In this document: positions 1-64,000 of the stretch, one piece after another
Numbering within the stretch: the first letter of the stretch is position 1
Layout: each line of letters opens with the position of its first letter
Assembly: GCF_963678975.1 (NCBI RefSeq)
Contig: NC_089280.1
Span: 19,831,863 to 19,895,862 of the forward strand
Length of the DNA: 64,000 nt
Source of the DNA: Dysidea avara
Lineage: Eukaryota > Porifera > Demospongiae > Dictyoceratida > Dysideidae
Direction of reading: 5' to 3'
Translations under genes and position numbers: made by a program
Notes under the pieces: generated by a model
Seen by the model: only the letters and a program-made list of their open reading frames with translations
Databases searched by the model: none
What the model was told of the DNA's origin: nothing

Positions 1-880
1 GTGTGGGATTTTCATAATAGCAGTGAGAGTTGTGTTTCTAAGATAGCTTCCCCTGTTGTGTGCATCCAAATCTTATAAGGATGATTTTTTTATCATCAAT
101 GAAATTGACAGAGTTTATCTGTTGTGCATACACATGTGGTGCATCGTGCTTCAGTGACTGTTTTATTAGAGTGTTTTGTCTGTTGCATATGTGTTCTTTA
201 CAAAGAGCATTAGGTCAAAATAGAAAAATAGCAACTTATTTCACTATTGTTTGTAGTTGTTCAATTAGTTACCACTAAGCCTTGGTCTGGTTGTTACAAT
301 TTACGATTTAAACCTTAAATAAACTTCCAATATGGGATGAAATTCCTTGTCTGCATGTCTTCTGGTATCAAGACTCACGGTAGTGAGTCACGAGGCCTAG
401 AAGCACAAAGCGCGTGCCCACAATAATATAAACACACGACCACTACTGTGAGTCATTTACATGAGGGATCGATTACACAATCTTTTAAAATCCGCATGGC
501 GAAATCTCAGGCTTACTAAAAGATTCCACCTCGAAACCAGGGACATGTAACCTTTGTATAATGAGTAACTACCACACGAAAAGGCAGGCGAATTGTTGGA
601 GTAGCTTGTTCCATCGCCCACCCATTTACCATGCCTTCATTAAATTATTTATTCAAATGTGCATCGTTCTTTTTTTCATTTTCTTCGTCATCGCATCCCA
701 TTGAAGTGATTTTCTTTCAACCATGAAGTCATATTGTAAAAAGGCTGCGGCTATCAGGGGCTTTTTACACAATGTATCTGTGCATTTAATTTCGCTAAAA
801 GTTGTTTGTTAGTTTATGAGATCGCTTTTGTGCTCTTTGAAGATTCAAACTTGCCGCCATGATGTCGAGGTGTGAGGCGC
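1..880. other. No gene recognised
   Basis: I see no coding frame with recognisable content and no complete repeat here. Short open frames on the plus strand near the left edge have no family features and are probably chance. Confidence 0.4.
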
Positions 881-892
881 CCGCCTCAATTC

Positions 893-990
893 CCAAACAG
901 CGTGGAAGTGATCATGAAGGAAATGGGCAAGGTCATTGGCCATAGCGAGCTGGCTGAGTTGATGGACACTGTGCTGTCAACTCTTGGTTT
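893..990 (+). CDS. Possible isolated host exon, unrecognised
   Basis: A stretch preceded by an AG (ccaaacag, ending near 890) and followed by GTGAGC near 991 is open in one frame. It would encode an amphipathic helical segment that includes EVIMKEMGKVIGHSELAEL. Base composition is more GC-rich than the surroundings, as expected for coding sequence. I do not recognise the family and no partner exon is visible nearby. It could be a lone exon of a gene that extends left of the window, an exon relic, or chance. Confidence 0.25.
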
Positions 991-993
991 AAT

Positions 994-2314
994 TGTGAGC
1001 AGTCACTGATTTGTTTTAATTCCGCCACGGTATGCCTCCACTGACTCGTCAGCGTGACTCCGGCCCATGCAGGGCCGTACATAGCAATAGCCAGCTGTTT
1101 CATACCTACTGTAGTGATACAGTTGAAGTAATTTACTGCTACATTACCTTCGCACGTCTCTAATCCCGCCCCAGCTCTTCAGTGCCTGTGAAACTTCAGT
1201 GTTGACTTAAAAAGCCAGCATCAGCACATCACCTTTCAGTCACAGCACTCGTAGACCCTCATGCAACCACCCACAATTATGGAAACTCTTTAATGATAGC
1301 ATGATATATTGTAATAGTAAACATTTACATTATGATGATCCCATAAAATTTATAAAAAAAAGAAGAAAAAAAGACTACAGTAGCACAAGAAGCCAGATAC
1401 ACTAGTGTTTGGCTATGAAGTACCACCAAGAGGTCATAATACAGTAGTGGGATCTTGGTACCACATATTGTTTTTTCTTCACCATTTGCGTGATTTGTCC
1501 ATTGACCATAAACTCACCCGCCAACAGTCACATCAGTATCCACCCTGCATATACAGAAAGGGATACAGTATGGTAAGGCACAGCTAACTAAAAACATGTA
1601 ATCATATAGTCAGACTAACGTCAAATATGTATATTGTGTGTGTAGCATATGTGTGTACATATTGTTATTCAAGCTGAGTATGTGTCTAGGCCAGTTCTTA
1701 AAATCCAGGACCCTGCCATTGTCCCACACCTAATATGCACTACACACATACACCAACATTCCAATTATACTCACCACATGTTGTAGTTGGACTTCAACCA
1801 GCGTACTTTACAAAAGTCTTTATGGTCAGGAGGTCCTACGTAGGTTCCTTGGGTTGATCAGATTGAGGCAGGTCTTGTATGGGAGGAGACAGCAGATAAA
1901 ACAGTGTGACTAACACCTATACAACATGAGCATCACATCATTTTATACACATTAAAGTGGGCATCCCACATAGCCATTCCCAAGATGTATTATTCAGCAT
2001 ACTGAAGCTGGTAGCAGTTGATGACCAATTTTGTAATATATTACTTGACCAGTTTTGTGGTTCTCACCTATATGCTACATTGTTGACATAACAATTTTTG
2101 TTGCTAGGAGACATATAAACTAGGAGGGACTAATGGTTATAGCATAATGGTAAACAAGTTACAACAGCAAAGGAAATTTTATAACCAGCAGTGATCTAGT
2201 TGATAGAGACAATTTGTAGTTTCTCCAGTCCTTGTTTGAGAATAAGCACATTAGCTGCTATAAGCACAACAAAAGCAGCCTAAATTTTAACACAAGGTTT
2301 ATGATGCGAACTCA
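994..2314. other. Intergenic, no gene seen
   Basis: No coding frame of interest, RNA gene or complete repeat could be supported in this stretch. Confidence 0.4.
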
Positions 2315-2317
2315 TTA

Positions 2318-2614
2318 TGCACCTAAGAATGTGTTGCCCCACCACCCCCTTTGGATGTAAGTGGGGTTTTACAAGGGGAATTGACATGAAACTGCTGCCT
2401 CACTATGGGGGACAATCATTCACTAAGCACCCAAGTAATTTTCTACGCTATGTCAAATCCCAAGTAAAGCACCACGTTGCAACTGGAGCCAATGGGTGGG
2501 GATTTGACACAATAGGTTTGCCCTACCATGGGGCATTTAACATTCGGTTGTGCCCACTATAGCCCCATATATGCCTGAAGGGACGGGTAGTGGGGCAATA
2601 CATTGATAGATGCA
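2318..2614. mobile_element. PIF/Harbinger-like MITE, copy 1
   Basis: A short non-coding element with imperfect terminal inverted repeats beginning TGCACCTA and ending TAGATGCA. Both ends have the GCCCCACCACC / GGTAGTGGGGC block. It is flanked by TTA on both sides (2315-2317 and 2615-2617), a 3-bp target duplication of the kind PIF/Harbinger elements make. The 81-codon open frame inside it is not a gene. A related copy lies at 35494-35752. Confidence 0.6.
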
Positions 2615-2619
2615 TTACA

Positions 2620-3273
2620 GGGGTAAATAGATTAAGCCTGTACCTTGCGGGCCTAAGCATGTTCCTCTCCTGTTTTGAAAAATAATCTTTTATTGCCTGG
2701 CCCTAACTGAAGTTTGCCTGACACCTTCAGCAACACAAAAAGCTGTCTAAAATGGTTAATTTAGCTTTGACTATTGGCAAACTACAACACTCAACAATTA
2801 TATCAGAGTATACATAACTCTATATATCTGCCCAGTTACTATACAGTAGGGTCCATGGTTGTCTCAGATCTGCACATATTATCATCACATCGATCGATTG
2901 ATGCATAGTAATTATGGTATACTGTATGTACGCATTGAGCTGAGCCCTCAAAAATATTAACTTATTAGCTTTGTAGTATTGACTTACTTGCTAATCATTC
3001 AAATGCCTGACACATTATTTATAGCCAAAGTTTTCACCATACATTATAGGAAGCCATAACAGTATATAGCCTTATAGTCTTTCCTGAACTCAGTGGTGAT
3101 GGAAGCATTTGTCTGCTCTTGACAACTTTGTTGTCATCACCAACCATCTGGTTGGTTGAAATGTTGAGAAAAAATCTTTCATTTTTAGCTGTTTTCTTAC
3201 TAGGGTTCAGCTTAACTTGTTCGCGGTCTGACCCACACAGCTGCTAGAACAAGCCAGCTGCAAGGATCTGGCC
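2620..3273. other. Intergenic, no gene seen
   Basis: Nothing could be supported in this stretch between the MITE and the foldback element. Confidence 0.4.
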
Positions 3274-3282
3274 TACAAAAAC

Positions 3283-3732
3283 TAGTCTCGCGTGGCCAGA
3301 CCGCTTTTTTCCGTATATTGGGTGGGGAAAAAAGGGTCTGGTGCAACTCCAATAGCTGTTTACTTCTGAGCCGTCCCCACATTCCGGGGACGCTAATTGA
3401 ATAACATTGGTCACAAAGGAGGTGCCATGACGTCAGTAAGTTAACTAGAGATCTGTTTATCCTTTAAACGAATCTTAATTTGCTCCGATGTCTCTTTTAT
3501 AGCATCTTGAAAGTTAATCCTCATCGTGTAACAAGACTCACAACCGGAGCAGGAGTGTAGGAATACTTCATAGTTTTACTGACGTCATGGCACCTCCTTT
3601 GTGACCAATGTTATTCAATTAGCGTCCCCGGAATGTGGGGACGGCTCAGAAGTAAACAGCTATTGGAGTTGCACCAGACCCTTTTTTCCCCACCCAATAT
3701 ACGGAAAAAAGCGGTCTGGCCACGCGAGACTA
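3283..3732. mobile_element. Foldback element, Mutator-like, copy 1
   Basis: A 450-bp element with near-perfect inverted arms of about 145 bp starting TAGTCTCGCGTGGCCAGACC. It is flanked by a perfect 9-bp direct repeat, tacaaaaac (3274-3282 and 3733-3741). Long inverted arms with a 9-bp target duplication are typical of non-autonomous Mutator-like (MULE) foldbacks. There is no coding content. A second copy, split by a later insertion, lies at 31462-32892 and also has a 9-bp duplication, which supports the boundaries. Confidence 0.8.
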
Positions 3733-4290
3733 TACAAAAACATGGATATATAATCCCAGGAAGCTACTATGGCGTGGGGAATTCCTGTCTAAAATTACGA
3801 CAGTAGTTAAATATCCGTTTACAATAACTTATACACGAACTTACTCGGCAATTCGCTGGGAGGATAGTGTGATGCATTCAACGCCTTCATGTCCATTCCG
3901 AGGCATACATTCAGCAACAACTCGCAGCCGATTCACCTCCACTTGTTACACACAGAGACTAGTTATATCACCAACCCACCACTTCAGGAAGAACCATTAA
4001 GATGGTAGCCTCGACTTTGTCACTATCCCCGGTTCTTATTTTCACGTGTAACATCACGCAAAATATCACGTGCATGAGTTCTTGAGAGAAATTTGAACGA
4101 GTTTTCTCTTAGCAAGTCACTTTAATAGCGCTTCTAAACACTGAACTTGAAGGAAGCTTTTGCTACTGATTTAGCTAGCTAATCTGATACTGAAGCTGTT
4201 TTTATGCATGCATGCAGTGTCTCCTATGTATAGTAGCCAATCTTCAGTATTAAACTGTATGTTCTCAGTCCATTCAACAAAAAGTAGTGA

Positions 4291-4886
4291 TATCCTATGC
4301 CAAAAACAGCCCAGCTGTAAAAAAAAGGTGAGGCCAAGAATGCACAAGTACATGTTCATGGAGTAACTACAACCAAAAGACATGATATCAAAATCTGGCC
4401 AAGAAAGCATTTACAGTATAGGCACTTTTATGCATTCGTTTCCTATACTATGATGCTTCACATTATCACATCCAGCTAGCTGTACATGTGTGCTTGCAAT
4501 ATAAACAATACTACTGAGATGATAAAAGATGATTACACTGCATTGTTACCAAAATTAATTTAACTAAACATTTACAATTGGTTTCTACTTGGCCATCTGA
4601 AACCAATTGTAAATTTTTAATTAAATTAATTTTGGTAACAATGTAGTGTAATCATCTTTTATCATCTCAGTAGTATTGTTTATATTGCAAGCACACATGT
4701 ACAGCTAGCTGGATGTGATAATGTGAAGCATATAGAAAACGAATGCATAAAAGTGCTTATACTGTAAATGCTTTCTTGGCCAGATTTTGATATCATGTCT
4801 TTTGGTTGTAGTTACTCCATGAACATGTACTTGTGCATTCTTGGCCTCGCCTTATTTTACAGCTGGGCTGTTTTTGGCATAGGATA
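4291..4886. mobile_element. Near-perfect palindromic element
   Basis: Left arm 4291-4585 and right arm 4599-4886 are reverse complements with few differences, separated by a 13-bp loop. Because of this, mirrored open frames starting MLSWPDFDIMSFG appear on both strands; they are not genes. The tip of each arm (cagcccagctgta) resembles the tip of the palindromic element at 39599-40799, so the two may be related foldback families. I could not settle a target duplication. The right arm ends about 25 bp before a SYF1-like exon relic. Confidence 0.75.
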
Positions 4887-4912
4887 CAGTGTTTCATGCC
4901 TTATTTATTGTA

Positions 4913-6257
4913 GTCGCTCTGATGAAGAAGATATACCGCAACTTGACAGACCTGGAGGAAAGCCATGGGGCATTTGAGGTTAGCTACTGAACTATATTTC
5001 ATATTTTATTACTTTTTAAAGGAAATGCCCTCCATTTTAAATTATGTACTTGTTTGCTGGTTTCAAGATCTTTTCCCAAAAGGAATATTAAGTGTATTTG
5101 TTTATCTTCCTTATGGCCTTATGGCCTACCTGAAAATTCTTGTAGCAGCTAGTCACAAATAAACATTTTCTACAATTTAAACTGTAGTAACCTTGTACTA
5201 GACTTTAAAGTAAGGTCTCCTGGCCTACGTTTATAACCTAATGTCAATGTATCTGTACCACCTAGGCTGTGATAAATTAAGTTGTTCTATACAACAGAAT
5301 TCTGGACCTCAACCTCAGATCATCTTCAACTTTGGTCTCTTTCTTACTTTGAAGAAGCGTTTAAACATATATCCAAGGGTATGTTCTATTATAGTGATTG
5401 CATCTGGAAACTGGAAGATGTATTTACTTGCTATCAAAATGACGAATATATTTGTCGATGGTGTATGATCTATAAGAGTAATTGAACAGAATGCTGTATA
5501 TAAAAATAGTCTGTAGTACATACAGAGCCATGACTGTAAATAACCAGTGCTCGATCAATTTCTCTCTAGCTCAGTACAAATGAACAACCCAAGAGTGAGT
5601 GTGCTCTATTCAATAAAAATGTGTTTGTGTTCTATTTAGCAGCTTACTATCTGTTCATTGCTGATATTTGTGTCTTTTTACCTATGTGATGTGTTCTATT
5701 TATGAAGCATACATACTAGAGATGCAACAATACATCGATATATCGCGTATCGTATTGTATTAAGACAATATTGCTGTATTGATACAAAGTCAAACAGTAT
5801 CGATATATTGTGTATCGTAATAATTATATCGACATATTGTGGCTTGTTAACATGGCTGACAATCAAATTATTGTACAACTGAATAGTATGTAATGCTTCT
5901 CAAAGAAAAATTAGCTCACTTATTTCTTTAAAAAACAACATAGACCATTGCTTAGACTACACTTTGTATCGTGCAATATATCGCTGTATCGTGATACACC
6001 AGAGGCACTATATTGATACGTCTACACACTGTATCGTTGCAACTCTAATACATACACACTATGAATGTACTTGTGTATCAGACAGTAGTTTAGTCTTGAC
6101 AAATTGGCACATTTTTTGTGTGCAGGTGGCCAAGACATTTGAAGTTCATAATGGAAATGAAGACACCTTCAGAGAGATGTTGCAGCATACAGGCACAGTT
6201 CAGTACTCAGGCCAACTTTGGCTTCTGCACCTGGACAAGAAACCAGTAACAAAGCAG
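4913..6257 (+). pseudogene. SYF1/XAB2-like pseudogene, C-terminal exon relics
   Basis: Three exon-like pieces in the right order match the C-terminal half of SYF1/XAB2, the TPR (HAT-repeat) scaffold of the NineTeen splicing complex. Piece 1 (4913-4978) reads TDLEESHGAFE and ends at a GT. Piece 2 (about 5298-5378) follows an AG and carries RILDL, then PQIIFNFGLFL, then YFEEAFK in three different frames, so it has at least two frameshifts. Piece 3 (6126-6257) follows tgcag and reads KTFEVHNGNEDTFREML before losing frame. Splice-site-like borders remain, so this came from a genomic duplication rather than a processed copy. A hAT MITE sits between pieces 2 and 3. The matches are to the human protein as I remember it. 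The other exons that should lie between these pieces were not found. Confidence 0.7.
5717..6047. mobile_element. hAT-type MITE
   Basis: About 330 bp with imperfect terminal inverted repeats, TAGAGATGCAACAATACA at the left and its complement at the right. It is flanked by a perfect 8-bp duplication, atacatac (5709-5716 and 6048-6055). Both the TIR start and the 8-bp duplication fit hAT. The interior is rich in short ATCGATA-type inverted motifs. It lies inside the SYF1-like pseudogene, so it inserted into an intron or after the copy died. Confidence 0.8.
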
Positions 6258-6259
6258 GT

Positions 6260-8920
6260 TACCTATCTATGAACTATGTATATACACAAATACTTCTACA
6301 AAATTGCATTCTGTTTTTCTGACCAAGACTGTTTTGAAGTATTACAATTGCCTTGTTGCAATGGGTTGCTTATATATTAAGGTGATTGGTGATTGGGACT
6401 AACATTCCCTCTTACAAATATGCATAGCTTACTTCATTACTTTTGTTGTTAACGTAACGGTGAATCCAGGGCATTGGTAATCCATACTCTACCAAAAGTG
6501 AATGCTCTATTAGAGTATTTCATTAACAGCATTGACTTCCCACCAACTAAATGTTTTAGCTGTAATTAAGTGCTATCAGGATGCACAAATTATTAAAAAC
6601 AAATACCACTGTACAAAAGCATTTCTTAGTAAGCTATAGAAGTGTTGTACATTGACCTGCCAACTGTCCTTGTCAATTTCACAAACTTCAGTCTTGCCAT
6701 CTAATCTATTATAATAAACTACACACACAGAGAGAAACAAAATTACTTCTACATCATAGGGTGGCATGCACAGATAATACAAATAGTTACTTGGGTGCAT
6801 GATTTTGGTTGACGGTAGTACTTCAACCAAAATGGTATGTTGGAATGTTTAGTTTGAAGGGGTAGTAATAATTGGGAACTATATGGCAATCTGTAAACAA
6901 ACTAAATTAGTAATAGTACAGCGTAAATTGTTGCATATAAATTAATCATATACAAAAGGCTACAACGAATGTCAAATTCAGTGTCTGGATATTTGGATGT
7001 CTTAATACCAAACTATTTGGTAAAATGCAAAAGTGCTAGAATTCAGTTACACATTGCCACATACATGGCCACTTTCTATGAAATATATGCAAAATTAATG
7101 GTGGTTGTCTTTATAATCAATTTTACATGGCAGAATAGTCCATCTTGTAGAAATATAACTGGTAACCAACACCATTTCCATTGTAAACGCTTATAATGTA
7201 CTAGTAGACAAATATCCAAATAGTAAATTTCAGGCATCCAGATAAAATCTTAATGAAGGAACATACAAACAAATCAAAGATTTATTACATACAAATTTTC
7301 GAGAGGTGTGATTTTTATGGATTTTGTAATATATTATTATTGTTTATTGTCTGTCTGTGAAGTTTTCATCCAACAAAACTAGCCCTGTGCTAACCCCATA
7401 GATTGCACCCCCTCAAAAGCTGACTATGCAAAATTGACATCCACCAGCCTTGAAATATTCAAAAATAAATTGAACCATTTAACTATCTTTCTTTTTTTTG
7501 TACAGTGTATACTCAATATTGAATTTGTACAGTAATAATAACAATAACAATAAATATATTCCTCCTGTGTTGTTTGCTGTTCTAGCAACACTATATCTAT
7601 TCGGTCAATTTCTATATTCCTTTTATCTGTTGGTAATGAATTGTGTGTAACATTTTGAAGTGAGTTGTCTGATGTATCAGATGAGGGATACAGTAGAAGA
7701 TCCGGAAGTTTTCAAATAAGATACAATATGTAAGTGCTACACTGTCAGAATTGTGCTTGCTGGCTGTTGATTTGATTTGAGACACCGGACTGTATTACAG
7801 TAATTAGCTTTGCATTTCCAAAGCAGTGTAATGCACAGTTCAAAATATCTTCTTGAAATGTTTAGCATCAGTTATATGATCGCTTTGTTTTGTGCTGCAT
7901 CTTGCTCCTCATTATAATTGCACGTCTAGCCGATGAAACTAATCTTTTTTGCATGCAAAGTTTGTGCCTTCCCTTGTAGTAGGATTTAATTCTCACTACA
8001 GGGGTTAATGTGGGGGCTGGGTTAGCTATTGCCCTCCTCTCCCAGGTTTTTACCTAAAATTCTGGATTAAGCCCTGCACTAAATTATCTATGAAGACCTG
8101 ACATGGTTTGCATGTTCTTGCTTGGTCACATTACGTCTCCATTTTCTTTCAATGTGGTCTGCACCATCACCAATGAAATTGGTGTAGCACACATCATGCT
8201 GCTTTTCAGCCACATAAAACCCTTCCAACATAATGATGTGTAACTCCATGGACTGATTCATGTTCCTTGTCACAACCTTTGCACATACCTCACAAAACTT
8301 GTTTCATACGCCAACATACAACAACTTTTCAGTCAAAGCATTGCATGAATACTTACGTGTGCATTCACACCATTGTGTTACTATTTGCTTTTCTTCTTTC
8401 CCTGCAGCTATATTAGTGACTCCTCCAAATTGTTCACCACCATTTACCAGTAACCTGTTCCATGCAAACAGCTGCTAAATTATCGGTCCAGTGTGCTCTG
8501 CCAGTACTTGTGATCTGCTGATTAAATTTTGCAGTTCATGACTGAATCTAATCCATCACGATCTTTTTCTTCAGCACACCAGGTGAATTTACCATCTCCA
8601 ATGGGAAGGTCAGTACTGTATCATATGTTGTGTTACTTCATGTACATGTTGCTTAATGGCTGCAGATTTACTCAGCAATACCTTCACACTCTCAGTGAGA
8701 CCATACTTCATGGCTCTGTAACATGTGGTTCCGTAATAGAAGATTCAATAACAGATGGTTCCATGGACACAGTGTTGAACAATGGCACAGTTCTGCAGTG
8801 CAAGACTGTGATGTTGCATTTGTGCTACCATGCTTTATAGTTGTCCTGTAAGTATGCCACTTATCAGTTAAATATACAGAATGCCATTGCATTTATCTTT
8901 TATTTTCTGCTACAGAAACA
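6260..8920. other. Long stretch with no recognised gene
   Basis: I see only short open frames without family features. An open frame at 8529-8840 contains short internal near-repeats and no recognisable domain. A short remnant resembling the recurrent tctattagagtat motif lies near 6507. Nothing more can be supported. Confidence 0.4.
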
Positions 8921-8929
8921 TTCCAATGT

Positions 8930-9972
8930 CCATTACAATGACACCTCTGCCTTCACTTGCTTCCCATTTTACAAAGCTATTATGTGTAAGTGTATGTGTG
9001 AAAGTCATCTTATACTAGCGATGCTATAGAATTTCAGATGCTTAATTTCACATGGGATCAATGACTGTTTGCACCATGCATGTACTGCATAGCTAGAAAT
9101 TTTTGAGGGATCACGAAAATCTAGAAAACATAATTTTTTTTTGTGGTAAGGTAATAGCTACATGTATCAGCCTCAAACATTCATGATCATATTTTCACGA
9201 AGCTATATTACTCGCGAAAGTTTCATTCCTCAAAATTTCCGGTTATACAGTATAATATTGCTTACTTGCAATTTTTAAAATATTTAGTACATTACCACCT
9301 GTAATTAGGCTGAGCCTAATATGCTCAAAAATTTGCCAATTATATATTCCTTCCAGAAGTTTTACCTATTATTCTCATATCTATCTTATCATTCCAATAA
9401 ATCTTCTTATGCGTCTTCTATACCTTATTTGGTTACTGTATAATAAGAAAGCAGTCCATCTGTAACATCAGCCTCCATGACTTGTAGGTATATAGATAGG
9501 TAAAATAGTGTTCTTTATACTCTTTGCAGTCCCTCTAAGCTCTACAATTGCCATTAAATTATTGCCAGTGTAGTCAACTTTACTGAACAAATGTTTTGGA
9601 CGTAAATTGTTGATTATTTATGGCTTAAGTGTCACAATGGGTCACTGGAGAAAATAATTTAGCTACTTATTCATTTAACCGCACAGTTTAACTCATAGAC
9701 CATTCCGTGGACTCACAAATCTGATACACAAGTAAATTGCTGATACATATTGCCTTACCACAAATTTTTTTTTATGTTTTCTAGATTTTCGTGATCCCTA
9801 AAAAATTTCTAGCTATACAGTACATACATGGTGCAAACAGTCATCGATCCCATGTGAAATTAAGCATCTGAAATTCTATAGCATCGCTAGTATAAGATGA
9901 CTTTCACACATACACTTACACATAGCTATGTAAAATGGGAAGTAAGTGAAGGCAGAGGTGTCATTGTAATGG
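8930..9972. mobile_element. Foldback element with ~230-bp arms
   Basis: Arms at about 8930-9165 and 9745-9972 are inverted copies with roughly one difference per few tens of bases, separated by about 580 bp of AT-rich sequence. The arms begin CCATTACAATGACACC. No transposase frame is visible. The target duplication could not be fixed with confidence. It is probably a non-autonomous DNA transposon. Confidence 0.7.
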
Positions 9973-10186
9973 ATGGCAATATTGTGACATTGCTTTGCTG
10001 AGTAACAGTAAATATAGTAAAGTAAACATTTTCACAGTGTGCTTGTACTATATTATTAAATTATCAGTTGTTTTAGTAGCAATACAAGCATGCATTTCTT
10101 TCAATTAATTACTTCCATTACCATTTCTTATTAGCACACTTTAATAATGAATATGACATAGTAGTAGTACAGTACTGAAATGACAG

Positions 10187-10326
10187 TTTCAACTACATCA
10201 AGGTGGAGATCCATGAGAACTGATAGCTACAATAGCAGAAAACTACATAGTGACAGACAATGTGTGCATATATAGCTACATGAGGTTGTAGAATTTAGCT
10301 ATAGCTTTTCAGTAGCAGTGGTACAG

Positions 10327-10358
<32 letters not shown>

Positions 10359-10498
10359 CTGTACCACTGCTACTGAAAAGCTATAGCTAAATTCTACAAC
10401 CTCATGTAGCTATATATGCACACATTGTCTGTCACTATGTAGTTTTCTGCTATTGTAGCTATCAGTTCTCATGGATCTCCACCTTGATGTAGTTGAAA
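10187..10498. repeat. 310-bp palindrome centred on a (TA)n tract
   Basis: Two arms of about 155 bp meet at a (TA)n run near 10331-10358 with essentially no spacer and near-perfect complementarity. The right arm holds the 3' end of the neighbouring secreted-protein gene, including its TGA, so the left arm is a mirror copy of that gene's tail. It may be a genuine hairpin-mediated inverted duplication, or a cloning or assembly artefact at an AT-rich hairpin. Confidence 0.8.
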
Positions 10499-11171
10499 AC
10501 ATACTGTTCATTTGAACCCTCCCTGTACACTTCTAGCCACAGACCTTGATCTAGATTGATAGAGCGTGTATAGGCCACAGGGGTAATCACTCCACTATCA
10601 ACAGAATTGTAGCATGAACCCCATTTTTAATGGTTAGGACAAACTGTTCTGGTGGGATGGAAGAGTTATGATTCGCACCAGGAAACGTTTTCATTGATAA
10701 GGCAGTAGATCCCATTATTGCTTTCATCCCTTGACAACGATCAGCTTCTTCTCGCATTTCAAATCCTACTCCATACAATTCATCAGATACAAAGAACTTA
10801 GGATCACTGTCTCCACTCCGTACTCCACTGTCTAGTCCAATAGTCGCTACTACAACAATATCAGCATCAACAGAGAGTAAATTTTTCTTCAGCAAGGGTA
10901 GTTTGAAAAGTAGACCATAGCTTGGAAAGCCTGCTCCAAAATATAGTGCTGTAGCATTGTAAGTATAAGAGGAGGCAATGTCTGCTTTGCTGACTATATC
11001 ACTGAGAGTATACACCTTGTAAAAGGGTATTATTGTATCATATCTCACCAACTAGATAGAAATACAAAATTCAAGTCCTATTAAATCTCAGCACATATTG
11101 TACAGTATACGAACCTCACAGTTGGCTTGTATGAAAAAGCACAATGAAAGTCCAAACACAAGTTGAAACAT
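10462..11171 (-). CDS. Small secreted protein, two exons, one frameshift
   Basis: Exon 1 (11115-11171) encodes a clean signal peptide, MFQLVFGLSLCFFIQANC, and ends GAG before a GT donor. The acceptor is ctatctag, and exon 2 begins at 11051 with the frame kept. Exon 2 reads through ADIVVVATIGLDSG and GVGFEMREEADRCQGMKA to FVLTIKNG, where the frame would stop at 10587. A different frame opens at the same point and runs on as NSVDSGVITPVAYT and WLEVYREGSNEQYVF to a TGA at 10462, with protein-like content. A one-base indel in the A/G run near 10612-10625 (TTAAAAATGGGG) best explains this. It is either a sequence error or a broken allele. The family is not recognised; the product is probably extracellular and all-beta. 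A TATA box lies 50 bp upstream of the ATG. Confidence 0.65.
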
Positions 11172-11220
11172 CTCAAAGAAGCTGATTTATCAGATGTCAA
11201 CAGTCAGCAAACTCAAGCAT

Positions 11221-11227
11221 TTATATA
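11221..11227 (-). promoter_or_regulatory. TATA box of the secreted-protein gene
   Basis: TATATAA read on the minus strand, 50 bp upstream of the ATG at 11171. This implies a very short 5' leader. Spacing and orientation fit a core promoter. Confidence 0.5.
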
Positions 11228-11229
11228 CA

Positions 11230-12340
11230 AACAGTGGCTCTGATTTTGAGACAGCCGTCTGATTATTAATTAAACTTAGATTTGATTCATTTTGTCTGCT
11301 GAAGCCATTTATCAAGTGTTGGTAATGTATCTTTGTCATATTGTATACATTATGGTGCATGTGTTGTCTTACCAGGAAACAAGCACTATATATATATATA
11401 TATATATATATAATACACTACATTCAACATTGATCACAATTAAACTATAGGAAAGAGTGTAATAAGTGACAAGACAAAAATAAAGCTTGCACTTGGCTAT
11501 CCCTATCCTTTGCGATTAGAAACGGCTTTTTATACTGCATGAAACATCCATTGTACTTTTGTTAGCCACTTTGGTATTCCCACAATTTGTAATCACTATA
11601 TAGGTATATCGAAGAACCCTCATAATTGCTTGCTCACCATTGTAATAATAAAGTGTGTTTCAAAACAACCACAATATTCAACTTGAGACATTTGCAGGAT
11701 AAGGTGCCCCACTACTGCTACTGGCACCACAAAATTATTGGATCAGACTGATGATCTTGTATTTTAGAAATTCAGAATGCCCGGCAAAATCAGTGTTAAT
11801 CAAGAGACGCAGTAGTGTGTCATGCATCCCAAGCAGCCAGCACTAGTCATCCCAAGTAGCCAGCACACAACACAATTCATTGGCAGCTAGAGGTCCCAAC
11901 ACTATGTAACTAATAGCTACACCATTTAAGTGTTTTCTAAAGCATTTCCAAATTTAGCTGTTTGTATCACATTGTGGATAATTTCTAATAGCTGAGTTTT
12001 CTAATACTACTTGATTAAGTAACTGAACCCACAAGTATCTGAACAACAGAAGTAATTGTTTTGTTAAAGTATTTCATTAACAGGAGTTTATTCTATTAGA
12101 GTAAGTGTATGTTATATTAGAGTAGTTGAACAAAGCTCTGTAAATAAAATGAATGAGAACTTATTTTAAACACTTTTGTGATCGAACTGGCATACAGGTG
12201 TTTGGAATAATGGCTGTAGCTGAGCACACACATAGATGGGATGATCCCAATAAAACAATCTTTCCTTTTTAGATCAACCATTCCTGTATAATTTAAAACC
12301 AAACCTAAATTATGAATCTGTAACTTATAAGATCAAGAGC
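11230..12340. other. Intergenic, no gene seen
   Basis: AT-rich, with a (TA)n microsatellite at about 11391-11412 and a remnant of the tattctattagagtaag-type motif near 12105. No gene could be supported. Confidence 0.4.
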
Positions 12341-12349
12341 AAGGTATGG

Positions 12350-15300
12350 TTGTTACTTTGTTGTCATACTATATCCCATTGTAGGGACCTGTGAGAATTT
12401 GTTTATAGGGAGTAAAATCTCTCTACCATTAGGTTATAGTTATAGCATCCAACAACATGGTTATCTTAGGACTATATATCTAAAGTTACTCACTACCAGC
12501 CATCAACCCAAGCATAATACACACCAATGCCTCACACCACATACAAAATCCTTTCAAGTTTGATCAGTCCATGTACTGTGGTGATACAACAGGTATATAC
12601 CAACTTGTTTCACCAGTATCATCAACTGTTATTGAATCATGTATTCATACCATATATGGCCATGCACATACATACTCAAAAAGACTTATGTCTATGTGCT
12701 AATTGTTAGTGTAGCTGTGATAAATTTATATGAAGACTCAATGGCTATAAATTAATCAAGAACAAGAAATTGTGGTGAGTAGCCATGAGTCCCTTATACC
12801 TGGGGAATACCAGAATCTGTATTACAAAACTGAAGTTGTGCAATTCATACATAGCTCGATCATATATGGTCATACTCATGTATGTGTGTCAAGACTTATT
12901 ATGTCTTATCATTAGGTAATTGTTGGTAAATACACTATTATTTGCTCTTGCCCACTCTTTTATATGCTATATTCTTCATATAGCACTCATGGCAGTGCTT
13001 TTACTAATACATATGATGTCAAAAATCAGGCAAGTTACATCTTGGTTACATCATAACTGGTAGTCATACAATGCACAAGTACTAGACTGAACATTAACAG
13101 TTTCTTCAAATAAATAGAAATACATAATATTATTTGTGTGAAATTGCTATACTGCATCTGGAAAGAATGGTTACCGTGACTACAAGAAATGATTTTTAGT
13201 TCTATAATGACTAATTCAAGCAGTAGATAACTCAGTCAACACATGGAAGCCTAAATGATTAGAGGTGCTTTATACAATTAGTCTGCATTTAGGTCATATT
13301 AATATAATGCATGGGAAGGAAGGATGTGTTCACTATAATCTTGACATATTGACACTCCAGTTATTAAGTGTATTTCCTGTTCAGCCAATGGAATCAAATT
13401 TGGCCATATGCCAATAGCCAATGCATTTCTGCAAAGCTTAATATTAGTAATACTTGAGAGCACTGCATGAATTAGTAAGCAAACCATTTTGGTGGATCCC
13501 ATACTAGCAAACTAATTGGGGGAAGAGTGTTCATATACTTGAAAAGTACGTAAAATCAAACATCCATACATTATATACAGAACATTGCTCAATTACTCTA
13601 ATAAAACATACACTTGTTGATAAAATACTCTAATTGAGCAGGCATTCAGATAGTCGAACATTTAGTTAATAGGAGTTTGGATTATCAACGTTCCACTGTA
13701 CACTGCTAGTGTCACAGCACAGGATTAGAACAAACTTCAGACTTTAATGGCTTTAGCTAGCAATAGTCCACTGCGTGGGTTGGTAAATTTGATGTGCCGC
13801 ATCTTGTTACATATGGAATCAAATCATCACATCAATCCCCTAGGTGCACCCAACAACATGGTTAACCAATCCACACCAATGATACATGCCACAAAAGCCT
13901 TTCAAGTTTGATCAGTCCATGTACTGTGGCGATACAACAGGTAAATACCCAACTTGTTTTGCCAGTATTATCAGCTGCTATTGAATCATTTATTCATAGA
14001 GTACTCAAATGTTCCTTACCATATATGGCCATATACTTACATGTTCATAAAGACTCAATTCTAAGTGCTAATTGTTAGTGTAGCTGTGACAAATTTAAGG
14101 GAAGACTCAATGGCTATAAATTAATCAAGAAACAAGAAATGTGGTGTGTAATCATGAGTCCCTTATACCTGGGAATGTTTATCAGAAAACTGAAGTTGTG
14201 TACTTCACACATAACTCATCACATTATAGCACCAAAATTATTTTTTTCAGTTACAGTAATCATTCTCTGCAGGTGTGGTATAACAATTTCACACAAACTA
14301 CTGTGTGTGTCCCCCAAGAAAGGTGCATTATTAAATTGCCAAATTTGTTTACACATTGTATGTTCAGGTTGGCATGACAACCAGTTATTATGTAGCTAAA
14401 GTATACGGCTTACCAGCTTTTTGACAAAAACAGATAGTCACACAAAACTAAGCCATTACAATGAAACAATGTAGTTAAGTAGAGACTTTAATGTATTACT
14501 CAGCTAGGGAAAGAATATTATTAAACAAAGCGATTTTTGGTCTGTGTGAATTGGACAACTAAACAACTTTAGGTTTGTCACAGTATACACATTCTGGTCT
14601 TCCCCAGTATGGGGGACACACCACAATTCCTTGTAATGTATCTTGATTAATATATAAACGCCAAATGTACCAACAATTAGCCAGACAGACAGAAGTCTTG
14701 AACACATGTATGGATATGGCCATAGTATAATGATATTAACAGCTGGTCAAATTGGTAAAAAAAAAAATTGAGTATGATCCAACATGAGTAAAACCTGAAT
14801 GGCTTTAGCCTTATGTGCAATTCACCACTCAGTGAGTTGGCAGCTTTTGTGGCTCATTGTTAAACATATCATGGACGACATGGAGAAACCATCCCACTAG
14901 GGACTTGTGAGAAAACTTGTTAGTATAACAAGAGTCAAATTCTAACTTCAAAACCCTGCTGATGCTGTTGGATCAGCCCACAACATGGTCATCTAATATT
15001 CTAGGACAAACAATGTATGTTCAGTTCTTCTATGAACTTCAGACTTTTCTTGGTAAATGATGACAATCTGACAACTCTCCATGCATGGATATAACTATAA
15101 CTTTGTTATCACAAGAAACTAGATTGACAGGAATAATAATCTAAACTGAAGCCTTGGTAGAGTATTTGTAGTTCATTTGTATTAGGCTATGGATTCATCC
15201 CAACCAGTTTACATAATATAATATGTGTACTTAACAGCTCAGTTTAATCCCTGCAGAGTAGTATAACTTTTTATCATTTGCAATAATTAACATCATAATT

Positions 15301-15640
15301 ACTATAATCATTAATTTTCATCAAAAACATTTGTGCACTGCATATTAATAATAGTAGATCTATCTAATCAGAGTATATAGTTTCATAATTATGTCAAGAC
15401 TCATTGTCTACATAGACCAATTAAAAAACAAGGAAATGTGGTGAATGCATGCATGGCCACAAAACCCCCTCACACCATAGCTTTTTGCACAAATATCTAA
15501 TATTATGCTTTCTAGGCTCTTACAGAAATGGCTAAATATCACAGTGTTTTATCAGTTGCCGACAAATCAGTTAATAATTTCATTTATTGGACAACTAGCT
15601 ATCCCTCTAGGGACTTGCAAGGAGGCTAACAGTAAGCCTG
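12350..15640. repeat. Diverged direct duplications, about 1.4 kb apart
   Basis: About 350 bp near 12440-12830 recurs at 13845-14180 with many differences. The shared sequence includes tttgatcagtccatgtactg and gactcaatggctataaatta. A weaker third set of matches lies at about 14890-15470, including an agggacttgtgaga block also seen near 12385 and 15610. This reads as an old tandem duplication of a unit of roughly 1.4 kb. No coding content is recognised; the short open frames inside have no domains. Confidence 0.55.
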
Positions 15641-16244
15641 ATTCAGAAGGTAATATGCATGTCCATGAACACTGGTGTAGAATAACTGGCAGTTATATTA
15701 AGTGTTTGACTGCTTTATTGGAGTGTTTTGAAGTGTGTACATGACTACCAAATTAAAATATTAATACCATTATTAGATGAGAAAGTGCGAGTACAAATTA
15801 AGAAAGAAAAAAATGAACATGTCCTTGGACAACATGCGACCACTAAAGGCTACGATTGTAGGGCTATACGTATAAAGCAGAACATCTCTTAAGGCCACTC
15901 CAACTGTTTCCCGTCCTGAACTCAGGCATATTTGCATGAGGGCAGGAGGTTCATTTTCATTATTCCATTATAAAATTGGCAGCTTTCCATTATTTTTCTG
16001 TCACACAACCATAAAAAAGCTGCATTAAAGCATGCTCAAGCTTGTTCTTTCCCTTTCAAGTTGCAAAAATAACACAAACATAAATTTGTGCTGACTTGAT
16101 AGTACTACTGACATGTGAGCTGACACTGTTAAGATAGCTGAGCCTGTAAAGTATGCAGGAATAACTAGAAAATAATGGAAGAATACGGAATAATAGAGTT
16201 GTTGCGGGCAGCCGGTGGATGGGAGACAGAGAATGTATTTGGAG

Positions 16245-16692
16245 TAGGGATGCGGCGATTATGCTGGCATAATTTCGGGCATAATAGGTATGTGTGGAAA
16301 TCAGGAATTATGCTAGCATTTTGAGGTGATTATAAAGCTTTAACAGTAGGAAAATCTGCAGATTGCACAATTCCGTTAAAAAAGATCGAGATACTCTAAT
16401 AGAGCAGTCAGAAACTCTAATAGAACAGTCATTGAATATTATTTACTCTAATAAAGCAGTCATATTGAAATGAAATTCTCTAATACAGTAACCAGCTAAA
16501 GAATTCAAGACTATTTGAAGCCTAAACATCAATGAAAATGGTCTGATACAGCAATAAACTGGCATTATTAGCCAATTATGGTGGCATAATTTTGGGAATA
16601 ATGGGCAATTCTCAAAAGCATAATAGGTGATTTTTTGAGCACTGCTCAAAAGCATAATGCTCAATTTTTGGAGCATAATAGCCTCATGCCTA
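16245..16692. mobile_element. hAT-type MITE carrying the recurrent 28-nt motif
   Basis: TIRs TAGGGATGCGGC at the left and GCCTCATGCCTA at the right, with a perfect 8-bp duplication atttggag (16237-16244 and 16693-16700). The interior holds repeated GCATAAT-type blocks and, at 16383-16410, the motif gatcgagatactctaataga plus its usual second half. It is non-coding. Confidence 0.8.
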
Positions 16693-16699
16693 ATTTGGA

Positions 16700-18450
16700 G
16701 TAGCAAAATAAATTGTGGCATCAAAACTTTTGTTTACAGATTGGGTAGCTAAGTGCAATTAATTTTTTTTGGCTTACCGATAATGTAATGTAAATAAGCT
16801 ACTTAGTGTATGTACACATACCCATAGGTGATTCTAATGGGGGGGCTGCTGAAAAATAACTCTTGGGGAAAAGTTGCAGTATAGATTGGCATTGTTAATT
16901 TTAGCATTTTCCATGTTTTAACATAAATTCTAAGCTGTTTTCACACCTTCAAATTGCAAAAATCCTATAGCTTTGACCCCCCCATGATGAGATTCTAGAT
17001 ATACAACAATAGTCATGCTGTTCCCTACTTGGCCCGGCCCTGTGGGTCAGGTCTAGAATTGCCACTGCACATACCTGCAAATTGTGTTGTACCTGCATGG
17101 GTTTTGTCTGTTTCTGTATTATGAGTGATCTTATATTAATTGTACTATTTTCTCAAATTACTAGATCACACTTTTGTAATTACACGTTACTGGCACTCTT
17201 GTACTTTCTATATGCATTCATCTCCAACTATTACGGCACTGTCTTAACCAGCCATCTACCAATAGGAATTGTAAGAGTAAGCTATCACCACATAACATGA
17301 TGTCAGTGTTGATCTTGATCTCAAGTGAGCCTCTAGTAGAGATATCCCATGATCATAAAGGAAGCATGATTACCATCCCAATCATTATCAATGCAACTGT
17401 CATAGTAGTTAGTGTGTATGTACTTCAAACTTTGTGGTTCATAGGAAATCAAAGTGTCAATGCTTTCTCACATGAAGTTGATTACTAGTAGATGAATGGA
17501 TGGAAAGGTGCAGGAGCCAGGTAATTGTCAGCACCCCAAAAGACATGCACATGATACATTTGTTATTGTGGTGTAAAATGGTGGTTATGCAACACAGTGT
17601 GTCTAGCCTTTTGACTGCAGACTGTGACAAATCAAACATTGGGAGTTTGGCAAATTGTTTTAAATTCCTTCAATAGGATCTTACAATACTGTAAAAACAC
17701 TGGCCAGTGTAAAGTTGTATTTACAATGCTCAGGTAAATAGTTCATGATAAAACTATAACTAAAAGAATTTAAACACAGAACAGTTGACAGTTTAAACAT
17801 AGTCAAACTTGGCTCTGTTTTCTTCTATTTTTTTTGATATTGTCACTCAACTTTCAGGCATTTCAGTTGGTCTTTTTCTCCTATTAACTTGCTACTGTAG
17901 TGACACTGACACAATATACTCAAAGGGCAACACTTGATGCTAGCACCCAGTTTGCCACTTGTTAGCTTACTTTTTGGACAAGACAAATGTCATTGGTATT
18001 TATCTGGCATAGCAGCCACTTGATACACCATGTCATGGTGTTGAGCTAACACCATTAACTTGAAGGTGAACCTCAAGCAGCCAGTTTGCCACTTTCTTTA
18101 ACTGTTCCTTCACTTACTTTGCTAGGGGAAATTTTCTAAAGTACTTAGAACCAGCCGATATCAGTTTCTATCATACAAACAGTAGTACTGCATATTAGGG
18201 ATCATGTAGGTATGGGTTTTTCTGGCAAATGCTCCTCTCAGATGATTTGGTCTTGGTTACCCATAATAAATTACCTTATCCTGCAGCCTCAGTAAGTAAG
18301 TTTAATATTTTTATTACGTACTCTTGATATAACTAACAAAATAAAGTCAACTCTCAACCTTACTACAAGTGGACCAGTATATTACATGTAATAATGTATG
18401 TATCATACTTATAATACACACACATTGTTATTGATGATGTGGTTTATATT
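16700..18450. other. Intergenic downstream of KDM8, no gene seen
   Basis: Only short hydrophobic open frames with no domain content are present (for example 17082-17300 and 17297-17488). I regard these as chance. Confidence 0.4.
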
Positions 18451-18460
18451 TCATGGTAGA

Positions 18461-21400
18461 CTATGACCACCACATACTGACAGAGAAACTGGTTTCAAGA
18501 GAGCGTATATAGTGCCAACACTTTGGTGGGATGTACAACATTTGTCCTGGTTGTAGGATACATTCCAAGCTAACTGCTTTGGTAAACTGAGGGAACTCTT
18601 GCAAATCAGGATTTTCCACATCCACCTATAAGACAACCATGAATGGATCTTAACTTATAGGATGATAATCTAGGCACATACGATATTATGAAATATTCAA
18701 TAGACATCATACCTGACTAGTATTGGACATGATGCCATCACGAGGATACAAATAACTGGACTGGTCAGCTGAGTATAGTCTAATGTACTTTGACCCTACC
18801 ACCTACAACAGATAACAACAGATGATACTCATCAGTACAATAGGCCAAGTGACTCACTAGTTTACATTACACAATGCACACTTGATGTCAATACAGATTA
18901 CATTGCCAAACGAAGCAGTCGATACGAAAAACATTATAGTCAGGTGTATGACATGCTCATACAGAGAGGGTAGACAGAAAGTTAATGAAACGTAATTACA
19001 GTAGTAAATCACAACAGATAGTTCACAGAAACACTTCAACAATTTAACACATACTTGCTAGTCACCAGCTGACTGATAAACTGTTACACATAACCAAAAT
19101 TTGTAATAGAAAACTTTTTGTGTTGGTATTATGGCTTCAAAGGCAGTGTATGATGTACATATCACAAGGACATATTATATCATTGTACAATCTACAATTG
19201 TGTGTGACTACAATCTACAATTGTGTGTAACTGGTTGTACTTGTGAGAGAAGGTTGTGTTCAGGATCATAATGTAGTGGAGAGATAGTTCCTACTGGTCC
19301 AAACCAAGCATTAATCTTCACATCAGGATTATCACTACCATCTTCATCAGTTAGTGTAGTAAGACAACAATAGTCTGGAACTACTATGTCTTCTCTTAGT
19401 TGAGGTATCTTGAGGGGCAAATGGAAACACAAAATATAATATTACTGAACTGTAGTATCTGGTTGTTAAGTACATGTAGATATTAAGCGCATATTACCTG
19501 TTAAGCATATACTTAATCATGATCGATAAGCGCATGTGGACGAACACGAAGCTCCAACATGACACGGAGCTATACAAGAGAAGAAATGCTAGACATTTGC
19601 TAATAGGTATAGCACAAAATTTCACGAAGTACAAAGCCAAAATATCTGCCTTTACTATACTTAACAATCAAAGTAGTCTTCTGTAGTATGCTCCACATGA
19701 AGGGTTCAGTGGACCCAAAATATTGGTACATATAATAACTGCAATTCATACCACCCCAAGAGAGTGAATCCATAATGAGGTTTTCTATTAGGCGTATGTG
19801 CTTAACAACTATACATGTTAATCACAATATTTTTTTGCGAACTTTTGTTAGATATGTGCACCTAACAACCAGACTCTACGGTATGAGCATAAGAGTGCAT
19901 ACACTAAGAAGAATAGTATGTAACAAAAACTAGCACAATGATGATTTTAAAATTGAAAAAGAATAACATGATTATTTCAAAACGGCAACAAGGTGATCTA
20001 TTTACCTGATCAAATAATGTGTGTTGTGCCAGATATCCTACTGGATCTCCAGGTGTCTGTAAAACAAAGAAACTGCAGTAAGGATCATTGAAATGAAAAT
20101 ACCTGTACAGCATACAGTAACTAAACGTGTAAAGAGATATAATTCACCACAGCCTTAAAAGGAAGAAAATACTACTACGGATACACTACTTACAGGATTG
20201 TCTATATACTTGTCAATGAAGCTAGCAATAGTCATCAGTTGTTGAGACCAGTTATCATCAGTGTAACGTGAACCCAACTCCACTGGGACTGTTCTTGGAC
20301 CAGCTATCTTCCTCAGGTACTCTATACTGATGAGGGAGAATATTATTATATCAAGTGGATAACATTATTTTTATAACTGTTAACAGTTTGTAATCATATA
20401 GAGCCTGTAAAAACACATTATGCAAAGTTCATCTTTGATCAAATCAACACCTCTATTACAGTAGTACAAAATGTAGGGATCATAGAAATAATAATAATAA
20501 TAATATATATATATATATATATAAAACAATGAAAAAAAAGAGAGGTCACCTGTATCTGCAGCTATACTAGTGGACATTTAATTCCTATAAATAGATTGAA
20601 ACAGGGATAAAATATCCAATAGCATAACTGCAGATACAGATGACCTCCCTTGCTTCACTGCTTGATCCCTATATATACTCAAATATAAAATTGTAATTTT
20701 ACATTGCACTTATTGTCTTACTTGTCTTGTAATAACATAATTCATTAGCTACTGGTGAACCATCACATACCATATCAAAAGGAAAGAATGTTAGGCCAAG
20801 AGTTCATAATGTAAAAAGAGAGGAAAGTGTCATACTCCAGTATAGCCTGTATAAACTATATTTTGAAGATATGATGCAATATCTATAGTCACTTTCAATG
20901 TGTTAGTTGGTCAGGTCTCTACGTATATGTTAAAGCATATGTTAAAGCATAGCCGCGAGTGCTATATGAAAAATAAAGCACAAGGCGCGCGGCTGAGTTT
21001 TATTTTCATATAGCACGAGCAAGGCCAAGCAAGGCTATGCTTTAAATGATTTATGGAACTTTCTAGTCGTGTAGCTTCACCATACACTAGGACCCGTAAT
21101 TAACAAGCGTTGCACGAACTATTAGCAGCCTGAATGCACACAAACTAGTTTAACAAAGTAACATACGTGCAGTTCACCATAGTTTGGGATGGAAGACATT
21201 CAATGCGTATTTTGGCAGGTTTTGCTCGCAACCCACAATCGATTCTATTGTGAGTCACATGGCGAAATATTTTCGTGATATCTCCAGGACTTGTCCGTTT
21301 ACATTAACAAATGTAACAGCAACATTACCTTCTCCCACCCATCATCGAAGCATTTAGGTATGTCTATAGAAGCAATCCAGTGGTAGAACTTGTATTGGCT

Positions 21401-23022
21401 GGGGTGATTGATCACTCAGTACGGCGAGGCTATCAGCCTTCACCGGTGTGGGTGATTAGTCGTACTGGCGTGAGCCCCACAGGCTATTAGCCTGCACTAA
21501 GGTACGTGGGCAACTGTGCTTTACTGCTCACAAAGAGTGCTTTATTGCACCGCAAAGAGTGCTTTATTGAACAAATAAAGCACGCTTTGCGGTGCAATAA
21601 AGCACTCTTTGCGGTGCAATAAAGCACTCTTTGTGGTGCAATAAAGCACTCTTTGCGGTGCAATAAAGCACTCTTTGTGGTCATGAAGCACTGTTGGCTG
21701 GCTGAGAGTGTACTTTGTGAAATTTAAAGTACACCTTTTCCTTTGATCTCATCCACACAAAGTTCTACAATCTACATTAAGTTTCGATGACCCTTGTAGT
21801 TATGGCTTCAATAAGCAGTCCACTGATGACAATGTCAACACTCCTTAACACTGTATGTGTTGACATGATATCCTAAAGAAATAAGTTTTACTGTATTACT
21901 TCAAAATACCCATTTGTACAGGCTATACTGAAGTAGGACACTCTCCTCTCTTTTTATATTATCAACTCTTGGTTAACATATTATTATACAAATTAATTGC
22001 ACAACTGAATGCGTGCCCCAACTATCAAACATCGAAATGCTAAAAGGTACATCTCAGGTTGAAGCAGTCAGTGAAGTCAGTCAGTTTGTCAGATAGTAGA
22101 AAATTTACGTTAAAAAGTTTGGCAGGAAATTCTACAGGAAGTAACCGGGAATGCTCTAAATTGGTATGTCTCTGGTGAAAATTTCATACACATGCTCCAG
22201 AAAGTTACCGTAGCTAGTTACAATGGCTTGAAATCTTTAACACTGTTTACCTCACAACACCACTACTGATGTACAATTTTAAAAATCCACATTTTCAAAA
22301 ATCTAGTCACAATTATAGTCAGTTACCTCCATTTGGTAGATGCAGGCCAGTGGTCCATACAGTCCAATAGTATCACAGGATGATGTTTTGTCATGTAGTT
22401 TAGTAGAAAATCATTAAGTGATGGTGACCTGACCTTCTCAATTATATTATTAACTGATACAACATCTCTGCTGTCATGTGAGCCTAGTCTAGGTCTTTTA
22501 GCCTGACCACTATCATCTTCTCTGCTCCGGTCTATCTCAAGTGTTTGTAGACTCTGTTCTTTGACAGCTGAAGATGTACTAGTATTCTTATTATTGGAGG
22601 ATATTTCACTACTAACTACAGTTGCTAGTTCTTGCCGGTATACAATTGTCAAGTATGGGACAACCCATGAGGATTGCCTTATCCAATTCCAACATGGCCT
22701 GGGTTAAATTTCCATCACTAACGTGACACAGTGATATTAGTAATGAGGAATGTGAATACAGACACCTCCATATCACTGGTACATCCTTCCAGTCACCAGT
22801 GTGCAACTGTTCCCATACAATATCTTGTATGATTGATAATTGTGGCATTGCTGTGGTGAACTGTTTCACTAGACATGATGACCAGACAGTCTGTAGTTTG
22901 GTCATTATAGTGTCGGCATATGCATGAGTGAAGTTATTGTCAATATCTGACAAAGTTTGTTGGATGACACCAGACTTGTTTCATTGCTCCAAAATTTTAT
23001 CAACATGTTCCCTGGTGGCCAT
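18461..23022 (-). CDS. KDM8: KDM8/JMJD5 JmjC-domain oxygenase
   Basis: Six minus-strand exons: 22327-23022, 20194-20326, 20006-20056, 19241-19408, 18713-18802 and 18461-18625. All junctions are GT-AG and the phases agree. The N-terminal half ([29 protein letters not shown]) matches the helical domain of JMJD5. It is followed by [20 protein letters not shown] and [12 protein letters not shown]. The Fe(II)/2-oxoglutarate core is intact: HxD in [18 protein letters not shown] and the distal His in [13 protein letters not shown]; the protein ends SVSMWWS. Family members are nuclear 2-oxoglutarate oxygenases, described as arginyl hydroxylases and as H3K36me2 demethylases. Oddities: codon 14 after the first ATG is TGA in the same frame as the downstream exon, and one extra base near 22650 separates GCPILD from the next frame ([13 protein letters not shown]). 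These may be sequence errors, or an upstream exon may supply the start. Identity is very secure; functional state is not. Confidence 0.92.
20490..20522. repeat. (ATA)n(TA)n microsatellite in KDM8 intron 1
   Basis: A run of ATA then TA dinucleotides inside the 2-kb first intron of KDM8. It creates a spurious poly-Tyr open frame on the minus strand. Confidence 0.8.
20935..21765. mobile_element. Hairpin-headed repeat element in KDM8 intron 1
   Basis: It begins with a strong hairpin (about 20935-21050) whose stem carries ttaaagca, gccgcgagtgctatatg and their complements. A short tandem array of gcggtgcaataaagcac follows at 21535-21680, and it ends near a gtactttg / caaagt block. A related element at 31650-32618 has the same kind of hairpin head (gccgcgagtgcaatatg) and the same tail (acttttcactttgatc). 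It is non-coding. Superfamily unknown; the exact ends are uncertain. Confidence 0.55.
21535..21685. repeat. 22-bp tandem repeat with one inverted unit
   Basis: About five units of gcggtgcaataaagcactct are followed by degenerate ones. The leftmost units are in opposite orientation, so the array starts with a hairpin. It produces a repetitive open frame on the minus strand that is not a gene. Confidence 0.75.
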
Positions 23023-23345
23023 AAAGAAAAGGTAATCCCTACAAGGGCATATATAGACAATATATCACCCAATACATAACATATCCCATCAGGGGCTAAA
23101 TTAGTACGTCACTTATACCATCACTTAGTTTCAAGTACATGTATTTCATAATGACTACAGCTTTATTACAAAGGATTAATGGACATGTTGTAATATCAGA
23201 AACACACAGCAGTGTTGTATGTGGACCAAGAAGATGGCATGCCACTCCACTGTGTTACTAACAAGAACAATAACTTGATTTTTATGCATACATAGCTCCA
23301 CGTCACCACTGAAAATTACTCCCTTGAAACTACAAACATTAGATG
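23023..23345. other. KDM8 upstream region
   Basis: A 300-bp stretch between the KDM8 ATG and the first LINE fragment. No clear TATA box or other site could be assigned. An undetected 5' exon of KDM8 could lie here. Confidence 0.35.
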
Positions 23346-23403
23346 ACTCAACTATCATTTAATGATGAAGACAGTTACAATTATGCAATAGCAGTATATA
23401 AGT

Positions 23404-23640
23404 TTAGGAAGCTGCACCTGTAGCCTCAGGATAAGGAATCACGTGATAGGGAACGAGTGGGATTGTGTTCCCGTGTAAGTGTTGGCAGCTGTCCTCCTCC
23501 AAGAGTGAAGGGCGCCGACTCAATGAAGTGTCAATGAGCTTCAGGCCGAGGGTGGCTGGTTTAAAGGTCAAGCCAGCCCACCCAACATATTTGTGAGCCA
23601 TATGCAATAAAGCCTGCAACTGTTGTGATGTGCTCAAAGC
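23404..23640 (-). pseudogene. LINE reverse-transcriptase fragment
   Basis: It encodes TSQQLQALLHMAHKYVGWAG followed by LTFKP, matching the region just after the catalytic YADD box of the complete LINE copy at 58.9-62.1 kb. The sequence then departs from that copy. The same minus-strand fragment recurs at about 25967-26230, joined in the same way to its left neighbour, so the rearrangement predates a local duplication. Confidence 0.75.
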
Positions 23641-24460
23641 TTTTGAAGGATGCTCCTAGCATACTTTTCTTCTTCAATCCTGTTTGCACGACACTTAAAA
23701 ATAGGGAACAGGAAAATTCACATTGCATGGCTGGACCTGAAAAATGCATTTGGGTTAGTGCCAACTAGCATCTCCTGCGATCAACAGAAGCATAAATGGA
23801 ACAACATTATACCAACTTGACTGTGCAGGTAAAGAATAGGGAAACATCATATGAATGACATATATTGTGAGAAAGCAAGGATGTTCGCTCAGCACAACTC
23901 CGTTTGACCTAGCACTAAAGCAGTTGATAGACAGTGTCAACAAGGATGGCTATAGCTTCACCCAAGATGAAGTATCACCCAAGATGAAGTAGCTGTGCTG
24001 GAATATGCAGACGGCCTCTGTATTATAGCAGAAACCCCCAAACACCTACAAGAGATGCTTGACTGGGCACAATACTTTGCAGTCTGTCCCACGACACTTT
24101 ATGGAATGAATACCCCCCACAAGTTTGTGAAGCCAAAGATAGGTTATGTCTTAAGGATCATGCTGCCAACAAAAGGGTGGGCCCAGAATATTGACAACTG
24201 GCATGGCTAAGAAGGCATTTCAGTTTCCTAGAAGGACTAACACACCTTACTTTTACACAATTGAAGAGCAGGAGGCCTGGGGTTGCCAAACACTGAAGAT
24301 GAGCTCGATGTTGCCTGGGCTCCACAAGTTTTCAAATATCATGTTAGTAAGGACTCAACAGTTGTGGCTATGGTTACACACAGAATAAGTGACACCAGAG
24401 GCCAGAACCAACACAAGAAGTTCTTGGTACGCACTGCTAAGAAAACATTGTTAGATTAAA
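23640..24460 (+). pseudogene. Decayed REL-type LINE fragment
   Basis: Pieces of reverse transcriptase in several frames: a WLDLKNAFG palm motif near 23730, LRF-like FDLALKQLIDSVN near 23910, then EYADGLCIIAETPKHLQEML at about 24001, where the usual YADD is YADG. Further on, the thumb region reads AWAPQVFKYHVSKDSTV (about 24318-24368), matching AWASQAFKYLTNKD of the copy at 49.9 kb. There are multiple frameshifts, and the usual catalytic Asp pair is lost. An old, dead copy. Confidence 0.75.
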
Positions 24461-25590
24461 CAACTTACGACAAATCACAAAGTTTTTTAACCCAGGTGTG
24501 CGCTTTGGTCGGCTGTGGGTGCACGCCTGGTTTACTGAAATTGTTTTCTGAAAGTGTGTGTGTGTGTTTGTCTCCGTTGAGTAAAACCATTAAATGGTAA
24601 AAGCAGCCTGTATGCAAGAAGTAAAAAGCTAAATGAAGTCTATATTAAACTTTTGTAAAGGTTAACTGAGGTTTCTTTTCGGTGGTCTCCTTAGGTGTGG
24701 CGGTGACTCTCTACAGGCTTTGTGAACTACCTTCCCTCTGATGTATGACTGAAGAACAATGGTACAGGCCTCATAGACTAGCTGGAATAGCCTAGATATC
24801 ACTTTGAATTGAAGGGGGGTTCCCGGTAGTTATGTGAATAAAATTTAAAGGCAGTTTGTAAATTGCTACTTTGATGTGTGAGAATATTATGTTATCCATC
24901 CATGTAGGTAAACAATGATAACTCAGAACAGAGTGCATCCACCATACATGATTGTGTATTTTTGTGTAAATCTGTCAACTTTGGATTTTCAAATGATATA
25001 ATGTGTCACTAACTTTCGTGGCAGTCAATTTGCGAGTAGTGGTCAGAGAGTACTATAGTAATTTTGTGCCTCATGGTAGTCACGTATTTACCAGTTGTGC
25101 CGAATGCTCACCCAGACTGGGAGGAACATCAGATTAGTCATGATTTCCAAATCATTGCACAGTTTAGTAAGAGGGTGTTACCATAGACTAGGTGTAAAAT
25201 TACTTTCACAGATGAGGAGGTCAAATTAAAAGTTGCACCATCACTTAAGAGAAAACCATGACTGCATCCCCATTACTGCAGGACCAGTGGCTTGCTGAGT
25301 CGCTGACTAAGTTTCCCGGCCAGTAGAAAAGCTTTAGTTCAGCAGCAAAACACCCTGGCAGTAACAGCTGGATCTCAGATGGCAAATACATTTTCTTCTC
25401 AGAGTACTGCTTTCCCAATTTAACCTTCTCTCAACTTGTACAGTGCTCAAACGGTTCAAACAACTTTGAGGTACCATCAACTGCAGACGGTATGGGGGTC
25501 ACCTAGAAACACTGACCAACGCACCATTCAATGGGGTTTATCTGAACCCGATATGGAGATGATTTCAAACGGTGAAGACAAGCAATTCCT
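24460..25590. other. LINE 3' flank and unrecognised sequence
   Basis: Just after the LINE fragment there is a T/G-rich stretch with ggtgtgcgctttggtcggctg and its partial complement gtgcacgcctgg, which may be an old LINE 3' UTR hairpin. The rest holds no recognised gene. Confidence 0.3.
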
Positions 25591-25597
25591 AGAGATA

Positions 25598-25690
25598 TGG
25601 GAGTAGTTTTCTTAGAGCAACAAGTCCTGGGTGACCCAGAGCATATTTGGTTGCAGTCAACCAGAAGGTTATTGTGGTTGGAAGACAGGT
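25598..25690 (+). pseudogene. REL-endonuclease fragment of a LINE
   Basis: It reads VVFLEQQVLGDPEH, matching VFLEQEIPGDPEH just upstream of the PD-(D/E)XK motif in the intact endonuclease at 50.5-50.7 kb. The RPD motif that should follow is not kept. It is a short remnant. Confidence 0.6.
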
Positions 25691-25966
25691 AAAAGGTGGT
25701 GCAGTGATGTTAATGTCCTATGAATCGATGAATTTATGTAGGTTTCTGTTTCCCTAGAATTCTATTTACAGGTGAAAAAGTTGTGAGATGCAAGGTGGTT
25801 GCCAAGAAATGGTTGTAGAATGTTGTTTTATTGCTAGAATCTTCCACTAAAACTACTCTAAACAGTCTATTATTTTATTAACTGTCCCACTAGGACCTAC
25901 ATAGAAAGCCTGTGATTTTGATAAACTAGCCAGCATAGATAAGTTATATAAACTAGCTAAAGATTC

Positions 25967-26260
25967 AACTATTATTTAATAATGATGTTTACAAAGTATG
26001 CAATGACAGTATATAAGTTTAGGAAGCTGCACCTGTAGCCTCAGGATAAGGAGTCATGTGATGAGGAATGAGTGGGATTGTCCCCATGTAAGCGTTGGCA
26101 GCTGTTCTCCTCCAAGAGTGAAGGGTGCCGACTCAACGAAGTGTCACTGGGCTTCAGGCTGAGGGTGACACATTTGACTGGTTAAAGGTCAAGCCAGCCT
26201 ACCCAGCATATTTGTGAGCCATATGTAATAAGGCCTGCAACTGTTGTGATGGCTCTATGA
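25967..26260 (-). pseudogene. Second copy of rearranged LINE fragment
   Basis: A direct duplicate of 23348-23640 with scattered differences. Both contain tataagtttaggaagctgca and the same minus-strand reverse-transcriptase scrap. Confidence 0.65.
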
Positions 26261-26399
26261 CTAGGTGCAACATAGGCTAGGATGGTAACTCTTCTATCCC
26301 AATCAAAGTTGCAGAGCTTTGTTCCCTATTAGACTCCTTCAAGTCACAGAAAAATAAAATGTAATAACTAGAGACCAACTTGCCTACAGAACACTATAT

Positions 26400-27040
26400 A
26401 TAAACTTTGTATTACCTGTATTGCAAAGAGGATCACATCCTGGGCTATAGAAATGGGAAGTGGATGCCATCAGCTATGTCCAAAACTTTTGAAGGATGCT
26501 CCAAGCATACTTTTCTTCTTCAATCCTGTATGCAAGACACTCAAAGAAAGATAGGAAAATTTACTACATTGTATGGCTGGACCTGAAAAATGCATTTGGG
26601 GTAGTGCCAACTTGCCGTCTTCTGTGATCAATAGAAGAACTGGAATGACATTACACTAACTCAACTATGCAGGTAAGAATAGGGAAACATCATACGAATG
26701 GCATACATTGTGAGAAAGGAGTAAAGCAAGGATGTCCATTCAGCCCAATTCTGTTTGACCTAAAACTAGAACAGTTGATACACAGTGTTAACAAGGAGGG
26801 CTATATCTTCACCCAAGGTGGAGTAGCTGTGCTGGCATATGCAGGTGACCTCTGCTTTATAGCAGATACCTCCAACCACCTACAAGAGATGCTTGACTGG
26901 GCACAAGAGTTCGCAATCTGGACAGGGCTGCAGTTCAAGGCGTCCAAATGCACAACCTCAAGTATAAACTGTGCCCCACGACACTTTGTGGAAAACAACA
27001 ATTTTCACATTAGGTTGAGGAGTTGTCCAATATGAGGATC
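26400..27040 (+). pseudogene. Decayed reverse-transcriptase fragment
   Basis: The clearest piece (26667-27035) reads EKGVKQGCPFSPILFDLKL, then AVLAYAGDLCFIADT, so the catalytic YADD has become YAGD. WTGLQFKASKCTTSS follows. It aligns to the RT palm of the LINE at 58.9-62.1 kb. The upstream part (26460-26640) repeats the scrap seen at 23640 and 27960. It is not functional. Confidence 0.8.
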
Positions 27041-27069
27041 ATTACTACTATTTGGGATGACTTGGTGCT

Positions 27070-27200
27070 GATGCCAGTGTCGCTGGGTTTCCAGCTGAGG
27101 GTGGCACATTTGGCTGGTTTAAAGGTCAAGCCAGCCCACCCAATGAACCATATGTAAAAGGGTCTGCAACTTGACAAAATGCAAGTTGTCTGCATAGGCT
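27070..27200 (-). pseudogene. Short LINE RT fragment
   Basis: It reads WAGLTFKPAKCATLSW, the segment following the YADD box. It is the third instance of this minus-strand scrap in the cluster. Confidence 0.65.
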
Positions 27201-27279
27201 AGGATGGTAACTTCAGCCCATAGAACTTTGGTCTCTATTCGACTCCTTCAAGTCATGGAACAGTGCAACAAGAGGACAC

Positions 27280-28110
27280 AGAACAAGTGCAACAAGAGGA
27301 TACAGAACAAGACAGTGGCAAACTAGGAGGAGGAACAACAGGAGACCATAGAGACACGGACAATACAAAGGAAAGAAGAGACTTCAGTTATAGATAGAGA
27401 GAGACCACCGTAACTCAGGTATGAATGACAGTAGACCAGCTGTACAAACAGCACACAGATAGGATTGACAATAGGGGTGATGGTAGGACAGATACTGATG
27501 AAACGCCAGGTAGCAGAATATCTGGACAACAGCGCTGCATCCAACAGATCAAACAGCTACAGGCCAAGTATTGACAGAATGCTAAGAACTGCATCGAAGA
27601 GAGGAAAGTTTGCAAGATACCTCTTGACCAATTTCACCACCAGATGGCAATGTGGACACTCACCAAGAAGGAGACCAACCAAGAGGCCTGACAGGGAAGT
27701 AATCTCACAGGTAAGACGGTTGCTGGCCAGGTCTGCACCTGGCCCAGATGGGTTAACCTATCAGAACTGGAAGATTCAAAAGCAGGACTACAGACTAATA
27801 CTCACTGTGAGTAGAATAGCCAAGAAGATACCAGACAGCTGGAAGACAGTACAACAGTACTGGCTTAAAAGAACAAATGATTTGCCTACAGAACACCATA
27901 TACAAACTTTGTGCTGCCTGTATTACAAAGAGGATCACATCTTGGGCTATAGAAGTGGGGAAGTGGATGCCATCAGCTATGCCCAAAAACTTTTGAAGGA
28001 TGCTCCAAGCATACTTTTCTTCTTCAATCCTGTATGCAAGACACTTGAAGAAGGCGTAGGAAAATTTACATTGCATAGCTGGACGTGGAAAATGCATTAG
28101 GGTTGTCAAC
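27280..28110 (+). pseudogene. LINE fragment: linker plus N-terminal RT
   Basis: A Gln/Arg/Asn-rich linker is followed by the RT fingers, RRLLARSAPGPDGLTYQNW (about 27716-27772), matching APGPDGITYRLW of the fuller copy. After about 27890 the open frame slips relative to the RT. In the neighbouring frame one reads LQNTIYKLCAACITKRI, and further on EGCSKHTFLLQSCMQD and a WLDVENALG palm motif. It has several frameshifts. Confidence 0.75.
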
Positions 28111-28519
28111 TAGCTATCTCCTGCAATCAACAGAAGAATTGAGCTTACATTACACCAACTGACTATGCAGGTAAGGATAGGGTAACACCACACAAAAGGA
28201 GAGCAGTAACTGAAAGAAACCAGACAATTTTTGATAGCCTTCTCATGAATTGGCAAAAACTGAATGCCTTACACTGATTCATGAAGCCGAAACTAGACTA
28301 CCTTACGGATCATACTGTCCACAAAAGGGGCCACGAATCTAGACAATCAAGTATGAATTATTTCCTAGAATGACTAGCATGCCTTACTTTTATACCTACT
28401 GGTGAGATGGTGGTCTGCAGTTACCTTAGAATCAGAACACTTATTGGGCCTCAACTATTTCTGTAAAGCAAGACATCTACACTGGCTCAGTTGAACAGTA
28501 TAGGGATGTACTGGTGACA

Positions 28520-28600
28520 TTCCCTGTGAAAAGGGAGTGAAGGAGAAAAGTTCCCTCAGTCCCACTCTCTTTGATCTGGCAACTAGTTAGAGCTTGAGCT
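28520..28600 (+). pseudogene. RT motif remnant
   Basis: CEKGVKEKSSLSPTLFDLAT corresponds to CERGVKQGCPLSPILFDLAL of the LINE RT. It is a very short relic, ended on the right by a MITE. Confidence 0.55.
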
Positions 28601-28633
28601 TGGGATGCAAAAGCTGGAGGTATTCAGATTGTT

Positions 28634-28879
28634 ATATGTGACCGGATTTGACAAAACCAGGCTTCCACACACATCCAATTCTTCGACTTTAATTGCTAGT
28701 AACTTGACAATGCAGTATGCTATTGCCCTACAATTTTCACATAATGCTTTCATTGCTTTATGTAATAACAAGTCCAAATTTGAAACTGATAGCTCACTTT
28801 CATACTGAATTATGGTCCTTCAAAGTTGTAAATTATGATGTGTGTGGAAGCCTGGTTTTGTCAAATCCGGTCACATATA
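28634..28879. mobile_element. MITE with ~40-bp terminal inverted repeats
   Basis: About 245 bp. Near-perfect TIRs begin TGTGACCGGATTTGACAAAA at both ends. The flanks are tata-rich, so a TATA target duplication is possible but ambiguous. A degenerate similar sequence (atgtgactggattt) lies near 62666. It sits among LINE fragments. Confidence 0.75.
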
Positions 28880-28889
28880 TATTTCTGCT

Positions 28890-29060
28890 CTTGTTTGTCT
28901 TACTACTAGAAGGTTGTCAGATTCTTCTTCAAATGGTATCGCCACATCTACCACCACTATCTTATTCTTCTCCCTTTGACCACAACCAGGTTAAGCCCCG
29001 GATCACCTGTTCCAACAAGACTTCGCTTGGATTACTTATCTTAAACATTTGAGGATTTCT
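28890..29060 (-). pseudogene. REL-endonuclease fragment of a LINE
   Basis: On the minus strand one reads EVLLEQVI, then a frame change, then KIVVVDVAIPFEEESDNL. This matches VFLEQEIP...IIVDVTIPYEGESDAL in the endonuclease of the copy at 50.6 kb. It includes the catalytic Asp of the PD-(D/E)XK fold but is broken by at least one frameshift. Confidence 0.65.
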
Positions 29061-29369
29061 CCTTGCCTATTGTTGATTAACCCCACTGATAGGTGGCAAT
29101 AGTTTCAACATGTGAGATTGAATTTCTGGGTGTCCCACAACTACCTTGAAGACGCTTTTACCAGACGTTTTAACCACTGTGCAAAGATGGGAGGTCAACT
29201 CTCGTCTTACTGGCAAAGCGGTAGAGAGAAATGTACTTGTCATCTGGAGTCTAGCTATTGCTGCTAGGATGTTTTGCCAATGAGCTAAAGTTATCACATG
29301 CAGACAATGGTTGGTCTATACAGAAAGTGCATTCTTCATAAGTACATACCACATTTTGATGATCACCTA

Positions 29370-31290
29370 TAATAGCACAGACATTTTTATACTGAAAGGT
29401 TGCAAGGCAGCATTAAAGTACTAGGTTGGCCACTTAAACCATAACCGATACTGATCTGATATCAAAAATGGCCGATACTGATAAAAATATTGATATCAGT
29501 GCATTCCTAATGAGTACATCAGTTCCAGCTACAAACATTTTTTGTTCTTATCAACAACACCTTATCGGAAACTATCTACAAACAGCCTCATCTACAAACA
29601 GCCTCAATTACACCACATTTTTATAAAACTTTGACAAATTCTTCTACATAATTGTTCAAAATTAAACCCACAATCAAAAACGAAACGCATTAATCCTTTG
29701 CTTTGATCACTTGATTTCATATTTAAGAGCCTTGATCGTCAACCATAAAAGGTTAGTAAATTCTCTTGCTGCTGTTTGCTTTCAAAAAGTCACTTTTGCA
29801 GAGATCTCGATCGCTTGGAAAACCCTCTGATCACTTGATTTTAGTCGTGTATAGAAGAGACCACCACCCCTTGTTTCAAACTGTTGCACAAAGATGCTCA
29901 CAAAGCTATTTGTGTCAAACAAGGCTAAAAGATCAAAAGAGGAGGCATATAGCACTTCACAGACACAGACATGATATTTCATGCTGTTTATATGTAACAC
30001 TAACACATACAAAGACATGACATTTCACAACCAACATCTAGCACCTGTACAAAACTGTAAAAATACAGCATGACACTTCAGAGGTGTGATATTTCATGCT
30101 ATGATATTTCATGCAAAAGGATGATACCTAGCACTTCTAAAGCTGTAAAAAGGTGATATACATATATACGCAAAAAAGAAAAAAAAAGTGGTGGCAATCA
30201 CTTCTAATAGTACACACGTTTTTATACTGAAAAGTTGCAAGGCAGCATTACAAGTACTAGGTTGACCACTCAAACCATAACAGATCCAATATCATCAAAA
30301 ATGGCCGATACCAATAAAAATATTGATATCAATACATCCCTAATGAGTACATCAGTTCCAGCTACAAACATTTTTTCTCTCATCAACAACACTTTATTGG
30401 CAACTATCTATAAACAGCCCTAAAACTTTGACAAATTCTTCTACATGATCATTCAAAACCCACAATCAAAAACTACATGCATTAATCCTTTGCTTAATTT
30501 GATCACTTGATTTCATTAAGAGCCTTGACTGTCAACCATAAAAGGTTATTAAATTCTCTTGCTGCTATGTTTGCTTTCAAAGTCACTTTCGCAGAGATCT
30601 TGATCGCTTGTAAAACTCCTTTGATCACTTGATCTTAGTTGTGTTTCAACAGATAGTATAGAAGAGATCACCATTGTTTCAAACTGGTTGCAGAGATGCT
30701 TACAAAGCTTTTCCTGTCAAACAAGACTACAAAAGATCAAAATAATATATATAAAAAGAGGAGGCATCTAGCACTTCAGACATATATGTAACACTAGCAC
30801 ACAAAGGCGTGACATTTCACATTGTTGCAGAACCTCTAGCACCTGTATTTAAAAACTGTAGAAACACAGCATGACACTTCAGAGGTGTAATCGGGCGTGA
30901 TATTTCATGCTGTTTATATGCAACACTACTGAGGATTTCCAAATCTTTGCAACACCAAATTGCAATGCATTCATGTGCACGCCTCTCACGTGAAATTTTA
31001 AATTCTTATAACACGCTATGAGACCAGTGAAACACAGACACACGAGTACAAAATCTGTCAAAAAATGACTTGATTGAATCATAACCGTTGGTCCAGTGTA
31101 AAGGGCATCGTCGAATGGGTAAAAGGCAGGAAGTGACGTACTGGATCACGGTTTTACACTTTGCGTTTCAGACATGTTACAAAGATTTGGAAATCCTCAG
31201 TAACACATACAAAGGCGTGACATTTCACGACCAACGTCTAGCACCTGTATAAAACCGTAGAATACAGCATGACACTTCAGAGGCAAGGGG
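29370..31290. repeat. Tandem copies of an ~800-bp dispersed repeat
   Basis: The unit at about 29380-30175 recurs at 30215-31000 and partly at 31200-31290. Shared pieces include atactgataaaaatattgat, gatcacttgatttcat and the tail cagcatgacacttcagagg. The third copy is split by the insertion stack starting at 31294 and resumes at about 36010 with tctagcacttctaaagc. No coding content. Confidence 0.6.
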
Positions 31291-31461
31291 GTATCACTCC
31301 AATAGACACTGTACTACGATCTGCGACCACGGTCATAACCGGTCAAGATCGGTTTTCAATTTTGACCGTTGACTTCCATCAAAAATTTGTCTTGACTACT
31401 GACCTGGTTCCGTTTATTTTCGCTATATTTTCGTGTACTACTTACTCACGAAGCTTTGACC

Positions 31462-32892
31462 TAGTCTCGCATGGCCAGACTGCTTTTTTCTGTATATTGG
31501 CTGGGGAAAAAGGGTCTGGTGCAACTCTAATAACTGTTTACTTCTGTCTGGGGACGCTAATTGAATAACATTGACCGCAAAGGAGGCGCCGATGACGTCA
31601 GTAAGTAAACTCAAGATCTGTATATTATCTATGGTTTATCCTTTAAATACTAGTTAAAGCACCGCCGCGAGTGCAATATGGGAAAAAATAGCACGAGGGC
31701 GTGGGCGGGAGACTAATACAGCACGAGGCGAAGGCGAGAGACTAATACAGCACGAGGCGAAGCCGAGTGCTGTATTAGGTTCGAGACCATGCCCGAGTGC
31801 TATTTTTTCCATATTGCACGAGCAATGGCGGTGCTTTAACTGGTTTATTGTACTAAAGTAGTGGCTGCGAAGAGTGGGGGTGACGCCAAGTAGCAGGAGG
31901 TGAGTGCCTATCCGCGTAAGCTCGAGACCGTGTGTATTCACTGCAGTGATTAACATTATTCATACTCGTTCATACTGCCTCCAGCGTCAGAGCACCAGCG
32001 TGATGAAGCTAGCTAGCTACGTAGCTTTAATTGATTTGAGCTGCCGAGAGCGACAGTAAGTGGCCAACTGCTTCTTTCTCGGTTGAGGCCTGGCTTAAAG
32101 CCCATGAGTAAGTCTGTGACTTTGTTATAGAGAGGCTTGCTATTGTGTTTGGCGGGTGAGAACGCATTTATGAAGCCATGGTGTGGCGCTGGGAATGATA
32201 CCACGAAGGCAACTGGAGCGAATTAACTTATCGTGTTCCACCTGGCTTTACAACGTGGACAGGAGTCATTTTGTAGTGTTGATAACACCGTGTGCTCTGT
32301 TCCTTTTCCCTAAGAATGTAGCTAATTCGCCCACTTGTGTTTAGGTCATGGCATTGTTCTATGTGTTTATGATATGTCATAATTGTTGAATGGCTTCATA
32401 ATATTGCAGTGGTTTGGTGAAAAGAATGCGATAACGGCATTGGTCATGCTTTGGTCAACTTGTTTACTGTTTCAACAGTGCTGTATTGGGATCAAAGGGA
32501 AAATACAGCACACTTGAAATAAATACAGCACCCTGCCAGCTTTGAAGTGTGCAGCCAGGTATACAATATGGAATAAAAGTACACTTTTCACTTTGATCTT
32601 TTCACCCAAAGTACAATAAACGAATCTTAATTTGCTCCGATGTTTTTTTTATAGCGTGATGTCTCTTTTATAGCGTCTTGAAAGTTCATAACAAGACTCA
32701 CAACCGGAGCAGGAGTGTAGGAATACCTCATAGTTTTACTGACGTCATAGCACCTCCTTTGTGACCAATGTTATTCAATTAGCGTCCCCGGAATCTGGGG
32801 AAGGCTCCAAAGTAAACAGCTATTGGAGTTGCACCAGACCCTTTTTCCCCCACCCAATACACGGAAAAAAGCGGTCTGGCCACGCGAGACTA
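31462..32892. mobile_element. Foldback element, Mutator-like, copy 2
   Basis: It has the same TIRs as 3283-3732 (TAGTCTCGC...), with a 9-bp duplication gctttgacc at 31453-31461 and 32893-32901. Relative to copy 1 it is split at ttatcctttaaa / aaacgaatcttaa by a roughly 970-bp hairpin-headed element. Its own two arms differ more than those of copy 1, so it is probably older. Confidence 0.8.
31650..32618. mobile_element. Hairpin-headed repeat element, copy 2
   Basis: It starts with a long hairpin (31652-31845) built on ttaaagcaccgccgcgagtg and gcaatggcggtgctttaa, with internal tandem agcacgaggcgaag units. Its tail (acttttcactttgatc, cccaaagtac) matches the element in the KDM8 intron. It sits within the MULE foldback; taaa flanks both sides and may be a 4-bp duplication. 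Non-coding. Confidence 0.6.
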
Positions 32893-33437
32893 GCTTTGAC
32901 CGTGCTGGAAACAGTTTGACCGTTGTTTAGTGAAAAATCGGCTTTGTTCATTGACCTTTAGTTTTGACCGCGGTCGCAGATCGTAGTACAGTGCCTATTG
33001 GAGGGTAGTCACTAATTTTCGGACTGGACTGGACCAGTGGACCAATACTCCAGCGCACTCCACGGAGTCCAGTCCGCATTTTAGAAGCTTGTGACTAATT
33101 TGCGGACTATATAACCACAGCACGACAGATATATCGCCTTAATACTTGGCTATTTATTTCTTAATTAACATTTAGGCAGGCTAACCTGTGAAGCCTGTAA
33201 TTAGAAGTTTCTCTTTACATCGCTGGGGAAGGCCGAAACACGGAGAAATTACGATGCATGATGCCTAATTTCGTTACCATGGATAGCAGCTGCAACTATA
33301 GTAGGCGAGAATGTCCTTAACAGCTCATCCTATCATACTGAACCAAGCAGAGGAACTTAACGTGGGAAGCAGCCTACGACATTCTTACAGCGCAAGATGA
33401 AAAATATGTGGAATCGACCGTACCACCAGTGAAACCC

Positions 33438-33939
33438 CAGTGGCGGATTTAGGATTTTTAAAACGGGATTTCTGAAAGTTGGTGTAGCTGAATAAGGCAT
33501 CTGATGACATTTCTCCAGAAAATTTTGAGATTTTAGAAACTCTGAGATTGGATTTTAGGCTACTTCAGTTAGTTAGCAATTAGCTACAAGAAATCCAATG
33601 CTTTAATCTGTAAATACTATAGCTAACTATAGGGCAAAAATGGTGACTGTAAGCTGTAGCTTTGATTGCTATATTAGAGTAGTTACTTGACTGCTCTATT
33701 AGAGTATCTCGATCGTTTTTAATGCAGTGGGAGATGAAAAATGAAGTGTTGCTGAGAGTTTAATAGCTATACTGAAATGGTGTTAGCTAAGTGCAGCTGC
33801 ATGCATGCTACTATATAGTTGTTTGATATTACAAATTGTCAGTGCAACAATGTTTATGCATGTATTTAGACTTGCACTGAGCTAAATTTAAAAGGGGGTT
33901 TCTGTCGAAACCCCAGAAACCCATCTAGATCCGCCACTG
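33438..33939. mobile_element. MITE with CAGTGGCGGATTTAGG ends
   Basis: TIRs CAGTGGCGGATTTAGG and CTAGATCCGCCACTG, flanked by aaccc on both sides (33433-33437 and 33940-33944). It holds the recurrent 28-nt motif on the minus strand at 33688-33715. It is related in end sequence and 5-bp duplication to 39835-40701. Confidence 0.7.
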
Positions 33940-34149
33940 AACCCTGCTCTGGGGAAGTGTTCTTGTATCGTGCTTTAGACACAAAGAGAAGAAGTGAGTT
34001 AGTGGTGCACTGAATTGTGTGACTAAACAGGGAATGTGGGCACAAACTACACCCTGTCACACTACAAGTACGTCGTGCAAACTAGTCATGTTTTATAAGA
34101 TAATCAATTGTCAAGTGGAAGTTCCATCTATCTCACTAACATCAATGTC

Positions 34150-34400
34150 ATCAGTTACCAGAGGTCATTCACAACGTTTCAGAATCCCATAAGCAAGAAT
34201 CAACTCGTACTTATTTTCCTTTTTACCATCCACTATTAAATTATGGAATACTTTGCCAGAAGATGTGGTCAATCAGCCATCTATAAACTGTTTTAAGAAC
34301 ATTTTGTTAAATCATCTGAATTTACTTTGATTTTGTTTTTGTATCTGTGTGTTATACTCCTTGATGGAGTCCTACACAGTAATAAATAAATAAAGTAATA
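34150..34400 (+). pseudogene. 3' end of an L2/CR1-like LINE
   Basis: It reads LWNTLPEDVVNQPSINCFK and ILLNHLNLL, resembling the C-terminus ...INDWNSLPVDLVEVADADIF of the fragment at 41.9-42.5 kb. A 3' UTR (ggagtcctacacagtaataa) and a short TAAA repeat tail follow. It is a 5'-truncated insertion, usual for this LINE group. Confidence 0.65.
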
Positions 34401-34409
34401 TTGCAGTAC

Positions 34410-35490
34410 TGGAACAGAATATTTTCATTCTGCAACTTGTATCATAAAGCCAATTAAATGCTTACTAAGAGCTGAAAATTGCATTGCCATAGAATGGTGG
34501 CATGAAGAGTGTTGGAAGTTTGAAAACGTAGGCAAAATCCATGTGCCCATGCACATGCCCTATTTTTGCAGGCCCAGTCACAAATATATTTGTTTTTTTA
34601 GTGGATCTTTCTGACCTGTGTGTGATGTGTGGGTCTGCCGATTTGTATGATAATTGGGTAGGTCAAATGTAATATCACATTCTTAATTTGTAAATGTGTA
34701 AACCACTTCCAGGTCAAGTGTACACAATGCCAATGCTGGCAACACACTGAATGTGTAAATGAAGTCATATCTGACAACTTCCTCTGTTGTAGCTGCGCCC
34801 GTCTCTAGTGGATGCCATGTTATTTGACTTGTGATAGTATACTCTCCCTTATACATTGTAAGATTGTCGTTTTTCAAGTTAAACAAATAAGGAAATACAG
34901 TATTATATTATAATAATTGCATTTTATTTATTTTATTTATTTATTATTACTTTATGGCAAGTATGCCAAGGGTCTGCAAGCAACTGGTGCATGTATAGTT
35001 ATATGACAAAAAGTACACATAAACAACCAGCTAGCTATAAGACTGACAAATACGTAGCTAACATGTTCCATCATAAATATTAGAGCCTACAGGACCATAT
35101 AAGCTCTACTGTATGTGGTTTCATTCAGACAGAGTTTCAAAACTTTCTATTACATAGTTGAAAGTAGCTACCCTTGTGAAGTACGTAGCTACTGTACACT
35201 TGGGCACAAGTCCACAACCATTGCATGGTTGTATAGGTGACTGAAGCGGTGGCCACTGAAGCTAGCAAGCCAGCTACCGGCGTAGTGAGTAGCATTGCAG
35301 CTGGCTACAACATCGTATCATGCAGTTGGGATTCTTTAATATCTATAATATGCATGGTTTTCACTTCCCCGATGGGTCTTGAAGACTACAGGTAGCCTAA
35401 ATAACTTATCACGATGACAGACCATGCAATTGATTCATGTAGCCCACAAGACTATAGATGTGTAGGCATCTCGCTAAAGCATACTCTCGA
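34410..35490. other. No gene recognised
   Basis: AT-rich sequence inside the insertion stack, with a TTTA-type low-complexity run near 34920-34950. Nothing further can be supported. Confidence 0.35.
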
Positions 35491-35493
35491 TTA

Positions 35494-35752
35494 CGCACCT
35501 ATCAATGTCACGCCCCACCTACCCCAGGTGGGGATTTGTCATCCAAGTTCGCCCCCAGGGTAGGGGGATTTGCAACACGAATACCCGTACTTTTCCATAC
35601 TGTTGTGATTCCCGGGATAATTAGTAGCTAGGGGATTCGTAACTCAAAGTTGTCCCCAGGGGTGGGGAATTTGCATTCTCGCATTTGCAAATCCCCAACA
35701 ATCCCCACCTCTGCCCGACCTGGTGTAGGTGGGCTTGACATTGATAGGCGCA
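35494..35752. mobile_element. PIF/Harbinger-like MITE, copy 2
   Basis: Ends CGCACCTATCAATGTCA and TGACATTGATAGGCGCA, flanked by TTA on both sides (35491-35493 and 35753-35755). The interior is rich in ggggatttg / caaatcccc inverted blocks, as in copy 1 at 2318-2614. Confidence 0.65.
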
Positions 35753-35879
35753 TTAGTATGGGCAGACTGAATGGCCGACTCCTATACTATAGCTGTGCCA
35801 GGCGTGTGAACCAGCCGAGAAGTCCTCTGAGCCATCAAGTCATCCTGATGATCACTCCGCAGGTCAGTGGACTTGGTCG

Positions 35880-35985
35880 CCAGTCCAGTCCGCTGGTCCA
35901 GTCCAGTCCGCTGGTCCAGTCCAGTCCGCTGGTCCAGTCCAGTCCGCTGGTCCAGTCCAGTCCGCTGGTCCAGTCCAGTCCGAAT
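35880..35985. repeat. 18-bp tandem repeat
   Basis: About six copies of ccagtccgctggtccagt. Because 18 is a multiple of three, two frames stay open, but this is not a gene. The unit is the same sequence that forms the inner end of the adjacent insertion-stack terminus. Confidence 0.85.
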
Positions 35986-36009
35986 TTTAGTGACGGCCTA
36001 TTGGAGTGA

Positions 36010-36830
36010 CATGTCTAGCACTTCTAAAGCCGTAAAAAAGGTGATCAAGACACACGATAGTGTGTCGTGCGGCCCAAGAAGCTGGCGCGCCACACCGTGA
36101 GTATATTAACAGAAAGAAAGAAAACGCAATTTTCACACCTATGTAGCTCTGTGATCCCTTATCCGATTGGAACCAAATTTGCTAGAGACGTGCCGCCCAG
36201 TTAGGGGAGTCTACATACCAAATTTGAAGAAAATCGGTCCAGCCATTTCCGAGATACGAGCGAACAAAATTTCGTTTTAATTTCTTCGTTTTTTTTCTTC
36301 TTCATCTTCATTTCGCACACTTCGCAAAATTCGCCATAAAACACGAATGCGTGCTCGGATTGGGCTGAAATTTGGCACACTTAAAGGGCTCATTAAGGCG
36401 GATCTCAGTACCAACTTTGGTAGGAATCCGATGAACATTCACGGAGTTATTACCGATTATTTGCGTAAAATAAGGTCGAAGGTCTGTCACGCCTACAGGG
36501 TAAACCCCTTGGAGGAATCAGTTGAAAATTGCTATGTAGATGGAGCAACCATCGTAGGAGTGCCTTTTTGTGGTTTGAAAGGAATCGGGATAAAGACCAT
36601 GGAGATATGACACAAAATCCAACCTGTGTCAAAAAATTACGCGATCGATTTTTATGAATGAAAAAACTATTAGTTTTCGTGTCTACCAGGCAAACCGCTT
36701 AGAGCAATGAACTGAAAATCAGTATGTAGCTGGAATAATCATCATAGAAAGTTCTTGCAGTAGTACAGAAGAATCGGATTACAAATCACTGAGTTATGAT
36801 TCGAAAGGCAACTACGTGCAGCAAATGCGA
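36010..36830. repeat. Continuation of dispersed repeat, no gene
   Basis: It starts with the continuation of the repeat interrupted at 31294. It then runs into sequence such as ccgattggaaccaaatttgc and atcggtccagccatttccga, which I take to be an abundant interspersed repeat (from recall). An isolated copy of the 28-nt motif lies at 36831-36857. The open frame at 36347-36610 has no domain. Confidence 0.4.
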
Positions 36831-37019
36831 GATCGAGATACTCTAATAGAACAGTCACCCTAATAAAGCATTCAGCTGCATGTATAATAATAATAATAAT
36901 AATAATTAACTTTACAGTGTACATATACCTACATACATACAAGTTGCAGATGTTGGTATGATACAATTGGGACATATGGCAGCACACTAATTATAACTGT
37001 ATAATTTACACAGTTATAT

Positions 37020-39500
37020 TACATTGCAAGTTAATCTGTAGGGAATTCAGCTACAAACAAGTCACCCTGTAGTCAGATCAGCTAGAAGAAGGTACCTAAT
37101 AGAGAGTTCAGCTACAAAGAAGCCATCGTGTACAGAGTTCAGCTCAAATAAATCACCCTGTAGAGAATTCAGCTACAAACAAATTGCCCTGTAGAGAGAT
37201 CAGTTACCCTGTAGAGAGTTCAGTTACAAAGAAACAATCATGCAAAGAGTTCAGATGCTAACAAATCACTCAGTACTCAGAAAGTTCCACTATGAACAGA
37301 TCACACTATAGAGAGTTCAGTTAGAAACAAGTCATCCTGTAGAGAGATCAGCTAGAAGAAGTCACATTGTAGAGAGTTCAGTTACAAAGAAACAATCATG
37401 CAAAGAGTTTAGCTGCAAACAAATCACCCAGTAAAAAGTTCCGCTATGAACAGATCACACTGTAGAGAGTTCAGTTAGAAACAAGTCATCTTGTAGAAAG
37501 ATCAGCTAGAAGAAGTTACCTTGTAGAGAGTTCAGTTACAAAGAAACAATCATGCAAAGAGTTTAGCTGCAAACAAATCACCCAGTAAAAAGTTCCGCTA
37601 ATAACAGATCACACTGTAGAGAGTTCAGTTAGAAACAAGTCATCCTGTAGATAGATCAGCTAGAAGAAGTCACTTTGTAGAGAGTTCAGCTACAAAGAAA
37701 CCACCATGTAAGAGAGTTCAGCTGCAAACAAATCACCTGTAGAGAGTTCAGCTAGGAACAAGTTACCCTGTACAGAGATCAGCTAGAAACAAGTCATCCT
37801 GTAGAGAGTTCAGCTAGAAGAAGTTACATTGTAGAGAGTTCAGCTACAAACAAATCACCCTGTAGATAGTTCAGCTAGAAGCAAGTCACCCTGTAGAGAG
37901 ATCAGCTAGAAACAAGTCACCCGTAGAGAGGTCAGCTAGAAGAAGTTACATTGTAGAGAGTTCAGCTACAAAGAAACTACCATGTAAAGAGTTCAGCAGC
38001 AAACAAATCGCCCTGTAGAGAATTTAGCTCACCCTGTAGAAAGATCAGCTAGAAGAAGTTACCTTGTAGAGAGTTCAGCTAGAAACAAATCACCCTGTAG
38101 AGAGTTCAGCTAGAAGAAGTTACATTGTAGAGAGTTCAGCTACAAGAAACTACCATGTAGAGAGTTCAGCAGCAAACAAATTGCCCTGTAGAGAATTTAG
38201 CTACAGACAAATCACCTTGTAGAAAGATCAGCTAGAAGAAGTTACCTTGTAGAGAGTTCAGCTACAAACAAATCACCCTGTAGAGAGTTCAACTAGAAAC
38301 AAGTTACCCTGTAGAGAGATCAGCTAGAAACAAGTCACCCTGTAGAGAGTTCAGCTAGAAGAAGTTACATTGTAGAGAGTTCAGCTACAAAGAAACTACC
38401 ATGTACAGAGTTCAGCTGCAAACAAATTGCCTTGTAGAGACAAACAAATCACCCTGTAGAAAGATCAGCTAGAAGAAGTTACCTTGTAGAGAGTTCAGCT
38501 ACAAACAAATCACCCTGTAGAGAGTTCAGCTAGAAACAAGTTACCCTGTAGAGAGTTCAGCTAGAAGAAGTTACATTGTAGAGAGTTTAGCTACAAAGAA
38601 ACTACCATGTACAGAGTTCAGCTGCAAACAAATTGCCCTGTAGAGACAAACAAATCACCCTGTAGAAAGATCAGCTAGAAGAAGTTACCTTGTAGAGAGT
38701 TCAGCTACAAACAAATCACCCTGTAGAGAGTTCAGCTAGAAACAAGTTACCCTGTAGAGAGTTCAGCTAGAAGAAGTTACACTGTAGAGAGTTCAGCTAG
38801 AAACAAGTTACCCTGTAGAGAGTTCAGCTAGAAGAAGTTACATTGTAGAGAGTTCAGCTACAAAGAAACTACCATGTACAGAGTTCAGCTGCAAACAAAT
38901 TGCCTTGTAGAGACAAACAAATCACCCTGTAGAAAGATCAGCTAGAAGAAGTTACCTTGTAGAGAGTTCAGCTACAAACAAATCACCCTGTAGAGAGTTC
39001 AGCTAGAAACAAGTTACCCTGTAGAGAGTTCAGCTAGAAGAAGTTACATTGTAGAGAGTTTAGCTACAAAGAAACTACCATGTACAGAGTTCAGCTGCAA
39101 ACAAATTGCCCTGTAGAGACAAACAAATCACCCTGTAGAAAGATCAGCTAGAAGAAGTTACCTTGTAGAGAGTTCAGCTACAAACAAATCACCCTGTAGA
39201 GAGTTCAGCTAGAAACAAGTTACCCTGTAGAGAGTTCAGCTAGAAGAAGTTACATTGTAGAGAGTTCAGCTACAAAGAAACTACCATGTAGAGAGTTCAA
39301 CTGCAAACAAATTGCCCTGTAGAGACAAACAAATCACCCTGTAGAAAGATCAGCTAGAAGAAGTTACCTTGTAGAGAGTTCAGCTACAAACAAATCACCC
39401 TGTAGAGAGTTCAGCTACAAGCAAGTCATCCGGTAGAGAGATCAGCTAGAAGGATCACCTTGCAGAGAGGTCAGCTACAAAGAAATCATCTTGCTTCATC
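37020..39500. repeat. 30-bp minisatellite with ~207-bp higher-order repeat
   Basis: About 80 monomers of roughly 30 bp with the core tgtagagagttcagcta followed by variable caa/gaa and cacc/tacc ends. In the left half (to about 38300) monomers are irregular. From about 38360 a fixed series of seven monomers repeats, with the marker ttacattgtagagag at about 38365, 38570, 38836, 39042 and 39249. That gives a period of about 206 bp, except one unit longer by two monomers. All frames are unlikely to be coding. No transposon ends were seen. Confidence 0.9.
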
Positions 39501-39598
39501 TTTTCTTCTTCCTGTAGTAAAGAAAAAATGACAGGTTAAAAAGCCCTAAAGCCAGCCATAGGCCGGCTTTGGGGTATACAAATACAAAAAGAAGTGAA

Positions 39599-40799
39599 AT
39601 CTAATCCAAAACAGCCAAGCTGTAAAAAAAGAGTGCGGCCCTGAGAAAGGCTATGGTGAAAAAAGATGTGAAATCCAAGGTGGCGGCCAAGAAATGGCTG
39701 TGATGGTAGGTTAATGGTAAAAATTTTAATAACAACAATTCAGGTGAATTTGGTGCCGCTTGGTCTTGGCACAAAATTCACCGGAATTGTCGTTATTAAA
39801 ATTTTTACCATTAACCTACCATCACAGCCATTTCCAGGGGCGGATCCAGGGGGGGTGCTTTGGGGGCTGAAGCCCCCCCTTCATATTTAGGCTTTACTTG
39901 ATCAATATGCTGAGTATTATAATGAAATTTTGTCTTAGCATAATTATATGATCACTAATAATACAAATACTCATAAAACCACCTTATAAACGTCTTTCCA
40001 AGGTATTATCAGTGGATTTATGCTAAAATTTATGCAACAAGGACCCGAATCAGCATTGGAGGTTTACAAGATCGAGATACTCTAATAGAGCAGTCAGCTA
40101 ACTACTCTAATAGAACATTCACTGGAAATATGTAGTTGGTTCTGTTATGGAATTTTTCCAAATCTGCCTGCACCTATACATGCAATGAAATGAATTGGTC
40201 TGTTTAAAGGGCTTCATTCATCTACTTGTGTAGTTAATATGTATGACAATACTTAATTCAGGTTCACAATTTCCATTGAAAATGCTCTCAGATTCAATCT
40301 TGTATTGTTCAAATTTCAAAATTTTCCACTTTCAACATTATTATTCTAACATGCACCTATTCAGTGTTGTGCAATTGTGAGAGGGGTGCATCATGTACTT
40401 GGTTGTCTGTACCTACCCCAAACTTTTCCATTAGCAAAATGCTTCAGAGAGCCATACCTATAATCTAAAGGCAGTATATAAAATATCTACAGACAGAAAA
40501 TATTATGAATTTTATGTGGAAATGTCTCCAAATTGCAGTGTTTTAGCATCTATTTTTCAAAAATTTCCTGGGGGGTATGCCCCCAGACCCCCCTAGTTCC
40601 AGCATGCTTTGCATGCTGGGAAGTGTGCTTCGCTACCTCTACCCAAGAGATTAGTACCTTGAGTTAGCCCCCCCCTTTTATAAATCCTAGATCCGCCCCT
40701 GATTTCTTGGCCGCCACCTTGGATTTCACATCTTTTTTCACCATAGCCTTTCTCAGGGCCGCACTCTTTTTTTACAGCTTGGCTGTTTTGGATTAGATA
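39599..40799. mobile_element. Palindromic foldback element split by a MITE
   Basis: Left arm 39599-39760. The right arm is split into 39771-39834 and 40702-40799. The arms begin atctaatccaaaacagccaa and are nearly exact complements with a loop of about 10 bp. The interruption is a separate element (39835-40701) that duplicated atttc. Non-coding. Confidence 0.8.
39835..40701. mobile_element. MITE-like element with CAGGGGCGGATCCAGG ends
   Basis: TIRs CAGGGGCGGATCCAGG and CCTAGATCCGCCCCTG, flanked by atttc at 39830-39834 and 40702-40706. The uninterrupted mirror arm shows a single atttc, which proves the duplication. The 28-nt motif is at 40069-40096. Long G and C runs lie next to the ends. The 105-codon minus-strand open frame here is not a gene. 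Confidence 0.8.
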
Positions 40800-40944
40800 T
40801 ACATATGCAAATAGAAACAAATCGACAGCAATTAGTGCTTTACAAAGGCGCGATGTAACACGGGTCACACAAAGGACTTGCAGTCTATTGTAGTGTAGAA
40901 CAAACGCCAACTACGCTACATTAAAAAGATTACTATTACCACAC

Positions 40945-41195
40945 TGTAAAAATTTAGTAGTGAATTGCTCTGCCACAATACTCACTACTTTTAAGTAGTG
41001 ACGTTCACTACTTTTTGTAGTGAACGTCACTACATTTTGTAGTGAACGTCACTACTTGGTGGTCAATGTAGTGACGTTCACTACAAAATTAGTAGTGAAC
41101 GTCACTACACAAAAATAGTGAGTATTGTGGCAGACATTAGTAGTGACGTTCACTACATTTAGTAGTGACGTTCACTAGTTTGTTTTTACTGTGCA
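40945..41195. repeat. Palindrome array built on TAGTGACGTTCACTA
   Basis: Eight or so copies of the 15-17-bp near-palindrome gtagtgacgttcactac in both orientations, separated by short A/T spacers. They are framed by a larger inverted repeat (ccacaatactcacta / tagtgagtattgtgg). Each core contains TGACGT or ACGTCA, the CREB/ATF half-site. It may be a foldback MITE interior; regulatory activity is only a possibility. Confidence 0.75.
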
Positions 41196-41199
41196 CACA

Positions 41200-41457
41200 C
41201 ACACCTATACTCTTACAAATCACTATATCACCTTACCTGCTACATTATCGAGGTTGCTATCCAGTTTTAAGTAAAAACAATCTGGGAGGTTTATTAAAAC
41301 CCACAAGCACAAAATTTTGTGGCAGTTGACATTCAAAAGTTTACAGAAATAACCTAAGAAAAACGTACACCAAATGTACTCTGTGGTAAACAAATGTACT
41401 TCCACAATGAAAATCTACAAGTAGCACTATAAAAGAAGTGAAGAAAGGCAATTTTTT
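41200..41457. other. Left flank of U2-headed array
   Basis: AT-rich sequence with no recognised gene. If this was a U2 gene, its promoter should lie here, but I see no clear proximal element. Confidence 0.3.
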
Positions 41458-41557
41458 ATCGATTCTCGGCCTATCGGCTAAGATCAAGTAGAAATAACTG
41501 TTCTTCTCGGCCTATCGGCTAAGATCAAGTAGAAATAACTGTTCTTGTCAGTGTGAA
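41458..41557 (+). ncRNA. U2 snRNA-like 5' sequence, tandemly repeated
   Basis: Two copies with a 41-bp period carry ttctcggcctatcggctaag, then atcaagtagaaataactgtt. As remembered, the human U2 5' end is TTCTCGGCC..TTGGCTAAGATCAAGT...CTGTTCTTATCAG, so the stem-loop I part and the segment after it match closely. The branch-point pairing segment (GTAGTA in U2) is not kept, so this is unlikely to be a working U2. It is the head of the LINE array that follows, and could be a target remnant or a U2-derived 5' leader. Confidence 0.65.
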
Positions 41558-41603
41558 GTCCGTTAACTGATCTGTGCGCCCCAGGCGGGTAAAACTCTGT
41601 TTG

Positions 41604-41927
41604 ATGACGCAACGAGGAAGCAAACCCAGTGGACACGATGGTGATGGACAGGCCAGAGGAGAGATGTTCCAAAAAGACGGAGAATGGACAATAGTGGTGG
41701 AAATTCCCGAGCAAACAACCTTCACCTGTCCGATATGTGTGACAAGCTTTAACATATTTTCTAGCCTTACCCGGCATCTGACATTGAAGCATCCGGGAGT
41801 TACCGTGACACTACTGCACCAATGCTGCGAGTGTGGAGAACGCTTCGGGAGCAGGAGGAAGCTGGGAAGACACAGCAAATCGCACCAGAATCTACCGGCC
41901 TCACAGCCGAAGCGCCTGGGAGACTAA
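41604..41927 (+). CDS. LINE copy A: N-terminal zinc fingers
   Basis: The frame starts at ATG 41604. Two C2H2 fingers are visible: CPICVTSFNIFSSLTRHLTLKH and CCECGERFGSRRKLGRHSKSH (first at about residue 42, second at about 75). Such fingers bind target DNA in R2-type elements. The frame is cut off by the L2/CR1-like insertion at about 41925, and its last dozen residues run into that insert. Confidence 0.8.
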   Translation: MTQRGSKPSGHDGDGQARGEMFQKDGEWTIVVEIPEQTTFTCPICVTSFNIFSSLTRHLTLKHPGVTVTLLHQCCECGERFGSRRKLGRHSKSHQNLPASQPKRLGD

Positions 41928-42612
41928 CAATCTATCTGATCAACATACTTACTTGGGAGTAATCCTTAATACATCACTATCTTGGTCACAACACATTTCT
42001 AGTATTGTCACTAAAGCATCTAAAACACTTAATTTCCTGAAACGTAACTTAAACAAATGTTCAGAACAAGTTAAAGAATCTGCTTATCTAACAATGGTCA
42101 GGCCACAACTAGAATATGCATCTGACGTCTGGGACCCTCACCAAACTGGAGATATTGTAGAGCTAGAAAAAATACAACGAAGAGCAGCACGCTGGGTAAT
42201 GAATGATTATGGTAGACTTAGTTCTGTCACCTCAATGTTAAATCAGCTTTCATGGCCAACTCTCCAGACTCGCCGCAAATTATCTCGACTACAAACTTTA
42301 CACAAAATTTTTTACCAACAAATATCACTTACAATTCCTCCATACTACCTACCAACATCACGATCCACGAGACAGTACCATCCACTGCACTACATCTTAC
42401 CACATGTATCTACCACTGCACACCAAAATAGTTATTTTTCAAGAACAATTAATGATTGGAACTCCTTACCAGTAGATCTTGTTGAAGTTGCAGATGCTGA
42501 CATTTTTAGAACTGGACTACAATCATTATTGTAATTGTGTTACATGTATTCGGGCAAATCTGAGCACACCAGCAGGGCTGACTGCTCAGTAATAATAATA
42601 ATCAATAATCAT
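41925..42612 (+). mobile_element. L2/CR1-like LINE, 5'-truncated insertion
   Basis: An open frame of about 200 codons matches the RT C-terminus of L2/CR1/Jockey-type LINEs: TYLGVILNTSLSWSQHI, MVRPQLEYASDVWDPHQ, LEKIQRRAARWV and INDWNSLPVDLVEVADADIF, ending at a TAA near 42534. A short 3' UTR and a TAA-rich repeat tail (42590-42612) follow. The open frame implies a fairly recent insertion into LINE copy A. It splits the third zinc finger from the first two. Confidence 0.85.
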
Positions 42613-43829
42613 AATCATGTTCATTCTGTGAAGAATCATTCGCGTCGGAGAGAAGCAGAAGTGGACACGAGAGGAACCAACACCCTATCCTCTTATCGAA
42701 AAAATTAGCAACGGAGGCCGCTAAAGACGCAAGGAAAGCCGCTTCGCGACCTAACGCAGCAGCATCACAGCCAGTCCCTTGGCCAGTGGAACTCGTAAAT
42801 TTACTGATCAGAGCAATGTTTGTGGTGGGAACAGAATCCAACGTTGCCCTAGCAAGGGAGATGGGTACCTCTAAAACTCCCAACCAAGTTGGAGGTGCCA
42901 AGCTAAGAATCCTTAAAAAGTACCCAGATTGGAAATCTACCTTCTCCTACCTCAACCCAGATAACAGCCCATCATCAGACTCCACACCCAGTGACAGCAG
43001 TGATGAGGAGAGCAATGAACAGGCCTCCCCACCCAGGTCAGTACCAGAGAGAGAAGATATAGAAATCATAGTACTGGAAGAGGGAGCTGCACAAACAATA
43101 GTAGTGGAAGAGGGAGCTACACAAGTGGAGCCAACAGGATCACAAGGTGAGGTAGTTACCATTGTTATTGCATATCCCCTACAGGTAGCTCTAGAATGCC
43201 CCCATTGTTGCATGAAATGGGTGGGTGATGCACTGGAGGGATACATCGAACACTTATCCTCCAGTCACAGCAACTTCACCTACTCATATATGTTTGTGTG
43301 TGCCTTGTGTGCTGCCCACACCGATACTGAACACGAGGTATTACAGCACCTAGTCAATGAACATATCCCCGACCTGGCAACACTCCCAATCTCCACCATC
43401 AAACAGGGTAAGAACACACTGTTACCTTTGCTAGAGGGTACAACTGAGAATGGAGGTGATGGGCTAACCTCCACACATCCAACATCCCCCCCTCTAAGTG
43501 ATGAGGAAGAAGTCCCACCATTGCCACCCCCTCTACCCTGTATGAGAGAGTTCATGACTCCATCAAAGGACCAACCTCAAACACCACCACTACCAGACAC
43601 CCCAGTGCCAGATGTTGGACCACCAAGTACACCATCACAACTCTACTCCCCAATATCAGATGCCCCATTACCTGTGTCACCCAGATCACCGGCTACAGTC
43701 AACAATGAACCTGCCCTACCACCAGAATCTACGTCTCCACAACCCCCTCCCCCAGGGATCCGCAGGCACCCATCTGGTGGTAGAGACAAAGATAAGGAAG
43801 CAGAAGAAAGAAAGAGGAAGCTCCAGTGT
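42613..43829 (+). CDS. LINE copy A: third finger, Myb-like and Pro-rich region
   Basis: From 42627 the frame reads CEESFASERSRSGHERNQH, the tail of the third finger (CEESFASSKGLSQHIRNQH in copy E). WPVELVNLLIRAMFVVGTES follows and resembles the Myb-like segment of R2-type proteins. Next comes a second pair of Cys/His motifs (CPHCCMKW..., CALCAAHTDTE...) and a long Pro/Ser-rich linker. The last residues belong to the BEL/Pao insertion that begins near 43830. Confidence 0.75.
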
Positions 43830-46800
43830 AGGGTAGCGGTGATAGTATAATGTAGTAGCCGGTTGTCAGACTTAACCACGGTAGGATCGCTTCATCTTCG
43901 ACGGATACAGACTGTACAATCAAGCCAGCGAGGAACTACACTACGACGCCATTTTATTCATTATAAGCACGTGCATGACATTACCTCATACATTCTAAAT
44001 ATAGCCTACTTAACTAATAACCTATACACTGCACTACGTTAAGTTGCTTAGTCAGTCCATGACATCTTCGGGGGGGGGGGGGGGGGGGGGCACCAAGTTC
44101 CTTGATCCAGGTCCTGACCTTATCTCTACCACGTTCTGCAGCTCTTCGTTTGGGACGCCCAGCCTCTCTGGTTGCATTGTTACTTGGATCACTGTTAGCT
44201 GCACTCTGGATGGATACATCCTTAACACAAGTACTGTCATTTGACAATGAATTGGTGGATACTTCCAGTGGTATCAGCCTGGCGATAGGGCGGTTGGTTT
44301 TATCCTGAGCAGTTCTGATGTTGGCAGCTCGTACCAGTCCATCATTCCCCCGTAGTAAGTCTTCAACCACCGCTAATTTCCATGAGATCCTTGGGCTGTC
44401 ATCATGTACCAGTACAATGTCACCTTGCTTAATCTGTTGAACATTATTCCCAGAAGCTCTATGGTGTTCTCTGAGAGAGGTGAGATACTCATGTCTCCAA
44501 CGTGACCAAAATTGACTAAGAAGAGCTGCTTGTAAGCGTGCTCTTTGATTCACTTCTGAGTAGTCACCAAAGGTAGGATCATCTATGTCTTGTTCTGTCA
44601 CCTGTTCATGAGGAAGAGACACAATACGGCGTCCATGCAGCAGTTGTGATGGAGTCAGTGGTTCAAGGTCATTTAATTCACAGGAAACATATGTCAGGGG
44701 TCGGTCGTTCAGAATAGCCTCTACCTCCGCTATCAGCGTTTGAAGGACTGCTAAGGTGACCCTTGATCTTCCAAGTACCTTCTTCAGAGCCATCTTAGTG
44801 AGTCCAATGAGACGCTCCCACCAGTCACCATACCAGGGAGCACGCTTTGGTATGAAGCACCACTGAACCCCTTGTCTCCCTAGCATGTCTGCAAGATGGT
44901 CTGACTGTAGGAGTCGTTGTAGCTTTTCTGCTGCTGCTGTATAAGTGGAAGCATTGTCTGACACAAGGATCTGTGGTAAGGATCTACGACTGGCAAATCT
45001 CCTAAACGCTAGAAAAAATGTCTCCACACTCAGGTCTGTCACAATTTCAAGGTGGATTGCCCGGGTTGTGGCACATGTAAACAGGCAAACATACACTTTG
45101 GATTCTGTGCTGGAGTTCCGTACATACAGTGCCCCAGTAAAGTCTATTCCAGTAATGGAGAAAGGATCTGACTCACATGTGCGGATCTCTGGTAGGGGTG
45201 GAGGGTCTGGGACAGCATATGGCTTTCCACTGTGTTTACGACAAATTACACAATGACGTAGTAGTGATTTGATCCGTTGTCTAGCAGTGGGGATCCAGAA
45301 TCTCTGCCGTATGGCTGTTAGAGTAGCATTAGTCCCAGCATGAAACAATCGTAAATGCACGCTGTGAATGACAAGTGATGTTAAGGTGTGTTTGGGTGGG
45401 AGTAGAAGTGGAAACTTAGCTGTTTTGCTGAGAGGGGCGTTATGTATTCTGCCACCACAACGAAGCATGTGATCTTCATCCAAAAACAGACGGAGTTGCC
45501 TAACAAGTGGAAGTCTCTTAGCAGTTGATGACGGAGAGGTGAGGCTTGCAATCTCCTTGGAATACATTTCTTCTTGGCATTGTTTCACCCATGTGACCAG
45601 GGCATGATGTAGCTCTAATGGTGTCAGTGGACCAGTAAGCCTCCCCTGTGGTTGCTTCCTACAGTTGGTGATAAATCTGCAAAGATAAGCTGTGACTCCC
45701 AAAAGCCTGGATAGTGTGCTGTAATTAGATATGCCAATAATGTGGTGAATATGTATGGTACCTGCACTCCTTTGAAGGGTGGTTGGGTTGAAGGTGGTCA
45801 CAGTTACAGCCAATGCTTGCATTTCAATGTTGGGTGAAGATTGCCAAACAGGCCAACTATTTTCAGAAGGTAGCCATTGGGGCCCATGGATCCACAACAT
45901 CGACGACTTCAGTTGTGAGGAGGAGATCCCTCTGGTAAGCAAATCTGCAGGATTGTCCTGTGTTGGACAGTATCTCCAGCTTTCTGATCCTGAGAGTTCA
46001 AGAATCTGAGTGACCCGATGAGCCACAAAGACGTTGTTCGATTTCTGTCCCATAATCCAATGAAGGGCGATTTGGCTGTCTGACCAAAGCTGAATGGAGA
46101 GGTTGAGAGTGGTAAGAGCTTGTAATATAAAACTGCATAATCGTGCTGCTGTAAGTGCACCCATCAATTCAAGTTTTGGTAGAGTGAGTGGCTTGAGGGG
46201 GGCAACTCTGGACTTTGCCATGATGAAGGAAGTGTTACTGCCTCTACATATGAAGGCCACTGCTCCATAGGCTGTGAGACTGGCATCAGCAAATACATGG
46301 AGCCTATCAGGTTGCTTGGAGGCACTCACTGTAGGGGAGTATTGTCTTGGGATCTGTACACTCTTGGCTTCTTGGATGTTCTCTGCTATGTTTAACCACT
46401 GTTTCTGGTCCTCATCAGATAATGGCTCGTCCCAGTCCACATTGCGTTGCCACAATGACTGCATAAAGGTCTTGGCTCTAATGGTCACTGAGGATAACAA
46501 TCCTAGTGGGTCGAAGATCTTACATGATTCTCTCAAGACTTCTCTCTTCGTGACAAGTGAGGTTACACTAGGAATCGGTGACTTAGACATGAGAGATAGT
46601 GTGTCTGTCTATGTATCCCACTGTAGCCCTAGAACATTGACTGGGTTGTTGGCATCCACTACCTTGTCCTTAGATGCTTGCTCTGTGAGTTGGGGGCTAT
46701 TAGAGGCCCAGCTCCTCAAATTCAAGTTGGCATCCTTCATTATGGAGCGAGCATCATTGTAGTATGAGACAGCCTCTGATTCTTATTGGCACCCGGACAC

Positions 46801-48053
46801 TATGTTATCCACATACAGATTGGCAAGCATGTTCTGTGCAGTGGGAGATCTGTACTGAGACAAATGGCAGTGTAAAGCAGCATTCAACATGAAGGGTGAA
46901 CATACGGCACCAAATAGGACTACCTTGAATCTGTATGTTACCAACTCACTTTCTGGGTTCTGTGGATCACTCAGCCAGAGAAATCTAGTGTAGTCTCTAT
47001 CATCTTCATGTAGAGAGATGTGCAGAAATTCCTTCTCTATGTCTGTGCAAACTCCAACAGGATGACTCCGGAATTGCAGAAGGATACAGCACAAATCATT
47101 TAGTTGGGGTTCACCTGTGAGTAGACAGTCATTCAGACTGGGTTGGTCTCTTGCTTGATGGCAGCTGCAATCATAAACTATACGTATCAGAGTAGTCGAT
47201 GATTCTTTGTGAACAGGATGATGTGGAATATAATGGCATCTCACAGAATTGGTTATGTGTTGTATTCTCTCAATAAAGCCGCGGAGTTCCTGATCCACTA
47301 GAATCTCACTGTACTTGTTAAGTAAAGGAGGGGTTAGTGCCAACTTGCGGGCCAGTGCTCTAGTGCGGTGGGCACAGGTGGAAAAATTAGTGGGAAGAGG
47401 TGGGTGGCTATCCTTCCACGGGAATCGAGCACTGTATGAACCATCAGACAGACGCTCCACATTATTGGTAATATACGTATCCAGGAAACTGTTGGTGAGT
47501 TCATCTTTAGGAGTGATTCCCACTGATTCTACAGACCAGAACTGTTCCAGGTTGGGAGTTGGTTGGGTCGCCACATGAAATGTGTTAGCAACTATCTTCC
47601 CTTGAGTGGTTGTCTCCAACGGGCCTGAGAGTAGATAGCCAAGCTTGGATCCCACAGCTGTGGGTCCATTGCCTCTGATGACATGGTCCTCCACTATGTT
47701 CCAGTACTGGTCAGCTCCAATGAGCAGGGTGATGGAGAATTGTTCATCTGAGGAGATTGGATGTGCCAATTGTAGCCCAGCTAGGTAAGGGAGATTGACA
47801 ATTGCCTTGTGGTCCACAGTGTGTATTGGTGCAGCAATCGTGGGAACAATAAGAACAGTTAGCGGAATCACCTTACCAGAAATACCATGGAGGTTAATTG
47901 TAGCAACGTCCAACTTGGTAATGCTACTAGTTCCAGTACCAAACGTGGACAGTGAAAGTTCCACAGTGTCATGTGGCTGCACTTGTAGGCAGTCTGCTAC
48001 TCCTTTGGTAAGGAAGGAGCGCTGGGACCCCTCATCAAAGAGGACAAGCTTTC
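43830..48053 (-). mobile_element. BEL/Pao LTR retroelement fossil inside LINE copy A
   Basis: An LTR-class fossil on the minus strand, BEL/Pao family. Parts recognised, in order of its own transcription: aspartic protease and reverse transcriptase (47982 down to about 46783), RNase H (about 46590-45900), integrase with its zinc-binding segment (about 45300-44500) and a 3' terminal region at 43830-44010. A gag region and a second long terminal repeat were not recognised. It carries an unusual poly-G run at 44071-44090. It is incomplete, with a few breaks, but long stretches remain open, so it is relatively young. It interrupts LINE copy A between 43829 and about 48054. Confidence 0.85.
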
Positions 48054-50935
48054 TCCACTACTGGATGAGGATGAGGTGAGTAATTGGGACATGTTTGAGC
48101 AGGTACTCATACAAATGAGCATGGAGCTAAGAGAAATCACGTCACGCCAACCCAGCAGCCAACACCAAAACAGCAATAATCAAGCTAGACATTGGAGGAG
48201 ACGACAGACGCGACAGAGGGCTAGCCAAAACAACACCACAAATCGTGATCGCAGGACCTGGGACAATGAAGAACAGAGAGGCCACAGAGTCCATCAGGGC
48301 AGGGTCAATAACCAACAGAATGACAGATCACAGAACAACAGGACATCAGGAAGACAACGGTGGATACGGGAAGCACAGAAACTGCAAGGAGCATACCGTC
48401 GCAATGCCAAACGCTGTGTGGCCCAAGTCACTGGTGAGGAGAAACCGAGAGAGAACTGCCCCATACCGATGGACACCCTGACCAAGTGGATGGCGAACGC
48501 TAACATCCCACCACCAGGAGAGAAGCCACCCTGGATAGAAGAGCCCTCTGGGAACACCGAGGATGCACTAAGCGCGTCCTTCAGCCCCAGGGAAGTAGTG
48601 GACCAACTTCGACGTCTTCCAGGTAAGTCAGCCCCCGGACCAGACAGAATCACCTACTGGCAATGGAAACAACTAGATGGCCAAGGTAAGCTCCTGTCCA
48701 GCAATTTTCAAAATCTGCAGGAAGTCGACACGAGTGCCACAACAATGGAAGGAGAGCACCACCACACTGATATACAAAGGTAGGGGCGAGAAAAGCGACA
48801 CCAGCAACTGGCGACCCATCAGCCTGCAGAACTGTTTGTATAAGATTTATGCTGCCATCATCGCCAAACGTATAGCATCATGGGCCATCAGCGAGGGCAT
48901 CATTAGCACCTCTCAGAAGGGCTTCCTGTCCTATGAGGGATGCTTTGAGCACACCTTCCTTCTCCAGGCATGTCTTCAGGACTCCAGAAGAAAGAAGAGA
49001 AATGTTGCAATTGCATGGCTGGACCTAAAGAATGCCTTCGGCTCAGTCCACAATAGACCATCTACTTAGGTCAATGGAAGATCTGGGCCTAAGTGGGAAG
49101 GTTGTCGAAGTAGTAAGGGACATTTACACAGGCTCTACCACAAGAATCACTGCTGGTACCTCTCATTCTGAACCGATCTCTTGTGCTCGTGGTGTCAAGC
49201 AAGGGTGCCCACTAAGCCCCATTCTCTTCAACTTGGCAGTGGAGCAGCTGCTTAGGGGAGTGGAAGGCCTGAATGGAGGCTACCTCTTTGATGAATTTAC
49301 ACTCAAGGTGTTGGCATATGCTGATGACCTGTGCCTAGTGGCAAGCACACCAGAAGAGCTGCAAGCCATGCTGAGACGAGCCGAAGAGTTCGCCAGCTCT
49401 GGGCTACACTCACTTTCAACATCAAAAAGTGTGGTACCCTTCACTGTAAGAGATCAGGCAGAAGATACTTTGTGGCAGAGGACACCCTGTACCTAGGCAA
49501 GCAAGCGCTTCCTATCCTGCACTATGAGGATCACTACAGATATCTGGGTTGTGATCTTGGTGCAGATCCCAAGGCACACCTGAACAAGGCGGAGAAAGGG
49601 TACATTGAGAAAGTAAGGAAGATTATGGAATCAAAGCTAGCAGAGTGGCAGAAGCTTGAAGCCATCAGAAGATTTATTCACCCTACCCTAGATTATGTGG
49701 TGAGGACCATGCTTCCCAACAAGACGTGGGCAAACAACATTGACAGCCACACCAGAAGGTTAGTTAAAAAAGCTCTACGGCTGCCAAAGTCTGCATGTAA
49801 TGCCTTCATCCATTGCCCTTGGAAATTTGGGGGCCTGGGAATTCCTTGTGTTGCAGACAATCTTTAGATAGCGTGGGCCTCCCAAGCATTCAAGTACCTC
49901 ACCAACAAAGATGACCATGTGAAGAGTGTGGCAACACAACAACTGCTAGATACCACCAGAGCAAGAACAAGATGCACATCCCCTAACCCTGAAGATGTGC
50001 TGCAGTTTGTAAATGAAAGCAGCTCCGAAGCTACTCGCCACTCTGACATAAGGTCTCTTTGGAGTCTGTTACCAGGTTGACTAAAGTCACTCGGCGCAAA
50101 GCTACAAACCGGAAGCGAAAATCTGGAGCTGAAAGTGGATGACACAACCCTCAGAGCTCATGAGCATCGCAAGGTATCAGGACTGCTGAGGGATTGCTTC
50201 AACCAGGGGCATCTAGAAGCATGGAAGAAAGCAAAGGACCAAGGCAGATGTGCCAACAATGTCTCCCTCCACCCCAGTAGTAACCACTGCATATCCACAG
50301 GCCAGTACACATCATTTGCTGCCTACAGATTTGCCATCAAAGGAAGAATTAACACCCTACCCGTACACACAGTACAGAGAAGAACAAGGACCCTCAGAGG
50401 CTCCATCAATTGCAGGAAATGTAAGTCACAGCCAGAAACCCTGGCTCACGCCCTGAACCATTGTCGACCTTTGATGGGACTGATAAGAGAATGCCACAAT
50501 GAAGTCCTCCAGCGACTACAGCGGGCCGTTCCACGATCACTTGGAGAAGTTTTCCTAGAGCAAGAGATACCTGGCGATCCTGAACACAACCGCCCAGACC
50601 TAGTAGTCTTAAACCACACAGAAAAGAAGGCCATCATTGTTGATGTCACCATCCCATATGAGGGGGAGTCGGATGCACTACAAGCAGCACAAGACGCCAA
50701 GATGTCAAAATACAACAATCTGGCAGCATGGCTCAGGAGCTCCTTTGACCATGTACACCTTGATGCCTTTGTCGTTGGAGCCTTGGGATCATGGGACCCC
50801 AAGAACTTGAGTGCTCTAAAAACCCTCAAAATAGGAAAGAACTACTCAGTCCTATTCAGGAAGCTGTGTGCATCATCTGCCATCACTGGTAGCCACAAAA
50901 TCTGGACAGCCTTTTGTGGCACTGGGGCAGGTTAA
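48054..50935 (+). pseudogene. LINE copy A: RT and restriction-like endonuclease
   Basis: The frame resumes with SPLLDEDEVSNWDMFEQ and a Gln/Arg/Asn-rich linker. RT motifs: SAPGPDRITYWQW (about 48630), WRPISLQNCLYKIYA (48810), WLDLKNAFGSV (49018), GVKQGCPLSPILF (49192) and the catalytic YADDLCLV (49318). Thumb: VKKALRLPKSACNAF. Endonuclease: a CCHC knuckle CRKCKSQPETLAHALNHC (50412), RPDLVV (50603), IIVDVTIPYE (50635) and a downstream K-x3-KY, the PD-(D/E)XK signature. Frameshifts lie near 48690, 49050 and 49400; stops are TAG at 49867 and TGA near 50080. The final frame ends TAA at 50935. Confidence 0.85.
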
Positions 50936-51713
50936 ATTTCACCCCTTAACTAGCCCCCCCCCCCCCCCCTTAAGTTAATGTAAATAAATAGTTAAAGTAA
51001 TAACCAAAAAATAAATAAAATTTTTTAAAAAAATACAAAAAAAATTTTTTTTTTTAAAACAAAAATAAAAATACAAAAAAAAGCTTTGTGAATGTATGTG
51101 TGTCAGTTCCCTCATAGGTTTGTGTATGCCAACATTCATTTCATGTATGTATGTGTCAATGTTTCTAAATGTCTTGGTGTGGTTCTTCTGCTTGCTGTTC
51201 TCTTTTCTGCATGTCCTGAATACGTCACGATACCTCAAGCTTTGTTCTTTAGTTTCACACCTATAGTGGTTGGAAGAACACCTCCTGGCCAGTATGATTA
51301 GTCTCCACAAAAGAGCTAAACCACGCTGGGTCAAGCTGATGTCCCCTGTACATAACCTCTCAACAAGAGACAGGTCTCACAGGGGATACCCTTTACCTGA
51401 ATCTGGAGCATTCTGACTTTGAGCAAAAGCCATTTTGTGCCAGTAGTAACAAACTACAGAGCTGAGTGCACAGTCTCTTGAAAAGAGCTGGGGAAACACA
51501 GCCCCAAGTAGCTATTCATCACCTCCCACAGCTACAGGAGCTACCCACCTTCCACTTTCTTCACACAGCTGCTCTAGAGCACCACTGTCTCTAGCAGATT
51601 TCCAACCCACCCAGTCTGTAAGACTGAGGGGCCCACCAGCGATGGTGCATTAGGGTTACCTTCCCTAATGAAGGCCCTCCTGGCAGTTGCAGCTGCGCTG
51701 CTGGTGAAAATTT
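50936..51713 (+). other. LINE copy A 3' UTR
   Basis: It begins with a poly-C run and a very A/T-rich low-complexity part (50948-51080). A structured end follows: gaggggcccaccagcgatgg, then a ttaccttccctaatgaaggc hairpin and gctgcgctgctgg. The same pattern ends the short element at 52202, so it is probably the RNA feature read by the RT. It ends at a U2-like 20-mer. Confidence 0.6.
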
Positions 51714-51734
51714 AACTGTTCTTGTCAGTGTAAT
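51714..51734 (+). repeat. U2-like 20-mer junction, 1
   Basis: aactgttcttgtcagtgtaa occurs here, at 52202 and (ending gtgaa) at 41537. It matches the U2 segment CTGTTCTTATCAGTTTAA as remembered. It marks the boundary between LINE copy A and the next element. Confidence 0.75.
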
Positions 51735-52201
51735 GGCACTGCAATCTTTTTTCCAGTCTCGACTCTTCTAAGAGTGGACTGAGGGACCAACTTGATCCTA
51801 CCGCACAGGGTTGTGGGACGTCCCAGAAGAGCCAAAAGCGCTCCTCTGTTATGCTTGAGTGTGTGTGTTTGTTTAGGTGGTTTACTTCCCTGTCAGTTTG
51901 CTAGTCCAAGACTAGTGGCCGGATTACCGCTTCTCAGCCGATCCCCCTTGAGAAAGACCTGAAGGCTTAGTCCTGCCTCTTCTTAAAAGCCTGCTGCAAG
52001 TATACCAGGGAGCTGGGAACGCTGTGTCGGAGTCCAGGTCTAACCGGTCCTCTCTACCTCTGTTCGAAGATAGCTAAGGAAGTTGATACTCAGGTCCGGC
52101 ATCCTTTAAGCCGAGGGGCCCACTCACAAGAGTGCACTAGAGTTCCTTCTCAAGTGAAGGCCTTCCCCAGCTCAGTCCAGCTGTGCTGGGTGGAAACTTA
52201 G
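51735..52201 (+). mobile_element. Short non-autonomous U2-associated element
   Basis: A 470-bp block between two identical U2-like 20-mers. It has no coding frame of note. Its last ~100 bp (gaggggcccactcacaagag, then an agttccttctcaagtgaagg hairpin and cagctgtgctggg) have the same architecture as the 3' end of LINE copy A, while the rest is unlike it. It looks like a SINE-type passenger using the LINE's 3' end. A severely truncated member of another LINE family is an alternative. Confidence 0.6.
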
Positions 52202-52222
52202 AACTGTTCTTGTCAGTGTAAT
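52202..52222 (+). repeat. U2-like 20-mer junction, 2
   Basis: A second exact copy of aactgttcttgtcagtgtaa, 488 bp after the first. It is followed by the 5' end of another element. Confidence 0.75.
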
Positions 52223-52660
52223 TGGATTGTATTTTCGGTGCGCCCCAGGCGGGCGTAATTATAAGTAATTCTACGATGGCTGAAAAAGTACGCCGCCGCA
52301 GATTACTGCCGACAATACCAAGCAGTACAACGGAACCCGAAGATGTCACTACGCGTGTGGAGGACCAGAACCGAATGATAGCAGAGAAGAAAGCGCACAG
52401 CAAAGCAATGATAAAGTAACCATCAGAATCGATTACCCAAGCCAGTCGACCTATAAGTAGCGATTTCCAGCCAACCAATTTTTCACACATATCAGTTTTT
52501 GCTACTTAAATTACACACCTTCAATAAATGTTTCACAAGCTGCTGTTCCAGTTAATGGCAGTCAATGTTTCGTACTTCGTAATGCACTTTACTGGATTAA
52601 AATCCATGCGGTCAGTATTTATTGAAATAGCTATGTCAAATCAAAGTTTGAGAAATAAAA
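52223..52660 (+). mobile_element. 5' end of a third U2-associated LINE (copy C)
   Basis: After the U2-like 20-mer comes a leader with gtgcgccccaggcggg, identical to the block downstream of the U2 head in copy A. A small open frame follows from ATG 52276 (MAEKVRRRRLLPTIPSST) to TAA 52419. No zinc finger follows. The sequence becomes unrecognisable and is bounded by the large inverted-repeat element at 52664. It could be a truncated autonomous copy or a second non-autonomous form. Confidence 0.55.
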
Positions 52661-53704
52661 ATCCCCATAGGTAGGGTCCGCAATGAAAAAATCGATGATC
52701 ACGAAATTACTCCCCTATCATTTCAACCTGTAGGGCATATCAAAGTGTTTTTCTACGTACCAATAAAACTTATTTATTTTTCTCCATACGATGGGAATCG
52801 CGATTGTTTTGTGCTGGAAATCGTGAAAAATTGCGCGCTCTTCGGATGAAGCATAGGTTCCTTCCCATACTTGGCATATATAGTCCAGGTATATACCTGA
52901 TTATAACCCACAGCAGAAATAAATCGATTTGCTACTGTGGGTTTGGTACGGAGCTACTCTTTGCCGAAAATCGGCCGAAAATCACGTATTTTTGGATTCG
53001 GAGCAACCCAGCAATCAACAAAAGGAAAGTTCACAAACCTTCACTATACAGCAATATAGTTTGGTTATCACTTCATACACAGCACAAGTTTCATATGGAT
53101 CTGAGCTTTCCTTCCATCAAACTAAGCGTCATGAAATTTCTTCCTAGCGCGTCTGAGATTAAAATGGGAGGTGTGGCTGTAATAATTCCAAGTTTTAGTT
53201 TCTCTAGCAAGTTATTTAGGTTTCAATATATACCTAATGGTATTAGCTTCCAACTAGAAATGGATCACGTGATTATGGATTGATTTTTTGTGTGCAGTAT
53301 AGCTATACATGGTTAGCTATGTATAGTGGTATAATCCAGGTAAAATTTAGTATTTTATCAACGTTTGACTGAGACACCATGTACTGGTGAAGCATAGAGT
53401 TAAGCATAGTAAAACTCGGATTCTACTAAAAATAGCAGTGTTCTTTGTATGTAAGAGCAAGATACTCTAATAGAGCAGTCATGTAAACAGCTAGTCTCCA
53501 GTCTCTCTATTATATTTTGTTCTCTTTAGTAAGAAAGTAGAACCCATAAACAGGAAGGTAAAAGTGCAATTGGAAAGAACCTCAGCAGTATCAGATTACT
53601 GGTTGGGGGCACACCATAAATGAATCCACATTATGGGTACATGGCTATACACAGAGGCAATATTTATAGCAAGATTAGGTAATAAGAAAAATTATGCTGC
53701 TAGA

Positions 53705-54381
53705 CATAGGCGGATCTGAGGGGGGCCAAGGGGTGCTGTGCCCCCCCTGGCCCTTCTCTTGCCCCCCTTTGACCTACAGTGCTATATTGATACCAGAAAC
53801 TAGAATCATGCATTCACACTGTATTCAGAAGTATAGAAAGCCAATGGGCAAATAGAAGGTAACAGTTATAAATGTACTTTACAGTTGTAGCTAAACTGTA
53901 TACTGTAAAGAAAGTAAGGCAAATAAATTTGCAAAGATCGAGATACTCTAATAGAGCAGTCACTACTCTAATAGAACAGTCGCAATTCTAATGTCATCAA
54001 TAATATCTACAATTTTTACAAAACTAGCTACTCCTTATTTTGATTTAATGTACATTTCACCATCAAACAGACTTGTCTCAGATAGGCTAACCAATCTTTG
54101 TATACATTGCAAAGCATACACTTTGTTGGCTAAGTGCTATCAAAAATGCTCTCAAATTCAAACCTAGGAGGTCTAATTTTTTTAATTTTTCTCCAACTAG
54201 TCTTAAAAACTGTTGTATGCCCATCATTCAACCAGCTATATGCTGAATAAAGTTATGCAAATGAATATAACTTGTGACTAGAATTCCATTCTTATCCTCT
54301 TAGTGGAATAAACATTAAAACTTCTTGCCCCCCCCCCCCCCCCTTGCCCCCCCCTCACAGTGTCTCCTAGATCCGCCTATG
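53705..54381. mobile_element. Element with CATAGGCGGATC ends, 8-bp duplication
   Basis: Ends CATAGGCGGATCTGAGG and CTAGATCCGCCTATG, with a perfect 8-bp duplication ctgctaga (53697-53704 and 54382-54389). The 28-nt motif is at 53935-53962. Long C/G runs lie next to both ends. Its ends resemble those of 33438-33939 and 39835-40701, which show 5-bp duplications instead. Inserted within the centre of the large inverted-repeat element. Confidence 0.75.
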
Positions 54382-54629
54382 CTGCTAGAGTTTCAATTCA
54401 CTACAATAATGATTCTATATAGCTGCAGGGGCATTTCAAAAAGAAATATTGGTATGAATTGCCAACCTTGCACTACTAAATGGCACAAGACACATTTTTG
54501 ATTAATTAGCTATACCCTACACTAACTTTAACTGTAAGTTTTGTACATGTAATGATTTGTATAGGTCCTTCTAGTATACTGCTAAGTAAAAATTTCATCA
54601 CACAAACAGGCTGTCAAATTATAATGTCT

Positions 54630-54725
54630 ACAAAATTGTAATTTTCCTGTGCCTTAATCATACTCCCTGGTGGAGACTCAACACAGCAATAAATACAATA
54701 CAATATAATTATAATTATAATTTTA
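54630..54725 (+). pseudogene. Possible LINE 3' tail
   Basis: tactccctggtggagactca followed by acacagcaataaatacaa resembles the 3' UTR and tail at 34360-34400. Too short to be sure. Confidence 0.35.
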
Positions 54726-54729
54726 ATGG

Positions 54730-55864
54730 TACAAATACATAACTATATAATTATATTTTAATTAATTTTGCAAGCTTTTAAATTTCTGTTTTGCTTGTAG
54801 GATGTGCATGCAATTTTATGTTGAACTGTATAGACTGTATGGTATATATATTTTGGTAAGGTATTGCATGTGTGAGATGTAGACATTTACTACAGTATCC
54901 TTTTATTATGAGTCATAAGTTAAGGACTTGTGATACTCGGTATAACATGCAGTTATCAATGGCCTATGTCTTTTTTTTTTAATTTTTGCTGTGAAAACTT
55001 CACAAACAGAAGAATATACACAGATATAATATAATAAATAATGTTAGCTATTGATTGCAAAATAATAGTTATGTAGCAGAGATTTGAATATGTCAGTGTT
55101 TTCCGCTTCAAAGATGTAGCGAGTTAGTACGTTCCATTGCCTTGATGTTGATGGTATAAAGGAGTACTTGTAGGTGTCAGTGTTACAAAATGGTTCAATG
55201 AGTCTGAACATAAGGCATGATCTGGTCTGTAGCTGGTACTGTGATGTCTGCAGATGAAACGCAGGTATGTATTCAGGTGGTAAATATACATTTTGTTTAA
55301 GAATGTTGTATAGTATAGTTAAGGAGAGCTGTTCTCTTCGAGACTCTAGTGATTCCCACTCTTCCCACTATGGATCTATTACCTTAAATGTGACTTAAAA
55401 TTTGATTTCTAAAGTACATGTGATTTTCTTCAATGACTTATAAACCTCACATAAATTCAGGAATAGCTATACACATGCATAGACAGCTCTGCAGAGTGCA
55501 TGTGATACATATATTATAGAGCACTCAGTACATTGTGGCTGTTGGTATAAGTTATCCAACAGGCCTTTGGTGCAGTTTCTCACGATAAAGCCAAAAATAA
55601 GTGATACCCTTCAGCTATGGGTGAAAAACCTAAAATTACTTGTTTATTATTAAAGGCTCATATATATATACAGAGTAATTTCCTGCAGCCTGCTGTAAAA
55701 ATATAAGATTGAGGACATACCTCCCTTAATTTTAAGAAGAAATTAACTGCTAAACTTATATACCACTGATGTAAATGACTTTTGTTGGCTCTAAAATATA
55801 TATATATGTATAGTATGAAATACTCTTTGTCAGCTGTCTGCTTCAAATCCGTTAAATACCACGA
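54730..55864. other. Centre of the large inverted-repeat element
   Basis: AT-rich, with no recognised coding sequence or RNA. Confidence 0.35.
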
Positions 55865-56683
55865 CTGTTTATATGACTGTTCTATTAGAGTATCTCGATC
55901 TTACATGCAAACAACCCTGCCATTTTTGGTAGGACCAAAATTTTACTGTGCCTAACTCTAGTAGCTTCGTCAGTGGTGTGGCAGTCAGATGTTGATAAAA
56001 ATACTAGTGAAATTTGCCTAGATAATACCACTACATAGCTAACCATGTATAGCTATAATGCACACGAAAAATCAATCCATAATCACGTGATCCATTTCTT
56101 GTTGGAGACTAATACCATTAGGTGGTCACAACATAATATTGAAACCTAAATAACTTGCTGGAGAACATAAAACTTGGAATTATTACAGCCACACCTCCCA
56201 TTTTAGTCTCAGACGCACTAGGAAGAAATTTCATGACGCTTAGTTTGATGGAAGGAAAGCTCAGATCCATATAAAACTTGCGCTGTGCATGAAGTGATAA
56301 CCAAACTATATTGCTGTATAGTGAAGGTTTGTGGGCTTTCCTTTTGTTGATTGCTGGGTTGTTCCAAATCCAAAAATACGTGATTTTCGGCCGATTTTCG
56401 GCAAAGAGTAGCTCCGTAACAAATCCACAGTAGCAAATCGATTTATTTCTGCTGTGGGTTATAATCAGGTATAGACCTGGACTATATGTGCCAAGTATGG
56501 GAAGGAACCCATGCTTCATCCGGAGAGCACACAATTTTTCACGATTTCTAGCACAAAACAATCGCAATTCCCGTCGTATGGAGAAAGATAAATAATACTT
56601 TGATATTCCCTACAGGTTGAAATAGTAGGGGAGTAATTTCGTGATCATCGATTTTTTTCATTGTGGACCCTACCATAGGGAAC

Positions 56684-58942
56684 CCGTACAAATAATTGCG
56701 TACGTAATATCAAAACTAGTCTGTACATTTTGTCAAATGAAGCCATATGCGTATTTCGTTTTTTCAATACATTTTGTACGCAAAACACATGTTTTTAAAG
56801 CGTAAAGTTTCATTACACCTTACACATTAGACTTTTCCAAAAAAAAAACAGGTGGAATTAACAATTTCTAACCTTCAGCTTTCTTTTGTTCAATAGAGGA
56901 TATGCATGCTATATTATTCGAACGAAAAATGATCAGCGGCGCGGCGCTTCCAATAAAAGTTGATGGTGAACGACTATCGAAGATTTACGAAAATTCCATA
57001 TAAAAGTACTGGGTAGTGAATGCGGCTCGAAGTATAACTCGCCTTTTAAGCTACAAGCAGGCTTTCTATTGTCGTGAACGATTACCACAAGGTCACGAAA
57101 AACTCATATAAAAGTATGGGCAGTGAATGAATGTTCGAACTGGAACTCGCCACTAAAGCCACGGGCTAGCTTCTTCTCGCCGGATGTACTACTTCTTAGG
57201 CAGAAGGATATGTCACTTAGTAAGAATTGCTCGTAACTGATCTACCGTCCTTGTAATGAATCGATTCGCATTCCGTTCACCGTCATGACGTATGAAAAAA
57301 TCACGTGTTCATTAGAATGTATTCGGCAGTGCATATCCTCTATACAATTTTATCACAATTCAACCGGGAAGTCACTGCTCTTGCAGGCTAAAGTCCGTTG
57401 ATTGCAAATAACTCCCATACATTGCGTATTGATGATTGCGCATGGCTCAATTATCGCGATGATTCTAAGTCACACATGGAGAAATCCCCATTAAAACGGG
57501 TAGCATTATTTAGAGCAGTCTAGCAGCAACAGGTTGGTGTGAAATTTATGTGGATTGCGACAGTATTTGCCAGTGCTCTCGTGGGTTAAACGTTTGTAAC
57601 AAAAACTCCATATATTTGAATGGACACACGAAATACCTACTTCCCAGAGAGCTACTTTTCGGATGCTACTCGATGCAACAGGGGTTCTAGTGGACTGAGG
57701 TTTGTAGTAATGTATTTTATATCAAGTAGGAAGAGAGATTCTACTGGTAACTCAGAGTCAAATTTTCGTATACGCGTAATTTAATTTTTGCGGTAAACTT
57801 GACACAAGTTTTGATATCGGAATGCGGCACCGGTGATAGTCAAAGTTTCCGAGTGTTTCCGCCTGAATCTATGGCTGATGAGGACGAAAAAAGTGTTCCT
57901 GGGCAAACCCTATACGCTGATTTCGATTCTTCCGTGTGTTTTTTGATTGGAGGATGATTGAAGTTGGATTACGACGAAAATATGGCTCTTTAAAAGGTAA
58001 ATCGCCAACTAGCACTGTTCAAAATCCAGCATTACAATCACCCGGGACTTCAAGGCATCCCTCTGCATCGGTGCAAGTATAGTTTGAAGGTGAGCAGTTT
58101 GTTGTCTCGTGCGGAATTGCAATATAAGGTTCAAGGTTGAGCATAATCTTTTCAAAAGTGGAGACTGGCACGTGATATCAGCCTTGCATGGCTTCACACT
58201 CACCTGTTGTTATATTCTGGTGTATTTACTGCTATTTTTATCCATTTTATAGGAGCTTCAGTGATTGTAATTTTGGTCAGAAACTATTTATAATTTCTCT
58301 TTGTAGTATAGTGATGTCATTGTGTTGTATAATAATTATCATCCTTAGTGCTTACAATGTGACAAATAAAGCTAAACAGTGTCCAAAAAAATCTATTTCA
58401 AAATAATATCGGTCTTATATTTTGTTATCTGATTGTCATGTCTCCTGTTGATTGTGACTTGTGATGTCACTACTTACCATGTTATATAATATTACTGATT
58501 TTTCTAGTTAGCTATCTCTGAAAATGCATTGGGTACCTGTGTATACTTAGTATTACACAATATACAGTTTTATTTGTGAATCACTTGCTTTATTCATGTA
58601 ATATTCTGAGTCGTCATTCTACAAAGAAGTGGTCACTCTTGAGAGGTTTTACCTATCTCATATGCTGTTCTCCATAAAATAGATATGTGGTGAAAATTTC
58701 ATGTTATTAATAGTTTCCTATCTAGATTTATGACACTTTGAATATTGTGTTTGGTGCCATGTGATATACATAAAAAGCACTGAAAATGCTGTACTCAAAA
58801 ATCATCACCCTGTCAACTTCTTTTGCTTATATCTTTTGATAGGAATCACTGATTGAGGTGGGGTTTACACTAAAATGACCCTGAAAAATAGCACAATATT
58901 TGTCATACCAATGAATGCATGGAATGTTAGTTATTTAATTAA
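56684..58942. other. Unrecognised region upstream of LINE copy E
   Basis: It contains two imperfect units of about 110 bp in tandem near 56960-57170 (shared pieces: catataaaagta and gggcagtgaatg-type blocks). A pair of complementary ends, atagaggatatgca near 56895 and tgcatatcctctat near 57330, hints at a small element. A short frame from ATG 57872 (MADEDEKSVPGQTLYADF) could be a first exon, perhaps of SYF1, but nothing confirms it. The rest shows no gene. Confidence 0.35.
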
Positions 58943-61900
58943 GTCGGAAATCTCTACTATAAGTGCCCGATCTGTGAGACGTGTCAGAATTTGTACAGCA
59001 GTTACACACGTCATCTACGTAAGAAACACCCAGACAAGGAGCTGATTGAATGGAATTTTGTATGCGAGGAATGCTCGGAAGCGTTCTCGACCAAACGCGA
59101 GGCGAGTATCCATGTAACACGCACACACAAAGGTACTGTAAATAAGCCAGGGAAACGAGTAGGATTATTTCAGTGTGACTTCTGTGAGGAATCATTTGCG
59201 TCCTCGAAAGGACTTTCACAGCACATACGCAACCAACACGCTGTTGCTCAGTCCGCAAGGCTGGCTGAGGAGCAGTCACGCAAAACAGCAGACGACTCCG
59301 CGCCAAGGCATTGGAATGACAAAACCAAAATTAAGTTTATTAGGGCCCTTTTCAAAGTTGGAACATCATCAAATGTGGAAATTGCAAAGGCCATGGACAA
59401 TCAAAACACCTCACAACATAAAAGGCTACAAAGCCCGCTTCCTCAAGGAACACCCCAACTGGAGACAAGAATTCGAACATTGGCTAGTGTCAGAACCGGA
59501 AAACACAGAAATCAATAGAGAGATAACAGTAGAAACGCAACAGGGCCCAGAAGGTGCTACGGAAGAAAGGGAAACTCTGACAGAAAGTCAGAACCTAAGC
59601 CTAGAACTGGAGGCATCTACTCCTGAGGCGTCTGACCACCACCAAGACACCACTATAGGGGTAGCTGGCGTTTTCACAGATGAAAAATCGACCCGGGAAA
59701 CGTCAGAACCAGAAGACACACCGATTTCAGAGGTGACCAGCAATACCGCAGTGCCATCAACACCAGGCAGGTGCTATACAGTGACAGTTGCATACCCCTC
59801 GCAGATACCACTGGACTGCCCCCGCACTGCGGAGAAAGGTTCCAAGGGCACCAGATACCAGAATACAGAATGCACATGGAACAACACTGAGATAACTATT
59901 GACTGGATGTTTATCTGCATCTTCTGTGCAGTTCACAAACCAACAGAATCAGAGATAGTGGACCACATACAGAAGGACCACCAACAGGACATAGCAGATC
60001 TAGAATCTGGCTACTTCAGAGAGATACTTCTGCAAGAAAGCCAAACACCACCAAGTTTAGAAACAGACACTGTTGAAGATGAAGAAGTGCCACCACTACC
60101 CCCACCGCTACCTATACTTGATCAGCTAGCAGAACCCCCTGAACCGCCCCCACTACCACCAGAGCTGCCACCAGAGGAGAATCCGCCCCCACCCCCTGCA
60201 AGGGAACCCAGAGACAGAGGTGGAACAATGACACCACGTAGACCACAGGAGAATGGAAAAGGCTGCAGGAGGAGTACATCACAAAACTCCAGGGACTGCA
60301 GGAAAACAAGCTAACAGAAGGCGAGTGGAACCAGTTTTGCACTCACCTACAGGAACTCGTAACCAAGATGATAGAAATGAATGAACAGGAAGCACAGGAG
60401 AACAATACTAGGTCAAATCCCATACAGCAGTGGAGGAAGTATCAACAGTGCAGAAATGGTAGAGAAAACAACAACAGGAGAAATAACACTGACAACAGGG
60501 GTAGACAGAGATCGAACAATCAACAAAACAACAGATGGACACACAGGAGAGATGATAGGCACAGATGGAACAACAATCAGCAGGACAGCAGATGGAACAA
60601 TGCCAGGCAAGACAATGATAGAAGACCAGAAGAACAACACCGGGCTAGCGGACGAGCCAGATGGATTGCAGAGGCTCGTAAGCTGCAACAGGAGTACAGA
60701 AGAGAAGCAAAGAAATGCATAGAAAAGCTCATCCATGGGGAACAGCAACGAGAGGAGTGTGATATCCCCCTGGAAGACATTCAGAGAACTATGATTGAAG
60801 AGTATGCCAGATGGCCATCAACCAGCCCATGGCCAGACTGGGTAGAAGAGGTGACCGACAATGACACCACTGATGTTCTGGATGCTCCCTTTACTACTGA
60901 TGAGGTGAGGTTTCAGATGAGAAGGCTTCCAACCAACTCAGCACCTGGTCCAGATGGAATAACATACCGCCTATGGCGGACCCTGGACCCACAAGATAGG
61001 CTCCTCTCAATCACATATAACATCTGCAGACAAAATGAGCAAATACCAGATGGTTGGAAGGAAAGCACAACAATATTGGCTTACAAAAACAGGGGAGATA
61101 AAGCAGACCTAGCCAACTGGAGACCCATCTGCCTCCAAAACACAATCTATAAAATCTACGCAGCTACAATAGCAAAGAGAATTGCCACCTGGGCAACCAA
61201 CACAAATACAATCAATGCTACTCAGAAAGGCTTCCTGCCTTATGAGGGTTGTTTTGAACACAACTTCATCTTACAGTCATGCCTACAGGATTCTAGAAAA
61301 CACAAGAAGAAGGTTTATGTGGCATGGCTAGATTTAAGAAATGCCTTTGGATCAGTACCAACAGAACACTTACTGAGATCGATGGAAGAGCTGGTCTGGG
61401 AGGAACAACCATTTCAGTAGTACAGGATATCTACAGTGACTCAACAACTAAGGTAAGAGTAGGACGAGCGTACACTAGTGACATCCCCTGTGAAAGGGGG
61501 GTAAAGCAAGGATGTCCTCTCAGTCCCATCCTCTTTGATTTGGCTTTGGAACAATTAGTCAGAGCAGTGGATTCGACAGCCGGATGCAACTTTGGCAGGG
61601 GTGAAGTCACCATCTTAGCCTACGCAGATGACCTATGCCTGGTCACAGAGACGTCACAACAGCTACAAGCTCTACTGCACATGACTCACGAATACGCTGG
61701 ATGGGCTGGCTTAACCTTCAAACCAACCAAGTGTGCCACCCTCAGCCTGAACAACCGAGCCCAGCGACACTATGTTGAATCCACACCATTCACCCTAGGA
61801 GATGAACAGCTGCCAACTCTTCGGTGGGAGGACCACTACTGTTACCTGGGATGTGAGTTGGGTGCGAACCCTAGAGCTACCCTGAAAGAACTGGCAGAGC

Positions 61901-62106
61901 AGTACATCAACAAAGCTAAGACAATCCTGGAAAGCAAACTTACAACCTGGCAGAAGCTGGATGCACTGAAGCACTTTGTAAGACCCAAGCTGGACTTTTC
62001 ACTTAGAACTCTGTTACCAACTAAAGGATGGACCAAGCAACTTGACGAAAGAGTAAGAGGAATCACCAAGAAGTCATTGAGGTTGCCAAAAAGAACAGTC
62101 ACACAG
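58943..62106 (+). mobile_element. REL-type LINE, copy E, truncated at both ends
   Basis: It starts inside the coding region with YYKCPICETC. There are three C2H2 fingers: CPIC..., CEECSEAFSTKREASIH and CDFCEESFASSKGLSQH. Then come a Myb-like segment (KTKIKFIRALFKVG), a Pro-rich linker, a Gln/Arg/Asn-rich linker and the RT: SAPGPDGITYRLW (60937), WRPICLQN (61123), WLDLRNAFGSV (61326), GVKQGCPLSPILFDL (61499), YADDLCLV (61621). It stops after KKSLRLPKRT at about 62095, so the thumb, CCHC knuckle and endonuclease are missing. There are single frameshifts near 59410, 60250 and 61395. The catalytic residues remain. It abuts a SYF1 exon. Confidence 0.88.
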
Positions 62107-63847
62107 GACGAGAGTGATCTCTCCTTTGAGGAGGAATGTTTAAGACACCCTTACCAGGTGAAGTCATGGATGCGCTATATTGATCACAAGAGTTCATCAC
62201 CGAAGGCTGTAGTCAACCTTGTGTATGAGAGGGCACTAAAGCAGTTACCAGGAAGGTGTGTAGTGTAACAACATGACGGTGATGTGTATTGCAGTTGTCT
62301 GTTTAGTTACAAGTTGTGGTATAACTACCTCAAGCTGAGGAGAAGACAAGTGAAGGGAAAGTAAGTCTGTTTTAGATATAAGCACATCATATGTGTTCAA
62401 GGCAGACATGTATATCTTGTCACTGTCCATTATAATTGTGAGGGGTCCGCAACTCAGAAATATCAAGGTTTCAAATCACAGCAATTTTTTAGTATAATCA
62501 GAAATTTTGGCAAACAAAATGTTTAGCATTTACTTAAATAAATTGCAGAGTTTAGTTTGACGAAATGCATCTCTAATAATGTGGAGTCCCCATACTGGTG
62601 AAATAGCTATAGCTTTGTGTTGGATTTGATGAAGCTCATGCCTAACACCCCTTGAGAGTGTGTATGTGACTGGATTTAAAAGCGGATCCAAATTGCACAT
62701 TGAAAGTTTCGAGAAAAACAGTTGTAAAGATTAAGATATTATAAATTGCCAAGGGAATTCGAAGTGAGCACATGAGATGCACCAATTTATTAGCTATCAG
62801 ACTACTTTTACTTGTAGCTGCTTATAGAGTTTCCTTCCAAATAAGATAGACAATCTGAGCAGTTGGACAAGTGAAAGAGTATCACAAGTGTTCACAAAGG
62901 GGCGAGAAGCAGGGGCAAGAAGTTAGATTTCCAAATGGAGGTAGACCACGATTGAAGTCCAGACACAAGGTTACAGGGCTGTACTGGCTCCTTAGTGGCT
63001 GATATGCAGCAAAAAATAACCACACAGAAAAATGTTTGTTCAACTGTACAAGTCCATCCACTGATTTTCGTGAAGCCAGGTCCTGCAGAAGGCTAGAAGC
63101 CACTTACAAACACAAGTATTATACATCCACACCAAAATTTCTGTTTAGACTGGTATCTTGTCACGGATGCAAAAAAAAAAGAAACACATTCATAACCAAC
63201 CTGTCAGCAGCAGCGATTATAAACTAATCGGATTGTAGGTAAGTGTGTAATTCTACAATGCATGTATACTATAAAAGACTGAACGCTGGAAACAAGGCAT
63301 ACACTAACATCTGAACCTGGTAGAAAGCTAACTTGATAGACAGCAGTAGTTGACGTATTAGTGAACTGCAACAGCCTCTACACATGTGAAAATTTATCCA
63401 CATAAATCATTTCCTTTTGTAATATTTTATAGCAACTGACATTCTCTGCACCTGTTGGGTTATAACATGATTAATACCATACTGTAGGTATATTACTGAT
63501 CCGGCCTATGAAGATGTCAACAATGCTTTTGAACGAGCACTGGTCTTTCTACATAAGGTAAAGGTGTTAGCTCCTTCTGTTCTAAAATCCTAGATTTTTA
63601 TTGTATTGGAATTCCTATGCATGAATATCTAAAGGTCTGTTTTAACCTATAGATGCCTCGTATTTGGAGTGATTATTGCACATTTCTGGTAGATCAGAAC
63701 AAGATAACAAGGACACGACATGTGTTTGATCGTGCCCTGAGGGCTCTACTGACACAGCACAGGAGGGTGTGACCACTGTATCTCAAGTTTGTCCGCAACC
63801 ATGACATTCCAGAAACTGCCATCAGGGTGTATCGACCATACATGATG
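62107..63847 (+). CDS. XAB2: SYF1/XAB2 splicing factor, N-terminal exons
   Basis: Four exons: 62107-62255, 62307-62360, 63488-63557 and 63653-63847, all GT-AG with matching phases. They read DLSFEEECLRHPYQVKSWM and VYERALKQLPG; SYKLWYNYLKLRRRQVK; YITDPAYEDVNNAFERALVF; and MPRIWSDYCTFLVDQ...FDRALRAL. This matches the first HAT/TPR repeats of human XAB2 as remembered. The protein is the TPR scaffold of the Prp19-associated complex (spliceosome, transcription-coupled repair) in the nucleus. The start exon is not visible: an AG (cacacag) precedes 62107 and LINE copy E lies directly upstream. Exon 4 has TGA at 63770-63772 where XAB2 has Trp (RIWPLYL; here RV-stop-PLYL). The remainder lies beyond the window or is lost. 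Active gene with a sequence error, or recent pseudogene, cannot be decided here. Confidence 0.85.
62361..63487 (+). other. SYF1 intron 2
   Basis: A 1.1-kb intron between GTAAGT at 62361 and tgtag at 63487. It contains a degenerate relative of the MITE at 28634 (atgtgactggattt near 62666). No exon is seen inside. Confidence 0.6.
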
Positions 63848-64000
63848 GTATATGATATCGTTTAGGTGAACAAAACATGTTACCATGGAGGTTTATATAA
63901 TGTGCATTTGTATTTCTAGGTTTTGGGGAGTTGACTATCTGTAGAGTATTCTTATAATTGAAAAAAATATATATATAACTGGACTTAGAACTTGTGGCTT

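Follow-up and report, generated by a model that had tools for sequence, protein, structure and literature searches.

Utopia-like retrotransposons stacked head to tail at a U2 snRNA-like site in the sponge Dysidea avara

Organization of the locus

In the window, the 64-kb stretch of Dysidea avara DNA that was analysed, a sequence resembling the 5′ part of U2 snRNA is followed on the forward strand by three retroelements, E1, E2 and E3, arranged head to tail. A first-pass annotation had placed here a zinc-finger (ZF)/reverse transcriptase (RT)/restriction-endonuclease LINE headed by the 5′ part of U2 and followed by two further element starts. ZF, RT and restriction-like endonuclease (RLE) were indeed all found in E1, and both further starts lie at a U2-derived 20-mer, although the first of them belongs to a short 3′-end copy (E2) and the second to a long element (E3) that continues well past 52660, where the array had been taken to end.

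Structure of E1

41557–51713, forward: E1, a non-LTR retrotransposon of Utopia-like RLE type, interrupted by nested insertions and broken by frameshifts and stops
41721–41888, forward: two C2H2 zinc fingers of E1
41930–42610, forward: piece of another LINE inside E1, with an RT C-terminal-like reading and a TAA-rich tail (name and borders by eye)
42615–42968, forward: third C2H2-like finger of E1 (Pfam E 0.16) and, after it, a stretch of three predicted helices that may be Myb-like
43851–48057, reverse: piece of a BEL/Pao LTR retrotransposon inside E1, seemingly 5′-truncated, borders approximate
48331–49867, forward: RT region of E1, in three frames
50081–50935, forward: CCHC knuckle (50411–50464) and restriction-like endonuclease of E1 (RPD, KMSKY, GSW)
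51622–51713, forward: predicted structured 3′ end of E1

E1 spans about 10 kb with the domains ZF, RT, CCHC and RLE in a broken reading frame, and is interrupted by the BEL/Pao and the other LINE pieces. The former matched Peptidase_A17 (1.3e-46), DUF5641, rve, DUF1758 and RVT_1 in Pfam, with no LTR pair among the window repeats found, and the latter gave no Pfam match at 0.001. The PDB relatives of the E1 RLE and CCHC region are R2 chains (best E 4.9e-16). Using the motif definitions in the relevant passage of PMC5678591, E1 contains CX2CX8HX4C with an R between the first cysteines, RPD, KX2KY and GXW. The same passage gives the Utopia zinc knuckle a conserved Y whose position it fixes poorly; the E1 knuckle, CRKCKSQPETLAHALNHC, has no Y and carries a K after the second cysteine.

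The helical stretch after the third finger bears on the class of the elements. PMC13188248 classes Myb-bearing sponge relatives as R2-homologous and takes the lack of a Myb domain as a criterion for Utopia. The third finger-like motif followed by predicted helices could mean that the present elements are R2-homologous (zinc fingers plus Myb) but targeted to U2, and not Utopia as that 2026 paper defines it. However, no Pfam Myb match was found in the stretch, and its models reached a pLDDT of 51 for 125 residues and 64 for 71 residues (helices 11–24, 26–36, 42–55 and 59–64). The PDB fold search gave nothing significant, its best match having E 2.9 and a SANT domain reaching E 5.5, and the PDB sequence search returned two subtilisin chains alone (E 0.9 and 1.3). 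Furthermore, the passage of PMC5678591 attributes a ZF/Myb region to all early-branching LINEs, so that this feature may not separate R2 from Utopia. Overall, an R2-homologous identity was judged rather improbable.

E3 and the right side of the array

52222–52458, forward: E3 5′ part, with the GTGCGCCCCAGGCGGG block common with E1 and the ORF start
52459–58956, no strand assigned: DNA transposon inside E3, flanked by the 8-bp duplication CTATAAGT at 52451–52458 and 58957–58964
58965–62104, forward: E3 remainder, zinc fingers and RT, 3′-truncated (similarity to E1 ends at 62091)

Since the 8-bp duplication around the 6.5-kb DNA transposon is exact and the frame is open across the empty site, E3 was treated as one element, which runs as ZF-RT to about 62.1 kb and adjoins a SYF1-like exon. 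A fused RT-SYF1/XAB2 protein was considered and rejected: the 3′ splice-site-like boundary "cacacag" precedes the exon-like stretch, and the in-frame run-on of the E3 RT is probably due to chance. Colinearity between E1 and E3 begins at the zinc fingers and lasts until the E3 RT ends, with 68% identity in an RT block; on this comparison, they are two related but distinct lineages. Because the window has no U2 3′ half and E3 has no 3′ end, the array's right-hand edge is out of view.

The U2-like landing sequence

41428–41433, forward: TATAAA, possible promoter remnant (weak), starting 30 bases before U2 nt 1
41458–41503, forward: first U2 snRNA-like copy, nt 1–45
41504–41556, forward: second U2 snRNA-like copy, nt 6 to about 57, branch-pairing segment altered

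Positions 41458–41556 of the forward strand correspond to the 5′ part of U2 snRNA, from nt 1 to about 57. Rfam matches U2 at 41499–41613 (39.2 bits, E 4e-5), and at E up to 1 the region 41300–52700 gave nothing else. The score falls below the U2 gathering score of 46, so that a gathering-level Rfam scan of the window lists nothing; of U2, the 5′ part alone is present. The match extends into the E1 5′ UTR, where mimicry of U2 stem II was considered; E3 has no matching partner, and the likeness was put down to chance.

Two details of the first-pass annotation held here. The leading segment is duplicated with a 41-bp period, covering U2 nt 6–45 (41463–41503 and 41504–41544, 41/41 identical). In addition, the branch-point pairing segment is not kept: the consensus GUAGUAU (nt 33–39) reads GAAATAA, with one additional A just before it, and the adjoining GGCTAAGATCAAGT is retained. 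Since GUAGUA is constant in U2, the site was read as a degenerate U2 copy, and the altered segment makes it probably a dead one. At least the change U39A would predate the insertions, since the duplicated stretch includes it and all three 20-mer copies have it.

Alternatively, the target might be a U2-derived satellite or repeat and not a former U2 gene, with the 41-bp duplication as a tandem-repeat remnant. Such an origin would suit both the exact tandem duplication and the altered branch-pairing segment, and it has a precedent in Ciona, where YURE elements sit in U2_sat (PMC4640811), a case of related elements in U2-derived sequence other than a working U2 gene. However, there are two 41-bp units and no more, no U2 satellite array lies in the window, and no second Rfam U2 match appeared at the thresholds used. 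Moreover, the first copy starts at U2 nt 1 with TATAAA upstream, which resembles a gene start. TATAAA occurs 39 times on the forward strand of the window and once in 41301–41469, 30 bases before 41458, a post hoc observation. A satellite was therefore considered unlikely, and a dead U2 gene copy is the preferred reading. If intact U2 genes carry GTAGTATCTG and the 20-mer variant sits here alone, the site is a dead copy, while AGAAATAACTG common to many tandem copies would identify it as a satellite.

The 20-mer at the element junctions

41537–41556, forward: left target-site duplication copy, one difference from the other two copies
51714–51733, forward: target-site duplication at the E1/E2 junction, exact
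51734–52201, forward: E2, 468-bp 3′-end copy with no ORF of 150 codons
52202–52221, forward: target-site duplication at the E2/E3 junction, exact

The 20-mer, U2 nt 38–57, was found at three places when both strands of the window were searched with up to 3 mismatches, whereas shuffles gave a mean of 0.03 and none out of 100 reached three. Besides the left copy it recurs, as had been noted, at 51714 and 52202 and nowhere else in the window. All three element 5′ junctions of the array carry it, both available 3′ ends (E1 and E2; E3 has none) are followed by AACTGTTCTTGTCAGTGTAA (U2 nt ~38–57), and the U2 5′ part continues unbroken into the left copy.

The 20-mer had first been taken to introduce each element, and the U2-like site to be possibly a decoy carried along with the elements. 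Its presence at all three junctions, twice in identical form, would agree with a U2-derived end or promoter owned by the elements, but E2 has the 20-mer without the 5′ block common to E1 and E3, the left copy is joined on its upstream side, in register, to U2 nt 1–38, and the sequences diverge within a few bases after the 20-mer. Ownership by the elements is thus highly improbable. No evidence for a decoy was obtained, and the site is accounted for by a U2 target that is dead or by a repeat derived from U2.

In published Utopia elements of Phytophthora, the U2 sequence after the element begins at nt 39; target-site duplications are 20 bp in reptile families and missing in arthropods, and Utopia-1_NVit of Nasonia is occasionally tandem in U2 (PMC4640811). 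Since insertion before nt 39, a 20-bp duplication and tandem copies are all on record, the 20-mers are best read as target-site duplications of U2 between serial insertions. The tandem stacking itself, which had been presented as the novelty, has the Nasonia precedent.

With one A written as R, the 20-mer gave 0 matches in viral contigs. Its 18-mer core was found in 7 stretches of genome contigs, all titled bacteria and about the chance level by our own estimate, and in 1 stretch of viral contigs. The first 20-mer of the array differs from the others by one base, which counts against serial insertion.

Comparison with known families

Utopia comprises U2 snRNA-specific RLE non-LTR retrotransposons of the NeSL clade with the domain order ZF-RT-ZF-RLE (PMC4640811). 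The present elements resemble it in the site, with a 3′ flank from about U2 nt 39, in the 20-bp duplication at three junctions, as in the reptile families, in the tandem arrangement, in the presence of different families in one U2 array, as in Phytophthora, and in the combination of ZF, RT, CCHC and RLE in one protein, found in E1 with a broken frame; the truncated E3 has ZF and RT. They differ in that the branch-pairing segment of the target is altered and 41 bp of it are duplicated, and in that two lineages and a short copy are stacked with the 20-mer alone between them. The array is a good example of an already described kind of element, with a few unusual details.

Keno had been named beside Utopia as a family linked to U2, and here Keno does not fit: Keno uses the same U2 site with an APE endonuclease (PMC4640811), whereas the endonuclease of E1 is an RLE and Pfam gave no APE match in the ORFs scanned. 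R2 and the sponge R2-homologous elements (PMC13188248) are similar in that the RT and RLE relatives in the PDB are R2 and that fingers stand before a possible Myb-like stretch, but the R2 target is 28S, while the flank here is U2-like and no rRNA was found in the window at Rfam gathering scores.

No relative was confirmed when viral contigs were scanned at the protein level for the E1 RLE or the E3 RT, or when viral and genome contigs were scanned with an E1+E3 RT alignment, and tblastn of the E1 RT block against plasmids gave none at 1e-5. No Utopia or NeSL sequences were found in the viral, genome-contig and plasmid collections scanned.

RNA features of the element ends

E1 and E2 have similar 3′ sequences and a common predicted RNA fold, built from these two copies. 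Both partners differ in four pairs whichever alignment is used and in eight pairs in one of them, 4/8 being alignment-dependent; helices 13–17/22–26 and 27–34/42–49 have two such changes each in both alignments. Sliding the helix partners by 1–3 columns left 35–54% of cells paired, and the observed fold values were matched by 2/500 or 26/500 shuffles, according to the test. One stem position, A-U in E1 and A-A in E2, was omitted by the predictor. A search of the window with E up to 10 gave no further copies beyond the two that built the model. The shared 3′ sequence and predicted fold are a candidate for recognition by the reverse transcriptase.

For the 5′ ends of the three elements, a self-cleaving ribozyme of HDV type was considered and rejected, with no Rfam match at E up to 1. 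Our own HDV descriptor gave 0 hits in the three 5′ regions and also in 12/12 shuffles of each, which proves little, and single-strand folding of these ends gave nothing usable.

Proposed origin of the array

The first reading is supported in part, namely for a head-to-tail stack of Utopia-type elements at a U2-like site with an altered branch-pairing segment. Very probably, RLE non-LTR retrotransposons of Utopia type inserted one after another, by target-primed insertion, into a single degenerate U2 gene copy. The RLE would nick U2 on the bottom strand at nt 38|39, and the RT would recognise the folded 3′ end and prime cDNA synthesis at the nick. A top-strand cut 20 bases downstream would then make each insertion duplicate U2 nt ~39–58. 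Because the nick site would stay complete on both sides in the left copy and so be reusable, later elements would land upstream of earlier ones, with E3 as the oldest and E1 as the youngest.

Alternatively, U2 loci that each held a different element could have been brought together by unequal crossing-over or gene conversion. E1 and E3 are of different lineages, and recombination and gene conversion among U2 genes are discussed in PMC4640811; however, the U2 20-mer alone was found between the elements, and whole-locus recombination would usually leave more. This origin has a small chance compared with serial insertion.

Utopia relies on a low-copy gene, and its persistence is an open question in the naming paper (PMC4640811). 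Speculatively, and with rather low confidence, the dead U2 copy may be a self-renewing landing pad at which different Utopia lineages pile up, because each insertion restores the 20-bp site, while the few working U2 genes are spared; if true, this would bear on the persistence of several families that share a low-copy target. That one degenerate U2 site holds two lineages and a short copy suggests that U2 copies without function can be hit repeatedly.

U2-Derived Junctions of the Array

Three Utopia-like non-LTR retrotransposon copies (E1 to E3) lie head to tail behind a remnant of U2 snRNA, each introduced by the same U2-derived 20-mer, AACTGTTCTTGTCAGTGTAA, which is read as a target-site duplication (TSD):

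41458: start of the U2-like remnant, from U2 nt 1
41537: 20-mer, one difference
41557-51713: E1
51714: 20-mer
51734-52201: E2, 468 bases
52202: 20-mer
52222-62104: E3, interrupted

Allowing up to 3 mismatches, no other 20-mer site was found in the 64 kb (shuffle mean 0.03). The 20-mer corresponds to U2 nt 38-57; since the next base is T at both E2 and E3, nt 39-58 is an equally valid register for the repeat. The array agrees closely with the published Utopia features (nt 39 start, 20-bp TSD, tandem arrangement) in the portion of Kojima and Jurka 2015 (PMC4640811) covered here. There, downstream U2 starts at nt 39 in Phytophthora Utopia, and the Utopia 3' flank is that of Keno, another element at the same site; reptile Utopia generates 20-bp TSDs and arthropod Utopia none, and tandem arrangement is occasional for Utopia-1_NVit.

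The Rfam U2 match of the remnant spans 41499-41613 (39.2 bits, E 4e-5), with similarity clear up to about nt 57 and later model positions aligned to element sequence. U2 nt 6-45 is present twice as an exact copy (41/41 bases). Compared with the U2 consensus, the U6-pairing GGCTAAGATCAAGT segment is unchanged, while GUAGUAU, with the branch-pairing GUAGUA inside it, reads GAAATAA with one additional A in front. Nt 5, 16, 18, 48 and 54 differ as well, which could reflect normal sequence variation, since CAGTGT also occurs in the Phytophthora U2 fragment TCTGTTCTAATCAGTGTGAAA in the covered text of PMC4640811. Upstream of the remnant, at 41000-41180, short palindromes of GTAGTGAACGTCACTAC type are repeated.

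Element Copies

E1 encodes two C2H2 zinc fingers, a weak third (Pfam E 0.16) and a reverse transcriptase (RT; RVT_1, 4.1e-16). With motif definitions from the covered part of PMC5678591, a CCHC knuckle (CX2CX8HX4C, conserved R present) and the restriction-like endonuclease (RLE) motifs RPD, KX2KY and GXW were also found. The nearest solved relatives of its C-terminal part are R2 proteins (best E 4.9e-16). Since the RT is spread over three frames, in-frame stops occur near 49.87 and 50.08 kb, and pieces of another LINE and of a BEL/Pao element split the copy, E1 is dead.

E2 has no ORF of 150 codons, and its final ~100 bases resemble those of E1; with the TSD counted in, the match is 77% over 124 nt. 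RNAalifold on both ends predicted a three-way junction plus a hairpin with 30 pairs, 4 of which lie in the TSD and were set aside; one position, A-U in E1 and A-A in E2, was left unpaired. All 26 remaining pairs are present in both copies, 8 of them changed on both sides, the fold having been built from these same sequences and thus being favoured. When the two ends were aligned again with the TSD left out, 25/25 pairs were present in both, 4 changed on both sides. Sliding the partners by 1-3 columns left 35-54% of cells pairing, and 2/500 and 26/500 shuffles, respectively, equalled the observed values. Since the last hairpin was aligned otherwise in the second alignment, the robust part is the three-way junction with its 4 both-side changes. 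The simplest reading of E2 is a copy from a related family that lacks its 5' part; this may be the E3 family, the 3' end of E3 itself being missing.

E3 is colinear with E1, shares a 19-base block of the 5' UTR (18/19 identical) and is 68% identical over 93 aligned RT residues. In comparisons of its RT with solved structures, R2 gave the top score, with L1 and one other RT behind it or equal; this agrees with the RLE group but does not single out a clade. A 6.5-kb DNA transposon lies within E3, with similar ends (TAGCGATTTCC / TAGAGATTTCC) and an exact 8-bp duplication, CTATAAGT; across the empty site, an open frame continues into the zinc fingers. The transposon itself carries an inverted repeat of ~830 bases (52662-53490 / 55865-56681, 87% alike).

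Similarity of E3 to E1 ends at 62091, adjoining an exon that matches SYF1 (PF23233, 4.3e-13). Directly after the truncated copy, 62107-63850 holds SYF1/XAB2-like splicing factor exons, the first identified by Pfam, the XAB2 name and later exons by eye. Since one TGA (63770-63772) is in frame, they are possibly a pseudogene or contain a sequence error.

Proposed Order of Insertion and Published Arrays

The array is probably the product of serial target-primed insertions at a U2 site, each duplicating 20 bases. The left copy retains U2 nt 1-58 and hence both sides of the nick, so that later elements would arrive on the left and E3 would be the oldest. Since U39A lies in the duplicated stretch and is common to all three copies, the target differed from canonical U2 already before these insertions; the other branch-pairing changes may be as old or more recent.

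Among the titles and abstract openings listed by literature searches on Utopia and U2 elements, no paper was found on a single degenerate U2 site that holds a stack of distinct Utopia lineages. The covered text of PMC4640811 describes one Phytophthora U2 array with different families and tandem copies in Nasonia, so the present array is, on that text, a further example of an already described kind. In sponges, Utopia-like proteins and Myb-bearing R2-homologous proteins are reported in the covered part of a 2026 paper (PMC13188248).

Other Repeats

The window content is eukaryotic (spliced SYF1-like exons, LINEs, BEL/Pao). Elsewhere, a perfect 312-base palindrome (10187-10498, 100% against its own reverse complement), a near-perfect one of ~600 bases (4291-4886, 95%) and a long array of diverged tandem repeats (37030-39490) were observed. 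The two 157-base arms of an inverted repeat at 3283-3732 match at 100%, and a related copy of this repeat lies near 32.7 kb (32617-32897).
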